Positions 1 to 64,000 of a stretch of DNA of 64,000 nt are shown one piece after another. The notes beneath the pieces are model-generated. The model was not told where the DNA came from. It saw nothing but the letters and a program-made list of their open reading frames with translations, and made no database searches. The position numbers and the translations under genes are program-made. Numbering within the stretch: the first letter of the stretch is position 1; every line of letters starts with the position of its first letter. The stretch covers positions 5,208,001-5,272,000 of the forward strand of contig NZ_JACBYV010000001.1 in the NCBI RefSeq assembly GCF_013408425.1, read 5' to 3'. This DNA is from Pseudomonas flavescens. GTDB taxonomy: Bacteria; Pseudomonadota; Gammaproteobacteria; Pseudomonadales; Pseudomonadaceae.

Positions 1-69
1 CGCCGAACGGGGCGCGGCGATTCTTTCTTTTGCGTACGATGTTGCTGAATCTTTCATGAGGTAAGTGCA

Positions 70-402
70 ATGAGTTTGACCGAAGCCCGTTTCCACGACC
101 TGGTCGATGCCGTGCAGCAGGCGGTGGAAGACATCTTCGACGACAGCGATCTGGATCTCGATCTGGAAAACTCCGCTGGCGTACTGACGGTGCGCTTCGA
201 AAATGGCTCGCAGCTGATCTTCAGTCGCCAGCCAGCGCTGCGTCAGCTCTGGCTGGCGGCCCGTTCCGGTGGGTTCCATTTCGACTACGACGAAGACAAC
301 CAGCGCTGGATCTGCGACACCAGCGACGAGTTGCTCAGCGAAATGCTCGATCGCATCGTGGTCGAGCAGTCCGGCGCCAGTCTCGAGTTCGATGAGATCT
401 GA
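70..402 (+). CDS. cyaY: Iron-sulfur cluster assembly protein CyaY (bacterial frataxin)
   Basis: This 110-residue protein matches bacterial frataxin in length and pattern. It has an acidic first helix (DIFDDSDLDLDLE), then a beta sheet with the aromatic run ending in GGFHFDYDEDNQRW. Frataxins bind iron through the acidic ridge and modulate IscS-dependent Fe-S cluster assembly in the cytoplasm. The ATG at 70 follows a GAGGTAAG ribosome-binding region. The DUF1289 gene starts 11 bp inside its 3' end, so the two are probably translated together. In Pseudomonas cyaY usually lies next to lppL-lysA, which would be just left of the window. Confidence 0.95.
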   Translation: MSLTEARFHDLVDAVQQAVEDIFDDSDLDLDLENSAGVLTVRFENGSQLIFSRQPALRQLWLAARSGGFHFDYDEDNQRWICDTSDELLSEMLDRIVVEQSGASLEFDEI

Positions 403-598
403 AGCCGCCGCTGATTCGGCGCTGGGCGAGGCGCCTGTCGCGTCGCCCTGTCGTCGGCGCTGCTGCCTGAACGAGGCCGACAGGTGCCTGGGTTGCGGGC
501 GTCTGCTGGCGGAAATTCTCGAGTGGGGCAATGCCGATGACGGGCGCCGTCGGGCCATTCGGGCGCTGGCCGAAGAGCGTCTGATGGCGGCGCCCTGA
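392..598 (+). CDS. DUF1289 family small Cys-rich protein
   Basis: The 68-residue product carries the DUF1289 pattern: SPCRRRCCLNEADRCLGCGR, then an E-x-x-x-W segment. The five cysteines suggest a small metal-binding or Fe-S related fold, but no function is established. The ATG at 392 overlaps the end of cyaY by 11 bp, which suggests translational coupling. A good intrinsic terminator follows at 649-684, so cyaY and this gene probably form one short transcription unit. A longer reading of the frame from 269 would lie wholly inside cyaY and is not favoured. Confidence 0.8.
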   Translation: MRSEAAADSALGEAPVASPCRRRCCLNEADRCLGCGRLLAEILEWGNADDGRRRAIRALAEERLMAAP

Positions 599-648
599 GG
601 CTGCCCTTGTTTATTTGGGTGGCTGTGTTACGGTCGGCTCAACCTGTG

Positions 649-684
649 CAAAACCCCGTCGTCTCGATGGGGTTTTGCTTTTTT
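649..684 (+). terminator. Rho-independent terminator after cyaY-DUF1289
   Basis: A perfect 9-bp stem CAAAACCCC / GGGGTTTTG with an 11-base loop is followed by CTTTTTT. It separates the cyaY unit from rnk. Confidence 0.8.
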
Positions 685-714
685 GGCGTCCAGCAAAGGA
701 GATATGCCCGCACC

Positions 715-1122
715 ATGGCCAGCACACCGTCCATCACCATTACCCGCCTCGATCTGCAGCGCCTGGAGCAATTGCTCGACAGCCTCGAAGATTTCGGCCC
801 GACTGCCGAAGCCTTGCAGGCCGAACTGGATCGAGCGGAGGTGGTCGGCCACGATCAGGTGCCGGCAGGCGTGGTCACCATGAATTCCCGCGTGCATTGC
901 CGCGAGGAAGGCAGTGGCAAGGACTATCACCTGACTCTGGTCTATCCCCAGGACGCTGGCGGTGAAGGCAAGGTGTCGATTCTCGCACCCGTTGGCACTG
1001 CATTGCTGGGGCTGAGCGTTGGCCAGCATATCGACTGGCCGGCACCCGGCGGCAAACAGCTCAAACTTGCCTTGCTGGCGGTGGAGTATCAGCCGGAAGC
1101 GGCGGGCGAATACGCCCGTTAA
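715..1122 (+). CDS. rnk: Nucleoside diphosphate kinase regulator Rnk (GreA/GreB-like)
   Basis: The 135-residue product has a short N-terminal coiled-coil region (about residues 1-50) and a C-terminal GreA/GreB-type FKBP-like domain (about 50-125, with VSILAPVGTALLGLSVGQ). This is the Rnk architecture. Rnk binds RNA polymerase near the secondary channel and was named for its effect on nucleoside diphosphate kinase levels and alginate production in P. aeruginosa. The start at 715 is chosen because an AAAGGAGA ribosome-binding site precedes it and the protein then has family length; the upstream extension reads through a terminator. It is adjacent to cyaY as in P. aeruginosa. Confidence 0.9.
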   Translation: MASTPSITITRLDLQRLEQLLDSLEDFGPTAEALQAELDRAEVVGHDQVPAGVVTMNSRVHCREEGSGKDYHLTLVYPQDAGGEGKVSILAPVGTALLGLSVGQHIDWPAPGGKQLKLALLAVEYQPEAAGEYAR

Positions 1123-1139
1123 AGCGCCTCGTATCATCT

Positions 1140-1201
1140 GACTCGGCTCGTGCCGTGCCGAGTCTTGCCTTCTGGCAGCCCGGGGCTACACCCGGGCTGC
1201 C
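1140..1201. terminator. Double hairpin between convergent genes, likely bidirectional terminator
   Basis: Two consecutive inverted repeats fill the gap between rnk and the convergent ABC transporter gene: GACTCGGC/GCCGAGTC at 1140-1164 and GGCAGCCCGGG/CCCGGGCTGCC at 1174-1201. The second resembles GTAGCCCGGG-type intergenic repeats common in Pseudomonas. Neither has a long T run, so termination is inferred. Confidence 0.55.
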
Positions 1202-1203
1202 GA

Positions 1204-2895
1204 TCAAGTCGGCAGCAGTTCCGGCGTCGCCGGTTTGCAAGCCGTCCCACATTCCTGCAGGTCGATGCTGCGTTCGAACAGGCGCTGCACCGCGGGCTGG
1301 TGGCTGACGCCGATCAGCGTGCAGGTGGGCAAGCGCTCTCGCAGGCGCGCGAGCAACCCGCAGGCCGCATGTTCGTCGAGCTGATTGGTGGCTTCGTCGA
1401 GGTACAGGGTGTCTGGGCGATAGAGCAGGGCGCGGGCCAGCGCCAGGCGCTGTTGCTCACCACCGGAAAGCTCTCTGCCCCATTCGGCTTCGCGGTCCAG
1501 CTCATGGATGAGATGGTCGAGCCCAACGTCCTGCAGCGCGCCAATCAGTTCCAGAACCTGGGGTATCTGCGTTGCCGGGTAGGCCAGTAACTGATCCAGA
1601 CGACCGCTGGCCAGGTAAGGTTTCTGCGGCAGCAGCAGGCTGCGCCCGCCCGGCAACTGCCAGCTGCCGCGGTGATGGGGCCAGAGGCCCATCAGGGTGC
1701 GCAGCAAGGTGGTCTTGCCCAGGCCGCTGGCGCCCGCCAGGCGCAGCCACTCACCAGGGCGAGCCTGCAGGGTCAGGCCGCACAGCAGCGCTTCGCCATT
1801 TGGGCGCAGCACATCCAGGCCGCAGGTGTTGAGCGCCTCGCCCTGGCTCAGTTCGACCGGCTCCAGCCGCTCCATGGCCTGCTGGAACTGGCCCAGGCGC
1901 TGGACCGTGGCGCTCCACTCCATCAGGGTGCGATAAGAGTAGATGAACCAGCTCAATGATCCGTGTACGGCGCCGAAGGCCGTGCGGATCTGCATCAACC
2001 CGCCCAGGGTGATGGTCTTGGCCAGGAACGCGGGTAGGGCGATGAACACGGGCACGATATTGCTGACCCGGTCGTAACCGACGGTGAATGTCCCCAGCTT
2101 CAGCTCACGGCGCATCAGGCCACGCCAGTTATCGGCTATGGCGGCGAAGCGCAGGCCCAGGCTCTGCCGCTCTGCCTGTTCGCCGCCGTACAGCGCGATC
2201 TGCTCGGCATGCTCGCGTTTGCGTAACAGGTCCGCACGAAAGGCCGCCTCGCTGCGTTGGCGCTCATAGTTGAGAGCGTGCAGTGGCTGGCCCAGCCAGT
2301 GAGTGACCAGCGTGCCGATCAGGGTATAGATGAGCACGGCCCAGACCAGGTATCCATCGAGGGTTACGCTGTAATCGCCGAGGGTGAAGGTCTGAGTACC
2401 CGAGAGCTGCCAGAGGACGCTGACGAAGGCGCCGATCTGCATGGTGTTGATGAACAACGATACGATCAGGCCGACGGTCTTGTCCGCCAGCAGATGCACA
2501 TCCTCGGCGATCCGCTGATCGGGGTGGTCCGGCTCGCCGCTCAGCCCCAGTCGGTAGTAGCGACGCTCACTCAGCCAGTGCTCGAGCATGTGATCGTTGA
2601 GGTGCTGGCGCCAGCGCAGGATCAGCGCTTTGGTCAACCAGTTCTTCGAGACGATCACCACCACCAGCGCACAGATTGCCAGTGCATAACTGCCCATGAG
2701 ATCGAGCAGCGCACTGCCGTCGAAGGTCGCCAGGGTGTCGTAGAACGTCTTGCTCCACGCGTTGATGTAGACGTTGACCTGCACGATGCCGATGCCCATG
2801 GCGAACACCGAAGCCAGTAGCAACCAGCCCGGCCAACCGGCGCGACTGGCCCAGAATGGGCGGGAAAGCCTGAGGAAAAGATGCAGGGTTCTCAT
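1204..2895 (-). CDS. YddA/FusD-like ABC transporter, fused permease and ATPase
   Basis: The 563-residue half-transporter has about five to six hydrophobic segments in residues 1-310, including the ABC_membrane_2 hallmark AAFRADLLRKREHAEQIALY. An ATPase domain follows with Walker A GASGLGKTT near residue 388, signature LSGGEQQR near 475 and Walker B TLYLDEAT near 495. This is the family of E. coli YddA and of FusD, which in the Fus system is proposed to move protease-generated fragments across the inner membrane. Its ATG overlaps the stop of the upstream M16 protease gene (ATGA), so the two are translationally coupled. The start at 2895 is preferred over an upstream extension that lies inside the protease gene. 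The cargo is unknown. Confidence 0.85.
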   Translation of the reverse strand: MRTLHLFLRLSRPFWASRAGWPGWLLLASVFAMGIGIVQVNVYINAWSKTFYDTLATFDGSALLDLMGSYALAICALVVVIVSKNWLTKALILRWRQHLNDHMLEHWLSERRYYRLGLSGEPDHPDQRIAEDVHLLADKTVGLIVSLFINTMQIGAFVSVLWQLSGTQTFTLGDYSVTLDGYLVWAVLIYTLIGTLVTHWLGQPLHALNYERQRSEAAFRADLLRKREHAEQIALYGGEQAERQSLGLRFAAIADNWRGLMRRELKLGTFTVGYDRVSNIVPVFIALPAFLAKTITLGGLMQIRTAFGAVHGSLSWFIYSYRTLMEWSATVQRLGQFQQAMERLEPVELSQGEALNTCGLDVLRPNGEALLCGLTLQARPGEWLRLAGASGLGKTTLLRTLMGLWPHHRGSWQLPGGRSLLLPQKPYLASGRLDQLLAYPATQIPQVLELIGALQDVGLDHLIHELDREAEWGRELSGGEQQRLALARALLYRPDTLYLDEATNQLDEHAACGLLARLRERLPTCTLIGVSHQPAVQRLFERSIDLQECGTACKPATPELLPT

Positions 2896-5678
2896 GTTTC
2901 GATGCCCTGCGCGGGAAGCACCTGCATGCGCACTTGATTGCCTTTCGGGAAAAGCTGGCGAGCCAGGCGCTTCAGGGCCGCAGGCTCGAGTGCCGCAGGC
3001 AGTCGATGCTGTTCGCTCAGGTAACGCGGGTCGTGCCATGCGCGCTCGCTGAGAATCAGGCGATGCAACTGGATGCCGGGATCCTCGCGACGCAACGCTT
3101 CCTGGCGGGTCAGCTCCTGGCGCAGGGCGGCGACGTGTTTCTCGTCGATGGCGTCGGGCAGGCTGGACAAGGTCCGTCGCGCCAGTTGCCAGAGCTCGTC
3201 GGCGCGTTGCGGGTCACTGCTGAATCTCAGCTCGCTGTCGATGCGCTGATGTTCGGGGCTCAGTTCACTGTCGAATTGCAGGCTGTAAACGCCTGCCGCT
3301 TCGCCGCGCAGGCGCCGCTTCAGCAGGCCGTTGGCGATCTCGCGCAGCGCCGCTACCCGGGCGGCATCCGCCGGGCTCCAAGGATGGGGCTGGAAGCTGC
3401 CCGCATAGAGGCTGGCGCGCGGTTCGCGAGCGATGGCCAGGGTGGCCTGGCGCTGACCGGGTTGCCGTGGGTTGGCCTTGCTGAGCAGTGGCTCGCCGCG
3501 CGGGATGCCTGCCAGATAACGGTCGACCAGCGCTTCCAGTTCCTGCTCCGGCATGTTGGCCATCAGGTAATAGGTCACTGGAGCCGCGGCCTGGCGGCGC
3601 CATTCCACTTCCAGTGCGGCGCGGCTGAGTGCGTCGAGGTCCTTGGTCGTTGGCGACTGCCAGTCATCCTCGCCCTGCTTGATTCTGCGCCAGGTCGCGT
3701 CTTGCTCGCTGCGCACGTGATCACGCCGCCGCAGCAGGCCTTCGCGCAGGTCGGCGAGGCTCTCGAGGTAGGCTTCTTCATCCAGAGCGCTGCGGGTCTG
3801 CTGCGCCTGATAGAGCGCCAGCAGGCTGCCCAGCTTGTCCACCGTGGCACTGCCCTGCGCCTCCAGGCGCTGCGGCCCTTGAGTGAACGACAGTTGCACG
3901 GCTTCGCGCCGTTTCCAGGCATTGAGCTGCTCATCGCTCCAGCCTTGGGGAGGTAGCTGCAGGGCCAGTTGATTGGCGATCTGCGCGCGCCAGGACTGCG
4001 CGCCCTGGTACAGAAAACCAGCGCTGGAATCGACGCGCAACTGCGCCTTGCCGTCCGCGCCCTCGGCACGTAGCCACACCAGGCGGTCGCCGTTGCTCAG
4101 TTGCCAGTGTTCGACCTTCTCGGCTGCGAAGCTGCGGCGTGTCTCGATGCTACCGGGCGGCGTGCTGCTTTCCAGGCTGGGAATGCTGAGCGCATGTTGT
4201 GCCACGGGGGGCTTTGGCGCTTCCAGGCGGGTAGCGGCGAACTGCAGCGCCTGCTGCTCGACGCGTGCGACATCAGGCAGCTTCAGCGGCGTGCCGCCTG
4301 GGGCGCTGAGTTGCAGCACCCGGTCCGGGCTGTCGAGCCAACTGACGATGCGCTGTTGCAGCTCGCGCTTGCCGATGCTGTCCAGATTGGTCAGGGCGTT
4401 GCGGGCGATGGCCTCGGGGTCTTGCAGCACCCGCTCGCCCAGGGTGGCGTCGTTGAGTTGTCGCACCCAGGCGTCGAAGTCTCGCGCTGCCGGTTTCGCC
4501 AGCATGCGCTCAGCGATCTGCCGCACCTCGTCCTTGACCGCTTTGACGTCCTCGTCGTGCAACGGGTGCTGGCGCAGCCGCTCGAGTTCGCGCAACAGGG
4601 TCTGCAGCGCCTGGTCGTGGCGCTGACCTTTGACGCTGGCGGCCACCGCCAGTACACCCGTACGGCGGCCAATCTGGGTTTTCACCGCTGTCAGGCTGCC
4701 TACGCCTTCGTCCAGGGGTTGGCGGCGCAACTGCCGTGACAATGCGGTGAGTGCCAGGCGATCCAGCAGTCGATCACGGCCGCCCGCAAGCGTCTGCTCG
4801 CGAATGTCCATCTGCTGGAAGCGCATCAGCAGAGCGACCTGGTTGCTGCCGCTCTGGCTGTCCTGCACGCGGAACACTTTCAGCTCGTCGTCCAGCGGCA
4901 GTTCGAGGTGCTCGCGCGGGGGACGTTCGCCCCGTTGCGCATGGCCGAAGTGGCGCTCGATATGCGCGATCATCTGCTGGGGATCGACGTCACCGACGAC
5001 ATTCAGCACCATGTTGTTCGGCAGGTACCAGCGCTGCTGGAACGCCTGCAGTGCCTGCAGTTGCGCCTGCTCGATGGCCTTGCGGTTGCCGATGGTGCGA
5101 TGCGCCGGATAACGGGAGCCGGTGCGCTGCGCCGCGGCACGTTTGGCGTTCATGCGCTGCGCGACACCCAGGCCACCTCGCCATTCTTCGATGACGATGG
5201 GCCGTTCGCGCTGCAGATCGTCCGCCGTGAAGTCGCCGGCGAAGGCCATCGTGGCCAGCGTTTTCAGCGACAGCTCGACACTCGCCGCCCCGTCAGGCGG
5301 GCTCAGCAGGTATTGCGTGCGCTCGTAGTTGGTGACCGCATTGAAGTGGCGGCCCTGTTGCCAGCCAGCCTTCTGCAGGCGCTGGCGTACATTCAGGGCG
5401 TCGCCACCACGGCTGTAGAACGCCAGGTGTTCGAGCATATGGGCGACGCCGACCTGATCGTCGGCCTCGTCCACCGAGCCGGCATGCACCGTCAGGCGCA
5501 TGTCCAGGCGGCCTTTCTGCGTATCGATGGGAATCAGGTTGTAGCGCAGGCCGTTGGGCAGTTCGCCACGGGTGACGACGGGGTGCCATTGCAGGGGCGT
5601 GTCCCCTGCAGGCAAATGGGTGCAGGCACCGAGCAGCAACGCTGCCAGTGCCGTGAACAGGGTTTTCACGGGATGCAT
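2892..5678 (-). CDS. PqqL/FusC-like periplasmic M16 zinc protease lipoprotein
   Basis: The 928-residue product starts with a lipoprotein signal peptide ending in lipobox LLGAC (Cys19). The inverted zinc motif HMLEH lies at His80/Glu83/His84, with a downstream IVIEEW segment around Glu164-165 that should supply the third ligand. Length and two-half M16 architecture match E. coli PqqL (about 930 residues) and FusC, periplasmic proteases that cut proteins imported through a TonB-dependent receptor. The ATG at 5678 follows an AAGG-type site and lies 13 bp downstream of the receptor stop. It is not a PQQ biosynthesis gene in this context: no pqq genes are nearby. Substrate identity is unknown. Confidence 0.88.
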   Translation of the reverse strand: MHPVKTLFTALAALLLGACTHLPAGDTPLQWHPVVTRGELPNGLRYNLIPIDTQKGRLDMRLTVHAGSVDEADDQVGVAHMLEHLAFYSRGGDALNVRQRLQKAGWQQGRHFNAVTNYERTQYLLSPPDGAASVELSLKTLATMAFAGDFTADDLQRERPIVIEEWRGGLGVAQRMNAKRAAAQRTGSRYPAHRTIGNRKAIEQAQLQALQAFQQRWYLPNNMVLNVVGDVDPQQMIAHIERHFGHAQRGERPPREHLELPLDDELKVFRVQDSQSGSNQVALLMRFQQMDIREQTLAGGRDRLLDRLALTALSRQLRRQPLDEGVGSLTAVKTQIGRRTGVLAVAASVKGQRHDQALQTLLRELERLRQHPLHDEDVKAVKDEVRQIAERMLAKPAARDFDAWVRQLNDATLGERVLQDPEAIARNALTNLDSIGKRELQQRIVSWLDSPDRVLQLSAPGGTPLKLPDVARVEQQALQFAATRLEAPKPPVAQHALSIPSLESSTPPGSIETRRSFAAEKVEHWQLSNGDRLVWLRAEGADGKAQLRVDSSAGFLYQGAQSWRAQIANQLALQLPPQGWSDEQLNAWKRREAVQLSFTQGPQRLEAQGSATVDKLGSLLALYQAQQTRSALDEEAYLESLADLREGLLRRRDHVRSEQDATWRRIKQGEDDWQSPTTKDLDALSRAALEVEWRRQAAAPVTYYLMANMPEQELEALVDRYLAGIPRGEPLLSKANPRQPGQRQATLAIAREPRASLYAGSFQPHPWSPADAARVAALREIANGLLKRRLRGEAAGVYSLQFDSELSPEHQRIDSELRFSSDPQRADELWQLARRTLSSLPDAIDEKHVAALRQELTRQEALRREDPGIQLHRLILSERAWHDPRYLSEQHRLPAALEPAALKRLARQLFPKGNQVRMQVLPAQGIET

Positions 5679-5691
5679 GGAGCGCCTTTTC

Positions 5692-8568
5692 TTAGAATTG
5701 GTAGCCGACTTCGAGCCAATATTGGCGGCCAACTTCGTAGCTGATGCTGCCGCCTGTCTCACTGACGATTTTGTTCACCTTGTCAGTGACGTTCGTGATA
5801 TCTGCGGCGACGTACAAGGATTGATCCTTGAAGGTTGGCGTCTGCCACTTCACGCGCATATCCCAGGTGGGTGCGCCGCCGACCTTGCCCACCGCGTAAT
5901 TGGCATAACTGCTGCCATCGACCAAGATATTCGAAGGAGAGCCGCTGAAAATCTGCTCGTAGGGGCCCCGGTAGCGGAAGAAGTTACTAACGGTCAGGTT
6001 CAGTGCTGGTATGGCAGTAATCGTATTGAGACGAGCCGTCCAGGGACGGTTGAAGTTCCCTGACGGCAGGTCGCTGTAAGGGATCAGTTTACCGTCGAAA
6101 TACACATCGACATCATTGAGCCGATCCTCGCTGAACACCGTTTCGTAATCCGGATAGCTGGTATAAGTCTGGTTCCAGTCAAAGGCTGCCTGCATTCGGG
6201 TGCTAGTGCCGGCCAGTGTCAGTTCTTGCAGCGGAGTTATGGCCAAGGTGACAGTTTTGCTCCGGCTTTCACCGGCATTGGTATAAACGTAGTAATTGCT
6301 GATTTCCCCAACGTTGTCACCGGCTTCGAGGCCCAGGTAATTAGCACGACTGCGTACAACCTGATTCTTGCCTTCCCGGTTCACATATTTCAGCTCGAAG
6401 AGCACATCCTTGAATACTTGACTGAGGCCAACCATCCACTCGTCATCATAGGGGATGTCGATCTGGCGGAATGAGCTCTCATCCACTCCGTAGGAGACCA
6501 GAGGGTCGAAGTCGGGAATCACATCGTTGGTCACCCGGGCTCGGGTCTGGCGCGCCCGCAGCGATTCACGGCCATCGGCCAGGCGGTATTTAAATAAATT
6601 GCGCCCGTAATAACGGTTGAGCCCGGCGCTGAAGACAGTGCTTTGATCTCCGAACAGGTCATAGCTTGCCGCGAAACGCGGGGCCAAGGTTTTCTTGTCC
6701 ATATAATCATCTGCATCAAAGCGCAGCCCGGGGCGCAACGTCAGACGGTCAATGCGAATTTCATCTTCAAGGAATAGTCCGAGGCTGGTTTGTTCCAGTT
6801 CGATCTTCCCTGCGCGGTAGTAATTGAGGAATCCGAAGTACTGGCGCTCCAGTGTGCCATCACGAGCCGTGCCAATGGAGCAATATTCACTGTCAAGGCT
6901 ACCGCTGACGGTTTGGCACGTTGAAGTGTTGTTCGGTGACAAGGTCACCCTTCTGGGCGTGGTAGCAGTCCATGCATCTTGCATCTGTTCATAGCTGGCC
7001 TTCTGGTAGTTGAGCTCCAGGCCAGTTATCAGTTTGTGCTCTGTGTTGAACAGCATGGTGGGGAGCAATTCTGCTTTCAGGGCATATTTAGCTCCGGTCT
7101 GCTGTTGCTCCAGATTTCCCATTCCTCCTTCTACGCTGGTAGTGGATGCGCCCCAGTTTTTCTGATCGGACCATCGCCACAGCTTGTTGACGTTGCTGTC
7201 GGAATTTCTGGAGGTCTGGGAGAAGTTGTAAGAGAGTTTATGGGTGTATGTCGCGTTATCGCCTTTCCAGATCCCTTGTAGCGCGCCGATGTAGCCGCCT
7301 TGCTCTATGGTGAAATTGGAGTTCTTTTGGTTTTCCTTGAAATATTCTCCAGTCTGGGGCGCATCGACCAATGTGAACGTGAGATCCAATCGTTCGTTGG
7401 GCGTCCAGAAGCCCTTGAGCATATAGTTGTCGATTTCTCGATGCTGGGTCTTCTTGCGTCTGTCGCCCTCACTCGTGAAACCATCGCTGTATGCGTAAAG
7501 AGGTATTTCCGACGTCTTCTGTACGAAGTTTCCGATGAGGCCGAAGTTCTCGGTAACGTGCCCCTCGAGTACGACACGCTTGGTTATTTTCTTGAATTCT
7601 GGTTGGTTGGCATAGTTACTCGAGTACTTGAAGGCTTCCTCATCGCCGCTTATATGGTAATTGGTCCATTCCGAACGGCTCATGCCTACCGATACCTTGC
7701 CGTGGAAGTCTTCGGTTGGGCGACGCGTGATCGCATCGACCACACCACCGTTGAATCCTCCGAATTCTGCGGACACGTTGCTATCGTAGACCTTCACTTC
7801 CTCGAGCAGGTCGGCGTCCAGAGCGATGCCGAATGAATTGCTGGGTAAGTTGTAGAGACCGTTGATATCCCTGCGTGAGCCGCTGCTGGCGCCAGGGTCG
7901 AGATCGTTGTTGATGCTTACCCCGTCGATCATGAAGTTGTTTTGGTAGAACTTGGCGCCATTGATGCTGATGTCGGCTGGGTTCAGTTCTCCGGGGGTAT
8001 TGGAGCTCTGCTGGGTGGTGTCGAATCGGACGCTGGGGTGCATTTTCAACAGCGTCGTCAGGTCACCATTGGCCCCGGCGAAATTCTCGATCGCCCTGCG
8101 GTCTATTACGGTCTCGCCTTGAAAGGCATTTTCAGGCGTTGCCAGCACCACTGTGTTGGCCAATTCAAACGCCCTGTTCTGGCTCGCCAACTGATGAAAG
8201 GTCACCACCTGCTGCCCGTATTCCCAGCCCACGTTGCTGCCATCGAGCAGTCGTGACAGTGCCAGTTCGCTGCTCATCTGCCCGCGTACCGCATTGCCGC
8301 GCAGGTGGCCGACCAGGCTTGGGTCGACGCTCACCTGCAGGCCGCTCTGCTGGGCGAAGGCGATCAGTGCGTCGGCCAGGGGTTGGGCATCGATGGCGAA
8401 GCTGTGCTGGCGTTGCAGCAAGGCGCTGGCAGGCTCGGTGTTTTCCTGCGCGTGGGCGTTGTGCATGGGCAGCGTGGCGCACAGGCTCAGCAGCCCCAGG
8501 CTGATGGAAGCGCCGAGTTTCCGGGCGCCTGTAGAGGGATGTTTGAGCCGGTGCACCTGCTTTTTCAT
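5692..8568 (-). CDS. TonB-dependent transducer-receptor with STN signalling domain
   Basis: The 958-residue protein has an Arg/Lys-rich signal peptide ending near AHA, then a Secretin/TonB N-terminal (STN) domain at about residues 40-125 (HSFAIDAQPLADALIAFAQQSG). A plug domain follows (NFMIDGVSINNDLDPG, EVKVYDSNVSAEFGGFNGGVVDAITRR), then a long beta-barrel ending in a terminal Phe (YWLEVGYQF). The STN domain marks receptors that signal through a FecR anti-sigma factor, and the fecI/fecR-like pair directly upstream fits this. The ligand is unknown. Large stretches, for example 6200-7600, are visibly more AT-rich than the flanking housekeeping genes, which suggests a different evolutionary history. 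The ATG at 8568 has a GGGGAAG site upstream. Confidence 0.9.
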   Translation of the reverse strand: MKKQVHRLKHPSTGARKLGASISLGLLSLCATLPMHNAHAQENTEPASALLQRQHSFAIDAQPLADALIAFAQQSGLQVSVDPSLVGHLRGNAVRGQMSSELALSRLLDGSNVGWEYGQQVVTFHQLASQNRAFELANTVVLATPENAFQGETVIDRRAIENFAGANGDLTTLLKMHPSVRFDTTQQSSNTPGELNPADISINGAKFYQNNFMIDGVSINNDLDPGASSGSRRDINGLYNLPSNSFGIALDADLLEEVKVYDSNVSAEFGGFNGGVVDAITRRPTEDFHGKVSVGMSRSEWTNYHISGDEEAFKYSSNYANQPEFKKITKRVVLEGHVTENFGLIGNFVQKTSEIPLYAYSDGFTSEGDRRKKTQHREIDNYMLKGFWTPNERLDLTFTLVDAPQTGEYFKENQKNSNFTIEQGGYIGALQGIWKGDNATYTHKLSYNFSQTSRNSDSNVNKLWRWSDQKNWGASTTSVEGGMGNLEQQQTGAKYALKAELLPTMLFNTEHKLITGLELNYQKASYEQMQDAWTATTPRRVTLSPNNTSTCQTVSGSLDSEYCSIGTARDGTLERQYFGFLNYYRAGKIELEQTSLGLFLEDEIRIDRLTLRPGLRFDADDYMDKKTLAPRFAASYDLFGDQSTVFSAGLNRYYGRNLFKYRLADGRESLRARQTRARVTNDVIPDFDPLVSYGVDESSFRQIDIPYDDEWMVGLSQVFKDVLFELKYVNREGKNQVVRSRANYLGLEAGDNVGEISNYYVYTNAGESRSKTVTLAITPLQELTLAGTSTRMQAAFDWNQTYTSYPDYETVFSEDRLNDVDVYFDGKLIPYSDLPSGNFNRPWTARLNTITAIPALNLTVSNFFRYRGPYEQIFSGSPSNILVDGSSYANYAVGKVGGAPTWDMRVKWQTPTFKDQSLYVAADITNVTDKVNKIVSETGGSISYEVGRQYWLEVGYQF

Positions 8569-8612
8569 GGTCTTCCCCGAACTGGCCAAGCGGCCTAATT
8601 GAAAAGCTAATG

Positions 8613-8677
8613 CGAATCTGTATCGATTCGTGTTCGAGGCAATGACGCAGCGGCCCGACGAATTTTCAGGAATTCGT
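8613..8677 (-). promoter_or_regulatory. Upstream region of the receptor operon with two inverted repeats
   Basis: Between the receptor start and the fecR-like stop there are two perfect inverted repeats: CGAATC/GATTCG with a 6-base spacer at 8613-8630 and ACGAATT/AATTCGT with a 6-base spacer at 8658-8677. On the minus strand a GAAAAT followed after 14 bases by CGTC resembles ECF-type -35/-10 elements and would be a candidate promoter for the cognate sigma factor. This reading is tentative. Confidence 0.4.
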
Positions 8678-8721
8678 GAATTATTTTTTATTTATCGGAA
8701 AAACCCGGCTTGCGAGCCCTG

Positions 8722-9705
8722 TCAGGGGTGGCGCTTGATCACCCGCAGCCACGGTGTCCAGATGCTGACCGTGCCCTGATAGGGCTGAATGACCGCACGC
8801 AAGGCCGCGTCCGGATCGGCCAGGGCGTAGACGCCGGTAATGCGCTGCTCGCCCAGTGCCGCATCGCGCAGGGATACCTTGCCGGGCAGGTAGGGACGCA
8901 GTTCCTCCAGTACATCGCTGATACGCGCATCGCGCACCACCAACTGGCCTTTCTGCCAGGCTGCGATCTGGCTGACGGGAAGCGTGTCGCGTGTGACTTC
9001 ATGGCTACCACGCTGCCAGCGCAGGCGATCACCCGCGCTCAATGCGTCTGCCAGCGTGGTGTCATTTTCCTCTACACGCACCGAGCCATGTTGTACCGCT
9101 ACGGCCAGCCCGGTTTGTCGCAGCGCGACGTTGAATGCCGTGCCGGTCACGGTGATTCGCAGCGGTCGGGCATCCACGCTGAACGGCCGGGCCTGGTCCG
9201 GAGCCACTTCGAAGAACGCCTGACCGGCCAGCAGGCAGACTTCGCGCTGACCATCGCTGTAGTCCACGGAGATCGCCGATTCGCTGTCCAGGTGTATGCG
9301 GCTGCCGTCTTCGAGTTCCACTGTGCGCTGTTGGCCAAGGCCGGTGCGGTAGTCGCTCTGCAGGGCAATGTAGGCGCCGGGGGCGATGACCACTGCCAGG
9401 CAGGCGGCCAGTGCGCCTGCCAGCAGGCCGGGCCAGCGGCGTCGACGCGGGCGCGCTGGTGGCACGGCGGCCGTTGTGTGTGCCGCCAGGGTCGGTTGCG
9501 GTGGGGCTTGTGGCTCATCCGCGAGTGCAGCGGCCTGGGCCATGCCGGTGATTCTCCAGACCCGCTCCGCCTTGCGATAGGCCTCGGCGTGGCTGTCGTC
9601 GATCGACAACCAGGCCGCCAGGTCGCTGCGCAGCCCGGTATCCTCCGGGCTCTGCTGGACGCGCAATAGCCAGTCCAGTGCGGTATGTCTGAGATTGCCG
9701 GTCAT
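8722..9705 (-). CDS. FecR-like anti-sigma factor, sensor of the iron-linked cassette
   Basis: The 327-residue product has an N-terminal DUF4880 region (ALDWLLRVQQSP... AWLSIDDSHAEAYRKAERVWRITG), one hydrophobic membrane segment (LLAGALAACLAVVIAPGAY), and a periplasmic FecR domain (GQQRTVELEDGSRIHLDSES... VDARPLRITVTGTAFNV). FecR proteins hold or activate an ECF sigma factor and contact the STN domain of the receptor. It lies between the sigma-factor gene and the receptor gene, the usual order. The start at 9705 gives family length and the typical first residues, but it lacks a clear ribosome-binding site; an in-frame start at 9771 is possible. Confidence 0.88.
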   Translation of the reverse strand: MTGNLRHTALDWLLRVQQSPEDTGLRSDLAAWLSIDDSHAEAYRKAERVWRITGMAQAAALADEPQAPPQPTLAAHTTAAVPPARPRRRRWPGLLAGALAACLAVVIAPGAYIALQSDYRTGLGQQRTVELEDGSRIHLDSESAISVDYSDGQREVCLLAGQAFFEVAPDQARPFSVDARPLRITVTGTAFNVALRQTGLAVAVQHGSVRVEENDTTLADALSAGDRLRWQRGSHEVTRDTLPVSQIAAWQKGQLVVRDARISDVLEELRPYLPGKVSLRDAALGEQRITGVYALADPDAALRAVIQPYQGTVSIWTPWLRVIKRHP

Positions 9706-9795
9706 GGGCGGGACGGGGTCAGGTGAAAAGGTGCAAGAGGTTCGCACAGTCCAATGCCCTGAGCAAAGCACGTAGCAGCCAGCGATTTGGCGAAC

Positions 9796-10308
9796 TCATC
9801 CATTGGCCTGCTCCAGCCGATCCGCGCAGTGGCACAGCGCCTGATGCACCAGTTGATGGGCCAGGCCGACGGAGATGCCCAAGGTGATCGCGATGTGCTG
9901 CAAGGTGTGACCTTCCAGGCGATGCATTTCGAAGGCCCGGCGTACGCGCTCCGGCAGCTCTGTCAGGGCCGTGTTGACGATGCGCAGTTCGGTGATGCTG
10001 CTGGCCTGCTGTTCGGGGCCGGGGCTGTCATCGGAGAGCGTTTCCAGCAGGCTTGCGCTACCCGGCTGGCGGCGCTCGGTGACGCTGCGTCGACTCAGGT
10101 CGAAGGCCAGGTTGCGCACGATGCGATAGAGGTAGCCGACTGGGTGGTCGATTGCCGCTTCGGCACTGCCGCGGCTGTTGAAACGCAGCCAGGCCTCCTG
10201 CACCACGTCTTCGGCCTGGGCACGGCAACTGACGAGAGAGGCGGCATAGTCCACCAGCGCGTTGCGGTGGGCGAGATAGAGGTCGAGTTTCTGGCTGGGT
10301 GGAGACAC
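9796..10308 (-). CDS. FecI-like ECF sigma factor
   Basis: The 170-residue protein has ECF sigma region 2 (about residues 10-80: AEDVVQEAWLRF, PVGYLYRIVRNLAFDLSRR) and region 4 (about 105-160: LPERVRRAFEMHRLEGHTLQHIAITLGIS). The wording of both regions is that of FecI-like iron-starvation sigma factors. It is probably released by the downstream FecR protein when the receptor binds ligand, and then transcribes the receptor-protease-transporter genes. The frame opens with GTG at 10308 with no strong ribosome-binding site, and no in-frame ATG lies nearby. A Fur-box-like sequence sits about 65 bp upstream. Confidence 0.9.
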   Translation of the reverse strand: MSPPSQKLDLYLAHRNALVDYAASLVSCRAQAEDVVQEAWLRFNSRGSAEAAIDHPVGYLYRIVRNLAFDLSRRSVTERRQPGSASLLETLSDDSPGPEQQASSITELRIVNTALTELPERVRRAFEMHRLEGHTLQHIAITLGISVGLAHQLVHQALCHCADRLEQANG

Positions 10309-10359
10309 GATGATGACTGCCGGAAGCCGTGCACAGCAGGCGTGCCACAGCGAAAGCGC

Positions 10360-10389
10360 ATGTTAGCTCATGTTGAGAATTGTTATCAA
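10360..10389 (-). promoter_or_regulatory. Predicted sigma-70 promoter with overlapping Fur box
   Basis: On the minus strand TTGATA (10389-10384), an 18-bp spacer and TAACAT (10365-10360) form a plausible promoter for the ECF sigma gene. The 15-bp TGATAAC-A-ATTCTCA at 10388-10374 matches the 7-1-7 Fur consensus TGATAAT-A-ATTATCA at 13 of 15 positions and covers the -35 element. Iron-dependent repression is the natural inference. Confidence 0.65.
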
Positions 10390-10396
10390 TAATCGT

Positions 10397-13237
10397 CTAG
10401 AGGGCACGCAGGGCATTGTTCAAGGCTTCTTCCAGGCTGGCCTTGTAACGCAGGTAATGCACCACCGACGGTTGTCGATCTCCCAGCAGGGCGGAAAGAT
10501 CCAGGTCGGTTATGTAACAGGGATAGCGCTCTGCCTCGCTGCGTAGGGCGAGAATATGCCGGGCCACGTTGCTGAACAGGCTGTCGCCGTATTCGAGCTC
10601 GGAGAATTCCCGGTGGTTGCAGTACAGGCTGATGTAGGCGCGCTGGCCGCTACCCGGTTCGACGATCGCCTGGACATCGTAGAACGGTTGGCTGACCTGC
10701 GTCAGTGGCGCGGGGCGCAGCTCCAGGCGCTGGGCACGCAGCGGCGCGGCGGGTTGCAACTGCTGATAGACGATCTCCAGTGGCGCCTGTGGGCTCTCCA
10801 GGGTGAGCGCGGCATTGCGCCGGTACAGCAGCGACTGCAGAAACCGCTGCAGGGGCGCCAGCAAGCTGGCTTCGTCGTGGAACGGCGCCTGGGTCCGCCA
10901 TACCGCACCATGTTCGTCGAGCACGGTGATCTGTGCCTGGGGCTCGCCTTCCTGCAGTCGATAGAACACCTGAATGCAGGCCGGGCGGCTGGCGTTGAGG
11001 ATCAGTGCCAGGTCTTCGCCCTCCAGCACATTGCGGTCCAGGCGAAGCGGGTTGTACTCGGCGCGGTCCTGGGCGAGGTGTTCGAGCAGGGCGGGCAGGT
11101 CATCCAGCGTGGTGTGGCGAACCTCGCCAGGCGCCAACTCGAGCATGTGGTAACGACGGGTGATCTGCAGCAGATAGCGTTGACGCTGATCACTGACGAG
11201 GCCGGCGATCAGCTCGCGCACCAGCTCTTCGACGCGCTCGACGATGGCTGCCGCGCGATTGCGGCAGAAGCAGTGCACCCGCACGCTGGGCCGCTCACCA
11301 TGGGTGGGCAATGCGTTGAGCAGATCGGTCAGGCAGTCGAGCAGGGCGTTGGCGCCGTCGTAGCGGTCGACCAGCAGCTCGTTCCAGCTGTTCAGGGTTA
11401 TCTGGTCGAGGGTCAGCACCAGGTTTTCGCGAACACCGGAGTAACCCAGAGGGTCCGTACGTTCGCTGGTCATGTGCACGTTCATCTGGCTGTGCTGCTT
11501 GAGCGGATCGATGCCGACGTTGACCAGCAGCATGACCTGCGCTGGCTGGCGGGCACGCAGCAGGGCGCTTTCCGCAATGCTGTCCAGCGGCATGGGCAGC
11601 GCCTGGTTCAGGCTGGCGAGCAGGTGGCCGAGTTCGAATTCGCTGAGGTCGCTATCGCCCGGGTGCAGTGACAGGTGCGTACCGCTGTCGATGACGCCGT
11701 TGCGGTGTGCCCAGGCGAGCAGTTCGATCAGGCTGCGGGCTTGCCGCAGGGGTGCGAAGTCCAGCCATTCCTGAGGCCCGAGGCTGCCATTGAACAATGC
11801 CCAGCGCTCACCCTTCGGCGTGGGGCAGTGCACCAGCGTCAGGGTGTCCTCGCCGAGGTCGGGGGCGATGCCGGGGTTGATGAATTCGACCTTGCCGGCA
11901 CGGCGCTCGAACGCTGCGTAGAGGCGGCGGCCGAGTACCGCCAGTTCGCGGTTGTCGGGGGCTGCGTCGTCAGTCTGGCTGCGCGCGAACTGGGTCAGGA
12001 AGCGATAGCTGTAGTTGAGTTCGTTGACCAGCGCCCGGCGCTCAGCGCTTACCTGGCGGACCTTCCACTGGCTGCGGCTGTCGAGCATGACCAACTGGCG
12101 CTCGCCCCAGCCCCACTCGGCGGTCAGGCGTTCGAGCAGCAGGCGCTGCCAGCTCTTGGCGCGGTTGCGCGGCGGTTTGCTGACCTTCTTGTTGACCTTC
12201 AGATACAGGCAGCGGCGCATCAGCTCCAGGCGCTCGGGCTCGCCGCGTGCCACAAGGTATTCCTCCAGGCGCCGATAGATCAGCACATAGGGGTCGAGTT
12301 CATCGAGATCCAGCTGACCGTCGTACACCGACTGCTTGAAGCGCAGCGACAGGCATTCGACCCTCGGGTGCTCGCTGGCATAAACCTCGGTCAGAGAGAG
12401 CTTGAGAGCCGACTTGTAGGGCGACTCGATGCCCTTGAACAGTTGCCACATGCCGGCACCGATGAACTCTCCTGAAGGCACGTGGGCCAGGTGGCCGAAG
12501 TCGATGACATCCTCTTCGCGGACGAAACGCTTGCTCAGCAGTGTCGCGGTGAACTGTTCGTAGCGGTGCTCGTCGACAGCGGGCACCAGCCACCATAGCG
12601 GCGTGCGGCCGCCCAGCCAGATCGCGGTTCGGTAGAACTCGTCGAGCAGCAGGAAGTGCTGGGTGGTGCCGCAGTCGTCCGAGGTGAGCTGCGCCTCGCG
12701 TTCTCCGGCTCGAAAGCGCTGCGGGTCGATGAGGAAGAAGTGCGCTTCGGTGCCCTGTGTAGACGCCCAGCTTTGCAACAGCTCGCACTTGCGGCGCAGT
12801 TCGTCGCGGGCTGCGGCAGTCAGATCGCTGGCGTGGCAGACCCACAGGTCCATGTCGCTTTGCTCGGCCTGCGCCACCGTGCCCAGGCTGCCCATCAGGA
12901 ACAGGCCATGGATCGGCGTGGGCGCGGGGCCGCGGGCCGGCTTGTAGGCGAACGAGCGAGTCAGGCGCTGTGCCTCGGCGAGCAGCTCGGCACTTGGCTC
13001 GTAGCCACTCAGGCCTGCGGGTGTCTGGGCGGATACATAGCCGGGCAGCAGTGGGTGATTGACGTGGAACAGCAGCGGCAGCAGCGTGAGTACCCGTTGC
13101 TGGCGCGTCGACAGCGCCTGCATGGCGCGTAGCTGACGCCCGTGATTGACGCGCATGAAGCGTGCGCGCAGCTGAGTGAGCACCTTGCGGTCGATGCCAT
13201 CGTCGATATTGGGTCGCAGGGGCAGATGGCGCGTCAT
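10397..13237 (-). CDS. cyaA: Class I adenylate cyclase
   Basis: The 946-residue protein is a class I (enterobacterial-type) adenylate cyclase making cAMP from ATP, which in Pseudomonas acts through Vfr. The N-terminal catalytic half carries the nucleotidyltransferase motif GS at 116-117 with Asp128 and Asp130 (SDMDLWV). The C-terminal half is the regulatory region. The start at 13237 gives the conserved N-terminus with PNIDDGIDRKVL. The gene ends 8 bp from the Fur box of the iron-linked cassette, which therefore begins directly at the 3' end of cyaA. Confidence 0.93.
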   Translation of the reverse strand: MTRHLPLRPNIDDGIDRKVLTQLRARFMRVNHGRQLRAMQALSTRQQRVLTLLPLLFHVNHPLLPGYVSAQTPAGLSGYEPSAELLAEAQRLTRSFAYKPARGPAPTPIHGLFLMGSLGTVAQAEQSDMDLWVCHASDLTAAARDELRRKCELLQSWASTQGTEAHFFLIDPQRFRAGEREAQLTSDDCGTTQHFLLLDEFYRTAIWLGGRTPLWWLVPAVDEHRYEQFTATLLSKRFVREEDVIDFGHLAHVPSGEFIGAGMWQLFKGIESPYKSALKLSLTEVYASEHPRVECLSLRFKQSVYDGQLDLDELDPYVLIYRRLEEYLVARGEPERLELMRRCLYLKVNKKVSKPPRNRAKSWQRLLLERLTAEWGWGERQLVMLDSRSQWKVRQVSAERRALVNELNYSYRFLTQFARSQTDDAAPDNRELAVLGRRLYAAFERRAGKVEFINPGIAPDLGEDTLTLVHCPTPKGERWALFNGSLGPQEWLDFAPLRQARSLIELLAWAHRNGVIDSGTHLSLHPGDSDLSEFELGHLLASLNQALPMPLDSIAESALLRARQPAQVMLLVNVGIDPLKQHSQMNVHMTSERTDPLGYSGVRENLVLTLDQITLNSWNELLVDRYDGANALLDCLTDLLNALPTHGERPSVRVHCFCRNRAAAIVERVEELVRELIAGLVSDQRQRYLLQITRRYHMLELAPGEVRHTTLDDLPALLEHLAQDRAEYNPLRLDRNVLEGEDLALILNASRPACIQVFYRLQEGEPQAQITVLDEHGAVWRTQAPFHDEASLLAPLQRFLQSLLYRRNAALTLESPQAPLEIVYQQLQPAAPLRAQRLELRPAPLTQVSQPFYDVQAIVEPGSGQRAYISLYCNHREFSELEYGDSLFSNVARHILALRSEAERYPCYITDLDLSALLGDRQPSVVHYLRYKASLEEALNNALRAL

Positions 13238-13358
13238 GCTCGGGCTCGGCCGGGTGATGAGCAAGACTACAGTCGTGGAGTGCCCTGTCGCAATCGTTGG
13301 CTGGACAGCCTGTGGGAGAGGGGCCTGCCACCATCAGGGCGGCAGGCGTTGCTGGGGC

Positions 13359-13607
13359 TCAGGCAGGTTGTGGAACGGTGAGGATGGCCCGCAGGCCATG
13401 GGCGTGCTCGGCCGCTTCGTGGCCCAGGCGGGTCAGATAGCCGCCATCGGCGAGGCTGATCAGCCCCTTGTCATGCAGGCGCCCGGCAGCGGCGACGGCG
13501 GAGGGGGCGGCATCGTGGTGGTGGATCTTCAATCCCTCCTGACCATTGTCCAGATTGAACAGCAAAAGGATTTCCAGTTCGGCGACCAGTTCGGCGGTAA
13601 AGGCCAT
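13359..13607 (-). CDS. TIGR02647 family small conserved protein
   Basis: The 82-residue protein begins MAFTAELVAELEILLLFNLDNGQEGLKIHHHDA, the pattern of the TIGR02647 family, found next to cyaA in Pseudomonas and sometimes annotated as DNA-binding. The N-terminal Leu-rich helix and the segment resembling a winged-helix (RLHDKGLISLADGGYLTRLG) fit a small DNA-binding fold, but the function is not established. The ATG at 13607 has an AGGAG site upstream. Confidence 0.75.
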   Translation of the reverse strand: MAFTAELVAELEILLLFNLDNGQEGLKIHHHDAAPSAVAAAGRLHDKGLISLADGGYLTRLGHEAAEHAHGLRAILTVPQPA

Positions 13608-13700
13608 TGGTGACTCCTGCCTGTTGTTGTCGTGCACGGCGCAGGCCGTGGGCTTCGGGGGTGTCTGGCGCCCCGCAGCCTGAGTGTAGTCAAGCCTCCA

Positions 13701-14459
13701 TCAATTTGCCGGGGCGTGCTGCCATTGATCGAGAATCTGCCGATAGCGTCCATTGCGATGGATGGTTCGCATGCCCTGTTCGAAGCGTTCGACCAACCGC
13801 GTCGCATCGGGTTGGTGGCGCGAGACGCTCAAGTACAGCTTGGGGCGGTGCAGGGTCGCTACTGCCACGAACTGCCCCTGCAGCTCGGGGTTCTCGCGAA
13901 ACAGCGCCTGGGCGGTGCCGCGGTAGGCGGCGACGAAATCGACCCGGCCATGCTGCAGCATCAGAAAGCCGCTGAGGTCACGGCGCACCGGCACGCGAAT
14001 CACCTGCGGATCGTCATCCAGGCGTGGCCCGTACTCGTAGCCGATGGTCACCGCGACCTTGCGTCCGCGCAGGTGCTCCAGGCGTTCATCGGGGGCGCTC
14101 TCGCGTGGCGCCCAGAGCAGGATGTCATCACTGAACAGCGGCTCCCGCGGGATCAGGAAATCACTGTCGATGCGCTGGTCCGGTGAGGTGTTGAAGCATG
14201 CCGCCAGTTGGCCGTCGTGAGCCATTTGCATGCAGCGGGAATAGGGGTAGGGAACCAGCTCGATGGGCGTATCGGCTGCCGCGAAGGCTGCCTTGACGAT
14301 ATCCACCGACATGCCCTGAATCTTGCCGTCGCGGTAGGCGGTGTACGGGTACCAGTCGTCTTCTGCACCGATGCGCAGCGCTTCCCGGCTCGATGCGACA
14401 CCGCTCGCTGCGATCAGCAGCAGCGCAAGGCAGCAGCGGTTGAAGGTGGAATGGCGCAT
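13701..14459 (-). CDS. Periplasmic solute-binding protein, amino-acid type (SBP_bac_3)
   Basis: The 252-residue protein has a cleavable signal peptide (to about SGVASSREA) and a family-3 extracellular solute-binding fold: LRIGAEDDWYPYTAYRDGKIQGMSVDIVKAAF, then LRGRKVAVTIGYEYGP. These proteins bind polar amino acids or related small molecules. No ABC permease or ATPase gene accompanies it, so it may serve a transporter encoded elsewhere or act in sensing. The ATG at 14459 removes a five-residue extension before the Arg-rich signal start. The ligand cannot be predicted. Confidence 0.82.
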   Translation of the reverse strand: MRHSTFNRCCLALLLIAASGVASSREALRIGAEDDWYPYTAYRDGKIQGMSVDIVKAAFAAADTPIELVPYPYSRCMQMAHDGQLAACFNTSPDQRIDSDFLIPREPLFSDDILLWAPRESAPDERLEHLRGRKVAVTIGYEYGPRLDDDPQVIRVPVRRDLSGFLMLQHGRVDFVAAYRGTAQALFRENPELQGQFVAVATLHRPKLYLSVSRHQPDATRLVERFEQGMRTIHRNGRYRQILDQWQHAPAN

Positions 14460-14577
14460 CCGTAGCAGATCCACACGGGCTATCGAGCCACCTTAGCAGT
14501 GTGCCGTGCGGCGGAGAAGATGGTCGCTGGTCACTGCTCGGTTTCCGTGAACGCGACGGCGGACAGCTTGGGTAGGC

Positions 14578-14853
14578 TCAGCTTTCCTCAGGCAGCGTCG
14601 GTAGCGCGCGTAGCGCCTGCTCGTAACCTTCGGCATCGAACGGGCGGTCCTCGCGCAGCATGGCATCCACTTCGTGGGCGAGCACCATGGCCATCATCTG
14701 TACGATTTCTTCGCGCGCGTAGCCCACCAGCGTCAGCTTGTTGAGCACGGATTGGGTGAACGCCGGCTCGCCGGATTCCAGCTGATTCTCGATGGCCTCA
14801 ACCAGCGCATGCTCGGTGAAGGTGTCGTCGTCGTGCTCGTCGGCAGTGCTCAT
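14578..14853 (-). CDS. Small acidic hypothetical protein
   Basis: The 91-residue product is acidic and mostly helical, with no recognised domain (LVEAIENQLESGEPAFTQSVLNKLTLVGYAREEIVQMMAMVLAHEVDAMLREDRPFDAEGYEQALRALP cannot be assigned to a family by eye). The ATG at 14853 begins the Ser-Thr-Ala-Asp-Glu-His acidic start; longer upstream starts lack support. Codon choice resembles the neighbours, so it is probably a real gene. Confidence 0.65.
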   Translation of the reverse strand: MSTADEHDDDTFTEHALVEAIENQLESGEPAFTQSVLNKLTLVGYAREEIVQMMAMVLAHEVDAMLREDRPFDAEGYEQALRALPTLPEES

Positions 14854-14945
14854 GGTGCAGGTCCGCATTGGCTGGAAAGAGCCTTCAGTTTGACAGTGCC
14901 CGTTCGCGCTCGCCACGCGAAATGCGCTGTGTGCCATTCAATTCC

Positions 14946-14986
14946 TATAATATGGGAGTTTGTTTCGCATATTGAGAATTGCGAAA
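14946..14986 (+). promoter_or_regulatory. Promoter and operator-like inverted repeat of the IclR gene
   Basis: A perfect -10 hexamer TATAAT lies at 14946-14951; no good -35 is at the right distance. Just downstream an inverted repeat, TTTCGCA at 14963-14969 and TGCGAAA at 14980-14986, is placed to block transcription. It is a good candidate operator for the IclR regulator encoded next. Confidence 0.5.
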
Positions 14987-15019
14987 AAGCGGATTAGAGT
15001 CCAACGCCAGGAGAGTCCC

Positions 15020-15817
15020 ATGCCCGATAAAAACAACAATCAAGCACCCACGGGTGCCCAGGCGCTGTTCAGAGGCCTGGCCGTGATCGACGCCGTTGCC
15101 CAGGGTGCCAGCAGCCTGGTCGACATCGGCGCGACCATTGGCTGTACACGCAGCACCACCCATCGGCTGATCGCCGCGCTGGTGCAGGCCGGCTATCTGC
15201 GTGGCATTGGCGGTAGCGCCGGTGGCTACCAGCTCGGTCCCAAACTCATCGAACTCGGCTACAAGGCCCGCGCCCAGATGCCCCTGGCCAACGTTGCACG
15301 GCCCCATCTGGAAGCGCTGGCGCGGCTCACCCAGGACACCGTGCACCTGGGCGTGCGCGACGACGGTGATGTGCTGTACATCGAGAAGCTACCGAGCAGT
15401 CGCGGCCTGGAAATGCGCTCGCGAATCGGCCTGCGCATGCCGCTGGCGCTGACCGGCATCGGCAAGTCGCTGATGCTCGACCTGCCCGAGGCGCAGTGGC
15501 AGGAGCTCTACCAGCAGGGCCTGCAGCGTCGCGCCGGGCAGTCTGGGCTGCGCGAGGAATTCACGCCCTGGGACGACTTCCGCGGCCTGATGAGCGGCTA
15601 TGCCGAGGGCGGTTTCAGCTTCGATCTGGAGGAGAACGAACTGGGTGTGCGTTGCGTCGCCGCCCCCGTGCGTGATGCCAGTGGGCAGATCGTTGCCGCG
15701 TTGAGTGTCGCCAGTGCCATCCCTTACATGCCGGAAGCGCGCCTGCACGAGCTGCGCCCGGACGTGATCGCCTGTGCCATCGCCATTTCCCGAGAACTGG
15801 GCTGGAGTGCCTCATGA
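15020..15817 (+). CDS. IclR family transcriptional regulator of the sugar-acid island
   Basis: The 265-residue protein has an IclR N-terminal winged helix (about residues 10-75: LFRGLAVIDAVAQGASSLVDIGATIGCTRSTTHRLIAALVQAGYL) and a C-terminal ligand-binding domain (about 85-260, with MPLALTGIGKSLM and ELGVRCVAAPV). IclR regulators usually repress nearby catabolic genes and respond to a pathway metabolite. The ATG at 15020 follows AGGAGA. Its stop overlaps the dgoK start by 4 bp (ATGA), so it is probably co-transcribed with the genes it controls. An inverted repeat upstream suggests autoregulation. Confidence 0.9.
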   Translation: MPDKNNNQAPTGAQALFRGLAVIDAVAQGASSLVDIGATIGCTRSTTHRLIAALVQAGYLRGIGGSAGGYQLGPKLIELGYKARAQMPLANVARPHLEALARLTQDTVHLGVRDDGDVLYIEKLPSSRGLEMRSRIGLRMPLALTGIGKSLMLDLPEAQWQELYQQGLQRRAGQSGLREEFTPWDDFRGLMSGYAEGGFSFDLEENELGVRCVAAPVRDASGQIVAALSVASAIPYMPEARLHELRPDVIACAIAISRELGWSAS

Positions 15818-16791
15818 GCGAACGCCTCGCGCCTGCGCTGATCGCCCTCGACTGGGGCACCTCATCGCTACGCGCCTATCTGCTGGGTGAAGGCGGCCGG
15901 GTGCTGGCCGCCCAGAGCCGTCCCTGGGGTATTCAGCACACGCCGGATGGCGACTTCGCCCGGGCCTATGAAGAGCTGGTCGGAGACTGGTGCCGCCAAT
16001 GGCCGGGGCTGCCTGCGCTGGCATGCGGCATGATCGGCAGCCGACAGGGGTGGCGCGAGGTGCCTTACGCATTGTGCCCGGCCACTTCCAGCAATCTGGT
16101 AGATGGGCTGCTGGCTGTGGATACCGCCTATGGCCCCTTGTATCTGCTGCCGGGTGTGCTCGATGCCAGCGCACTACCCAACGTGATTCGCGGTGAAGAA
16201 ACCCAAGTGTTCGGTGCTCTGCAACTGGCGCCGGAGCTGCGTGAGCATGCTCTGCTGGTGTTGCCCGGCACCCACAGTAAATGGGTGTCGGTGCGCGACG
16301 GCGCGATCAGCCACTTCACCACCCATATGACCGGCGAGCTGTTCGCCGTCTTGCGTGATCACTCGATTCTTGGTCGCCCTGCCCGTGAACAGGGGATCGA
16401 ACGTAGCGACGAGGCCTTTTGCCGGGGCCTCGACGCCGCCCGGCAGAGTGCCGCCGAGGGTGTTTCCGGACGCCTGTTCAGCACCCGCAGCCTGTTGCTG
16501 ACCGAGCGCCTGACGGCAGGCGAAAGCCTGGATTACCTCTCCGGGCTGTTGATCGGCGAGGAGCTGCGCAGCGTGCTCGCCAGTCTCGAGGAGCACGCCT
16601 GCCCGCCACTGGTACTGATCGGCGATGCGCACCTGTGCGAACGCTATCGCCTGGCCCTTGGGCGCTTTGGCGTGACCGCCGTACGCACCCTGGAAAACGC
16701 CGGGGTCACAGGGCTCTGGCACCTGGCCTGCGCCGCCGCGCTTGTCACCGCAACGCCCACCGCCGTTTCGAGGAGTGCTATGCATGTCTGA
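15814..16791 (+). CDS. dgoK: 2-dehydro-3-deoxygalactonokinase
   Basis: The 325-residue protein has the DgoK family start (ALDWGTSSLRAYLL) and motifs LPGTHSKWV and YLSGLLIGEEL. It phosphorylates 2-dehydro-3-deoxy-D-galactonate to the 6-phosphate, which DgoA then cleaves. The gene overlaps the IclR gene at its start and the aldolase gene by 8 bp at its end, so the three form one unit. No galactonate dehydratase gene is present in the window, so the natural entry substrate may be another acid that yields the same keto-deoxy intermediate. Confidence 0.92.
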   Translation: MSERLAPALIALDWGTSSLRAYLLGEGGRVLAAQSRPWGIQHTPDGDFARAYEELVGDWCRQWPGLPALACGMIGSRQGWREVPYALCPATSSNLVDGLLAVDTAYGPLYLLPGVLDASALPNVIRGEETQVFGALQLAPELREHALLVLPGTHSKWVSVRDGAISHFTTHMTGELFAVLRDHSILGRPAREQGIERSDEAFCRGLDAARQSAAEGVSGRLFSTRSLLLTERLTAGESLDYLSGLLIGEELRSVLASLEEHACPPLVLIGDAHLCERYRLALGRFGVTAVRTLENAGVTGLWHLACAAALVTATPTAVSRSAMHV

Positions 16792-17407
16792 ATCCTATCT
16801 GCAGCAATTGCCACTGATCGCCATCCTGCGTGGCGTCACGCCCGAGGAAATCGTGCCGGTCGGCCTGGCGCTGTATGACGCCGGCTTCCGGCTGATCGAG
16901 ATTCCGCTCAACTCGCCCCAGCCTTTGCAGAGCATTGGCTTGCTGGCGGCCGAGCTGGGCGAACGCGCGCTGATCGGCGCCGGCACCGTACTCAGTACCG
17001 GGCAGGTCGAGGAAGTGGCCCAGGCCGGTGGCCGGCTGATCGTGTCGCCCAACTGCAACCCTGAGGTGATTCGCGCCACACGCCGCGCCGGGCTGTTCAG
17101 TTCGCCCGGGGTGGCCACGCCGAGTGAAGGTTTCGCCGCGCTGGAGGCCGGTGCTCAGGTGCTCAAGCTGTTTCCCGCCGAGCAGTTCAACCCGGCGATC
17201 GTCAAGGCCTGGCGCGCGGTGTTCTCGCGCGATATCGCCCTGCTGCCGGTCGGCGGTATCACGCCTGCCGGCATGGCGGCGTACGTGGATGCCGGTGCCA
17301 GTGGCTTCGGTCTCGGTTCGGCGCTGTACAAACCGGGCATGAGCGCTGCCGAAGTGGGCGAAAACGGCAAGGCCTTCGTGGCGGCCTGGAGGGCGACGCA
17401 ACACTGA
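16784..17407 (+). CDS. dgoA: 2-dehydro-3-deoxy-6-phosphogalactonate aldolase
   Basis: The 207-residue protein belongs to the KDPG/KDPGal aldolase family. It has LIAILRGVTPEE at the N-terminus, the catalytic Glu in LIEIPLNSPQP, and the Schiff-base Lys in VLKLFPAEQF. It splits the phosphorylated keto-deoxy acid into pyruvate and glyceraldehyde 3-phosphate. The ATG at 16784 has a CGAGGAG site and overlaps dgoK by 8 bp. Sequence next to dgoK favours the galactonate-type enzyme over Entner-Doudoroff Eda. Confidence 0.9.
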   Translation: MSESYLQQLPLIAILRGVTPEEIVPVGLALYDAGFRLIEIPLNSPQPLQSIGLLAAELGERALIGAGTVLSTGQVEEVAQAGGRLIVSPNCNPEVIRATRRAGLFSSPGVATPSEGFAALEAGAQVLKLFPAEQFNPAIVKAWRAVFSRDIALLPVGGITPAGMAAYVDAGASGFGLGSALYKPGMSAAEVGENGKAFVAAWRATQH

Positions 17408-17468
17408 GATTCGCCGCACCCGATCAACATGACAGCCGTACTCGACAATAATAAAAGGAGAGCTCGTT

Positions 17469-18485
17469 ATGCTCGTTAACCATGCACCTCGCATGTCACA
17501 GTCTTCCACCCTCGGCAAACTGCTGAGCCGCGCCGGCTGCAAGCTGGCTGCACTGACCCTGGCGCTGGGCCTGGCCATGCCGACGCTGGCCGCCGAATGG
17601 CCGAGCCGCCCGGTGAGCATCATCGTGCCGGCGGGTGCGGGCGGAGGCTCCGACGGCACCGCGCGAATCCTGTCCAAGTACCTCAAACAGGAACTGGGGC
17701 AGCAGTTCAACGTCATCAACCTGGGGCAGGGCGGTGGCGTGGTCGGCATCCAGAAGATCATCACCTCCAAGGCCGACGGCTACACCCTGGGCATCCTGTT
17801 CAACTATGCCCACTACAAGGAAATGGGCCAGGCCGACTTCAAGGCCAGTGACTTCACGCCCATCGGCCAGTACAACTTCGACCTGGCCGGTTTTCAGGTC
17901 AATACCGACTCTCCCTTCACCAGCCTGCGCCAGGCGCTCGACGCGCTGAAAGCCGACCCCGCCAAGTACACCATCGCCTGTGCCGGCGGTTGCGGCGGCT
18001 CCTGGCCGATGGCCGTGGCCGGGTTGCTGGATGCCTGGCAGGTCGATCTGCAGAAGATCCGCATGATTCCCGGCCAGGGCGCCGCTGCGGCAATGCAGGA
18101 TCTGGCTGCCGGTGGCGTCGACTTCGTGCCGTGCTCGCTGCCGGAGGCCGATGCGCTGCTGCGTTCCAACAAGGTGCGCAGCCTTGCGGTGTTCGGTTCC
18201 GAGCGCCAGGCCGCCTACCCGGACGTGCCGACCCTGAAAGAAGAAACCGGCCTGGATCTGGAGCTGGGTTCGTTCCGCGCGCTGGTGGCACCTGCCGGCC
18301 TGCCGGACGACATCAAGGTCAGGCTCGAAGCGACCCTGGAGAAGATCTACAACGACCCCGAATGGCGCAAGGAAATGGAGGCCCGCGGCTTCCGTCCGCA
18401 GTGGCGCAATGCCGAAGCCTTCGGTGAGTACCTGGAGCAGCACACCCGTGACGTCCAGGCGCTGATCGGCAAGCTCAATCCGTAA
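17469..18485 (+). CDS. TctC-type periplasmic binding protein of a tripartite tricarboxylate transporter
   Basis: The 338-residue protein has a signal peptide (cleavage near LAMPTLAA) and the TctC (Bug) family start EWPSRPVSIIVPAGAGGGSDGTAR. Such proteins deliver organic acids to TctAB. The AAAAGGAG site directly before 17469 supports this start. Together with the two membrane genes downstream it makes a complete transporter, and the location after dgoKA suggests that the ligand is a sugar acid rather than citrate. Confidence 0.9.
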   Translation: MLVNHAPRMSQSSTLGKLLSRAGCKLAALTLALGLAMPTLAAEWPSRPVSIIVPAGAGGGSDGTARILSKYLKQELGQQFNVINLGQGGGVVGIQKIITSKADGYTLGILFNYAHYKEMGQADFKASDFTPIGQYNFDLAGFQVNTDSPFTSLRQALDALKADPAKYTIACAGGCGGSWPMAVAGLLDAWQVDLQKIRMIPGQGAAAAMQDLAAGGVDFVPCSLPEADALLRSNKVRSLAVFGSERQAAYPDVPTLKEETGLDLELGSFRALVAPAGLPDDIKVRLEATLEKIYNDPEWRKEMEARGFRPQWRNAEAFGEYLEQHTRDVQALIGKLNP

Positions 18486-18551
18486 TCGTCGTACTACCCG
18501 CCTGCCGGTTTGGCAGGCGCGGTGCAGCGGCGATCATCAGGAGCGCACAGC

Positions 18552-19043
18552 ATGAAATTCAGCGACATCGCCCTCGGGGTGCTCTTCACCCTGCTTGGGC
18601 TGGGTGTTCTGTTGCACGGTCAGCAGATGAAGGTTTCACCGTTCTTCCAATACGGTGCCGGTTTTTTCCCGTCGATCATCGGCAGCTTGCTGGCGGTCTG
18701 CGGGGTAATCCTGCTGATCAAGGGCGTGCGCCTGGCGATGGTTCAGCAGGGCGGTGGCTTCTGGCTGGTGCAGGCCGGCCCCTGGCTGCGTGATCGCGAG
18801 CGGGTGATCAACATCGTGCTGGTGCCGTTGCTGGTGATGGCGTTCATCGCTGCCATCGAACGTGTCGGCTTCCTGCTCTGTGGCGTGGTGCTGGTCGGCG
18901 TGCTGTGCCAGCGCTTCAGTGGCCGACCGCTGTTGTCGTGGGTGACGGCGGTGCTGGTCACCCTGTTCCTCTACCTGTTCTTTCAGCAGGTGATGAGCGT
19001 GCAACTGCCCATGGGCTTTCTCACCGATTACCTGGGGGGCTGA
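18552..19043 (+). CDS. TctB-type small membrane subunit
   Basis: The 163-residue protein has about four hydrophobic segments (for example IALGVLFTLLGLGVLLHG and FFPSIIGSLLAVCGVILLI) in the TctB pattern. It pairs with TctA in the inner membrane. The ATG at 18552 gives a typical TctB N-terminus and length. The next gene begins 2 bp after its stop. Confidence 0.85.
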   Translation: MKFSDIALGVLFTLLGLGVLLHGQQMKVSPFFQYGAGFFPSIIGSLLAVCGVILLIKGVRLAMVQQGGGFWLVQAGPWLRDRERVINIVLVPLLVMAFIAAIERVGFLLCGVVLVGVLCQRFSGRPLLSWVTAVLVTLFLYLFFQQVMSVQLPMGFLTDYLGG

Positions 19044-19045
19044 AC

Positions 19046-20584
19046 GTGGACGCGATAATCAATGCTTTCGGCATGGTGATGACGTTCGAGGTCCTGGCGG
19101 TGATGGTGGTGGCTGCCATCTATGGTCTGTTCGTCGGCGCCATTCCCGGGCTCACCGCTACCATGGCGGTGGCGCTGATGGTGCCGGTGACCTTCTTCAT
19201 GGATCCGGTGCCGGCGATTTCCGCCATCGTCACCATGGCGGCCATGGCGATCTTCGCCGGCGACCTGCCCGCGGTGTACATGCGCATGCCCGGCACGCCG
19301 GCTTCGGCGGCTTATACCGAACCCTGCTACAGCCTGGCGCAACGTGGCCTGGGCGAATATGCCCTGAGCATGAGCGCGGTCAGTTCGGCAATCGGCGGCA
19401 GCATCGGCGTACTGGCGCTGATTCTGTTTGCGCCGTTCCTGGCCGAGTTCGCCCTCAACTTCAGCTCGTTCGAATACTTCTGGCTGGCTTGCATGGGGCT
19501 GACCGCCGCCATCGCGGTGTCCGACAGCTCACCGGTCAAGGGCGCGGTCTCGCTGCTGCTGGGTTTGCTGGTGGCCAGCGTGGGGCTGGACCCGGTGTCC
19601 GGCGAGGCGCGTTTCACCTTTGGCAATGCCGACCTGCTCGGCGGCCTGGGCTTCATCCCGGTGATCATCGGCCTGTTCGCGGTGGCGGAGATTCTGCGTT
19701 TCTGCACCCGCAACAGCCGCGCTGGCAATTCCCGGCAGGCCGCGCTGGTAGCGCAGAAACCGATGCTGCTGCAGGCGCTGCGCGACATCTTCAAATACAA
19801 GGCGGGCGTCGCTCAGGGGTCGTTCGTGGGCGTACTGGTCGGCATCCTGCCGGGGGCGGGGGCCGACGTGGCCGCGTACATCTCTTACGCCATGTCCAAG
19901 CGTGCTGCGGCCAAACGCACCACGCCGGACGAGGTCAACATGGCCAAGATCGTTCCGGCTACCGCCGCCAACAACGCGGCGGTGGGTGGCAGCTTCATCC
20001 CGGCGACGGTGTTCGGCATTCCTGGCGACTCGCTTACCGCCATCGTCATCGGCGTGCTGTTCATGAAGGGGCTGAATCCGGGGCCGACGATCTTCACCGA
20101 GAACGCCGACATGATCAACGCGGTGTTCCTGGCCTTCCTGCTCGCCAACATCCTGTTGATCCCCTTCGGCTTTCTCGCCATCAAGCTGTTCAAGCGCGTG
20201 CTGCAGGTGCCGCAGAGCATCCTCATGCCGGTGATCCTGGCGTTCTCCATCGTTGGCGCCTTCGCCGTGGAAAACACCCTGTTCGCCATCGTCACCATTC
20301 TCGCCTTCGGCATCGTCGGCTTTCTGATGGAAGAGAACGGCTTTCCGCTGGCGCCGATGATTCTCGGCATCGTTCTCGGGCCGATGCTCGAGGAAACCTT
20401 CATCACTTCGATGATGCGCGCCCAGGGCGACCTGATGGTGTTCTTCGAACGCCCGGTTTCCCTGACGCTGGCCATCATCACCCTGTCGCTGTGGATGCTG
20501 CCGCTGCTGCTGCGCGTGCTCAAGCGCCGTGCCGGCGTCCCTCCGCAATCACCTGCTCACCGCAAAGAGGAATGTACCCAATGA
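19046..20584 (+). CDS. TctA-type large permease subunit
   Basis: The 512-residue protein is strongly hydrophobic with about ten to twelve membrane segments. It carries TctA features such as GAIPGLTATMAVALMVPVTF near the N-terminus and GILPGAGADVAAYISYAMSKR in the middle. It is the main permease of the tripartite transporter. Translation most likely starts at GTG 19046, just after the tctB stop; the upstream part of the frame lies inside tctB. The end overlaps the SDR gene start (ATGA). Confidence 0.9.
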   Translation: MDAIINAFGMVMTFEVLAVMVVAAIYGLFVGAIPGLTATMAVALMVPVTFFMDPVPAISAIVTMAAMAIFAGDLPAVYMRMPGTPASAAYTEPCYSLAQRGLGEYALSMSAVSSAIGGSIGVLALILFAPFLAEFALNFSSFEYFWLACMGLTAAIAVSDSSPVKGAVSLLLGLLVASVGLDPVSGEARFTFGNADLLGGLGFIPVIIGLFAVAEILRFCTRNSRAGNSRQAALVAQKPMLLQALRDIFKYKAGVAQGSFVGVLVGILPGAGADVAAYISYAMSKRAAAKRTTPDEVNMAKIVPATAANNAAVGGSFIPATVFGIPGDSLTAIVIGVLFMKGLNPGPTIFTENADMINAVFLAFLLANILLIPFGFLAIKLFKRVLQVPQSILMPVILAFSIVGAFAVENTLFAIVTILAFGIVGFLMEENGFPLAPMILGIVLGPMLEETFITSMMRAQGDLMVFFERPVSLTLAIITLSLWMLPLLLRVLKRRAGVPPQSPAHRKEECTQ

Positions 20585-21360
20585 CCTTCAATGACCTGCG
20601 CGGCAAGCGCGTGCTGATCACCGGCTCCACCCTGGGCATCGGCCTGGCCACCGTCCGGGCCTTCGCCAAGCTTGGCGCCCATGTCGGCATCACCGCGCGC
20701 AATACGCCGGACAACCTCGACGCGCTGCTCAGCGAGCTGTCGGCCGACGGTGGCCAGGCCGCCTTCTTCGCCGGTGATCTCGGCAAGACCGATGCCTGCG
20801 TGGCCACCGTCGCGGCGTTCGTCGAGCGCTTCGGCGGTATCGACGTGCTGATCAACAACGCTGGCGCACTGCTGGAGCGACGAGGTTTGGAGAACATCGA
20901 TGACGTCTTCTTCGACGCCATGACCGACGTCAATCTGCGTTCGGCACTGATGGTCACTCGTGAAGCCATCCCGCATCTGCGCGCCTCGGCCAGGGCCAGC
21001 GGGCAGAGCGCGGCGGTGATCACCACCGGCTCGATCGCCGCACATGGCGGCGGCGGCCCGGGCGCGAGCCTGTATGCGGCCGCCAAGGCCTGGCTGCACA
21101 ACATTCAGCGCAACTGGGTGCGTGAATTCACCCCGGCCAATATCCGCTTCAACATCGTCTCGCCGGGCACCGTGGACACCGCCTTCCATGCCGACAAGGA
21201 TGATGCTGCACGCGCTGCGGTGAGCACCACCATTCCCATGGGCCGTTTCGGCACTCCGGAGGAAATGGCGCCCTCGTACCTGTTTCTCGCGTCCCATGCG
21301 TGCAGTGGTTACATCACCGGTCAGGTGCTCGACGTCAACGGCGGGCAGGCGATGCCATGA
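20581..21360 (+). CDS. Short-chain dehydrogenase/reductase of the sugar-acid island
   Basis: The 259-residue protein is a classical SDR: NAD(P)-binding TGSTLGIG at about residue 15, NNAG at about residue 95, catalytic Ser in TTGS and YAAAK for Tyr/Lys, and a C-terminal ITGQVLDVNGG. The substrate is unknown, but its place between the transporter and a GlcG-like gene suggests oxidation or reduction of the imported sugar acid or a keto-deoxy intermediate. It overlaps TctA by 4 bp and the next gene by 4 bp. Confidence 0.88.
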   Translation: MTFNDLRGKRVLITGSTLGIGLATVRAFAKLGAHVGITARNTPDNLDALLSELSADGGQAAFFAGDLGKTDACVATVAAFVERFGGIDVLINNAGALLERRGLENIDDVFFDAMTDVNLRSALMVTREAIPHLRASARASGQSAAVITTGSIAAHGGGGPGASLYAAAKAWLHNIQRNWVREFTPANIRFNIVSPGTVDTAFHADKDDAARAAVSTTIPMGRFGTPEEMAPSYLFLASHACSGYITGQVLDVNGGQAMP

Positions 21361-21797
21361 ATGTGCCGATCGCATTCGCCCCAGGGGTGTTGAGCTATGG
21401 CGCGCCCATCTGCCTCGCGCAGGCTCGGCAGGTTGCCGCGGCTGCGGAGCGGGAGGCGCTCGCCAACGGCTGGCCGATGGTGATTGCCGTGGCCGACAGC
21501 GGGGGGCATCTGGTGCTGCTGCACAAGCTCGATGAAGCGGCCCTGGGCAGTGTCGAGGTAGCGATCAAGAAGGCTTCCACCGCTGCGCTGTTCAAGCGCT
21601 CCACCAAGGGCTTCGAAGAGACCCTGGCGACCGGTGGTGCGGCACTGCGCCTGTTGTCGATGCACAACGCCATTCTGCTGGAGGGTGGGGTACCGCTGGT
21701 GCAGAACGGCAAGGTCATCGGTGCCATCGGCGTGTCGGGCATGCACCCGACCCAGGACGGGCAGGTGGCGCAGGCCGCAGCTGCTGCGCTGGAGTAG
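21357..21797 (+). CDS. GlcG/HbpS family protein (DUF336)
   Basis: The 146-residue protein has the GlcG/HbpS fold signature: AQARQVAAAAEREALANGWPMVIAVADSGGHLVLLHKLDEA and an IGVSGMHPTQDG-like end. Members are small, sometimes heme-binding or of unknown role, and occur beside sugar-acid and glycolate pathways. The ATG overlaps the SDR stop (ATGA). It ends the island operon and is followed by a hairpin at 21804-21830. Confidence 0.8.
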   Translation: MNVPIAFAPGVLSYGAPICLAQARQVAAAAEREALANGWPMVIAVADSGGHLVLLHKLDEAALGSVEVAIKKASTAALFKRSTKGFEETLATGGAALRLLSMHNAILLEGGVPLVQNGKVIGAIGVSGMHPTQDGQVAQAAAAALE

Positions 21798-21803
21798 CAG
21801 CAG

Positions 21804-21830
21804 CGCCCGCGCATGCAAGGTGCGCGGGCG
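21804..21830. terminator. Hairpin between convergent genes
   Basis: A perfect 9-bp stem CGCCCGCGC/GCGCGGGCG with a 9-base loop lies between the GlcG-like gene and the convergent DUF4282 gene. It may terminate both directions; no long T run follows. Confidence 0.55.
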
Positions 21831-21838
21831 TAGCGGAA

Positions 21839-22081
21839 TCAGGCGCGGTTGGCGATCTTCTGCAGGTTCTCGTGGATCTTGAACAGCACGATCATCAGCT
21901 CGCACCAGATACGCGCGCCGATGGCGCCGCCGATCAGGGTGCCGAGGCCGCCGAGGAAGCTGCCATAACCGCTGAACATCATCGTCAGGCCACTGATCGC
22001 CACGCTGAGCAGCAACAGCCAGTAGACGAAGGTGATGATTTTCGGGGTGAGCATCGCGTCGAAGAAGAACAGGTTCTTCAT
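21839..22081 (-). CDS. DUF4282 small membrane protein
   Basis: The 80-residue protein starts MKNLFFFDAMLTPKIITFVYWL and has two membrane segments (IITFVYWLLLLSVAISGL and GGLGTLIGGAIGARIWCELMIVLF), the DUF4282 pattern. The function is not known. The ATG at 22081 is chosen because GGAG lies 7 bp upstream; a start at 22099 would add six residues. Confidence 0.75.
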   Translation of the reverse strand: MKNLFFFDAMLTPKIITFVYWLLLLSVAISGLTMMFSGYGSFLGGLGTLIGGAIGARIWCELMIVLFKIHENLQKIANRA

Positions 22082-22247
22082 GGTGTAACTCCAGTCCATG
22101 GTAGGGGTTCCCGGGCGCCGAGCCCAAGGCGGCGGCAGAGTAGCAGGCCAGAGCGGTCGCAGCCAGTTGGCCTGGAGCGCTCGTGGTAAAGCGCCTGAAA
22201 TGAGGTTAGCGTGCTCGTCCCGGCTGTCTATCAGAGGATACCTATCC

Positions 22248-22913
22248 ATGCTCAGGCTCCACGGTTTCGCCGTCAGCAATTACTACAACATGGTCAAGTT
22301 CGCGCTGCTGGAGAAGGGGCTGCCCTTCGAAGAGGTGCGTGCCTACGCATCCCGTGACGAGGCCTTTCTGAGCATCAGTCCGCGCGGCAAGGTGCCGGTG
22401 TTGGAATGCGACGAGGGCTTCATCAGCGAGACCGCCGCGATTCTGGAGTACCTCGAAACCCTGGGGCAGGGCACCGCGTTGCTACCGCGGGGTGCGTTCG
22501 AGCAGGCCAGGGTGCGCGAGCTGGCCAGGCACATCGAGCTGTACATCGAGTTGCCAGCGCGATACTGCTACGCCCAGGCGTTTTTCGGTATGCAACTGGA
22601 CCCGGCGATTCTCAAGAAGGGTCGCGAGGAATTGCTCGCCGGTATCGACTCGCTCAAGCGCCTGGGCAGGTTCGCGCCTTATGTGGCCGGTGAACACCTG
22701 AGCCTGGCCGACCTTTACTTCCTGTACAGCATCGACCTGGCGGCTGGGGTGGCGCACAAACTGTTCGAGATTGATCTGCTCGGCGATTTTCCCGAGGCTG
22801 GCGCACTGCTCGAACGTTTCGCCACGAACCCTCATGTCCAGCGCATAGCGGCTGACAAAGAGGCGGCGTTCGGGCCGTTCATGGCGCACATGAAGGCGCG
22901 CCTGGCCGGCTGA
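22248..22913 (+). CDS. Glutathione S-transferase family protein
   Basis: The 221-residue protein has an N-terminal thioredoxin-fold GST domain (MLRLHGFAVSNYYNMVKFALLEKGLPFEEV, with RGKVPVLECDEG and FISETAAILEYLE) and a helical C-terminal domain. It likely conjugates or reduces small substrates with glutathione; the specific substrate is unknown. The ATG at 22248 gives the full GST start. Its stop directly abuts that of the convergent GNAT gene. Confidence 0.85.
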   Translation: MLRLHGFAVSNYYNMVKFALLEKGLPFEEVRAYASRDEAFLSISPRGKVPVLECDEGFISETAAILEYLETLGQGTALLPRGAFEQARVRELARHIELYIELPARYCYAQAFFGMQLDPAILKKGREELLAGIDSLKRLGRFAPYVAGEHLSLADLYFLYSIDLAAGVAHKLFEIDLLGDFPEAGALLERFATNPHVQRIAADKEAAFGPFMAHMKARLAG

Positions 22914-23393
22914 TCAGCTGGCGGCGAAGCGGGTCAGCGCGTCTCCGGTCAGGCGGTAGCCGATCCACTCGTTCTGGGGTTTGGCGCCGATGGACTCGTA
23001 GAAGTCGATGGCCGGCTGATTCCAGTCCAGTACCGACCATTCGAAGCGACCGCAACCACGCGCCACCGCCAGCTTGGCCAGGTGGCGCAGCAGGGCCTTG
23101 CCGGCGCCGACACCACGTTGCTGCGGGGTGACGTAGAGGTCTTCCAGGTACAGGCCATGCTTGCCCAGCCAGGTCGAATAGTTGAAGAAGTACACGGCGT
23201 AACCGATAGGCTCGCCGTCCAGTTCGCAGATCAGACCATGGGCGGTGCCGCCGTCGGCGAACAGGCTGTTTTCGATACCGGCGACATCGGTCTTCACTTC
23301 ATGCTCGGCCTTTTCGTAGATGGCCAGGTCGGTGATGAAACGCAGGATCAGGGCGGCGTCTTCGCGTACCGCGGGGCGAATGTTGAGTGGCAT
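22914..23393 (-). CDS. GNAT family N-acetyltransferase
   Basis: The 159-residue protein has the GNAT fold with the acetyl-CoA loop QQRGVGAGKALL and a WNQPAIDFYESIGA motif B. It resembles spermidine/spermine-type GNATs (IRPAVREDAALILRFITDLAIYEKAEHEV), so a small amine or amino-acid substrate is plausible. The ATG at 23393 drops a five-residue extension. Confidence 0.85.
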   Translation of the reverse strand: MPLNIRPAVREDAALILRFITDLAIYEKAEHEVKTDVAGIENSLFADGGTAHGLICELDGEPIGYAVYFFNYSTWLGKHGLYLEDLYVTPQQRGVGAGKALLRHLAKLAVARGCGRFEWSVLDWNQPAIDFYESIGAKPQNEWIGYRLTGDALTRFAAS

Positions 23394-23420
23394 CTGGTGC
23401 TTCCGCAAGAGTGAATGGGG

Positions 23421-23984
23421 TTATCGAATGGGGACGTCAGCCGGCACGCTGCTCAGAAAGCGTTCGATGGCCTGGCGTGAATCCAGGCGCAGGTAACGAC
23501 GATGAGCCGGGGCGTTGCGCATTTCCTCGCCGTAACGCTGGCGATAGGTCGCGTGGCGTGTCCAGGCCCAGGCGAGGATCGACTGCTCGGGCTTGAGGCT
23601 GAACAGGTTGCTCCAGCGCTCACGATTGCCGTTCCACAGGGGCTGACGCAGGGTCAGGCGTCTTAGCGTACGCGGAATCAGCTGGCGCATTACCGCCGCT
23701 CGGGGCAGGTCCAGCCAGATCACCGTGTCCGCTCGTGCCAGAATTTGTGGGCGCACGGCCGAGTAGTTGCCCTCCACGACCCAGCCGTCACCTTGCAGGG
23801 CGTCGGCTACGGCGTGCTGGAACTGTTCGGTGGGCAGCGGCTGCCAGCCGGGCTGGTGGAACAGGCCATCCAGCTCGACATGACGGTAGCCCAGGCGCTG
23901 CGCCAGGCGGCGCGATAGCGTGGTCTTGCCCGCGCCCGAACAGCCGACCACCGAAATACGTCGGCCGGGTACCCAGGCCTCCAT
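23421..23984 (-). CDS. P-loop AAA/adenylate-kinase-like ATPase
   Basis: The 187-residue protein has Walker A GCSGAGKTT near the start and the pattern RRLAQRLGYRHVELDGLFHQPGWQPL of topology-modulation-type (FlaR-like) kinases. The substrate is unknown. It starts just inside the argH stop (TGATG) and is probably co-transcribed with argH. Confidence 0.75.
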   Translation of the reverse strand: MEAWVPGRRISVVGCSGAGKTTLSRRLAQRLGYRHVELDGLFHQPGWQPLPTEQFQHAVADALQGDGWVVEGNYSAVRPQILARADTVIWLDLPRAAVMRQLIPRTLRRLTLRQPLWNGNRERWSNLFSLKPEQSILAWAWTRHATYRQRYGEEMRNAPAHRRYLRLDSRQAIERFLSSVPADVPIR

Positions 23985-25378
23985 CAGCGCGAAGCGAGCA
24001 GGGCTCTGCCGCGCTCCACAGCCAGGCGTACCTGGCGCGGTGCGGTACCGCCGATATGGTCACGGGCGTTCACCGAGCCTTCCAGGGTCAGCACGGCGAA
24101 CACATCCTGTTCGATCTGATCGCTGAAACGGCGCAGTTCTTCGAGGCTCATCTCGGCCAGATCCTTGCCGCTGTCCACGCCGTACTTCACGGCATGGCCG
24201 ACGATTTCGTGGCAATCGCGGAATGGCAGGCCCTTGCGCACCAGGTAGTCGGCGAGATCCGTGGCGGTGGAGAAACCACGCAGGGCCGCTTCGCGCATGA
24301 TGGCGTGCTTGGGCTTGATCGCCGGAATCATGTCGGCGAAGGCACGCAGCGAATCGCGCAAGGTGTCGGCGGCGTCGAACAGCGGTTCCTTGTCTTCCTG
24401 ATTGTCCTTGTTGTAGGCCAGCGGCTGGCCTTTCATCAGGGTCAACAGGCCGGTCAGGGCGCCGAATACGCGGCCGGTCTTGCCACGCACCAGCTCGGGA
24501 ACGTCCGGATTCTTCTTCTGCGGCATGATCGAGGAGCCGGTACAGAAGCGATCCGGCAGATCGATGAACTGGAACTGGGCACTGGTCCACAGCACCAGCT
24601 CCTCCGAGAAGCGCGACAGGTGCATCATCGCCACGGACGCGGCCGCACAGAATTCGATGGCGAAGTCACGATCCGACACGCCGTCCAGCGAGTTGCCGCC
24701 CACGGCGTCGAAGCCGAGCAGTTCGGCGGTTACTTCACGCTGGATCGGGTAGGTGGTGCCCGCCAGTGCGGCGCTGCCCAGGGGCATGCGGTTGGTGCGC
24801 TTGCGGCAATCGACCAGGCGCTCGTGATCGCGGCTGAGCATTTCGAACCAGGCCAGCAGGTGGTGGCCGAAAGTCACGGGCTGAGCGGTCTGCAAATGGG
24901 TGAAGCCAGGCATGATGGTCTCGGCTTCACGCTCGGCCTGCTCCAGCAGGCCCTGCTGCAGGCGGGTGATTTCAGCGAGGATCAGGTCGATCTCGTCACG
25001 CAGCCACAGGCGGATATCGGTGGCCACCTGATCGTTGCGCGAACGGCCGGTGTGCAGCTTCTTGCCGGTCACGCCGATACGGTCGGTCAGGCGCGCCTCG
25101 ATGTTCATGTGCACGTCTTCCAGGTCGACGCGCCAGTCGAACTGGCCGGCCTCGATTTCGCCCTGGATCTGGGTAAGGCCTTCGATGATCGCGTCGCGCT
25201 CGGCGTCGGTCAGTACGCCCGCCTTGGCCAGCATGGTGGCGTGGGCGATGGAGCCCATGATGTCGTGGCGATACAGGCGCTTGTCGAATTCCACCGAGGC
25301 GGTGAAACGGGCTACGAAGGCGTCGACGGGCTCGCTGAAGCGGCCGCCCCAGGACTGATTGGTTTTTTCGTTGCTCAT
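23984..25378 (-). CDS. argH: Argininosuccinate lyase
   Basis: The 464-residue protein carries the lyase signature [12 protein letters not shown] and the expected length. It cleaves argininosuccinate to arginine and fumarate, the last step of arginine biosynthesis. The start at 25378 ([21 protein letters not shown]) is the family start. It is divergent from algZ, as in P. aeruginosa. Confidence 0.95.
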
Positions 25379-25595
25379 GGTCTGACTCGGCTGTATGCAG
25401 GTGCGGACGGGCCGGAAGTTTCCGGCACGACGGAAAAGTCCGCTGATGATAACAGACACGTCGGCCTGCGCAGCGGGCTGCTCGAGTGTCGTCTGGATCA
25501 CATTTTCTCCCGCCAGCAGGCATTTCGGTGGGTTATTTCGCCCGCTTGCGATGGGCTCTCTTGCCCGCTTCGAAGCGCGCGCGGAAACTGCGCCG

Positions 25596-26672
25596 ATGGA
25601 TAAGAATCTGAACATCTCGAAACCCGCGGGGCCCAACGATTTCTTCGTGCCGGAGCTGTGTCAGCCCGAGGCGCTGCTCACCACCGTGCTGCTCGCCGAA
25701 CTGCTGGTGCTGGTGCTGGTACTCGCCGAGCCGATGCTGCCCGGTTTCGACTGGGGCCGCCTGGCGCTGACTTCGCTGTTCGTGCAGTGGATCGTGCTGC
25801 TGTCATCGGCGCTGCTGTGCCGCTTGCGGCCGCTGCTCGCGCGCTTGCAGGCCATGTGGGCAGGGGCGGCCTGCTGCGCCCTGGTCATCGGCCTGACGCT
25901 CGGCTGCACGGCGGTAGCCGATTATTACGACCTCGGTGGTCCGTTGCCCCATGACGGCGAAGTGAACCTGTACCTGCGCCATGCCCTGATCAGCATGATC
26001 ATGTCGGCGTTGCTGCTGCGTTATTTCTATCTGCAGAGCCAGTGGCGACGTCAGGAGCAGGCCGAACTGCGCGCCCGCATCGAATCGTTGCAGGCGAGGA
26101 TCCGTCCGCATTTCCTGTTCAACAGTTTGAACAGCATCGCAAGCCTGGTTGTCACAGACTCTGTCAGGGCGGAACAGGCCGTGCTGGATCTTTCCGACCT
26201 GTTCCGGGCTAGCCTGGCCAGGCCCGGTACCCTCGTAAGCTGGAGTGAGGAACTGGAGCTGGCGCAGAGATACCTGTCGATCGAGCACTACCGGCTCGGC
26301 GAGCGACTACAGTTGCAGTGGGAGGTGGATGATGTCCCCGCTGATTTACCCATTCCTCAGCTGACCCTGCAGCCGCTGCTGGAGAATGCATTGATCTACG
26401 GTATCCAGCCACGTATCGAAGGGGGACTGGTGCAGATCTCAGCCAATTACATCGATGGTGTGTTCCATCTCAGCGTCAGCAATCCATACGAGGACGGCGG
26501 CAAGCCTCTGGCTTCGCGCGGAACCCAACAGGCGCTGGCCAATATCGACGCGCGTCTTGCGGCACTTTTCGGTCCGCAGGCCAGTCTCAGCGTGGAGCGT
26601 CGTGATGGCCGTCACTACACCCGTCTTCGCTACCCATGCGCAAGACTCATGCAGGAAGCCAGATCATTATGA
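25596..26672 (+). CDS. algZ: Sensor histidine kinase AlgZ/FimS
   Basis: The 358-residue protein has about four to six N-terminal membrane segments (for example [19 protein letters not shown]), then a LytS-type kinase domain with [15 protein letters not shown] (phospho-acceptor His) and a short ATPase region. This atypical His kinase pairs with AlgR, controlling alginate, type IV pili and virulence genes in Pseudomonas. The ATG at 25596 is the homologous start. The end overlaps algR by 4 bp (ATGA). Confidence 0.92.
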
Positions 26673-27415
26673 ATGTCTTGATCGTCGATGACGAACCCCT
26701 TGCCCGAGAGCGCTTGAGCCGTATGGTTGCCGCGCTGGAGGGTTATCGTGTTGTCGAGCCCTCTGCGAGCAACGGTGAAGAGGCACTGGCTCTGGTCGAG
26801 AGTCTCAAGCCCGACGTGGTGTTGCTCGATATCCGCATGCCCGGCCTCGACGGCCTGCAGGCCGCTGCCCGCCTGTGTGAGCGCGAGGCGCCACCTGCGG
26901 TGATCTTCTGTACGGCTCATGACGAGTTCGCCGTGGAGGCGTTCCAGGTCAGCGCCGTGGGCTATCTGGTCAAGCCCGTGCGCCCCGAACTTCTCGAGGA
27001 CGCGTTGAGAAAGGCCGAGCGCCTGAACCGTGTCCAACTCGCTGCGTTGACCCGCCCTGCCGCAGAAAGCGGCGTCGGTCCGCGCAGTCACATCAGTGCG
27101 CGTACTCGCAAGGGTATCGAGCTGATCCCCTTGGATCAGGTCATCTACTTCATCGCCGACCACAAGTACGTGACCTTGCGTCACGAAGGGGGCGAGGTCT
27201 TGCTGGACGAGCCGCTGAAGGCGCTGGAAGACGAATTCGGCGATCGTTTCGTGCGTATTCACCGCAATGCGCTGGTGTCGCGTGAGCGCATCGAGCGCTT
27301 GCAGCGCACGCCGCTGGGGCATTTTCAGCTCTATCTGAAAGGGCTCAATGGTGATGCGCTGGTGGTCAGTCGTCGTCACGTGGCGGGTGTGCGCAAGATG
27401 ATGAATCACATCTAG
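26669..27415 (+). CDS. algR: LytTR response regulator AlgR
   Basis: The 248-residue protein has a receiver domain with Asp54 ([10 protein letters not shown]) and a C-terminal LytTR DNA-binding domain (about residues 145-245, [13 protein letters not shown]). AlgR activates alginate (algD, algC), fimU-pil genes and other targets. It overlaps algZ by 4 bp. A hairpin at 27434-27463 precedes hemC. Confidence 0.95.
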
Positions 27416-27433
27416 GGCGCGCACCGGGGCGAC

Positions 27434-27463
27434 GGGTCGCACCTGGCTTCGGGCTGGCGACCC
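27434..27463 (+). terminator. Hairpin after algR
   Basis: A 7-bp stem GGGTCGC/GCGACCC with a 16-base loop lies between algR and hemC. Without a T run its role as a terminator is uncertain. Confidence 0.4.
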
Positions 27464-27509
27464 GCGAGCCTGTTATCATCGGTGGCAATCGTTTTTCTGG
27501 AATTGCCCC

Positions 27510-28448
27510 ATGCCCCGCGAGATTCGCATCGCTACCCGCAAGAGTGCCCTGGCCCTTTGGCAGGCTGAATACGTCAAGGCTCGTCTCGAACAGGCCCACC
27601 CAGGGTTGCTGGTGAGCCTGGTGCCGATGGTCAGCCGGGGTGACAAACTGCTCGATGCACCGCTCGCGAAGATTGGTGGCAAGGGGCTGTTCGTCAAGGA
27701 GCTGGAGACCGCGCTGCTGGAGGACCAGGCCGATATCGCCGTGCATTCGATGAAGGATGTGCCGATGGACTTTCCCGAGGGCCTCGGGCTGTATTGCATC
27801 TGCGAGCGCGAAGACCCGCGCGATGCCTTCGTCTCCAACCACTTCGACAGCCTCGACGCATTGCCCCAGGGCAGCGTGGTCGGCACGTCGAGCCTGCGTC
27901 GTCAGGCGCAGTTGCTGGCGCGTCGGCCCGATCTGAAAATCCAGTTTCTGCGTGGCAACGTCAACACCCGCCTGGCCAAGCTGGATGCCGGTGAGTACGA
28001 CGCCATCATCCTCGCCGCTGCCGGCCTGATTCGCTTGGGTTTCGAGGCACGTATTCGCGATTCCATCGCCATCGAGCACAGCCTGCCTGCTGGTGGTCAA
28101 GGTGCGGTCGGTATCGAATGCCGGGTTGGTGATGCCGAGCTGCAAGCCCTGCTGGCCCCGCTCAATCACGTCGAGACCGCGCTGCGAGTCACTGCCGAAC
28201 GGGCCATGAACAAGCGCCTCAATGGCGGCTGCCAGGTGCCTATCGCCTGCTACGCGATTCTTGAAGGCGAGCAACTGTGGCTGCGCGGTTTGGTCGGCGA
28301 GCCGGATGGCAGCAGTTTGCTGCGTGCCGAGCAGCGCGGTGGCGCAGAGGATGCCGAGCGCCTGGGCATCGAGGTAGCCGAAGCGCTCCTTGCCCTGGGG
28401 GCTGGCGAAATTCTGCAGGCCATTTACGGCGAGGCTGCTGGCGAGTGA
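27510..28448 (+). CDS. hemC: Hydroxymethylbilane synthase (porphobilinogen deaminase)
   Basis: The 312-residue protein condenses four porphobilinogen molecules to hydroxymethylbilane. The dipyrromethane cofactor Cys lies in NGGCQVPI (about Cys241). The ATG at 27510 begins the family pattern [20 protein letters not shown]. Its stop overlaps the hemD start by 4 bp (GTGA). Confidence 0.96.
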
Positions 28449-29218
28449 GCGGCTGGCGTCTGCTGCTGACGCGCCCTGAGCAGGAATGTCAGGCGCTCGC
28501 TAAGGCGCTCGCCAGTGAGGGCGTCCATGGCGCCTGTCTGCCGCTGCTGAATATCGAGGCGCTGCCGGAGACCCCGGAGCAGAGTGCGCTCATCTGTGAC
28601 CTGCACCGCTACACTGCGGTCATCGTGGTGAGCAAGCCGGCTGCCCGCTTCGGTCTCGACCTGCTCGATCGCTACTGGCCGCAACCGCTGGCCGATCAGC
28701 CCTGGTTCAGCGTGGGAGCGGGAACCGGACAGATTCTCGCCGACTACGGGCTACCGGTAACCTGGCCCGGTGATGGTGATGACAGCGAGGCCCTGCTGGC
28801 CTTGCCCGAGCTGCGGGCCGCGCTGCAGTATGCACTGTTTCCTCGGGTATTGATCATTCGTGGCGAGGATGGGCGCACCCTGCTAGCCGAGCAATTGCGG
28901 GCTCAGGGCGTCGAGGTCGATTACCTGCCGGTCTATCGGCGAGTGTTGCCGGGTTATCCTGTTGGCACCCTGCAGCGGCTATTTCAGGTGGAACGCTTGA
29001 ATGGCGTGGCGGTCAGCAGTGGGCAGGGCCTGATGCATCTGCGCCAGCTGGCGGCGGATGACTGGCCGCAGCTGGCGCAACTACCCGTGTTCGTACCCAG
29101 TCCGCGAGTCGCCGTCATGGCCCGTGAATTGGGTGCGTCGAATGTTGTGGATTGCCGTGGTGCTGATACCGCGGCGTTGTTGGCGGCCTTGCGTGCGCAG
29201 GCTTCGCCCGACTTGTGA
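28445..29218 (+). CDS. hemD: Uroporphyrinogen-III synthase
   Basis: The 257-residue protein has two HemD-like lobes with [17 protein letters not shown] at the start. It cyclises hydroxymethylbilane to uroporphyrinogen III. The GTG at 28445, coupled to hemC, gives the homologous start. Confidence 0.92.
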
Positions 29219-29234
29219 AGCAAAGGATGGATAC

Positions 29235-30380
29235 GTGAGCGAAGCGACTACCCCGAAAGAGCAGGAGCAGCCTGCACAACCCGCCCTCGAATCTTCTCCG
29301 GCTGCCGGCGAAGCCAGGCCCGCCTCGCGGGGCTCTGCGCTGGCCGCGGTGGCCCTGCTGGTCGGCGCGATAGGCGTTGGTGTCGGTGGCTGGAGTGTCT
29401 GGCAACTGCGCGCCTTGCAGACCGACGCCCAGCAACAGTCGGGGCAGCTCGAAGAAGCTCGCAGCCAGACCCAGGCGCTGTCGCAACGTACCAATAGCCT
29501 GGACAACCGTTTCGGGCAGTTGCCGACCGTCGAGGAGCTCGAAGAGCGCCGTCGCCTGGTGGCCCAGTTGCAGGGCGATCAGCAATTGCTCAATCAGCGC
29601 CTGGAAACCGTGCTGGGCGCCAGCCGCCAGGATTGGCGCCTGGCCGAGGCCGAACATCTGCTGCGTCTCGCCAGTCTGCGCTTGTCCGCTTTGCAGGACA
29701 CCAACAGCGCGACAGCGCTGGTACAGGCGGCCGACGAGATCCTTCGCGATCAGGATGACCCGGCGGCATTCGCAGCCCGAGAGCAACTGGCCAGGAGCCT
29801 CGAAGCCCTGCGTTCGACCGATAACCCTGATCGCACCGGCTTGTTCCTGCAACTGGGCGCTCTCCGCGAGCAGGCATCGCAACTGAACTCGCTGAATCCG
29901 AAATTCGTGGCCGATGGTGGTGTGCTCGGCGAGCTGGCTGCAGACAGCGAGCCAGGCACTTGGTGGAGTCACGGTCTGCAGACGTTGTCGCAGTACTTCC
30001 GTCTCGATTTCAATGCCGATCAGAACATCCGCCCGCTGCTCGCCGGGCAAAGCCTGACCCAGGTACGCCTGGCGCTGAGTCTTGCGCTCGAGCAGGCGCA
30101 ATGGGCCGCGCTGCATGGCGAGACCCAGGTCTATCGTCAGGCGCTGCAGCAGGCTGGCGAGGTACTGGACGCCAACTTCAATCGTGACAATCCCGACAGC
30201 CGCGCCTTGCGCACGCGGGTGGGCGAGCTGGTCGACAAACCCGTCGAAGTCGAGGTGCCCGAGCTGACTCAATCCCTCAATGCGGTGCAGGCCTACATCG
30301 AGCACAAGCAATCGGCCCGTGAGCGTCTCAAGGACGCCCCCACCGATGAGGCAACTGGCAACGAGGAGGGGCGCCCATGA
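29235..30380 (+). CDS. hemX: Uroporphyrinogen-III C-methyltransferase-like protein HemX
   Basis: The 381-residue protein has an acidic N-terminus, one membrane segment (GSALAAVALLVGAIGVGVGGWSVW), then a long coiled-coil/helical periplasmic region (LRALQTDAQQQSGQL). Such HemX proteins sit in the hem operon but lack methyltransferase activity. The GTG at 29235 follows AAAGGATGG and is the likely start. It overlaps hemY by 4 bp. Confidence 0.85.
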   Translation: MSEATTPKEQEQPAQPALESSPAAGEARPASRGSALAAVALLVGAIGVGVGGWSVWQLRALQTDAQQQSGQLEEARSQTQALSQRTNSLDNRFGQLPTVEELEERRRLVAQLQGDQQLLNQRLETVLGASRQDWRLAEAEHLLRLASLRLSALQDTNSATALVQAADEILRDQDDPAAFAAREQLARSLEALRSTDNPDRTGLFLQLGALREQASQLNSLNPKFVADGGVLGELAADSEPGTWWSHGLQTLSQYFRLDFNADQNIRPLLAGQSLTQVRLALSLALEQAQWAALHGETQVYRQALQQAGEVLDANFNRDNPDSRALRTRVGELVDKPVEVEVPELTQSLNAVQAYIEHKQSARERLKDAPTDEATGNEEGRP

Positions 30381-31651
30381 AGCGCGTTTACCTGCTGCTG
30401 CTCGCCCTGGTGGTGATCGGTGGTCTGGCGCTGCTTGGCCTGGCCATTTCCGAACACAAGGGCTATGTGCTTTTTGCCTACCAGGGCTTCCGCTACGAGT
30501 CGACGCTGTGGGCGTTCGTGCTGCTGATCGTGGCGGTATGGCTGACGCTGTGGCTGCTGCGCCTGGTCGTGCGGGCGCTGTTGACCTCGCTTGGGCTGGT
30601 CAATCCCTGGTCACGCCTGCACCGTGAACGCCGTGTGCGCAGTGCCTCGGAACATGGCTTTCAGGAACTGATCGAGGGCCGCTGGGCCAAGGCCCAGACG
30701 CATCTGAGCCGCATTGCCCGCAATGAGCCGCGTCCGTTGATTCACTACCTGGGGGCTGCCCGTGCCGCCAACAATCTCGAGCACTACGAGGAAAGTGATG
30801 CGCTGCTGGCCGAGGCGCTGGAGCGTCAGCCGAATGCCGAACTGGCCATCGCCCTGACCCATGCCGAGCTGCAGCTGGCGCGTGGGCAAGTGGAGACTGC
30901 CCAGGAAACACTGCAAGTGATGCAGGAACGTCATCCGCGAAACCCGCAGGTGCTACGCCAATTGCAGGATCTGTACGTGATGCGCGGCGACTGGCAGGCA
31001 CTGCTCAAACTGCTGCCGGTGTTGCGCAAGGAGAAGGCGCTGGCGCCTGCCGAGTTGATGATGCTTGAGCGTCGTGCCTGGCGCGAATACCTCACCGGCA
31101 TAGACCTGAACGCTGCCGATGAAGGCGCGCTGCCCTCTCTGGCCCAGGCCTGGGAACGGCTGTCACCCAACCTGCGCGGCGAACCCGAACTGCTGGCCGT
31201 GTATGCCGATCGTCTGCGTGTGCTGGGGGGAGAGCCCGGTGCCGAGGAGTTGCTCAACAAGGCACTGAATCGCGAATACGACAGTCGCCTGGCACGCCTC
31301 TACGGACTGCTGCATGGGCGCGATCCGGCCCGCCAACTGCAAGCCGCCGAAGGCTGGCTGAAGCAGCACCCCAATGATGCCGGATTGCTGCTCACCCTTG
31401 GCCGCCTGAGCCTGCATAACCAGCTGTGGGGCAAGGCCCGCGACTACTTCGAGAGTAGCCTGACTCTGGAGCGGCATCCGGAAACCTGTGCCGAGCTCGC
31501 ACGACTGCTCGCGCAACTGGGTGAAGTGGAACGCAGTAACCGCTTGTTTCAGGAAGGCCTCGGCCTGCTCGATCACCGCCTCAGTGGGCAGGCTGTCGGT
31601 GTTCCCGCCGTCGCTGCCGCCGAGCCACAGGCCGTGCGCCCTGCAAGCTGA
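30377..31651 (+). CDS. hemY: HemY-type membrane protein with TPR repeats
   Basis: The 424-residue protein has two N-terminal membrane segments (residues about 4-25 and 40-65) followed by TPR-type helical repeats (LAEALERQPNAELAIALTHAELQLARGQVETAQETL). It is the gammaproteobacterial HemY, associated with tetrapyrrole metabolism; it is unrelated to the Bacillus oxidase of the same name. A weak terminator hairpin follows at 31666-31684. Confidence 0.9.
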   Translation: MKRVYLLLLALVVIGGLALLGLAISEHKGYVLFAYQGFRYESTLWAFVLLIVAVWLTLWLLRLVVRALLTSLGLVNPWSRLHRERRVRSASEHGFQELIEGRWAKAQTHLSRIARNEPRPLIHYLGAARAANNLEHYEESDALLAEALERQPNAELAIALTHAELQLARGQVETAQETLQVMQERHPRNPQVLRQLQDLYVMRGDWQALLKLLPVLRKEKALAPAELMMLERRAWREYLTGIDLNAADEGALPSLAQAWERLSPNLRGEPELLAVYADRLRVLGGEPGAEELLNKALNREYDSRLARLYGLLHGRDPARQLQAAEGWLKQHPNDAGLLLTLGRLSLHNQLWGKARDYFESSLTLERHPETCAELARLLAQLGEVERSNRLFQEGLGLLDHRLSGQAVGVPAVAAAEPQAVRPAS

Positions 31652-31977
31652 ACCGTGAAGACGCGCGCCGGCCCCGCTCCGGCGTTTATGACGAAGCGTC
31701 TTGAAGCCTTGGGTGAGGGGGCATACCCTGAGCGAAATGAGTGTTCGGACTGCAATACGAATCATGCTAGTGTCCGGACTCGGCTGCACGTTCAGGGATC
31801 AGGCGTGACGCTTTCGTCGTTGTCGGTGCACGAGCATGGCTCACACCAGAGCGGCAGCAGGTGAATGCTGTCGATAGGGCGATCAGCCAACTTCCGATTC
31901 GGGGCTCCGACGATTTGCTGAACGATAGTCGTTGCCCGGATGCCTACAGGAAATACCGATAAGGGAGGGAGATCACC
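31652..31977. other. Intergenic region between hemY and algQ
   Basis: This 326-bp gap has a hairpin CGCCGG/CCGGCG at 31666-31684 followed by a short T run, and an imperfect direct repeat GTGT(T/C)CGGACT near 31741 and 31770. An algQ ribosome-binding site, AAGGGAGGGAG, lies at its end. In P. aeruginosa dsbH lies between hemY and algQ; no dsbH-like frame is visible here. Confidence 0.6.
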
Positions 31978-32439
31978 ATGCTCGAGAGTTGCCAGAATGC
32001 ACAGGAGCGGTGGGGTGGCGTACACCTGTTGATCGATCGCTGGTTGCAGGAGCGCGCTGAACTGATCAAGGCTTATGCGGCCATCGATGATGTCAGCGAC
32101 AAGGTGGTGATGCAGCGTTTCTGCGAGATCCTCGTCGACTACGTTTCTGCCGGGCATTTCGAGGTCTACCAGCAGCTTACCGAAGAGGCCCGAGCATTCG
32201 GTGACCAGCGCGGTCTCGAGCTGGCCAAGCAGATCTACCCGCGCCTCGAAGTGATCACCGAAGCCGCACTGGCGTTCAATGATCGCTGTGATGAAGGTGA
32301 TTGTGGCGATGTCGAGGCGGTCAGTGCCGAACTCAAACGCCTCGGGCAGATGCTGCATGAGCGCTTCGAACTCGAAGACTGTCTGATCGAAGTGCTGCAC
32401 ACCGCTCACCAGCAGCAGGCCACCGCCGCCGCTGTATGA
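31978..32439 (+). CDS. algQ: Anti-sigma-70 factor AlgQ (Rsd family)
   Basis: The 153-residue helical protein matches Rsd/AlgQ ([21 protein letters not shown], then [15 protein letters not shown]). It binds the primary sigma factor and RNA polymerase and affects alginate production. The strong GGGAGG site before 31978 supports the start. Confidence 0.93.
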
Positions 32440-32597
32440 CGCTCAACGCCGCGCGAGTTCGCGGCGTTTCAGCCTCCTCCGAGTCCGTGTGCGGATGCCC
32501 GCTCCGGTTGCTGTACGCATGTGCTTGCAAAGCACCTCTAGCGGGCGCAAATTCACAGGTCTAGTATGGCTTCATCTCATCCGCCAGGAGGCGCGTC

Positions 32598-33821
32598 ATG
32601 TCGGCCACGAAAAACGTGAAAAAGAAATCGGTCACCACTCCGCTGCACCTGCTTCAACAGCTTTCCGGAAGTTTGCTCGAGCATCTCGAAAGTGCCTGCT
32701 CGCAAGCTTTGGTCGACGCTGAAAAAGTGCTCGCCAAGCTGGAGAAGCAACGCGGTGCTGCACAGGAAAAACTGCACAAGGCTCGCGGCAAACTGCAGGC
32801 CTCCGTTGCTGCAGGCAAAGCCAAGGCTCAGTCCAAGGCCAAGTCCGCTGTCAGCGAGCTGGAAGGCGTACTGGACGGCCTGCAGGCCCGTCAGAGCGAA
32901 ACCCGTCAGTACATCGTGCAGCTCAAGCGTGATGCTCAGGAAAGCCTGAAGCTGGCCCAGGGCGTCGGCAAGGTCCGTGAAGCTGCCAGCAAGGTTCTGG
33001 CCACTCGCAGCAAGACCCCGGCCAAAGTTGCCGCTGTCAAGCCGGCTTCCAAAGCCGCCGCTAAGCCAACTGTTGCCAAGCCAGCTGCCAAGGCCGCTGC
33101 GAAACCTGCCGCTGCCAAAGCCGTCGCTAAACCCGCTGCCACCAAGCCTGCTGCCAAAGCCGCCGCGAAACCTGCTGCCGCCAAGCCAGCCGCTAAAGCT
33201 ACTGCGAAACCTGCTGCTGCCAAGCCAGTCGCTAAAGCTGCTGCGAAACCTGCTGCCGCCAAGCCAGCCGCTAAAGCTACTGCGAAACCTGCTGCTGCCA
33301 AGCCAGTCGCTAAAGCTGCTGCGAAACCTGCTGCCGCCAAGCCAGCCGCTAAAGCTGCTGCAAAACCTGCTGCCGCCAAGCCAGCCGCTAAAGCTGCTGC
33401 GAAACCTGCTGCTGCCAAGCCAGCCGCTAAAGCTGCTGCGAAACCTGCTGCTGCCAAGCCAGCCGCTAAAGCCGCTGCAAAACCTGCTGCCGCCAAGCCA
33501 GTTGCTAGCACCGCTGCGAAACCTGTTGCTGCCAAGCCGGCTGCTAAAGCCGCTGCAAAACCTGCTGTAGCCAAGCCGGCTGCAAAACCAGCCGCCAAGC
33601 CAGTTGCAAAACCTGCACCAGCAGCCAAGCCTGCACCTGTTGCCAAACCGGCTGCCAAAGCACCGGCGAAACCGGCAGTGGCCAAACCCGCGCCCAAGCC
33701 GGCCGTCACTGACAAACCGGCTGCTGCAGCCCCTGCTGCAGGCAAGCCTGCCAGCGAGAGCCCGGTTCCAGCGCCGGCAGCGAGCAATGCCAATGGTGTA
33801 ACCCCGCCTAGCGCCAGCTGA
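32598..33821 (+). CDS. algP: Histone H1-like protein AlgP with KPAAKAAA repeat tail
   Basis: The 407-residue protein has an N-terminal helical domain (about residues 1-130, with LLQQLSGSLLEHLESACSQALVDAEKVLAKLEKQ) and a long Ala/Lys/Pro-rich tail made of KAAAKPAAAKPA-type repeats, the AlgP architecture. AlgP binds DNA and modulates algD transcription. The tail is encoded by near-identical 36-bp units that are prone to length change. A hairpin at 33837-33871 follows the gene. Confidence 0.93.
   Translation: MSATKNVKKKSVTTPLHLLQQLSGSLLEHLESACSQALVDAEKVLAKLEKQRGAAQEKLHKARGKLQASVAAGKAKAQSKAKSAVSELEGVLDGLQARQSETRQYIVQLKRDAQESLKLAQGVGKVREAASKVLATRSKTPAKVAAVKPASKAAAKPTVAKPAAKAAAKPAAAKAVAKPAATKPAAKAAAKPAAAKPAAKATAKPAAAKPVAKAAAKPAAAKPAAKATAKPAAAKPVAKAAAKPAAAKPAAKAAAKPAAAKPAAKAAAKPAAAKPAAKAAAKPAAAKPAAKAAAKPAAAKPVASTAAKPVAAKPAAKAAAKPAVAKPAAKPAAKPVAKPAPAAKPAPVAKPAAKAPAKPAVAKPAPKPAVTDKPAAAAPAAGKPASESPVPAPAASNANGVTPPSAS
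33059..33600 (+). repeat. Tandem 36-bp coding repeats in the algP tail
   Basis: About ten near-exact 36-bp units, each encoding a variant of KAAAKPAAAKPA, run from about 33155 to 33500, with decayed copies on both sides. Alternating Ala/Thr and Ala/Val variants make a 72-bp higher-order unit in part of the array. Confidence 0.85.
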
Positions 33822-34300
33822 TTCAGCTGCCTGAAAGCCTGCGAGCGCTCCCTCTCTGAGCGTTCGCGGGCTGTCTCCCGCGAGTGCACGGCTCGCATCG
33901 ATTCACTGTCGCACCCCTTGTCTTGCCTCCCTGCTTTCGACACCTCTCAGCCGCGCCTGCCGGTTGCGAACGTTTCCCTGTTGTCGCTTCCATGTTTCGC
34001 AAGCGGCAGGCCACTGGCCTGGATTGGCCATGCCGCGGAACAGCGCGCCAAGAATCGGGTCAATGAAGGAGTCGAGTTGGTCAACAGGCCAGCCGATGGA
34101 GTCAGAAACAGAGTGTCCTTCGTGAAGAACAGGGTCGTCGTGAGTATCGAAAGATCGAGCGGGCCCTGGACCCTGGCGTGGCAGGCGCCCCCAACCGGCT
34201 CGGCATTCCCGCGCGACAGGCCCCCCAGCCTTGTCTGCTACGCTGGATGAGCTGAGCGCGTTGCTCGAGCACGTCGCGCTTACCCAATAAGGAGAGCAGG
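33822..34300. other. Intergenic region between algP and phaF
   Basis: This 479-bp gap begins with a hairpin at 33837-33871 (14-bp arms with two wobble pairs, loop CCTCTCT), a likely algP terminator. Frames from 33884 and 33918 lack family features and are not called. No phaI-like frame is seen before phaF, although phaI normally lies next to it. Confidence 0.6.
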
Positions 34301-35056
34301 ATGGCTGTCAAAAAGAAATCCGAGAAACAGACCGGTTCGTGGGTCGGCGAGGTTGAAAAGTACTCGCGGCAGATCTGGTTGGCGGGCTTGGGCGCGTACT
34401 CCAAGGTCAGCAAGGACGGCACCAAGCTGTTCGACACGCTGGTCAAGGATGGCGAGAGAGCCGAGAAGGCCGCCAAGAGCGATGCAGGCGAGCAAGCAGA
34501 GGCAACGAAGCCTGCCAGATCCCGTGTCGATGAGGTCAAGGACAGGGCAATCGGCAAGTGGGGCGAACTCGAGGAGGCTTTCGACAAACGTCTCAACAGT
34601 GCCATCTCGCGCCTGGGCGTGCCGAGTCGCAGCGAGGTCAAGTCGCTCAGCGACAAGGTCGAGTTGTTGACCAGGCAACTGGAGGCATTGACCGGCTCGT
34701 CCACGAAGGCAGCGGCCAAACCGGCTGCCAAGTCTGCTGCTGCGAAGCCGTCCAGCAAGCCTGCGGCGAAAGCGCCTGTGAAGCCAGCCGCCAAAGCGAC
34801 AACGGGCAAAGCTGTCGCGGTGAAGAAGGCGCCTGCTGGCAAAACGGTAGCCGCCAAGCCAGCGGCTGCCAGCAAGAGTTCCGCCAAACCTGCTGCCAAG
34901 CCCGCTGCGAAAGCTGCGCCTGAACCTGCTGCCAAGCCGGTACGCAAGCCGGCAGCGAAGAAGCCCGCGGCGGCCAAGCCTGCGCCTGTCAGCACACCGA
35001 CGCCTGCTGCCTCGCCGGCAACCGCTACAACGCCAGCCTCAGGCAATCAGTCCTGA
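34301..35056 (+). CDS. phaF: Phasin-like protein PhaF with histone-like tail
   Basis: The 251-residue protein has an N-terminal phasin domain (about residues 12-125: EVEKYSRQIWLAGLGAYSKVSKDGTKLFDTLVKDGE) and an Ala/Lys/Pro-rich C-terminal tail. PhaF coats polyhydroxyalkanoate granules and links them to DNA. The ATG at 34301 has an AAGGAGAG site. No PHA synthase genes occur in the window, so the protein may serve a synthase elsewhere or another role. Confidence 0.9.
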   Translation: MAVKKKSEKQTGSWVGEVEKYSRQIWLAGLGAYSKVSKDGTKLFDTLVKDGERAEKAAKSDAGEQAEATKPARSRVDEVKDRAIGKWGELEEAFDKRLNSAISRLGVPSRSEVKSLSDKVELLTRQLEALTGSSTKAAAKPAAKSAAAKPSSKPAAKAPVKPAAKATTGKAVAVKKAPAGKTVAAKPAAASKSSAKPAAKPAAKAAPEPAAKPVRKPAAKKPAAAKPAPVSTPTPAASPATATTPASGNQS

Positions 35057-35075
35057 GGTCGTACGCGGTCACGAC

Positions 35076-35104
35076 AACGCCCGGCCTTGTGCCGGGCGTT
35101 TTCG
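35076..35104 (+). terminator. Rho-independent terminator after phaF
   Basis: A 10-bp stem AACGCCCGGC/GCCGGGCGTT with loop CTTGT is followed by TTCG. Confidence 0.75.
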
Positions 35105-35151
35105 TTGCAGCAGGAAAATAGCTGCGCCAGATCGTTACGGATGACTGCGCC

Positions 35152-35523
35152 TCAGAGCATCAGGCGCACGACCGACTCATCGGGGTCGCGGGATTTGCCC
35201 GCTGCGGCGAGTTCGGCGAGATAGTCACGCCAGAGTTCGTCGTGGCGCAGCGCCAGTTGATGGAGGTAGTCCCAGCTGAACAGGCCACTGTCGTGGCCGT
35301 CGTCGAAGGTCAGTTTGAGGGCGTAATTACCGGCAGGCTCGATGCCGATCAGCGCGACATTCAGCTTGCCCGTCTGCAGAATCGGTTTGCCGTGCCCCTG
35401 CACCTCAGCCGAAGGCGAATGCACGCGCAGGAACTCGGCCGGCAGCCTGTAGCTATCATTGCCGTATTGCAGTTCCAGCGTGCGGGAAGCCTTGTGCAGC
35501 TTGATCGAGGTGGGGATAAGCAT
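35152..35523 (-). CDS. DUF971 domain protein (gamma-butyrobetaine hydroxylase-like N-terminal domain)
   Basis: The 123-residue protein has the DUF971 pattern LELQYGNDSYRLPAEFLRVHSPSAEVQGHG and SGLFSWDYLHQLA. The function is not established. It lies downstream of hslU on the same strand, as in P. aeruginosa. Confidence 0.85.
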   Translation of the reverse strand: MLIPTSIKLHKASRTLELQYGNDSYRLPAEFLRVHSPSAEVQGHGKPILQTGKLNVALIGIEPAGNYALKLTFDDGHDSGLFSWDYLHQLALRHDELWRDYLAELAAAGKSRDPDESVVRLML

Positions 35524-35548
35524 TACGCAAGCTCCACGCGGCAGGCTC

Positions 35549-35596
35549 CAAGCTGCAAGAAGAGCCTGAGTGAAGGGGCTTCTGACTTGCAGCTTG
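35549..35596. repeat. Intergenic inverted repeat with CAAGCTGCAAG arms
   Basis: Between DUF971 and hslU a perfect 11-bp inverted repeat CAAGCTGCAAG/CTTGCAGCTTG is separated by 26 bases. Similar sequence occurs at 40150-40172 and, more loosely, at 62451-62520. Confidence 0.6.
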
Positions 35597-35612
35597 CAGC
35601 TTGCAGCTGCTC

Positions 35613-36953
35613 TTAGAGGATGTAGCGTGACAGGTCTTCGTCCTGAGCCAGCTCGCCGAGGTGGCTGTTGACGTAGGCCGCGTCGATACGGATGACCTCG
35701 CCATTCTGCTGGCCGGCCAGATCACCGGCACTGAAGGATACCTCCTCCAGCAGGCGTTCCAGCAGCGTATGCAGGCGACGGGCGCCGATGTTTTCGGTCT
35801 TCTCGTTGACCTGCCAGGCGATCTCGGCCAAGCGCTTGATGCCGTCTTCGGCGAACTCCACGCCCAGGCCTTCGGTCTGCAGCAGCGCCACATACTGCTC
35901 GGTGAGCGATGCATGGGGCTCGCTGAGGATGCGTTCGAAGTCTTCCGGCGACAGCGCCTTGAGTTCGACACGGATCGGCAGGCGCCCCTGCAGCTCCGGC
36001 ACCAGATCGCTCGGCTTGCTGAGGTGGAAGGCGCCGGATGCGATGAACAGGATGTGGTCGGTCTTGACCATGCCCAGCTTGGTGTTGACGGTGCAGCCCT
36101 CGATCAGCGGCAGCAGATCACGCTGCACACCCTCACGGGAAACGTCGGCACCACCGGCATTGGCGCGCTTGGCCACCTTGTCGATCTCGTCGATGAACAC
36201 GATGCCGTGCTGCTCGACGGCCTCCAGGGCCTTGGCCTTGAGTTCTTCCTCGTTGACCAGGCGCCCGGCTTCCTCTTCGCGTACCAGCTTGAGGGCGTCC
36301 TTGACCTTGAGCTTGCGGCTCTTCTTCTTGCCCTTGCCCATGTTGGAGAACAGGTTCTGCAGCTGGCTGGTCATTTCTTCCATGCCGGGCGGCGTCATGA
36401 TCTCGATACCGGCAGGGCTGTCGGCCACTTCGATCTCGATTTCCTTGTCGTCCAACTGGCCTTCGCGCAGGCGCTTGCGGAACAGCTGGCGAGTGTTGGA
36501 ATCGTTGCCCGATGCAGCTTCCTCGGCGAAACCGCTACGTGCCGGTGGCAGGAGGGCGTCGAGAATGCGATCTTCGGCAGCGTCTTCGGCGCGGTGGCGC
36601 ACGCGGACGATTTCCTGTTCGCGCAGCAGCTTCAGTGCGGCATCGGCCAGGTCGCGGATGATCGATTCGACATCGCGGCCGACGTAGCCGACTTCGGTGA
36701 ACTTGGTCGCTTCCACTTTCAGGAAGGGCGCATTGGCCAGTTTGGCCAGGCGCCGGGCGATTTCGGTCTTGCCGACGCCGGTCGGGCCGATCATCAGGAT
36801 GTTCTTGGGCGTCACTTCGGCACGCAGCTCGGCCGGCAACTGCATGCGCCGCCAGCGATTGCGCAGGGCGATGGCCACGGCGCGCTTGGCGTCGTCCTGG
36901 CCGATGATGTGGCGGTTGAGTTCGTGGACGATCTCGCGGGGTGTCATGGACAT
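35613..36953 (-). CDS. hslU: ATPase subunit of the HslVU protease
   Basis: The 446-residue protein has Walker [10 protein letters not shown] and Walker B VFIDEIDK, with the central I domain of HslU. It unfolds substrates for HslV. It is transcribed after hslV, separated by 24 bp. Confidence 0.96.
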
Positions 36954-36977
36954 GAGCGGGCTCCGATCAGGACTGGC

Positions 36978-37514
36978 CTAGATGGCCGAGTCCAGCTCCT
37001 CGATGGTCAGATTCTGATTGGTGAAGACGCAGATGGATCCGGCGATCTTCAGCGCGGTTTCGGCGATCTCGCGGGCGTCGAGGTCTTCGCTGCCTTTCTG
37101 TAGCAGTGCGAGCGCCGCAGCCTGGGCGAAGCCTCCACCGGAGCCCATGGCGATCAGGCCGTGCTCGGGTTCGACTACGTCACCGTTGCCGGTGATGATC
37201 AGCGAAGCGTCCTTGTTGGCCACGGCCAGCATGGCTTCCAGGCGGCTCAGAGAGCGGTCGGTACGCCAGTCCTTGGCCAGCTCCACGGCGGCGCGGACGA
37301 GATGGCCCTGATGCCTTTCGAGCTGGGACTCGAAGCGCTCGAAGAGTGTGAAGGCATCGGCAGTGGCACCGGCGAAACCGGCGATGACCTGACCGTGGTA
37401 CAGGCGGCGGACTTTCTTCGCGTTGCCTTTCATCACGGTATTGCCGAGGGAAACCTGGCCGTCGCCGCCCATGACGACTTTGCCGTGGCGGCGGACTGAA
37501 ACGATGGTGGTCAA
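36978..37514 (-). CDS. hslV: Peptidase subunit of the HslVU protease
   Basis: The protein matches HslV ([37 protein letters not shown]). The catalytic N-terminal Thr must follow the initiator residue, so translation should start at TTG 37514, with a GGAG site 9 bases upstream. This gives 178 residues. An upstream in-frame ATG at 37541 would bury the active-site Thr and is rejected. Confidence 0.92.
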
Positions 37515-37611
37515 GGGGAGAGTCTCCACGCTGCGGGGCAAAATGGCCCTGGTAAACTCTCAGATGGGGTGCCCGCCGCGGCTTTTCAACCGGCAGCGGG
37601 TTAAAGAGTGA

Positions 37612-38313
37612 TCAGCGCAACTGGCGTTGTTGCAACAGCAGATTGCCAAAGCCGCCGGCCGCCAGGGACTTCTGCGCACCGGCCAACTGCTCGCGGTTGG
37701 CGAAGGGCCCGACCAGCACGCGGTGCCAGGTCTTGTCTGCCACCGTGCCGGACTCTACACGCACGTTCTGGCCGAGCAGGATGATCTGCGCCCGCATGCT
37801 TTCGGCCTTGTCCTTGCTCGGGAACGAGCCGGCCTGCAGGAAGAACTGCGTGGTCAGCGGCGCCTGAGCGGATTCCGCCGGTTTGACCACGGGGGGCGGT
37901 GGCGGTGGCGTTTCGCCGTTGAGGGCTGCCTGGGCGCGAGCGGCGTCGATCTTCGCCGCTTCTTCGGGAGTGACCGGCTTCTGCTCTGGCGTCGGGGTGG
38001 TGGGCGGCGGTACGGCGTCCGGCGGCACGATGACTTCCGATTCCGGCAGCAGGGTGTAGAAGTCGTATTTGGGCTTGCCCGGTTCCTGGCTGGTCGCCGA
38101 CGGCGTCGCCTTGGGCGTGTTGCTGGCGCGCTCCGGCTGCGGTTTTTCACGCTTGATCGCATCGCTGCCCGGCTGCAGGTTGAACAGCAGCATGGCGAAC
38201 ACGCCAACCACCAGGCCGCAGGCCAGCCAGATCCAGCCCGGTACCGGGCGTTTGCTCGGGGCCTTGTAACGGCTGGCGCCGCGTTTCGGGGCGGGCTTCT
38301 TGCGGGCTGCCAC
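37612..38313 (-). CDS. FtsN-like SPOR domain protein
   Basis: The 233-residue protein has a basic N-terminus, one membrane segment (WIWLACGLVVGVFAMLLF), a Pro-rich linker and a C-terminal SPOR domain (FFLQAGSFPSKDKAESMRAQIILLGQNV). SPOR domains bind denuded peptidoglycan glycans at division sites. It starts with GTG directly after the argS stop. Confidence 0.85.
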   Translation of the reverse strand: MAARKKPAPKRGASRYKAPSKRPVPGWIWLACGLVVGVFAMLLFNLQPGSDAIKREKPQPERASNTPKATPSATSQEPGKPKYDFYTLLPESEVIVPPDAVPPPTTPTPEQKPVTPEEAAKIDAARAQAALNGETPPPPPPVVKPAESAQAPLTTQFFLQAGSFPSKDKAESMRAQIILLGQNVRVESGTVADKTWHRVLVGPFANREQLAGAQKSLAAGGFGNLLLQQRQLR

Positions 38314-40077
38314 TTACATGCGCTCCAGAGTTTCCAGGCCGAGCAATTGCAGGCCTTGTTTGAGTGTGCGGCCGGTCAGCGCGGCAAGGCGCAGGCGGCT
38401 CTGGCGGGTGGGCTCGTCTTCGGCGCTGAGCACCGGGCAATGCTCGTAGAAACTGGAGAACAGCCCGGCAACGTCGTACAGGTAGGTGCACAGCACGTGC
38501 GGCGTGCCCTTGTCCGCGACGCTGCCCAGCACCTCGCCGAACTGCGCGAGTTTGCCGGCCAGTTCGATTTCCTGTGGCGCCTGAAGTTCGATGCGGCCGT
38601 CGAGCTCTTCGACGCCTTTGCCCAGTTTGCGGAATATGCTTGCCACACGGGTGTAGGCGTAAAGCAGGTAGGGCGCGGTGTTGCCCTCGAAGCTGAGCAT
38701 CAGCTCGAAGTTGAAGCTGTAGTCGCTGGTCCGGTGCTTGGACAGGTCAGCGTACTTCACCGATGCAATGCCCACGACACGGCCAATTTCACGCAGTTCG
38801 GCTTCGTCGAACGGCGTCTCACCCTTTGCCGCGCGCTGGTCGTTGCGCTCCTTGACCAGCTCGTAGGCACGGACCTCGGCTTCGTCGAGCAGGTCGATGA
38901 GCTTCACCGTGCCGCCATCGCGAGTCTTGAACGGGCGGCCATCGGCGCCGTTCATGGTGCCGAAGCCCATGTGTTCGAGTTGCATGCCCTCATGCACGAA
39001 GCCGGCACGGCGCGCGACTTCGAAAGCCATCTGGAAGTGCAGGGCCTGACGCTGGTCGACGAAGTACAGGGCGCGGTCGGCCTTGAGCTGCTGACTGCGG
39101 TAGCGCATGGCGGCCAGGTCGGTGGTCGAGTACAGGTAGCCGCCACCGGCCTTCTGCACGATCACCGGCAGCGGGTTGCCTTCGGCGTTCTTGTAGTCGT
39201 CGAGGAAAACGCACTGGGCGCCGTTGTCTTCGGTCAGCAGGCCTTTCTCGCGCAGGGCTTCGATCACCCCTGGCAGCTCCGTGTTGTAGGCGCTTTCGCC
39301 CATGACGTCGGCCGGCGTCAGTTTGACGTTGAGGCGGTCGTAGGCTTTCTGGCAGTGGCTCAGGGAGATGCTGTTGAAGCGATGCCACAGGCGCATGCAC
39401 TCCGGCTCGCCGGCTTGCAGTTGGACGACCAGGGCACGAGCGCGCTCGGCGAACTCGGTGGATTCGTCGAAACGCCTCTTGGCAGCGCGATAGAAGCCTT
39501 CAAGATCAGCCAGCTCGCTTTCTGCAGCGGCAGGATTCTCTTCCATGAAGGCCAGCAGCATGCCGAACTGGGTCCCCCAGTCGCCCACATGGTTCTGGCG
39601 GATCACGTCATCGCCGAGAAACTCCAGCACTCGTGCCACGGCGTCGCCAATGATGGTCGAACGCAGGTGCCCAACGTGCATTTCCTTGGCCAGGTTGGGC
39701 GAGGACAGGTCGACGACCACGCGCTCGACGGGGCCGGCCTTGCGTACGCCGAGACGATCGTCAGCCAGCGCGTCTTCCAGGCGCTGCGCCAGCGAGTCGC
39801 TGTTCTGGAAGAAATTGAGGAAGCCCGGGCCGGCGATTTCGACCTTGCTGACCTGCGAATCGGCAGGCAGCGCGTCGATCAGTTTCTGGGCCAGGTCGCG
39901 GGGCTTCATCGCCGCGGGCTTGGCCAGCATCATGGCGATGTTGCTGGCGAAGTCGCCGTGGGTCTTGTCGCGGGTGTTCTCCACCTGGATCGTCGGGCTC
40001 AGGCCTTCGGGCAGAACGCCTTCGGCGGTCAGGCGGGTAAGGGCTTGCTGGATCAGGTGGCGAATACTGTCTTTCAT
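38314..40077 (-). CDS. argS: Arginyl-tRNA synthetase
   Basis: The 587-residue protein is a class I synthetase with the HIGH-type motif HVGH in [15 protein letters not shown] and ArgS length. It charges tRNA-Arg. The start at 40077 ([16 protein letters not shown]) is the family start. The SPOR gene abuts its stop. Confidence 0.95.
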
Positions 40078-40149
40078 GGTCTGCTCATTCGGCCGCGTGA
40101 GGCGGCGCCGCTCGAAAGCGTGGGTGGAAAACTGGGCATTATAAAAGCA

Positions 40150-40172
40150 GCGGCAAGCTGCAAGCCACAAGC
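40150..40172. repeat. Copy of the CAAGCTGCAAG-type intergenic repeat
   Basis: The gap between argS and priA holds CAAGCTGCAAGCCACAAGCT, closely related to the inverted repeat at 35549-35596. Confidence 0.5.
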
Positions 40173-40303
40173 TACGAGGAAAAGCGCGCCGCAGTTGTTG
40201 CATGAAGCGTGCAACGGGAAGCTCGGCGGCAGATTATCTGCGCATTGCGCGTGCTGCACCGCCTCCATCGCTTCGCTCTGCGCCTTGCTCAACGCGCAGC
40301 CGT

Positions 40304-42523
40304 TCAGAACAGGTCGATCGGATCCACATCCAGCGACCAACGCACGGCACGCCCGCTGGGCAGGCCTTCGAGTACCAGCAGCCAGTGGGCGAGCAGCTTG
40401 TGCAGGGGCGCGCGGGCATTGCCTTGCAGCAGCAACTGGGCGCGGTAGCGGCCAGCGCGTCGCTCCATGGGTGCTGGCACTGGGCCGAGCAACTCGATTC
40501 CTGTCAGGTTCAACTCGCCCAGCAATTGTTCGGCCTCGTTGCAGGCTTCGTCGAGGAAGCCTTCGGCCTGGCCGGGCTTGTGCGCTTCAGCGCGCAGCAG
40601 AGCCAGGTGGCAGAACGGCGGCAGTCCGGCGGCGCGACGCTCGCTGAGTGCCTGGTCGGCGAAGGCGAAGTAGCCCTGCTCGGTCAGTTGCACCAGCAGC
40701 GGGTGGTCGGCCAGGTGGCTCTGGATGATCACCTTGCCCGGCTCCTCCGCACGCCCGGCACGACCAGCAACCTGGACGATCAGTTGGGCCATGCGTTCGC
40801 TGGCACGGAAGTCGGCGGAGAACAGGCCGCCGTCGGCGTCGAGGATGGCCACCAGGGTCACCCGCGGGAAATGGTGACCCTTGGCGAGCATCTGGGTGCC
40901 GACCAGGATGCACGGCTCGCCACGCTGTACGGTGTTGAACAGGGTGGTCATGGCCTCCTTGCGCGAGGTGGTGTCGCGGTCGACCCGCAGCACCGGCACG
41001 TCGGGGAACAGGATCTCCAGACGCTCCTCCGCACGTTCGGTGCCTGCACCGACCGGGCGCAGGTCGACGTTGTTGCAGCTCGGGCAATTGCTCGGCTGGC
41101 GTTCGGCATGGCCGCAATGGTGGCAGCGCAGTTCACGGCTGCGCTGGTGCACGGTCATGCGCGCGTCGCAGCGTGGGCATTGCGACAGCCAGCCACATTC
41201 GTGACACAGCAGCGTTGGTGCGAAACCGCGGCGATTGAGAAAAACCAGCACCTGCTGACCGGCAGCCAGGGTCTGGGCGATGGCCTGTTGCAGCGGCGGG
41301 GACATGCCGGCGTCGAGCGGGCGGCTCTTGATATCCAGGCGCAGGAAGCGTGGCGACTGGGCGCCACCGGCACGCTGATTCATGCGCAGCATGGCATAAC
41401 GGCCGCTGTGGGCGTTGTGCAGGCTTTCCAGCGAGGGAGTGGCCGAGCCGAGCACGATCGGTACGTTTTCCTGGTGAGCGCGCACCACCGCCAGGTCGCG
41501 TGCGTGGTAGCGCAGGCCTTCCTGCTGTTTGTAGGACGCGTCGTGTTCTTCGTCGATGATGATCAGGCCGGGCCGCTTCATCGGCGTGAACAGTGCCGAG
41601 CGTGTGCCGATGATGATGTCGGCCTCGCCATCGCGGGCGGCCAGCCAGGCGTCCAGGCGCTCACGGTCATTAACTGCCGAGTGCAGCAGGGCGATGCGCG
41701 CGTTGAAGCGACGCTCGAAGCGCGCCAGGGTCTGCGGGCCGAGGTTGATTTCCGGAATCAGCACCAGTGCCTGCTTGCCAGCTTCCAGTGTCTCGCGGAT
41801 CAGTTGCAGGTAGACCTCGGTCTTGCCGCTGCCGGTGACGCCGGCAAGCAGAAACGCATTGAAACTGTCGAAGCCGGCACGTACCGCCTCGGCTGCCGCG
41901 CGTTGCTCCGCATTGAGCGGCAGTTCCGGCTGAGCCAGCCAGTTGGCATGTCGCTCCGGGCTGCTCAGGCGGCGAACCTGGACGCGCACCAGGCCTTTTT
42001 CCTGCAGTAGCTGCAAGCTGTCGCGGTTGATCTGCAGCTGGCTGAGCAGTTGATGGGCAACCCCGTGGGGGTGCTGGGCGATGGTCTTCAGGGCATCGCG
42101 CTGGCGGGGCGCGCGCGCCAGCCGCGGGTCATCCAGGTGGGCGTCCTTGGCGATCAGCCAGAAGCGCTCCTGGCGTGCTTCTGCCGGCTCCCCTTGGCGC
42201 AATAGCACCGGCAATGCCCAGCTTAGGGTGTCGCCCAGACTGTGCTGGTAGTACTGCGCCGTCCACTGGCACAGGCGCAGCAGTGCCGGCGGCATGGGCG
42301 ATTGCAGGTCGAGCAGTTGCAGGGCCGGCTTCAGTTTGTTGGCCGGTACGTCGCTGTGGTCGCTGATCTCGACCAGTATGCCGATCATCTCGCGGCGGCC
42401 GAACGGCACGCGCAGCCGCGCTCCTGGACGCAGGTCGCGGGCCGACACACCCGGTGGGGCGAGGTAGTCGAACAGGCGGCGCAGCGGCGAGGGGAGGGCA
42501 AGTCGCAGGATGGCGTCGGGCAC
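40304..42523 (-). CDS. priA: Primosomal protein N' (PriA helicase)
   Basis: The 739-residue protein has a DEAD-type helicase core (GVTGSGKTEVYLQLI, IIDEEHD) and a zinc-binding Cys cluster (CHECGWLSQCPRCDARM, CHHCGHAERQPSNCPSC). It restarts stalled replication forks. It starts with GTG at 42523 with a GGAG site upstream. Confidence 0.95.
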   Translation of the reverse strand: MPDAILRLALPSPLRRLFDYLAPPGVSARDLRPGARLRVPFGRREMIGILVEISDHSDVPANKLKPALQLLDLQSPMPPALLRLCQWTAQYYQHSLGDTLSWALPVLLRQGEPAEARQERFWLIAKDAHLDDPRLARAPRQRDALKTIAQHPHGVAHQLLSQLQINRDSLQLLQEKGLVRVQVRRLSSPERHANWLAQPELPLNAEQRAAAEAVRAGFDSFNAFLLAGVTGSGKTEVYLQLIRETLEAGKQALVLIPEINLGPQTLARFERRFNARIALLHSAVNDRERLDAWLAARDGEADIIIGTRSALFTPMKRPGLIIIDEEHDASYKQQEGLRYHARDLAVVRAHQENVPIVLGSATPSLESLHNAHSGRYAMLRMNQRAGGAQSPRFLRLDIKSRPLDAGMSPPLQQAIAQTLAAGQQVLVFLNRRGFAPTLLCHECGWLSQCPRCDARMTVHQRSRELRCHHCGHAERQPSNCPSCNNVDLRPVGAGTERAEERLEILFPDVPVLRVDRDTTSRKEAMTTLFNTVQRGEPCILVGTQMLAKGHHFPRVTLVAILDADGGLFSADFRASERMAQLIVQVAGRAGRAEEPGKVIIQSHLADHPLLVQLTEQGYFAFADQALSERRAAGLPPFCHLALLRAEAHKPGQAEGFLDEACNEAEQLLGELNLTGIELLGPVPAPMERRAGRYRAQLLLQGNARAPLHKLLAHWLLVLEGLPSGRAVRWSLDVDPIDLF

Positions 42524-42840
42524 GCGGAGGCTCCAGGCAGGCGAGGCGCGATATTAACAGGCCCTTGAAAAACCACCTACGCTGCCAGCGCCGTGGTCAC
42601 GCACGCTCGACAAGGCGCTTGCGGTTAACGCATTGCAGCGCTGCCGAAGGGCGGGTGGAGCTGCCCATGCTAATTTGCGGTGCAGGGTTTTTGCAGCGGC
42701 CCGCCAGTACGCCTTGCCTGGCGACGGCCGGCAGAGTCCGTGGCTTGCATCGTGGCTGTGCTCTGGTATGATCCGCGGCCAACCTACGTGCGGTACCCGA
42801 CATCCAGTCTGGTGGCGGCACAAGACCCGAGGAAAGAATC
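42524..42840. other. Intergenic region between priA and rpmE
   Basis: This 317-bp region between divergent genes contains the predicted rpmE promoter at 42745-42772 and a GGAAAG ribosome-binding area before rpmE. Nothing else was recognised. Confidence 0.6.
42745..42772 (+). promoter_or_regulatory. Predicted promoter of rpmE
   Basis: TTGCAT and TATGAT are separated by 16 bp, 68 bp upstream of the rpmE start. Confidence 0.55.
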
Positions 42841-43053
42841 ATGAAAGCCGATATCCATCCGGAATACGTTGCCATCGACGCCACCTGCAGCTGCGGCAAC
42901 GTCATCAAGACTCGCTCCACGCTGGCCAAGCCGCTGAGCCTGGACGTGTGCTCCGAGTGCCACCCGTTCTACACCGGCAAGCAGAAAGTGCTGGACGCTG
43001 GCGGCCGTATCGACCGCTTCAAGCAGCGTTTCGGTGTGTTCGGCGCCAAGTAA
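42841..43053 (+). CDS. rpmE: 50S ribosomal protein L31 (zinc-binding type)
   Basis: The 70-residue protein has the zinc-type L31 Cys pattern CSCGN and [13 protein letters not shown]. The start follows a GGAAAG site. A terminator-like hairpin lies at 43104-43129. Confidence 0.97.
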
Positions 43054-43079
43054 GCGTCCGAGCAGCGAAGAAAGCCCAG

Positions 43080-43877
43080 ATGGCTGTTTTCGCACTATTG
43101 AAGAAGGCGTCCCTCGTGGGCGCCTTTTTCGTTTCTGTCGCATGCCTTCCGGCCCATGCCTTCTGCCCGGCTCCCGGCAAGCTGGCCCAGGTCAAGGTAC
43201 AGCGCGTGGTGGATGGCGATACCCTGCGGCTGGTGGATGGTCGCAGTGTCCGCCTGATCGGTATCAATGCCCCGGAGCTGGCGCGCAAGGGGCGGCCCGC
43301 GGAGCCATATGCCGAGGCCGCGCGTGATCGCCTTAGCCAGTTGGTGGAGGCCAATGGCGGGCGTGTGGGCGTCAAGGCCGGTGAGCAGAAAAAGGATCGC
43401 TACGGGCGTACCCTGGCTCATCTGTATGACCGCGGCGGCAAGAACCTCGAAGCGCGGATGCTGGCCGAGGGTCTAGGTCAGCTGGTTGCGGTCGCGCCCA
43501 ATGCGGCGCTGGTAACCTGTCATCGTCAGGCCGAGCGCCAGGCTCGCAGTGCCCGGGTCGGGCTTTGGTCGCAGTTGCGCCCCTTGCCGGCGCGGGCCGT
43601 TCGCAGCGGGGGCTTCGCGCTGCTCGAGGGGCAGGTACAACGGGTCGAGCGCAACCGGGGCGGGGTCTGGGTCGAGCTTGGCCATTCAGTGGTGCTGCGT
43701 ATCGCGCCACAGGTACTGGATACCTTCGATCCGAAGCTGTTGCGTGAATTGCAGGGCAAGCGAATCGAAGCGCGTGGCTGGATGATCGACCGCTCCCGCA
43801 AGGGTGGGCTGAAGACCGGCCAGGCACGCTGGATGCTGCCTCTGACCCACGGGGCCATGCTGGAGGTATTGCCGTGA
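43080..43877 (+). CDS. Secreted staphylococcal-nuclease-like protein
   Basis: The 265-residue protein has a signal peptide (KKASLVGAFFVSVACLPAHA) and an SNase domain with VVDGDTLRL, VRLIGINAPEL and DRYGRTLAHLY, retaining the catalytic Asp, Arg and Glu pattern. It is probably a periplasmic or secreted nuclease. A hairpin with a T run, resembling the rpmE terminator, lies within its signal-peptide codons at 43104-43129. Confidence 0.85.
   Translation: MAVFALLKKASLVGAFFVSVACLPAHAFCPAPGKLAQVKVQRVVDGDTLRLVDGRSVRLIGINAPELARKGRPAEPYAEAARDRLSQLVEANGGRVGVKAGEQKKDRYGRTLAHLYDRGGKNLEARMLAEGLGQLVAVAPNAALVTCHRQAERQARSARVGLWSQLRPLPARAVRSGGFALLEGQVQRVERNRGGVWVELGHSVVLRIAPQVLDTFDPKLLRELQGKRIEARGWMIDRSRKGGLKTGQARWMLPLTHGAMLEVLP
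43104..43129 (+). terminator. rpmE terminator-like hairpin within the nuclease gene
   Basis: A stem AAGGCG/CGCCTT with an inner CCC/GGG pair and loop TCGT is followed by TTTTT. It lies inside the codons of the nuclease signal peptide, so it could limit read-through from rpmE. Confidence 0.6.
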
Positions 43878-45313
43878 TGATTCGCCTGCTGGTCGCGCTC
43901 TCGCTATTGGCCGTGCTGGCCGGTTGTGCGGTCAACCCGGCAACCGGGCGCAACGATTTCGTGATGATGAGCGAGGCTCAGGAGCTCGCCCTTGGTCGTG
44001 ACGCTCATCAGCAGATTCTTCAGCAATACCCGCGTTACGCCGACGAGGCGCTGCAGGCCTATGTGCAGCGTGTGGGTGAACGCGTGGCGCGGCACAGCCA
44101 TCGCGGTCAGTTGGACTACCGGTTCACGGTGATCGACAGCCCGGATATCAATGCCTTCGCGCTGCCGGGCGGCTACATCTATATCCATCGCGGTCTGTTG
44201 GCTTACCTGGGCTCCGAGGCGGAGCTGGCGGCGGTACTCGGGCACGAAGTCGGCCATGTCACGGCGCGCCATGGCGTACGCCAGCAAAGCCAGTCGACGG
44301 CCTGGGGCATTCTCGGTCAGGCGGTGGCGATGGGTACCGGAGTCGGTGCGGCAGCGGATGTGACCGGCGCTCTGGGGACGGCATTCGTGCGTGGTTATGG
44401 TCGTGACATGGAGCTGGAGGCCGATGGCCTCGGGGCGCAATACCTGGCGCGCGGCGGCTACGACCCGCAGGCGATGATCGAAGTGGTCAAGGTGCTCAAG
44501 CTGCAGGAGGATTTCGCTCGTGATCAGGCTGCCAGGCGCGGTGAGCAGCAACCTGCTGGTGGCTACCACGGCCTGTTCGATACTCACCCTGACAACGATC
44601 GGCGCCTGCAGCAGGTGCTTGGCCCGGCCCGGGCGTTGGTGAACGGGCAGCAGGAGGTCAATCGCGACGTTTTTCTCCAGCGTCTGCAGAACCTGCCCTT
44701 TGGTGATTCGGCCGAAAGTGGTATCCGGCGCGGTGAGCGCTTCTATCATCGTGACCTCGACTTCGCGCTGACCTTCCCCCAGGGCTGGAGCATCATCAAT
44801 CAGCCGCAGACGCTGATCGGTCACTCGGCTGACGAGCAGGTCTTCGTCGCCATGACTCTCGAGGACAACCCCCGTAAGCTCGATGCCGCGACGTTGCTGC
44901 GTCAGCGTATCGGCGGCAATCGCCTGCGCGAGGAGGTGCCGTTGCAGCAGGCTGGCCTGCAGGGTCACATGGGGGTGATCGACGGCAGTGCGCCGCGTCG
45001 GGTAGCCGCTATTCTCAAGGGCGGCAAAGCGTACCTGTTCGTCGGTGCGGTAAAAGGCCGCGCAGTGCAGGCGCAGGACGATGCCCAGTTCATCGCCGCG
45101 ATCAAGAGTTTCCGGCCGTTGCAGGCTGCCGAGCGCACGTTGGCCGAGCCGTTGAGGCTGCAGTTGGTGCGCGTGAAGGCGGGCCAGACGGTCAAGGCCC
45201 TGGCGGCGAAGAGCGGCCTTCCCGGTGATGCCGAAGGCAGCCTGCGGCTGCTCAACAATCTTTATCCACAGGGCGAGCCCCGTCCCGGTGAATGGTTCAA
45301 GACGGTTCGCTGA
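43877..45313 (+). CDS. M48 family metalloprotease lipoprotein
   Basis: The 478-residue protein has a lipobox (LLAVLAGCAVN) and the M48 zinc motif HEVGHVTARHG near residue 120, with a downstream Glu in ELEADGLGAQYLARGGYDP. The C-terminal end (RVKAGQTVKALAAKSGL) resembles a LysM motif. It is likely a periplasmic quality-control protease like BepA or LoiP. The ATG at 43877 overlaps the nuclease stop (TGATG); the GTG at 43874 is an alternative. Confidence 0.9.
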   Translation: MIRLLVALSLLAVLAGCAVNPATGRNDFVMMSEAQELALGRDAHQQILQQYPRYADEALQAYVQRVGERVARHSHRGQLDYRFTVIDSPDINAFALPGGYIYIHRGLLAYLGSEAELAAVLGHEVGHVTARHGVRQQSQSTAWGILGQAVAMGTGVGAAADVTGALGTAFVRGYGRDMELEADGLGAQYLARGGYDPQAMIEVVKVLKLQEDFARDQAARRGEQQPAGGYHGLFDTHPDNDRRLQQVLGPARALVNGQQEVNRDVFLQRLQNLPFGDSAESGIRRGERFYHRDLDFALTFPQGWSIINQPQTLIGHSADEQVFVAMTLEDNPRKLDAATLLRQRIGGNRLREEVPLQQAGLQGHMGVIDGSAPRRVAAILKGGKAYLFVGAVKGRAVQAQDDAQFIAAIKSFRPLQAAERTLAEPLRLQLVRVKAGQTVKALAAKSGLPGDAEGSLRLLNNLYPQGEPRPGEWFKTVR

Positions 45314-45415
45314 GTCACGTTTGCAGGCTGACTGCATAGTCTTGTGCAGGCCCCTGCAACTTGCGTATCCTCGGCCGCCTGCCAGTCAATAGCCCCAAAA
45401 AGCGGAAATGCCACT

Positions 45416-46684
45416 ATGTCTGATCTGAAAACTGCCGCTCTCGAATACCATGAGAAGCCCCGTCCAGGTAAGTTGAGCGTCGAACTCACCAAGCCTACCG
45501 CCACTGCCCGTGATCTCTCTCTGGCCTACAGCCCGGGCGTCGCCGAGCCGGTGCGCGAGATCGCTCGCGATCCGGAGCTCGCCTACCGCTACACCGGTAA
45601 AGGCAACCTGGTAGCAGTCATTTCCGACGGCACCGCGATCCTCGGTCTGGGCGACCTCGGCCCGTTGGCCTCCAAGCCGGTCATGGAAGGCAAGGGTGTA
45701 CTGTTCAAGCGTTTCGCCGGTGTCGATGTGTTCGACATCGAAGTCGATGCCGAGAGCCCGCAGGCGTTCATCGACACCGTCAAGCGTATCTCCATCACCT
45801 TCGGTGGCATCAATCTGGAAGATATCAAGGCTCCCGAGTGCTTCGAGATCGAGCGCGCGCTGATCGAGCAGTGCGACATCCCGGTCTTCCACGATGACCA
45901 GCACGGTACCGCGATCGTGACCGCGGCCGGCATGCTCAACGCCCTGGAAATTGCCGGCAAGACCCTGCCGGAGGCCAAGATCGTCTGCCTGGGCGCCGGC
46001 GCCGCAGCCATCTCCTGCATGAAGCTGCTGGTGAGCATGGGTGCCAAGGTCGAGAACATCTTCATGATCGACCGCAAGGGTGTGATCCACGCCGGTCGTG
46101 ATGATCTGAACCAGTACAAGGCGGTATTCGCCACCGAAACCACCAAGCGCACTCTGGAAGATGCGCTGACCGGTGCCGACGTGTTCGTCGGTCTGTCCGG
46201 CCCGGATCTGCTGAGTGCCGAAGGCCTCAAGCTGATGGCGCCGAATCCGATCGTGTTCGCCTGCTCGAACCCGGATCCGGAGATCAAGCCGGAGCTGGCG
46301 CATGCCACCCGTAACGACGTGATCATGGCCACCGGTCGCTCCGACTACCCGAACCAGGTCAACAACGTGCTGGGTTTCCCGTTCATCTTCCGTGGTGCCC
46401 TGGACGTTCGTGCCACCCGCATCAACGAAGAGATGAAGATCGCTGCCGCCAACGCTCTGCGTGAGCTGGCCAAGCTGCCGGTACCGCAGGAAGTCTGCGA
46501 CGCCTACGGCGGCATCTCCCTGGAGTTCGGTCGCGAGTACATCATTCCGAAGCCGATGGATGCCCGTCTGATCACCGTGGTCTGCGATGCGGTGGCCAAG
46601 GCTGCCATCGAAAGCGGTGTGGCGACCCTGCCGTATCCCAAGCACTACCCGCTGCAGTCGGTCGCCGACGTGTTCAACGGCTGA
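45416..46684 (+). CDS. NADP-type malic enzyme
   Basis: The 422-residue protein is a malic enzyme ([30 protein letters not shown]) of the short form without a phosphotransacetylase domain. It decarboxylates malate to pyruvate. The ATG at 45416 gives family length. A terminator follows at 46706-46729. Confidence 0.92.
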
Positions 46685-46705
46685 GTGATGGATTGGTGAC
46701 ATGAG

Positions 46706-46729
46706 AAACCCGCTTCGGCGGGTTTTTTT
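46706..46729 (+). terminator. Rho-independent terminator after the malic enzyme gene
   Basis: An 8-bp stem AAACCCGC/GCGGGTTT with loop TTCG is followed by TTTT. Confidence 0.9.
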
Positions 46730-46877
46730 GTGGCTGCGTTTTAAGGGCGAGGCACCTATGCCTGGGAAGTCATGGCCTGGCCATTGATGCGCGGTAGCAG
46801 GAGAGGGAGGGCAAGTGAAGGCCCTGCGGCTCGGGTGCGGCGGCTGCAAGCGTGAACCTGCAGTCGCCGACGTTTCG

Positions 46878-49313
46878 TCAGAACAGGTCGATCGGCGCCG
46901 CCTCGTCGGCAGGCAGTGGGCTGCCTGGCGCGCCCATGCCTGGGTCGAGTTCGTTCATGGGGGGAGGCGAGTCTTCGCTCTTGAACAACTCGAAATAGGC
47001 GTCTGGTGTGCCTGGTGCCGCTGCGCGGCCACTGTGCGGATCGACACGCAGGGTCAGGATGCCATCAGGCTCAGCCGGGCTGTGGTTGGGCTTGTCCTTG
47101 AGCGCGGCGCCCATGTAGCTCATCCAGATCGGTAGGGCCACGGTACCGCCGTACTCGTTGCGCCCCAGGCTTTCCGGTTGATCGAAACCTGCCCACACGG
47201 TGGTTACGTAATCGGCGTTGTAGCCGGAAAACCAGCTGTCCTTGGATTCGTTGGTGGTCCCGGTCTTGCCCGCCAGGTCGGTTCTGCCCAGCGCCATGGC
47301 GCGGCGCCCGGTACCGCGCTTGATCACGTCCTGCAGCATGCTGGTCATGATGTAGGCGGTGCGCTCGTCAAGAATGCGTTCGGCTTGTGCCGGCTCCGGT
47401 GCTTCGGGCAACTGCTCCGGTTTTGCTTGCGCGGCGCTCATCACGCCTTCTTCGTTGACCGGTGGCGGCACTTCAGGCTGTGCGGCATTGGGCACGCTTG
47501 GCGGGTTGGCGATGAACAGCGGATCACCATGGCGATTGTCGATGCGCTGAATCAGGTACGGTTGAACCTTGTGCCCGCCATTGGCGAACGTCGTCCAGCC
47601 GGTGGCGATTTCCATCGGGGTGAGGTTGGCGGTACCGAGTGCCAGCGACAGGTTTCGTGGCAGGTCCTGACGGTTGAAGCCGAAGCGCTCGATATAGCGC
47701 AGGGTCTGCTCGATACCCATGGCCTGCAGCAGGCGAATCGATACCAGATTGCGCGACTTGTACAAGGCTTCCCGCAGGCGGATCGGGCCAAGGAAGGTGT
47801 TGTTGTCGTTCTTCGGACGCCACACCTGGTCCATGTAGTCGTCGACGAACACGATCGGGGCATCGTTGACCAGGCTCGAGGCGGTGTAGCCGTTGTCCAG
47901 TGCGGCACTGTAGATGAACGGCTTGAAGCTCGAGCCGGGCTGACGTTTGGCCTGAATCGCGCGGTTATAGTTGCTCTGCTCGAAGGAAAAACCGCCAACC
48001 AGAGCACGAATCGCGCCGTTCTGCGGGTCGAGAGAAACCAGGGCGCTCTGTGCGCTTGGCAGTTGCACGAAGCGCAGGCTTTCGTCGTCCTGGCGCTGCA
48101 CGCGAATCAGGTCGCCGATCTGTACCACGTCAGCTGGCTGCTGTGGCCTGGGTCCCAGGCTGTTGGTGTTGAGGAAGGGGCGAGCCCATTTCATGCTGTC
48201 CCAGGATACGGCCTCTTCGCTGCCGCGACGCGTGAGTACCAGAATGCCGCTTTTCTCGACCTGGGTAACGATGGCTGGCTCCAGCCCACCGCGTAGGCCC
48301 TGCTTGCTCAACTCGGCCTGCCAGGTTTCCCGGGTCATGCCGGGCAAGCGGCTTTCCGGGCCTCGATAGCCGTGGCGTTGGTCGTAGTCGATCAAACCGT
48401 CACGCAGCGCCTTGTTGGCCATCTGCTGAAGATCGCTGGGCACCGTGGTGGTGACGTTGAAGCCCTGGGTGTATGCGTCGCTGCCATAACGACCGACCAT
48501 CTCGGCGCGCGCCATTTCGGCCACGTAAGGTGCCGGCACCTCAGGAGTTTGCACGTGATAGCTGGCATCCACCGGCTCGGCGAGCGCTGTCTCGTAACGA
48601 GCCTGATCGATGCGGCCCAGGCGGTGCATGCGGCCGAGGATCCAGTCACGACGCTCCTTGGCACGGGTCGGGTTGGTCAGCGGGTTGAAGGCCGAAGGTG
48701 CCTTGGGAAGACCGGCTATCGTCGCAAGCTGGGAAAGGCTCAAGTCTCGGATGGATTTGCCGTAATAGACTTGAGCGGCGGCTTCGATTCCGTATGCACG
48801 GTGGCCGAGGTAGATCTTGTTGACGTAGAGCTCGAGGATTTCGTTCTTGCTCAATTCGCGCTCGATCTGCAGAGCGAGAAGAATTTCGGTGATCTTGCGC
48901 GAGAAGCTACGCTCACTGGTGAGGAAGAAGTTCTTCGCCACCTGCATGGTGATGGTGCTACCACCCGATTGAATTTGACCGGTTTTCAATAATTGCGTGG
49001 CAGCGCGCATCAGGCTCGTAAGATCAACGCCATAATGGTTTGCGAAATTGTCGTCCTCTGCGGCGAGCAGTGCGCTGGTGAAGTCAGGCGGAATGTCGGC
49101 GAAGGCGATGGGGGAACGGCGCATTTCTCCGAATTCTGCGATGAGCTTCCCATCGCTGCTGTAGACGCGAAGCGGGATCTGCAGCTCTATGCTGCGAAGG
49201 GCATCGACAGAGGGTAGAGTCGGGCTCAGGTAGAGGAAGGCACCGCTGACGCTGAGTAGTAGCGCACAAAAAACAGCGATAACGGACCAACAGAAAAACT
49301 TCAGCAAACGCAT
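46878..49313 (-). CDS. ponA: Penicillin-binding protein 1A
   Basis: The 811-residue protein has an N-terminal membrane anchor, a GT51 transglycosylase domain (AAEDDNFANHYGVD) and a transpeptidase domain with SSFKPF (active Ser), KSRN and KTGTTNESKD. It builds and cross-links peptidoglycan. The ATG at 49313 is favoured over TTG at 49316. It is divergent from pilM. Confidence 0.95.
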   Translation of the reverse strand: MRLLKFFCWSVIAVFCALLLSVSGAFLYLSPTLPSVDALRSIELQIPLRVYSSDGKLIAEFGEMRRSPIAFADIPPDFTSALLAAEDDNFANHYGVDLTSLMRAATQLLKTGQIQSGGSTITMQVAKNFFLTSERSFSRKITEILLALQIERELSKNEILELYVNKIYLGHRAYGIEAAAQVYYGKSIRDLSLSQLATIAGLPKAPSAFNPLTNPTRAKERRDWILGRMHRLGRIDQARYETALAEPVDASYHVQTPEVPAPYVAEMARAEMVGRYGSDAYTQGFNVTTTVPSDLQQMANKALRDGLIDYDQRHGYRGPESRLPGMTRETWQAELSKQGLRGGLEPAIVTQVEKSGILVLTRRGSEEAVSWDSMKWARPFLNTNSLGPRPQQPADVVQIGDLIRVQRQDDESLRFVQLPSAQSALVSLDPQNGAIRALVGGFSFEQSNYNRAIQAKRQPGSSFKPFIYSAALDNGYTASSLVNDAPIVFVDDYMDQVWRPKNDNNTFLGPIRLREALYKSRNLVSIRLLQAMGIEQTLRYIERFGFNRQDLPRNLSLALGTANLTPMEIATGWTTFANGGHKVQPYLIQRIDNRHGDPLFIANPPSVPNAAQPEVPPPVNEEGVMSAAQAKPEQLPEAPEPAQAERILDERTAYIMTSMLQDVIKRGTGRRAMALGRTDLAGKTGTTNESKDSWFSGYNADYVTTVWAGFDQPESLGRNEYGGTVALPIWMSYMGAALKDKPNHSPAEPDGILTLRVDPHSGRAAAPGTPDAYFELFKSEDSPPPMNELDPGMGAPGSPLPADEAAPIDLF

Positions 49314-49385
49314 CAAGATTTTTGGATTTCCAGATAAAAGAATGAGTTAAGCGGAAGACAAAGCGAAAAGGCAAAAACTGATCAC

Positions 49386-49391
49386 ATTATA
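49386..49391 (-). promoter_or_regulatory. Perfect -10 element upstream of ponA
   Basis: TATAAT lies on the minus strand 73 bp upstream of the ponA start. No good -35 at 16-18 bp was seen, so the promoter is tentative. Confidence 0.35.
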
Positions 49392-49470
49392 AGCGTTTTT
49401 TTTGCTGGGGAGCCATTTGCGCTTCTGTCAAGTCTGCTATTTAATGTGGAAAAACATAAATCGTCCGTAA

Positions 49471-50561
<1,091 letters not shown>

Positions 50562-50562
<1 letters not shown>

Positions 50563-51134
50563 TGGCGCGCATTAACCTCCTTCCCTGGCGTGAACAGCTG
50601 CGCGAAGAGCGCAAGCAGCGTTTTCTGGTCAGCCTTGGCGGCCTTTTGGTCGTAGCTGCAGGCGTGGTCTTTCTGGGTGATCAGTATCTCAGCGGCGAAA
50701 TCGAGAACCAGCAGGCGCGCAACGACTTCGTGCGCAAGGAAATCGCTGTTCTCGATACGCGAATCGCCGAGATCAGCGAGCTGCGCACACGCCGCCAGCA
50801 ATTGCTCGAGCGGATGAAGATCATTCAGGACCTGCAGGGCAATCGCCCGATCATTGGTCGTGTGTTCGATCAACTGGTGCGGACCTTGCCTGATGGCGTG
50901 TATTTCACCGGGGTGAAAATGACCGACAAGACCATTGCGATCGTCGGTGCGGCCGAATCCAACAGTCGGGTTTCCAGTCTCATGCGTGACATGGACGCCT
51001 CCGACTGGTTGGCAGCGCCCAACCTGACCGAGGTCAAGGCGGTTACCGCTGGAGCGGTGGACCAGGCCAATACCTTTCAGTTGACCGTGCAGCAAGCGCA
51101 GCCGGTCAAGCAAGAAGCGGAGGTCAAGCCATGA
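50562..51134 (+). CDS. pilN: Type IV pilus protein PilN
   Basis: The 190-residue protein begins with the conserved INLLPWR PilM-binding motif, has one membrane segment (LVSLGGLLVVAAGVVFLG) and a periplasmic coiled-coil/ferredoxin-like domain. It overlaps pilM by 1 bp and pilO by 4 bp. Confidence 0.95.
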
Positions 51135-51754
51135 GCCTCAACGATTCCCTGGCGAGCCTGCGCAAGGTCGACTTCAACGATCTCGACCTCAACAACATTG
51201 GATCCTGGCCCGCTGCGGTCAAGGTCATCGCTGGCATCATCGCCGTGATACTGGTGCTGGCGCTCGGCTACAACTTCCACCTGAAAGATCTGCAGGCAAG
51301 CCTTGATCAGCAGCGCATGGAAGAGGAGTCGCTCAAGGAGCAGTTCTCGACCAAGGCGTTTCAGGCCGCCAACCTCGAAGCCTACCGCGACCAGATGAAG
51401 GAAGCGGAGGTCTCGTTCGGTGCCCTGCTCAAGCAATTGCCAAGCGATACGGAGGTCCCGGGGCTGCTCGAGGACATTACCCGCATCGGCCTGGACAGTG
51501 GTCTGGAGTTCGAGGAAATCAAGTTGCTGCCGGAAGTCACTCAGCCGTTCTATATCGAGCTGCCGATTCAGATCAAGGTGGTCGGTGGTTATCATGACCT
51601 GGCGACCTTCGTCAGCGGTGTCGCCAGCCAGCCACGCATCGTCACGTTGCATGATTTCGAACTGGTTCCTGCGGCAGAGGGGAGCACCTCGAAGCTGCGG
51701 ATGAGCATTCTTGCCAAGACCTATCGTTATAACGACAAGGGAGCACAGCCATGA
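51131..51754 (+). CDS. pilO: Type IV pilus protein PilO
   Basis: The 207-residue protein has one membrane segment (AVKVIAGIIAVILVLALGY) and a periplasmic PilO domain (YIELPIQIKVVGGYHDLATFV). It forms heterodimers with PilN. It overlaps pilP by 4 bp. Confidence 0.95.
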   Translation: MSLNDSLASLRKVDFNDLDLNNIGSWPAAVKVIAGIIAVILVLALGYNFHLKDLQASLDQQRMEEESLKEQFSTKAFQAANLEAYRDQMKEAEVSFGALLKQLPSDTEVPGLLEDITRIGLDSGLEFEEIKLLPEVTQPFYIELPIQIKVVGGYHDLATFVSGVASQPRIVTLHDFELVPAAEGSTSKLRMSILAKTYRYNDKGAQP

Positions 51755-52269
51755 AGCGTGTCTTCCTGTCGAGCCTGCTGTTGCTCAGCCTGAGTGGTTG
51801 CGGTGGAGGTGATTTCAGTGACCTTCAGGCCTACATGGATGAGGTGCGCGCGCGGCCGAAAGGCCAGATCGAGCCGCTTCCGCAGCCTGAGCCCTATGAA
51901 AGCTTCACCTATAGCGCAGCAGCGTTGCGCAGCCCGTTCCAGCCCCCCGTGAAGATCGACCTGGTCAATCGGACTAAGGGGGACAAGGAAATCAAGCCGG
52001 ACGAAACCCGGGTCAAGCAGTTCCTCGAGGGCTTCAATATCGAGCTCTTCGAAATGGTCGGCACCTTGGCCAATGGCAACGGCTCGTTCGCGCTGGTCAG
52101 CGGTGCCGGTGGTGTTCATCGCGTCAGGGTCGGGGATTACCTGGGGCGCAATGAAGGCCGTATCGTGGCCATTGACAGTGCCAAGATCGACGTCGTCGAA
52201 ATCGTCCCTGACGGTGATGGTGGCTGGCTCGAGCGCCCCCGTACCCTCACTCTGAAGGAGCGCTCCTGA
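51751..52269 (+). CDS. pilP: Type IV pilus lipoprotein PilP
   Basis: The 172-residue protein has a lipobox (LLLSLSGCGGG) and the PilP beta domain (GVHRVRVGDYLGRNEGRIVAID). It connects the PilNO complex to PilQ. Confidence 0.95.
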   Translation: MKRVFLSSLLLLSLSGCGGGDFSDLQAYMDEVRARPKGQIEPLPQPEPYESFTYSAAALRSPFQPPVKIDLVNRTKGDKEIKPDETRVKQFLEGFNIELFEMVGTLANGNGSFALVSGAGGVHRVRVGDYLGRNEGRIVAIDSAKIDVVEIVPDGDGGWLERPRTLTLKERS

Positions 52270-52284
52270 GGAGCGAGGTGAAGC

Positions 52285-54489
52285 ATGAAAAGAAATAACC
52301 GGTCTGCCAAACGGAACCCAAGCATGAACAGCTCTCTTTCGCGTCTCAGCGTTTCGCTGCTGGCGATCCTGCTCTCTCCCGCAGCCCTGGCAGCCAATCT
52401 GCAAGCGCTGGATGTCGTAGCTCTGCCGGGTGACCGCGTCGAGCTGAAACTGTCATTCGACGAGCCGGTCACCGCACCGCGTGGTTATACCATCGAGCAG
52501 CCAGCCCGTATCGCGCTGGATCTGCCAGGCGTTTCCAACAAGCTGGGCGTCAAGAACCGCGAGCTGGGGATGGGCAATGCGCGCAGCCTTACCGTGGTCG
52601 AGGCCAAGGATCGCACACGGTTGATCATCAACCTGTCCAGTCTGGCGCCTTACAATACCCGTACCGAAGGCAACAACCTGTTCGTTCAGGTTGGAACCGG
52701 GGTCGCCACTTCCTCAGCCAGCGCCTCAGCCGCCCCGGCGAGCGCGCCGGCGGCTGCACGCACTGCCCCCGTGGCCGCTACACCGGTTGCCGCCCCGGCT
52801 ACTCCGAAAGTCTTCGGTGCAGTCAACAAGGCGATCAGCAATATCGATTTCCAGCGCGGCGAGCAGGGTGAAGGCAACGTCGTCATCAACCTCTCCGACG
52901 CCTCGGTCAGCCCCGATATCCAGGAGCGCGGCGGCAAGATCATCCTGAATTTCAACCGCACCCAGTTGCCTGAAGCCTTGCGTGTCCGCCTGGATGTGAA
53001 GGACTTCGCTACGCCGGTGCAGTTCGTCAGCGCCAGTGGTGCCGGTGACGATGCGAGCATCGTCATCGAGCCCGTCGGTGCTTTCGACTACCTGGCCTAT
53101 CAGACCGAAAACAAGCTGACTCTGAGCGTCAAGCCGTTGACCCAGGAAGACGCCGATAAGCGTCAGGCCGAGCGTTTCGCCTATACCGGCGAGAAGCTGT
53201 CGCTGAACTTCCAGGATATCGACGTGCGTTCCGTGCTGCAGCTGATCGCTGATTTCACCGACCTCAACCTGGTCGCCAGTGACACCGTGGCCGGCAACAT
53301 CACCCTGCGCCTGCAGAACGTGCCCTGGGATCAGGCGCTGGATCTGGTGCTGAAAACCAAGGGGCTCGACAAGCGCCAGATCGGTAACGTGCTGCTGGTT
53401 GCGCCCGCTGAAGAGATCGCCGCCCGTGAGCGCCAGGAGCTGGAGTCGCAGAAGCAGATTGCCGAGTTGGCACCGCTACGCCGCGAGTTGATTCAGGTCA
53501 ACTACGCCAAGGCTGCCGACATGGCCAAGCTGTTCCAGTCGGTGACCAGTGCCGATGGTGGCGCGGCTGACGATCGTGGCTCTATTACCGTCGATGAGCG
53601 CACCAACAGCATCATCGCTTATCAGACCCAGGAGCGTCTGGACGAGCTGCGCCGAATCGTGGCTCAGCTCGACGTGGCGGTTCGTCAGGTGATGATCGAG
53701 GCGCGTATCGTTGAGGCCAGGGTCAACTATGACAAGGCGCTGGGTGTGCGCTGGGGGGGCAGCGCAAGGCGGGGTGCATGGGATGTAAGCGGTAAGGACG
53801 GTGTTCAGGCTTTTGATGAGGATACTGGTGCCAGAGCTCCTTTCGTTGGTACTGATACTATCGGCAGCACTTCGCTGGACGATGGATTGGCGCGCTTACC
53901 TTTCGTGGATATGGGCGTAGCCAACAGCACTTCCGGTATTGGTATTGGCTTCTTGAGCAATAACGTTGTCCTGGATCTGCAGCTTTCCGCGATGGAAAGC
54001 TCGGGTAATGGCGAAATAGTTTCCCAGCCCAAGGTCGTGACTTCCGACAAGGAGACCGCGAAGATTCTCAAGGGGCAGGAGATTCCTTACCAGGAAGCCA
54101 GCTCCAGTGGCGCGACTTCGACATCCTTCAAGGAAGCGGCATTGTCCTTGGAGGTGACTCCACAGATCACGCCGGATAACCGGATCATCATGGAAGTCAA
54201 GGTCACCAAGGATGCGCCAGACTTTGCTAATGCCGTCAACAATGTGCCGCCGATCAACAAGAACGAGGTCAATGCAAAAGTTCTGGTTGCAGACGGTGAA
54301 ACCATCGTGATCGGTGGGGTGTTTGAAAATACCCAGACCAAGTCCACGGAGAAGGTCCCTTTCCTTGGCGACGTGCCTTATCTGGGACGTTTGTTCCGTC
54401 GCGATACGGTCACCGACAACAAGACCGAGTTGCTGGTTTTCATCACTCCGCGCATCATGAACACTTCCGCGGTGGCCGTGAGTCGGTAA
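52285..54489 (+). CDS. pilQ: Type IV pilus secretin PilQ
   Basis: The 734-residue protein has a signal peptide, AMIN domains, an N-domain (EKLSLNFQDIDVRSVLQLIADFTDLNLV) and a C-terminal secretin domain (KVVTSDKETAKILKG, VPFLGDVPYLGRLF). It forms the outer-membrane pore for the pilus. The ATG at 52285 follows a GGAGCGAGGTG site; a start at 52324 matches the usual annotated N-terminus and is also possible. A part of the gene near 53790-54300 uses more A/T than its flanks. Confidence 0.95.
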   Translation: MKRNNRSAKRNPSMNSSLSRLSVSLLAILLSPAALAANLQALDVVALPGDRVELKLSFDEPVTAPRGYTIEQPARIALDLPGVSNKLGVKNRELGMGNARSLTVVEAKDRTRLIINLSSLAPYNTRTEGNNLFVQVGTGVATSSASASAAPASAPAAARTAPVAATPVAAPATPKVFGAVNKAISNIDFQRGEQGEGNVVINLSDASVSPDIQERGGKIILNFNRTQLPEALRVRLDVKDFATPVQFVSASGAGDDASIVIEPVGAFDYLAYQTENKLTLSVKPLTQEDADKRQAERFAYTGEKLSLNFQDIDVRSVLQLIADFTDLNLVASDTVAGNITLRLQNVPWDQALDLVLKTKGLDKRQIGNVLLVAPAEEIAARERQELESQKQIAELAPLRRELIQVNYAKAADMAKLFQSVTSADGGAADDRGSITVDERTNSIIAYQTQERLDELRRIVAQLDVAVRQVMIEARIVEARVNYDKALGVRWGGSARRGAWDVSGKDGVQAFDEDTGARAPFVGTDTIGSTSLDDGLARLPFVDMGVANSTSGIGIGFLSNNVVLDLQLSAMESSGNGEIVSQPKVVTSDKETAKILKGQEIPYQEASSSGATSTSFKEAALSLEVTPQITPDNRIIMEVKVTKDAPDFANAVNNVPPINKNEVNAKVLVADGETIVIGGVFENTQTKSTEKVPFLGDVPYLGRLFRRDTVTDNKTELLVFITPRIMNTSAVAVSR

Positions 54490-54492
54490 TTT

Positions 54493-55011
54493 GTGCGTAA
54501 TCTGATCCTTGTCGGCCCGATGGGTGCTGGAAAGAGCACCATCGGGCGCTTGCTTGCCAAAGAGTTGCGGTTGCCATTCAAGGACTCCGACAAGGAGATC
54601 GAGCAGCGTACCGGTGCAGACATTCCCTGGATTTTCGATGTCGAGGGTGAACAGGGCTTCCGTGAGCGCGAGCAGGCGGTAATCTGCTCGCTTTGCGAGT
54701 CCGATGGTCTGGTGTTGGCCACTGGGGGCGGTGCGGTCTTGCGGCCGTTGAATCGCCAGGCATTGCGTGCGGGAGGGCGCGTGGTCTATCTGCATGCGTC
54801 CGTCGAGCAGCAGATCGATCGCACTGCGCGCGATCGCAATCGCCCATTGCTGCGTGCACCCAACCCGGGGCAGGTGCTGGCTGATCTGCTCGCCATTCGT
54901 GATCCGCTGTATCGGGAAATCGCCGATGTGATCATCGAAACCGATGAGCGCCCACCGCGTATGGTGGTTCAGGAAATTCTCGAGCGGCTGGAAGCGCTAG
55001 CGCCCCGTTAA
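54493..55011 (+). CDS. aroK: Shikimate kinase
   Basis: The 172-residue protein has Walker [26 protein letters not shown] for shikimate binding and [12 protein letters not shown]. It phosphorylates shikimate in aromatic biosynthesis. It starts with GTG just after pilQ. Confidence 0.95.
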
Positions 55012-55061
55012 TGACAGGGCCGAACTGCGTTATCCTAGAGCCCTTTTCAATCGGGGGCTCC

Positions 55062-56168
55062 ATGCAAACACTCCATGTCGATCTCGCTGAGCGCAGCTAC
55101 CCCATTCATATTGGTGACGGCCTGCTCGGTCGTGCCGATCTGCTGACGCCGCATATCGTCGGTCGCCAGGTGGCGATCGTCACCAACGAGACCGTCGCAC
55201 CCTTGTACCTGGCTGCGCTGGAAGCGACGCTCGCTGAGTACCGGGTCACCTCGGTCGTGCTCCCCGATGGCGAAGCGTTCAAGAACTGGGAAACGCTGCA
55301 GACCATCTTCGACGGCTTGCTCGGCGCCCGCCATGACCGGCGGACCACGGTCATTGCCCTTGGTGGTGGAGTGATCGGTGATATGGCGGGGTTCGCGGCG
55401 GCCTGCTATCAGCGTGGCGTGAATTTCATCCAGATCCCGACTACGCTGCTTTCCCAGGTCGACTCTTCGGTAGGTGGCAAGACCGGGATCAACCATCCTC
55501 TGGGCAAGAACATGGTCGGTGCCTTCTACCAGCCACAGGCGGTACTGATCGACACCCGCAGTCTGGATACACTGCCGCCCCGCGAGCTGTCGGCGGGGCT
55601 GGCTGAAGTGATCAAGTATGGATTGATCTGCGACGAGCCTTTCCTTGGCTGGCTCGAGGAGAATATGGCAGCGTTGCGCGGCCTTGATCAGGTTGCACTG
55701 ACCCAGGCCATCGAGCGCTCCTGTGCGGCCAAGGCGCGTGTGGTGGGCGCCGACGAACGGGAAACCGGCGTGCGCGCCACGCTCAATCTCGGGCATACCT
55801 TTGGACATGCCGTCGAAACCCACATGGGGTATGGCGTCTGGTTGCACGGTGAGGCGGTAGCCGCCGGAACGGTGATGGCATTGGAGATGTCTCACCGCCT
55901 GGGCTGGCTCACTGCCGATGAGCGCGACCGTGGCATTCGTCTGTTTCTCGCCGCCGGCCTGCCCGTGGTGCCGCCGCAGGCAATGACCCCTGCGGATTTT
56001 CTCGAACACATGGCTGTCGACAAGAAGGTGCTGGATGGCCAGTTGCGTCTGGTGCTGCTGCGCTCGCTGGGCGAAGCGGTAGTGACCAGCGATTACCCGC
56101 GAGACATCTTGAGTGCCACCCTGGCTGCCGACTATCCGGCACTGGTGGCCCGGCTTAACAATCAGTGA
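55062..56168 (+). CDS. aroB: 3-dehydroquinate synthase
   Basis: The 368-residue protein has the NAD- and zinc-binding features [31 protein letters not shown] and [12 protein letters not shown]. It converts DAHP to dehydroquinate. The ATG at 55062 has a GGGGG site upstream. Confidence 0.95.
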
Positions 56169-56175
56169 GTATTCA

Positions 56176-57780
56176 ATGACCAGTTTGCACGCCGACGAAG
56201 CGTTTCTCGATCACTACCAGTTCACCCATGATCCATTCGCGGCGCGGGTGCCGGGCTTCAAGTTCTTCCCCGCACAGCGCAAGCCGGTGCTTGGGCAATT
56301 GCATCACCTGGCCCGCTACAGCCAACTGCTGCTGGTGGTGACGGGGCCGGAGGGTAGTGGCAAGACCTTGCTGCGCCAGGCGCTGGTCGCCAGCACCAAC
56401 AAGCAGGCCGTTCACAATGTCGTGGTATCCGCTCAGGGCGCTGCCGACCCTGCGACGCTGATGCGGCATATCGCGCAAGGTCTCAACACTCAGCAGACCG
56501 ATCGGGCCTCGTTGCTGGCTCAGGTCGGTCAGCTTTCGCTGACCGGGCAGGAAGTCTATCTGCTGATCGATGATGCCGAAGAGCTCAGCGAAGCGGCGCT
56601 GGAGGCCTTGCTGGTCCTGGCTCAGGGCAGCCCGGAAGGGCGTCCCCACGTCTTCCTGTTCGCCGATACCGATCTCATCTCGCGCCTCGAAGCGCTGGCT
56701 GGCGCCGAAGAGGTTTTTCACGTCATCGAGCTGCAGCCCTACGCCGAGGATGAGACGCGCGAGTATCTGGCTCTGCGCCTCGAGGGGGCCGCTCAGGGGA
56801 TCGAGTTGTTCTCCGACGAGCAGGTCGAACTGATCCATGACCGCTCTGGTGGCTGGCCGGGTGAGATCAATCGTGTTGCCCGCGATGTTCTGGTCGATGC
56901 CATGGCATCACGCCGTGGCGCGGCGAAGACGGGTGGTTTCTCCTTCAACCTGCCCAGGAAGCATCTGTTGGCACTGGGTGTGGTTGCCATCGGTGTGGTC
57001 GCGGCCCTGCTGATGCAGGGTCGCTCGGGTTCCACGGATGCTCCGGCAACCCAGGCGCAACTGCCTGTCGATGCTGCGCAGCAGCCGCAGCAGCAACCCG
57101 AAACTCAAGCGGCTCAGCCTGGTGCCGAGCAGGGCGCTGATGGTCGGCCTGCCATCGAATTCGCCGGCAGCAATCAGCCCCTGCCCTTGCCTCTGGTTGG
57201 TCAATCCCAGCCGGTGATCCGTCAGCCGCTTGCGCAGGCTGCAGGCGAGACGGACGGTGAGGCAAATGTGGAGTTGCCAGAGCCCGTGACAAGCACGCCG
57301 GTGACCGTGCCGCCGGTAGCGTCCCAGTCGGCGCCGGCAACTGAGCCGCCGGCCACGCCCGCTCCCGCCCCGGCTCCTCGGGCAGCGCCACCGGTCGCGC
57401 AGCAGCCGAAGCCGGCTGAACAACCGAAGCCGGCTCCTGCCCCGGCAACAAAGCCTGCTCCTGCCGCCCAAGCGCCCGCGACAGCCGGTGCCGCACAGGG
57501 CAGTGGCTGGTATGCGGCGCAGACCAAGAGCCATTACACCCTGCAGATTCTCGGTACCAGCACGGAAGCCAGTGCGCGTTCATTCGTGAGTCAGAACGGC
57601 GCGCAATACCGCTACTTCAAGAAGATGCACCAGGGTAAGCCGCTTTTCGTCATCACTTATGGTAGTTTTGCCAGCCGCGACGCCGCCCAGGCTGCCGTGA
57701 AGACGCTGCCCGCCAAGGTTCAGGCCGGCAAGCCGTGGCCGAAAACCTTCGCCAGTGTCACTCAGGAAATGGCGCCCTGA
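56176..57780 (+). CDS. DamX-like protein with ATPase and SPOR domains
   Basis: The 534-residue protein has an N-terminal ExeA/AAA domain with Walker A GPEGSGKTLL and LLIDDAEEL, a membrane segment (LLALGVVAIGVVAALLM), a Pro/Ala-rich linker, and a C-terminal SPOR domain (HYTLQILGTSTEASARSFV). It is a septal-ring-type protein as in the usual aroKB-damX order. The start at 56176 lies 7 bp after the aroB stop. Confidence 0.88.
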   Translation: MTSLHADEAFLDHYQFTHDPFAARVPGFKFFPAQRKPVLGQLHHLARYSQLLLVVTGPEGSGKTLLRQALVASTNKQAVHNVVVSAQGAADPATLMRHIAQGLNTQQTDRASLLAQVGQLSLTGQEVYLLIDDAEELSEAALEALLVLAQGSPEGRPHVFLFADTDLISRLEALAGAEEVFHVIELQPYAEDETREYLALRLEGAAQGIELFSDEQVELIHDRSGGWPGEINRVARDVLVDAMASRRGAAKTGGFSFNLPRKHLLALGVVAIGVVAALLMQGRSGSTDAPATQAQLPVDAAQQPQQQPETQAAQPGAEQGADGRPAIEFAGSNQPLPLPLVGQSQPVIRQPLAQAAGETDGEANVELPEPVTSTPVTVPPVASQSAPATEPPATPAPAPAPRAAPPVAQQPKPAEQPKPAPAPATKPAPAAQAPATAGAAQGSGWYAAQTKSHYTLQILGTSTEASARSFVSQNGAQYRYFKKMHQGKPLFVITYGSFASRDAAQAAVKTLPAKVQAGKPWPKTFASVTQEMAP

Positions 57781-57789
57781 CAGAAGCGT

Positions 57790-57830
57790 GCCCGTTGCAG
57801 CGTAACCGCTGCAACGGGCTCTTTCATTTT
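57790..57830 (+). terminator. Rho-independent terminator after the damX-like gene
   Basis: A perfect 13-bp stem GCCCGTTGCAGCG/CGCTGCAACGGGC with loop TAAC is followed by TCTTTCATTTT. Confidence 0.85.
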
Positions 57831-57853
57831 TGCGACATTTTATTCCTGTTTTT

Positions 57854-57895
57854 CGTCACATTGTTCTTTGTGACGCTTCTCTCGCTATGTACAAT
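57854..57895 (+). promoter_or_regulatory. Putative gltB promoter with palindrome
   Basis: A palindrome CGTCACA-N8-TGTGACG (57854-57875) overlaps the -35 area upstream of TACAAT (57890-57895). The operator role is inferred from position. Confidence 0.5.
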
Positions 57896-58001
57896 GACCT
57901 CCGTTTGCCTGCGCAAAGCCGGGCGCATCGACCTGCGCGCAGAGTAATTGGTTGAATTAGAAAGAAAAATGCCGAGTAAGGCAGTCTGGTGAGAGTTCCC
58001 T

Positions 58002-61000
58002 ATGAAAGCAGGTCTGTACCATCCTGATGAGTTCAAGGATAACTGCGGCTTCGGCCTGATCGCACACATGCAGGGTGAGGCCAGCCATCACCTGTTGCAG
58101 ACCGCGATAGAAGCACTGACCTGCATGACCCACCGTGGCGGCATCAACGCCGACGGCAAGACGGGTGATGGCTGTGGTTTGCTGATTCAAAAGCCCGATC
58201 TGTTCCTGCGCGCCGTCGCCAAGGACACCTTCGGCGTCGAACTGCCCAAGCAATATGCCGTAGGCATGGTCTTCCTCAATCAGGACGAGACCAAGGCCAG
58301 TGCTGCCCGCGACAACATGAATCGCGAAATCCAGGCTGCCGGTTTGACTCTGGTCGGCTGGCGCAAGGTGCCGATCGATACCAGCGTGCTTGGCCGCCTG
58401 GCTCTGGAGCGCCTGCCGCAGATCGAACAGGTGTTCATCAGTGCCGATGGCCTGAGCGATCAGGACTTCGCCATCAAACTGTTCTGTGCCCGTCGCCGCT
58501 CCTCGGTTGCCAACGCCGCGGACAGCGAGCACTACATCTGCAGCTTTTCGCACAAGACCATCATCTACAAAGGCCTGATGATGCCGGCCGACCTGCAGCA
58601 GTTCTACCCGGACCTGGGTGACGAGCGCCTGCAGACTGCGATCTGCGTGTTCCACCAGCGCTTTTCCACCAACACCCTGCCGAAGTGGCCGCTGGCTCAG
58701 CCGTTCCGTTTCCTCGCCCACAATGGCGAGATCAACACCATCACCGGTAACCGCAACTGGGCGCAGGCACGCCGTACCAAATTCGAGAACGGCCAGATTC
58801 CTGCCCTCGAAGAGCTCGGCCCGCTGGTCAACCGCGTGGGCTCCGACTCCTCGAGCATGGACAACATGCTCGAACTGATGGTCACCGGCGGCATCGACCT
58901 GTTCCGCGGCGTGCGCATGATCATTCCGCCAGCCTGGCAGAACGTCGAAACCATGGACGCCGACCTGCGGGCGTTCTACGAATACAATTCCATGCACATG
59001 GAGCCCTGGGATGGCCCCGCTGGCGTAGTGCTGACCGATGGTCGTCACGCCGTGTGCCTGCTCGACCGCAACGGCCTGCGTCCGGCGCGTTGGGTGACCA
59101 CCACCAATGGCTACATCACCCTGGCCTCGGAAATCGGCGTGTGGAATTACCAGCCCGAAGACGTGGTCGCCAAAGGCCGTGTCGGCCCGGGCCAGATCCT
59201 TGCCGTCGATACCGAAACCGGTCAGGTGCTGACCACCGACGACATCGACAATCGCCTCAAGTCCCGCCACCCCTACAAGCAGTGGCTGCGCAAGAGCGCG
59301 CTGCGTATCCAGGCGACCATGGAAGACAACGACCATGGTTCGGCCTTCTACGAAGCGGATCAGCTCAAGCAGTACATGAAGATGTTCCAGGTCACCTTCG
59401 AGGAGCGTGACCAGGTGCTGCGTCCGCTCGCCGAGCAGGGCCAGGAAGCGGTTGGCTCGATGGGCGATGACACGCCGATGGCGGTGTTGAGTCAGCGCGT
59501 GCGTTCACCGTACGACTATTTCCGCCAGCAGTTCGCGCAGGTCACCAACCCGCCGATCGACCCGCTGCGTGAAGCCATCGTCATGTCGCTGGAGATCTGC
59601 CTCGGTGCCGAGCGCAACATCTTCGAGGAGTCCCCGGAACATGCGTCGCGGGTGATCCTCAGCTCGCCGGTGATCTCCCCGGCCAAGTGGCGCACCCTGA
59701 TGAATCTGCAGCGCCCGGGATTCGAGCGGCAGATCATCGACCTCAACTACGACGAGTCGATCGGCCTGGAAGCGGCCGTGCGCAACATGGCCGACCAGGC
59801 CGAAGAAGCCGTGCGCTCCGGCAAGGTACTGTTGGTTCTGACCGACCGTCACATCGCGCCGGGCAAGTTGCCGGCCCATGCCGCGTTGGTCACCGGTGCG
59901 GTGCACCATCGCCTGACCGAGACCGGCCTGCGTTGCGATTGCAACATCCTGGTCGAAACCGCCACCGCCCGTGACCCGCACCACTATGCGGTGCTGATCG
60001 GTTTCGGCGCTTCGGCGGTGTACCCGTTCCTGGCCTACGAAGTGCTGGGTGATCTGATCCGTACCGGTGAGGTGCTGGGTGATCTGTACGAAGTCTTCAA
60101 GTACTACCGCAAGGGCATTTCCAAGGGCTTGCTGAAGATCCTCTCGAAGATGGGCATCTCCACCGTCGGTTCCTACCGCGGTGCTCAGCTGTTCGAGGCG
60201 GTCGGTCTGGCCGACGAGGTCACCGGTCTGTGCTTCCGTGGCGTACCGAGCCGCCTCAAGGGCGCGCGTTTCGTCGATCTGGAAGCCGAGCAGAAGGCGC
60301 TGGCGGGCGAAGCCTGGAACAACCGCAAGGCGATCCAGCAGGGTGGCCTGTTGAAGTTCGTCTACGGCGGCGAGTACCACGCCTACAACCCCGATGTGGT
60401 CAACACCCTGCAAGCAGCGGTGAAGCAGGGCAGTTACGAGACCTTCAAGGAATACACCAAACTGGTTGATACCCGCCCGGTGTCGATGCTGCGTGACCTG
60501 TTGCAGGTCAGGCTGGCCGATACGCCGCTGGCGCTGGATGACGTCGAACCGCTGGAGTCGATCTTCAAGCGCTTCGACGCAGCCGGTATCTCCCTGGGGG
60601 CGCTGTCGCCAGAGGCTCACGAAGCCCTGGCCGAGGCGATGAACCGCCTGGGCGCACGTTCCAACTCCGGCGAAGGCGGTGAAGACCCGGCGCGTTACGG
60701 CACCATCAAGAGCTCCAAGATCAAGCAGATCGCCACCGGCCGTTTCGGGGTCACCCCGGAATACCTGGTCAATGCCGAAGTGCTGCAGATCAAGGTGGCT
60801 CAGGGTGCCAAGCCTGGCGAAGGTGGTCAGCTGCCGGGTGGCAAGGTCAACGGGCTGATCGCCAAGCTGCGTTACGCGGTACCGGGCGTCACCCTGATTT
60901 CGCCGCCGCCGCACCACGATATCTATTCGATCGAAGACCTGGCGCAGCTGATCTATGACCTCAAGCAGGTCAACCCCAGTGCCCTGGTATCGGTCAAGCT

Positions 61001-62450
61001 GGTATCCGAAGCGGGCGTCGGCACCATCGCCGCCGGTGTCGCCAAGGCTTACGCCGACCTGATCACCATTTCCGGTTATGACGGCGGCACCGGCGCTTCG
61101 CCGCTGACGTCGATCAAGTATGCTGGCGCGCCGTGGGAGCTGGGCCTGGCGGAAACTCACCAGACCCTGCGCGGCAACGACCTGCGCGGCAAGGTACGGG
61201 TGCAGACCGACGGCGGGCTGAAAACCGGCCTCGACGTGATCAAGGCTGCCATCCTCGGTGCCGAGAGCTTCGGCTTCGGTACCGCGCCAATGGTCGCTCT
61301 GGGCTGCAAGTACCTGCGTATCTGTCACCTGAACAACTGCGCCACAGGCGTGGCGACCCAGAACGACAAGCTGCGCAAGGATCACTTCATCGGCACCGTC
61401 GACATGGTGGTGAATTTCTTCACCTTCGTCGCCGAGGAAACCCGCGAGTGGCTGGCCAAGCTGGGCGTGCGCAGCCTGGGCGAGCTGATCGGTCGTACCG
61501 ATCTGCTGGAGATTCTGCCGGGCGAAACCGCCAAGCAGAACCACCTGGATCTGACGCCGCTGCTGGGTAGCGATCACATTCCCGCCGACAAACCGCAGTT
61601 CTGCGAAGTCGATCGCAACCCGCCGTTCGACCAGGGGCTGCTGGCCGAAGAGATGCTGTCCATGGCCAAGTCGGCGATCGACAGCGCCAGTGGCGGCGAC
61701 TACCAACTGGACATCTGCAACTGCGACCGCTCCATCGGTGCCCGCGTCTCCGGCGAAATCGCCCGGGTGCATGGCAATCAGGGCATGGTCAAGGCGCCGA
61801 TCACCTTCCGTTTCAAGGGCACGGCCGGGCAGAGCTTCGGTGTGTGGAACGCCGGTGGCCTGAACCTTTACCTCGAAGGCGACGCCAACGATTACGTCGG
61901 CAAGGGCATGACCGCTGGCAAGCTGGTGATCGTGCCGCCGAAAGGCAGCCCGTTCAAAACCCAGGACAGCGCGATCATCGGCAACACCTGCCTGTACGGC
62001 GCCACCGGTGGCAAGCTGTTCGCAGCGGGTACCGCAGGTGAGCGTTTCGCGGTGCGCAACTCCGGCGCCCATTCCGTGGTGGAAGGCGTGGGTGACCATT
62101 GCTGCGAGTACATGACCGGTGGTTTCGTCTGCGTGCTGGGCAAGACCGGCTACAACTTCGGCTCAGGCATGACCGGTGGTTTCGCCTACGTGCTGGACCT
62201 GGACAACAGCTTCTACGACCGGGTCAACCACGAGCTGGTAGAGATTCAACGGATCAACAACGAGTCCATGGAGGCTTATCGCAGCCACCTGGAGCGGGTG
62301 TTGGCCGAGTACGTCGAAGAGACGTCGAGCGAGTGGGGGCGCAATCTGCTGGAAAACCTGGACGACTACCTGCGCAAGTTCTGGCTGGTGAAACCCAAGG
62401 CTGCGAACCTCAAGTCGCTGCTCTCCAGCATCCGCGCCAACCCGCAATAA
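58002..62450 (+). CDS. gltB: Glutamate synthase large subunit
   Basis: The 1482-residue protein has an N-terminal glutamine amidotransferase domain beginning at Cys15 after a short propeptide (DNCGFGLI), central and FMN-binding domains, an Fe-S segment ([16 protein letters not shown]) and a C-terminal GXGXG beta helix. It makes two glutamates from 2-oxoglutarate and glutamine with GltD. A palindrome precedes the promoter. Confidence 0.97.
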
Positions 62451-62459
62451 GCAGCTTCA

Positions 62460-62491
62460 AGCGGCGAGCCCTGACAGCGGGGCTCGCCGCT
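62460..62491 (+). repeat. Strong hairpin between gltB and gltD
   Basis: A 12-bp stem AGCGGCGAGCCC/GGGCTCGCCGCT lies in the gltB-gltD gap, with a second weaker GCAGC...GCTGC hairpin after it. It may mark differential expression or mRNA processing. Confidence 0.5.
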
Positions 62492-62541
62492 CAACGTGAT
62501 TGTCTTGCAGCTTCGAGCGTGTCGCTCGGCGCTGCTGCTAA

Positions 62542-63972
<1,431 letters not shown>

Positions 63973-64000
63973 GTCTCACCCTTGCTGACGAGGCCGGCCG

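Follow-up and report, generated by a model that had tools for sequence, protein, structure and literature searches.

Introduction

According to the main text of PMC6793856, the FusA homologues that occur with FusC include a Pseudomonas cluster, and further FusA homologues without FusC lie beside cytochrome c peroxidase, a pairing for which release of the iron cofactor by reduction was proposed. The main text of the same paper lacks the words ‘FecR’ and ‘anti-sigma’ and has ‘sigma’ only in a supplier’s name, and no description of a coupling of FecI/FecR to FusA-FusC was found in the literature searched; the figures and S1 table of PMC6793856 lie outside this and may draw one. Here we describe a locus from Pseudomonas flavescens that, as far as its sequence and those of its relatives tell, is likely to be a Fus-type protein-import operon under FecI/FecR cell-surface signalling, iron-controlled by its boxes, in which the plug and barrel of the receptor form an exchangeable cassette.

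We know of no cargo for Fus-like systems outside Pectobacterium. The elongation factor G of the source genome starts MARTTPINRY, and PDB entry 2XEX is presumably an elongation factor G as well. A study of the ‘ferredoxin receptor FusA’ of P. plecoglossicida appears to concern this protein, also named fusA, and is not relevant here because the amplicon of 2,148 bp, the start of the primer and the PDB match (2XEX) given in extracts of PMC8981516 fit elongation factor G.

Layout of the locus

The window, by which we mean the whole analysed stretch of 64,000 nucleotides, is a piece of the single-contig, 5.95-Mb source genome. At window positions 1204-10389, five genes lie on the minus strand in the order fecI, fecR, TonB-dependent receptor, M16 protease and ABC transporter, flanked by cyaA on one side and by the convergent rnk and cyaY genes on the other. 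The features of the locus are as follows.

10374-10389, minus strand: Fur-like box before fecI (conserved in relatives)
9796-10308, minus strand: fecI-type ECF sigma factor, 170 aa, GTG start (Pfam Sigma70_r2 and r4_2; NCBIfam ECF sigma)
8722-9705, minus strand: fecR-type anti-sigma factor, 327 aa, with DUF4880 at residues 9-49 and the FecR domain at 118-210 (Pfam)
8644-8668, minus strand: predicted FecI-dependent promoter TGAAAA-N15-CGTC, 100 nt before the receptor start (upstream-region alignment and survey)
8606-8630, minus strand: conserved Fur-like element just downstream of the predicted receptor promoter (alignments of relatives)
5692-8568, minus strand: TonB-dependent receptor, FusA type, with N-terminal signalling domain, 958 aa (phmmer, Foldseek, structure model)
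8185-8427, minus strand: STN signalling domain of the receptor, about residues 48-128 (Pfam)
8140-8166, minus strand: TonB-box-like stretch ELANTVVLA, receptor residues 135-143 (read by eye from the usual form of the TonB box)
5695-8124, minus strand: receptor plug and barrel, residues 149-958, the part apparently exchanged between relatives (identity comparisons)
2892-5678, minus strand: M16 protease, FusC type, 928 aa, lipobox LGAC with Cys19 (phmmer; identity to a Dickeya protease)
5427-5441, minus strand: zinc-binding motif HMLEH, protease residues 80-84 (alignment of relatives)
1204-2895, minus strand: ABC transporter, 563 aa, membrane part of ABC_membrane_2/SbmA kind fused to an ATPase (Pfam; best PDB sequence match)

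The initial annotation had placed these five genes on the minus strand in this order, with a 13-bp gap and an ATGA overlap in the run of the last three. All were found in place, the receptor and protease genes being 13 bp apart and the protease and transporter genes overlapping by 4 bp, and the five-gene observation is confirmed as real and above chance. Of the 56 distinct loci of the present type with both genes, 55 keep the 4-bp overlap, and only L039, whose protease frame is broken, lacks it; the overlap is also found in all three enterobacterial loci with an ABC gene, and is therefore not special to the Pseudomonas-type locus. No TonB (FusB) gene lies within the five-gene cluster, and an Rfam search of window positions 1-14000 gave no match. 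Elsewhere in the window, a second STN domain was seen at 53266-53409 on the plus strand, in a 735-aa open frame (L006).

Receptor, protease and transporter

In phmmer searches the receptor scored 306 bits against FusA (4zgv) and 232 bits against YddB, with the next match at 34 bits. A structure model (pLDDT 75, pTM 0.71), fed by an alignment of the window receptor with 50 of the 53 listed receptors, gave the same ranking in Foldseek, where FusA came first (E 7e-62) and YddB second; by sequence and predicted fold, the receptor is of FusA type. Pfam matches its STN domain weakly (22.1 bits, E 1.4e-4, with a gathering cut-off of 28.4), the model shows this domain as a separate N-terminal unit spanning residues 46-127, and at E 0.01 the domain was matched in 44 of 51 aligned receptors, three of the 51 being enterobacterial.

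The protease scored 647 bits against 6b03 (listed as ‘Putative zinc protease’), which we take to be FusC, versus 155 bits against PqqL (6ofs), and is 40% identical to a Dickeya protease from a receptor-M16-ABC locus of Fus type. Residues H80, E83 and H84 are invariant across 11 aligned proteases, all 58 distinct proteases of the present type have HxxEH, and a lipobox-like motif was found in 57 of these 58 versus none of the four enterobacterial ones. Judged by these scores, the protease is of FusC type rather than PqqL type. The transporter belongs by Pfam to the ABC_membrane_2/SbmA kind, and its best PDB sequence match is 6tqe (267 bits).

These results bear on several earlier proposals. An STN-domain TonB-dependent receptor of the Fus/YddB kind had been annotated, and holds with FusA as the nearest relative in both searches, its STN domain falling below the Pfam cut-off but being modelled separately. 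From the annotation of a PqqL/FusC-like M16 lipoprotease, the likeness to FusC and the lipobox are retained, while membership of the PqqL type is not. The trio of Fus kind is borne out by a FusA-nearest receptor, a FusC-nearest protease and an ABC_membrane_2/SbmA-kind transporter, and in the sequence comparisons neither the protease nor the receptor fell into unrelated families.

Signalling genes and control region

The annotation of a FecI-like sigma factor and a FecR-like anti-sigma factor agrees with the Pfam domains found and with an order that is kept in relatives; FecR matches the NCBIfam FecR model at 108 bits, under its equivalog cut-off of 385. When upstream regions were aligned, from 12 loci at the cyaA site together with 19 further loci, a single conserved block, TGAAAA-N15-CGTC, emerged ahead of the receptor, and a Fur-like box ahead of fecI. 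The pattern TGAA[AG]A-N14-16-CGTC precedes the receptor in all 66 loci with an adjacent fecI and in all eight loci without one, and was found before none of the receptors in four enterobacterial loci, five PqqL-type loci and one Roseibium locus; its background elsewhere in the same loci is 0.0065 per 300 bases. For distinct counts identical sequences were removed, many genomes being present in two collections, and the promoter survey dropped receptors shorter than 700 aa except that of L076. Counted in this way, all 58 distinct loci of the present type have TGAA[AG]A-N15/16-CGTC ahead of the receptor; some of these loci had served to derive the pattern, so that this part of the 58 is not independent. 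None of 49 stretches of 300 bases before fecI contains the pattern. A stricter form, TGAAAATT-N13-CGTC, has two copies in the source genome, namely this promoter and one overlapping the start of another gene. The motif before the receptor is a predicted FecI-dependent promoter, which FecI itself would use.

The 16-base pattern of the Fur-like box before fecI has one exact match in the genome, and the box in the window differs by three mismatches from the 13-base Fur core. At most three mismatches from this core were seen in 48 of 49 fecI upstream regions versus 5 of 245 random 150-base pieces, and, for the element after the receptor promoter, at most three from Fur cores in 23 of 58 regions versus 3 of 300 random 60-base pieces. 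The initial annotation had noted a Fur box and had derived the FecI/FecR link from gene order; the box proves to be conserved in relatives, and together with the conserved promoter-like motif it lends independent support to the link.

For the eight loci without adjacent fecI-fecR, every genome has a FecI at 61-67% identity. The distant fecI lies 10-28 kb upstream on the same contig in seven of the eight genomes and on another contig in the eighth (G298), and fecR was seen beside it in six of the eight. The motif is kept in all eight despite the distant fecI, so that the receptor has retained it although its presumed sigma gene is not adjacent. The idea that the P. cichorii/viridiflava group has lost FecI/FecR control was considered and rejected, since fecI is still in the genomes. 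Genes intervene between fecI-fecR and the receptor in this group (L169, L170-L171, L172, L173, L175), and in L172 they include a phytase and ExbD.

A second copy of the promoter motif was observed at the fecI-fecR junction in 49 of 66 junctions (37 of 50 distinct, e.g., L064:5873), and is absent between fecI and fecR in the window. We have not built upon it, as it is missing in the window and the stretch may encode an N-terminal extension of FecR.

Distribution and sister operons

Among 298 genomes of the genus, 28 have an M16 match at E 1e-20, comprising 22 intact ones of FusC type (source included), one remnant and five PqqL-like proteases (26-27% identity). In 18 of the 21 other FusC-type loci, all five genes follow one another on one strand, ordered as in the window; in two exceptions fecI-fecR lie further upstream (L045, L056), and the third (L057) has no ABC gene on that strand there. 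The remnant (L058, genome G025) has the first half of fecI directly before the last part of the protease and an intact ABC gene, and since the half gene abuts the protease end, the receptor seems to have been deleted. The five genomes with a PqqL-like protease (L059-L063) show the order receptor-ABC-protease; they carry an STN receptor and a convergent fecI-fecR pair (Pfam was run on two of the five sigma factors), without the promoter motif counted here.

A contig scan covering the best 80 of 121 relatives gave 73 distinct loci. Within these best 80, the closest named loci are from Pseudomonas daroniae, P. seleniipraecipitans and P. flavescens (protease identity 82-86%), the cyaA-rnk site holds the same five genes in ten named or MAG loci (L064-L072, L093), and FusC-type proteases are also found in Dickeya, Klebsiella, Erwinia, Tatumella, Pseudothauera and Stutzerimonas. 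At E 1e-60, none of 368 other genomes of the class, taken as an even sample, has a FusC-type protease, and the best relative on plasmids is 36.5% identical (15 records). For the enterobacterial Fus-type loci (Dickeya, Klebsiella, Erwinia, Tatumella), the fetched stretches gave no fecI-fecR match, and the match of their receptors starts at residue 119-140.

The receptor frame of Pseudothauera nasutitermitis (L076:9140-9916) is 279 aa long and mostly lacks the barrel, with protease and ABC genes intact. Operons recorded under Pantoea sp. Ap-967 (L084) and a Paucimonas MAG (L086) are close to those of Pseudomonas, their FecI being 99% and 92% identical to Pseudomonas loci, and these taxon names may be wrong.

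A second kind of operon is evident in P. dryadis (L098:1204-5213), where a 46%-identical receptor has a di-haem cytochrome c peroxidase (PF03150) behind it; a complete operon of the present type comes next, in tandem. Searching 296 genus genomes with this sister receptor gave 31 matches at E 1e-90, of which 22 are of the protease type and nine are others. These nine FusA-like receptors without a protease all (9/9) lie in the order fecI-fecR-receptor-peroxidase (L208-L216), and their promoter regions, read by eye, contain a related TGGAA(A/G) form.

Exchange of receptor and signalling parts

Compared with relatives at the same site, the window shows identities of 49-75% for the barrel, 70-86% for the protease and 79-91% for the transporter; the barrel value of L093 (37%) was set aside because its receptor frame is broken. 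Strains PA15 and PA27 (L069, L070) have 84-98% DNA identity outside the receptor (200-bp windows across the signalling, protease and transporter genes), save for one 78% window in the protease gene and a single gap of 221 bases ahead of the receptor; across most of the receptor itself the identity is 56-74%. At 45-bp resolution it drops within the STN domain, at about codon 99, and recovers at about codon 954. Related strains appear, from such identities, to have swapped the receptor and kept the remaining genes. Among 78 locus pairs with a transporter identity of at least 88%, the barrels are less than 67% identical in 25 and more than 76.5% identical in 53, and as there are none between, the receptor types look discrete.

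The locus of P. cuatrocienegasensis (L066), set against nine loci of the site, gave 53% for FecI, 40% for FecR and 41% for STN (other groups 58, 49 and 48%), and 83% for the plug, 66% for the barrel, 76% for the protease and 85% for the transporter (within-group 78, 60, 76 and 83%). Taken by its identities, this locus shows the reverse case, with the signalling part swapped.

Distances were compared in 41 of 56 loci, 15 having been dropped for a missing gene or a non-adjacent or short frame, and the locus pairs are not independent. Allowing for protease and transporter, STN distance follows that of FecR (partial r 0.57, permutation p 0.001), and the adjoining plug gave 0.11 (p 0.054) in the same test. 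A weak plug-FecR relation (0.20, p 0.012) and an STN-M16 relation given FecR and FecI (0.16, p 0.001) were also found, and STN diverges together with the barrel in several pairs, e.g., L084-L118. In view of these two relations, of such pairs and of the PA15/PA27 break inside STN, a clean rule that STN goes with FecR was rejected as not general. Parts of the operon are exchangeable, to judge by these comparisons, with variable break points.

Proposed working and alternatives

The initial interpretation of a protease-associated import system under cell-surface signalling is supported by these sequence comparisons, and we suggest the following working. On iron shortage Fur would release fecI-fecR, as the Fur-like box suggests, and a cargo protein would bind the barrel of the FusA-type receptor, whose STN domain would signal through FecR, as in other members of the family, so that FecI is freed. 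FecI would then transcribe the receptor, protease and ABC genes from the conserved promoter motif observed before the receptor. The receptor would carry the cargo into the periplasm with a TonB presumably encoded elsewhere, the FusC-type lipoprotein protease would cut it, and the ABC transporter would take up a product, be it a peptide or an iron cofactor. By the lipoprotein sorting rule, the protease probably sits on the inner face of the outer membrane. The cargo is probably a foreign protein, taken up for iron, and as plug and barrel seem exchangeable between the signalling and processing parts, the same machine could receive different cargo.

Under the same signalling control, the cargo might instead be a peptide or small protein serving as a source of nitrogen, cofactor or signal, digested and taken in as peptides. 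In favour of this alternative are the ABC_membrane_2/SbmA kind of transporter, with peptides carried by SbmA-like proteins and hydrophilic molecules by Rv1819c (6tqe), and the wide variation of the receptor barrel, which fits many cargoes. The Fur-like boxes, one preceding fecI and one close to the receptor promoter, point to iron, however, as does the di-haem peroxidase of the sister operon, for which the main text of PMC6793856 proposed iron-cofactor release by reduction, and we regard a peptide cargo as unlikely. Less likely still, and in our view improbable, is a receptor for a siderophore or other small ligand, with the protease and transporter having a housekeeping or protective role, e.g., destroying bacteriocins that enter via the receptor; this would suit FecI/FecR with STN receptors, best known for siderophores and haem in the sections of PMC9249621 consulted, and bacteriocin or phage attack could also select for receptor exchange with fixed neighbours. 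A system of PqqL/YddAB type, which would have the same three gene kinds and YddB as the second nearest structure, is rejected as hardly credible, given 647 bits for the protease against 6b03 versus 155 against PqqL, and given that the true PqqL-like loci of five other genus genomes are only 26-27% identical and ordered receptor-ABC-protease.

Returning to the import of a foreign protein for iron, we tentatively propose, as an idea somewhat more doubtful than probable, a modular platform for protein piracy. Pseudomonads would sense a specific foreign protein at the surface and switch on its import and digestion, new prey would be gained by swapping plug and barrel between fixed signalling and processing units, and the processing itself would be replaceable, either by protease and ABC transporter or by di-haem peroxidase. 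Such a built-in, cargo-responsive switch offers a simple assay, as a reporter on the conserved promoter should respond only to the right protein, and discrete receptor types in near-identical operons provide natural swap experiments on the determinants of cargo.

Comparison with known systems

As in Fus of Pectobacterium and in the ‘Pseudomonas’ cluster in the main text of PMC6793856, a FusA-type receptor, a FusC-type M16 protease and an ABC transporter follow one another in the present locus. Unlike Fus, it has a receptor STN domain, upstream fecI-fecR and a promoter-like motif before the receptor, its type of protease bears a lipobox (57/58 versus 0/4 enterobacterial), and no FusB-like TonB gene lies in the cluster. 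YddB-PqqL-YddA of E. coli is made up of broadly the same kinds of receptor, M16 protease and ABC transporter, but the present protease and receptor are nearer to FusC and FusA. With FecI-FecR-FecA and other cell-surface signalling systems the locus has in common the sigma and anti-sigma factors, the STN receptor and Fur-like boxes in two places, ahead of fecI and at the receptor promoter, as E. coli fec is described in the sections of PMC9249621 consulted, whereas the present operon encodes a protease and an ABC transporter of exporter fold rather than an importer dependent on a periplasmic binding protein.

The sister operons show the same FusA-peroxidase pairing as reported in the main text of PMC6793856; here they stand behind fecI-fecR in 9/9 cases, and the two kinds occur in tandem in P. 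dryadis. That text had also reported FusA-FusC pairs in Pseudomonas, and new here are the promoter-like motif of the receptor, the exchange of receptors, and fecI-fecR before the sister operon of peroxidase type.
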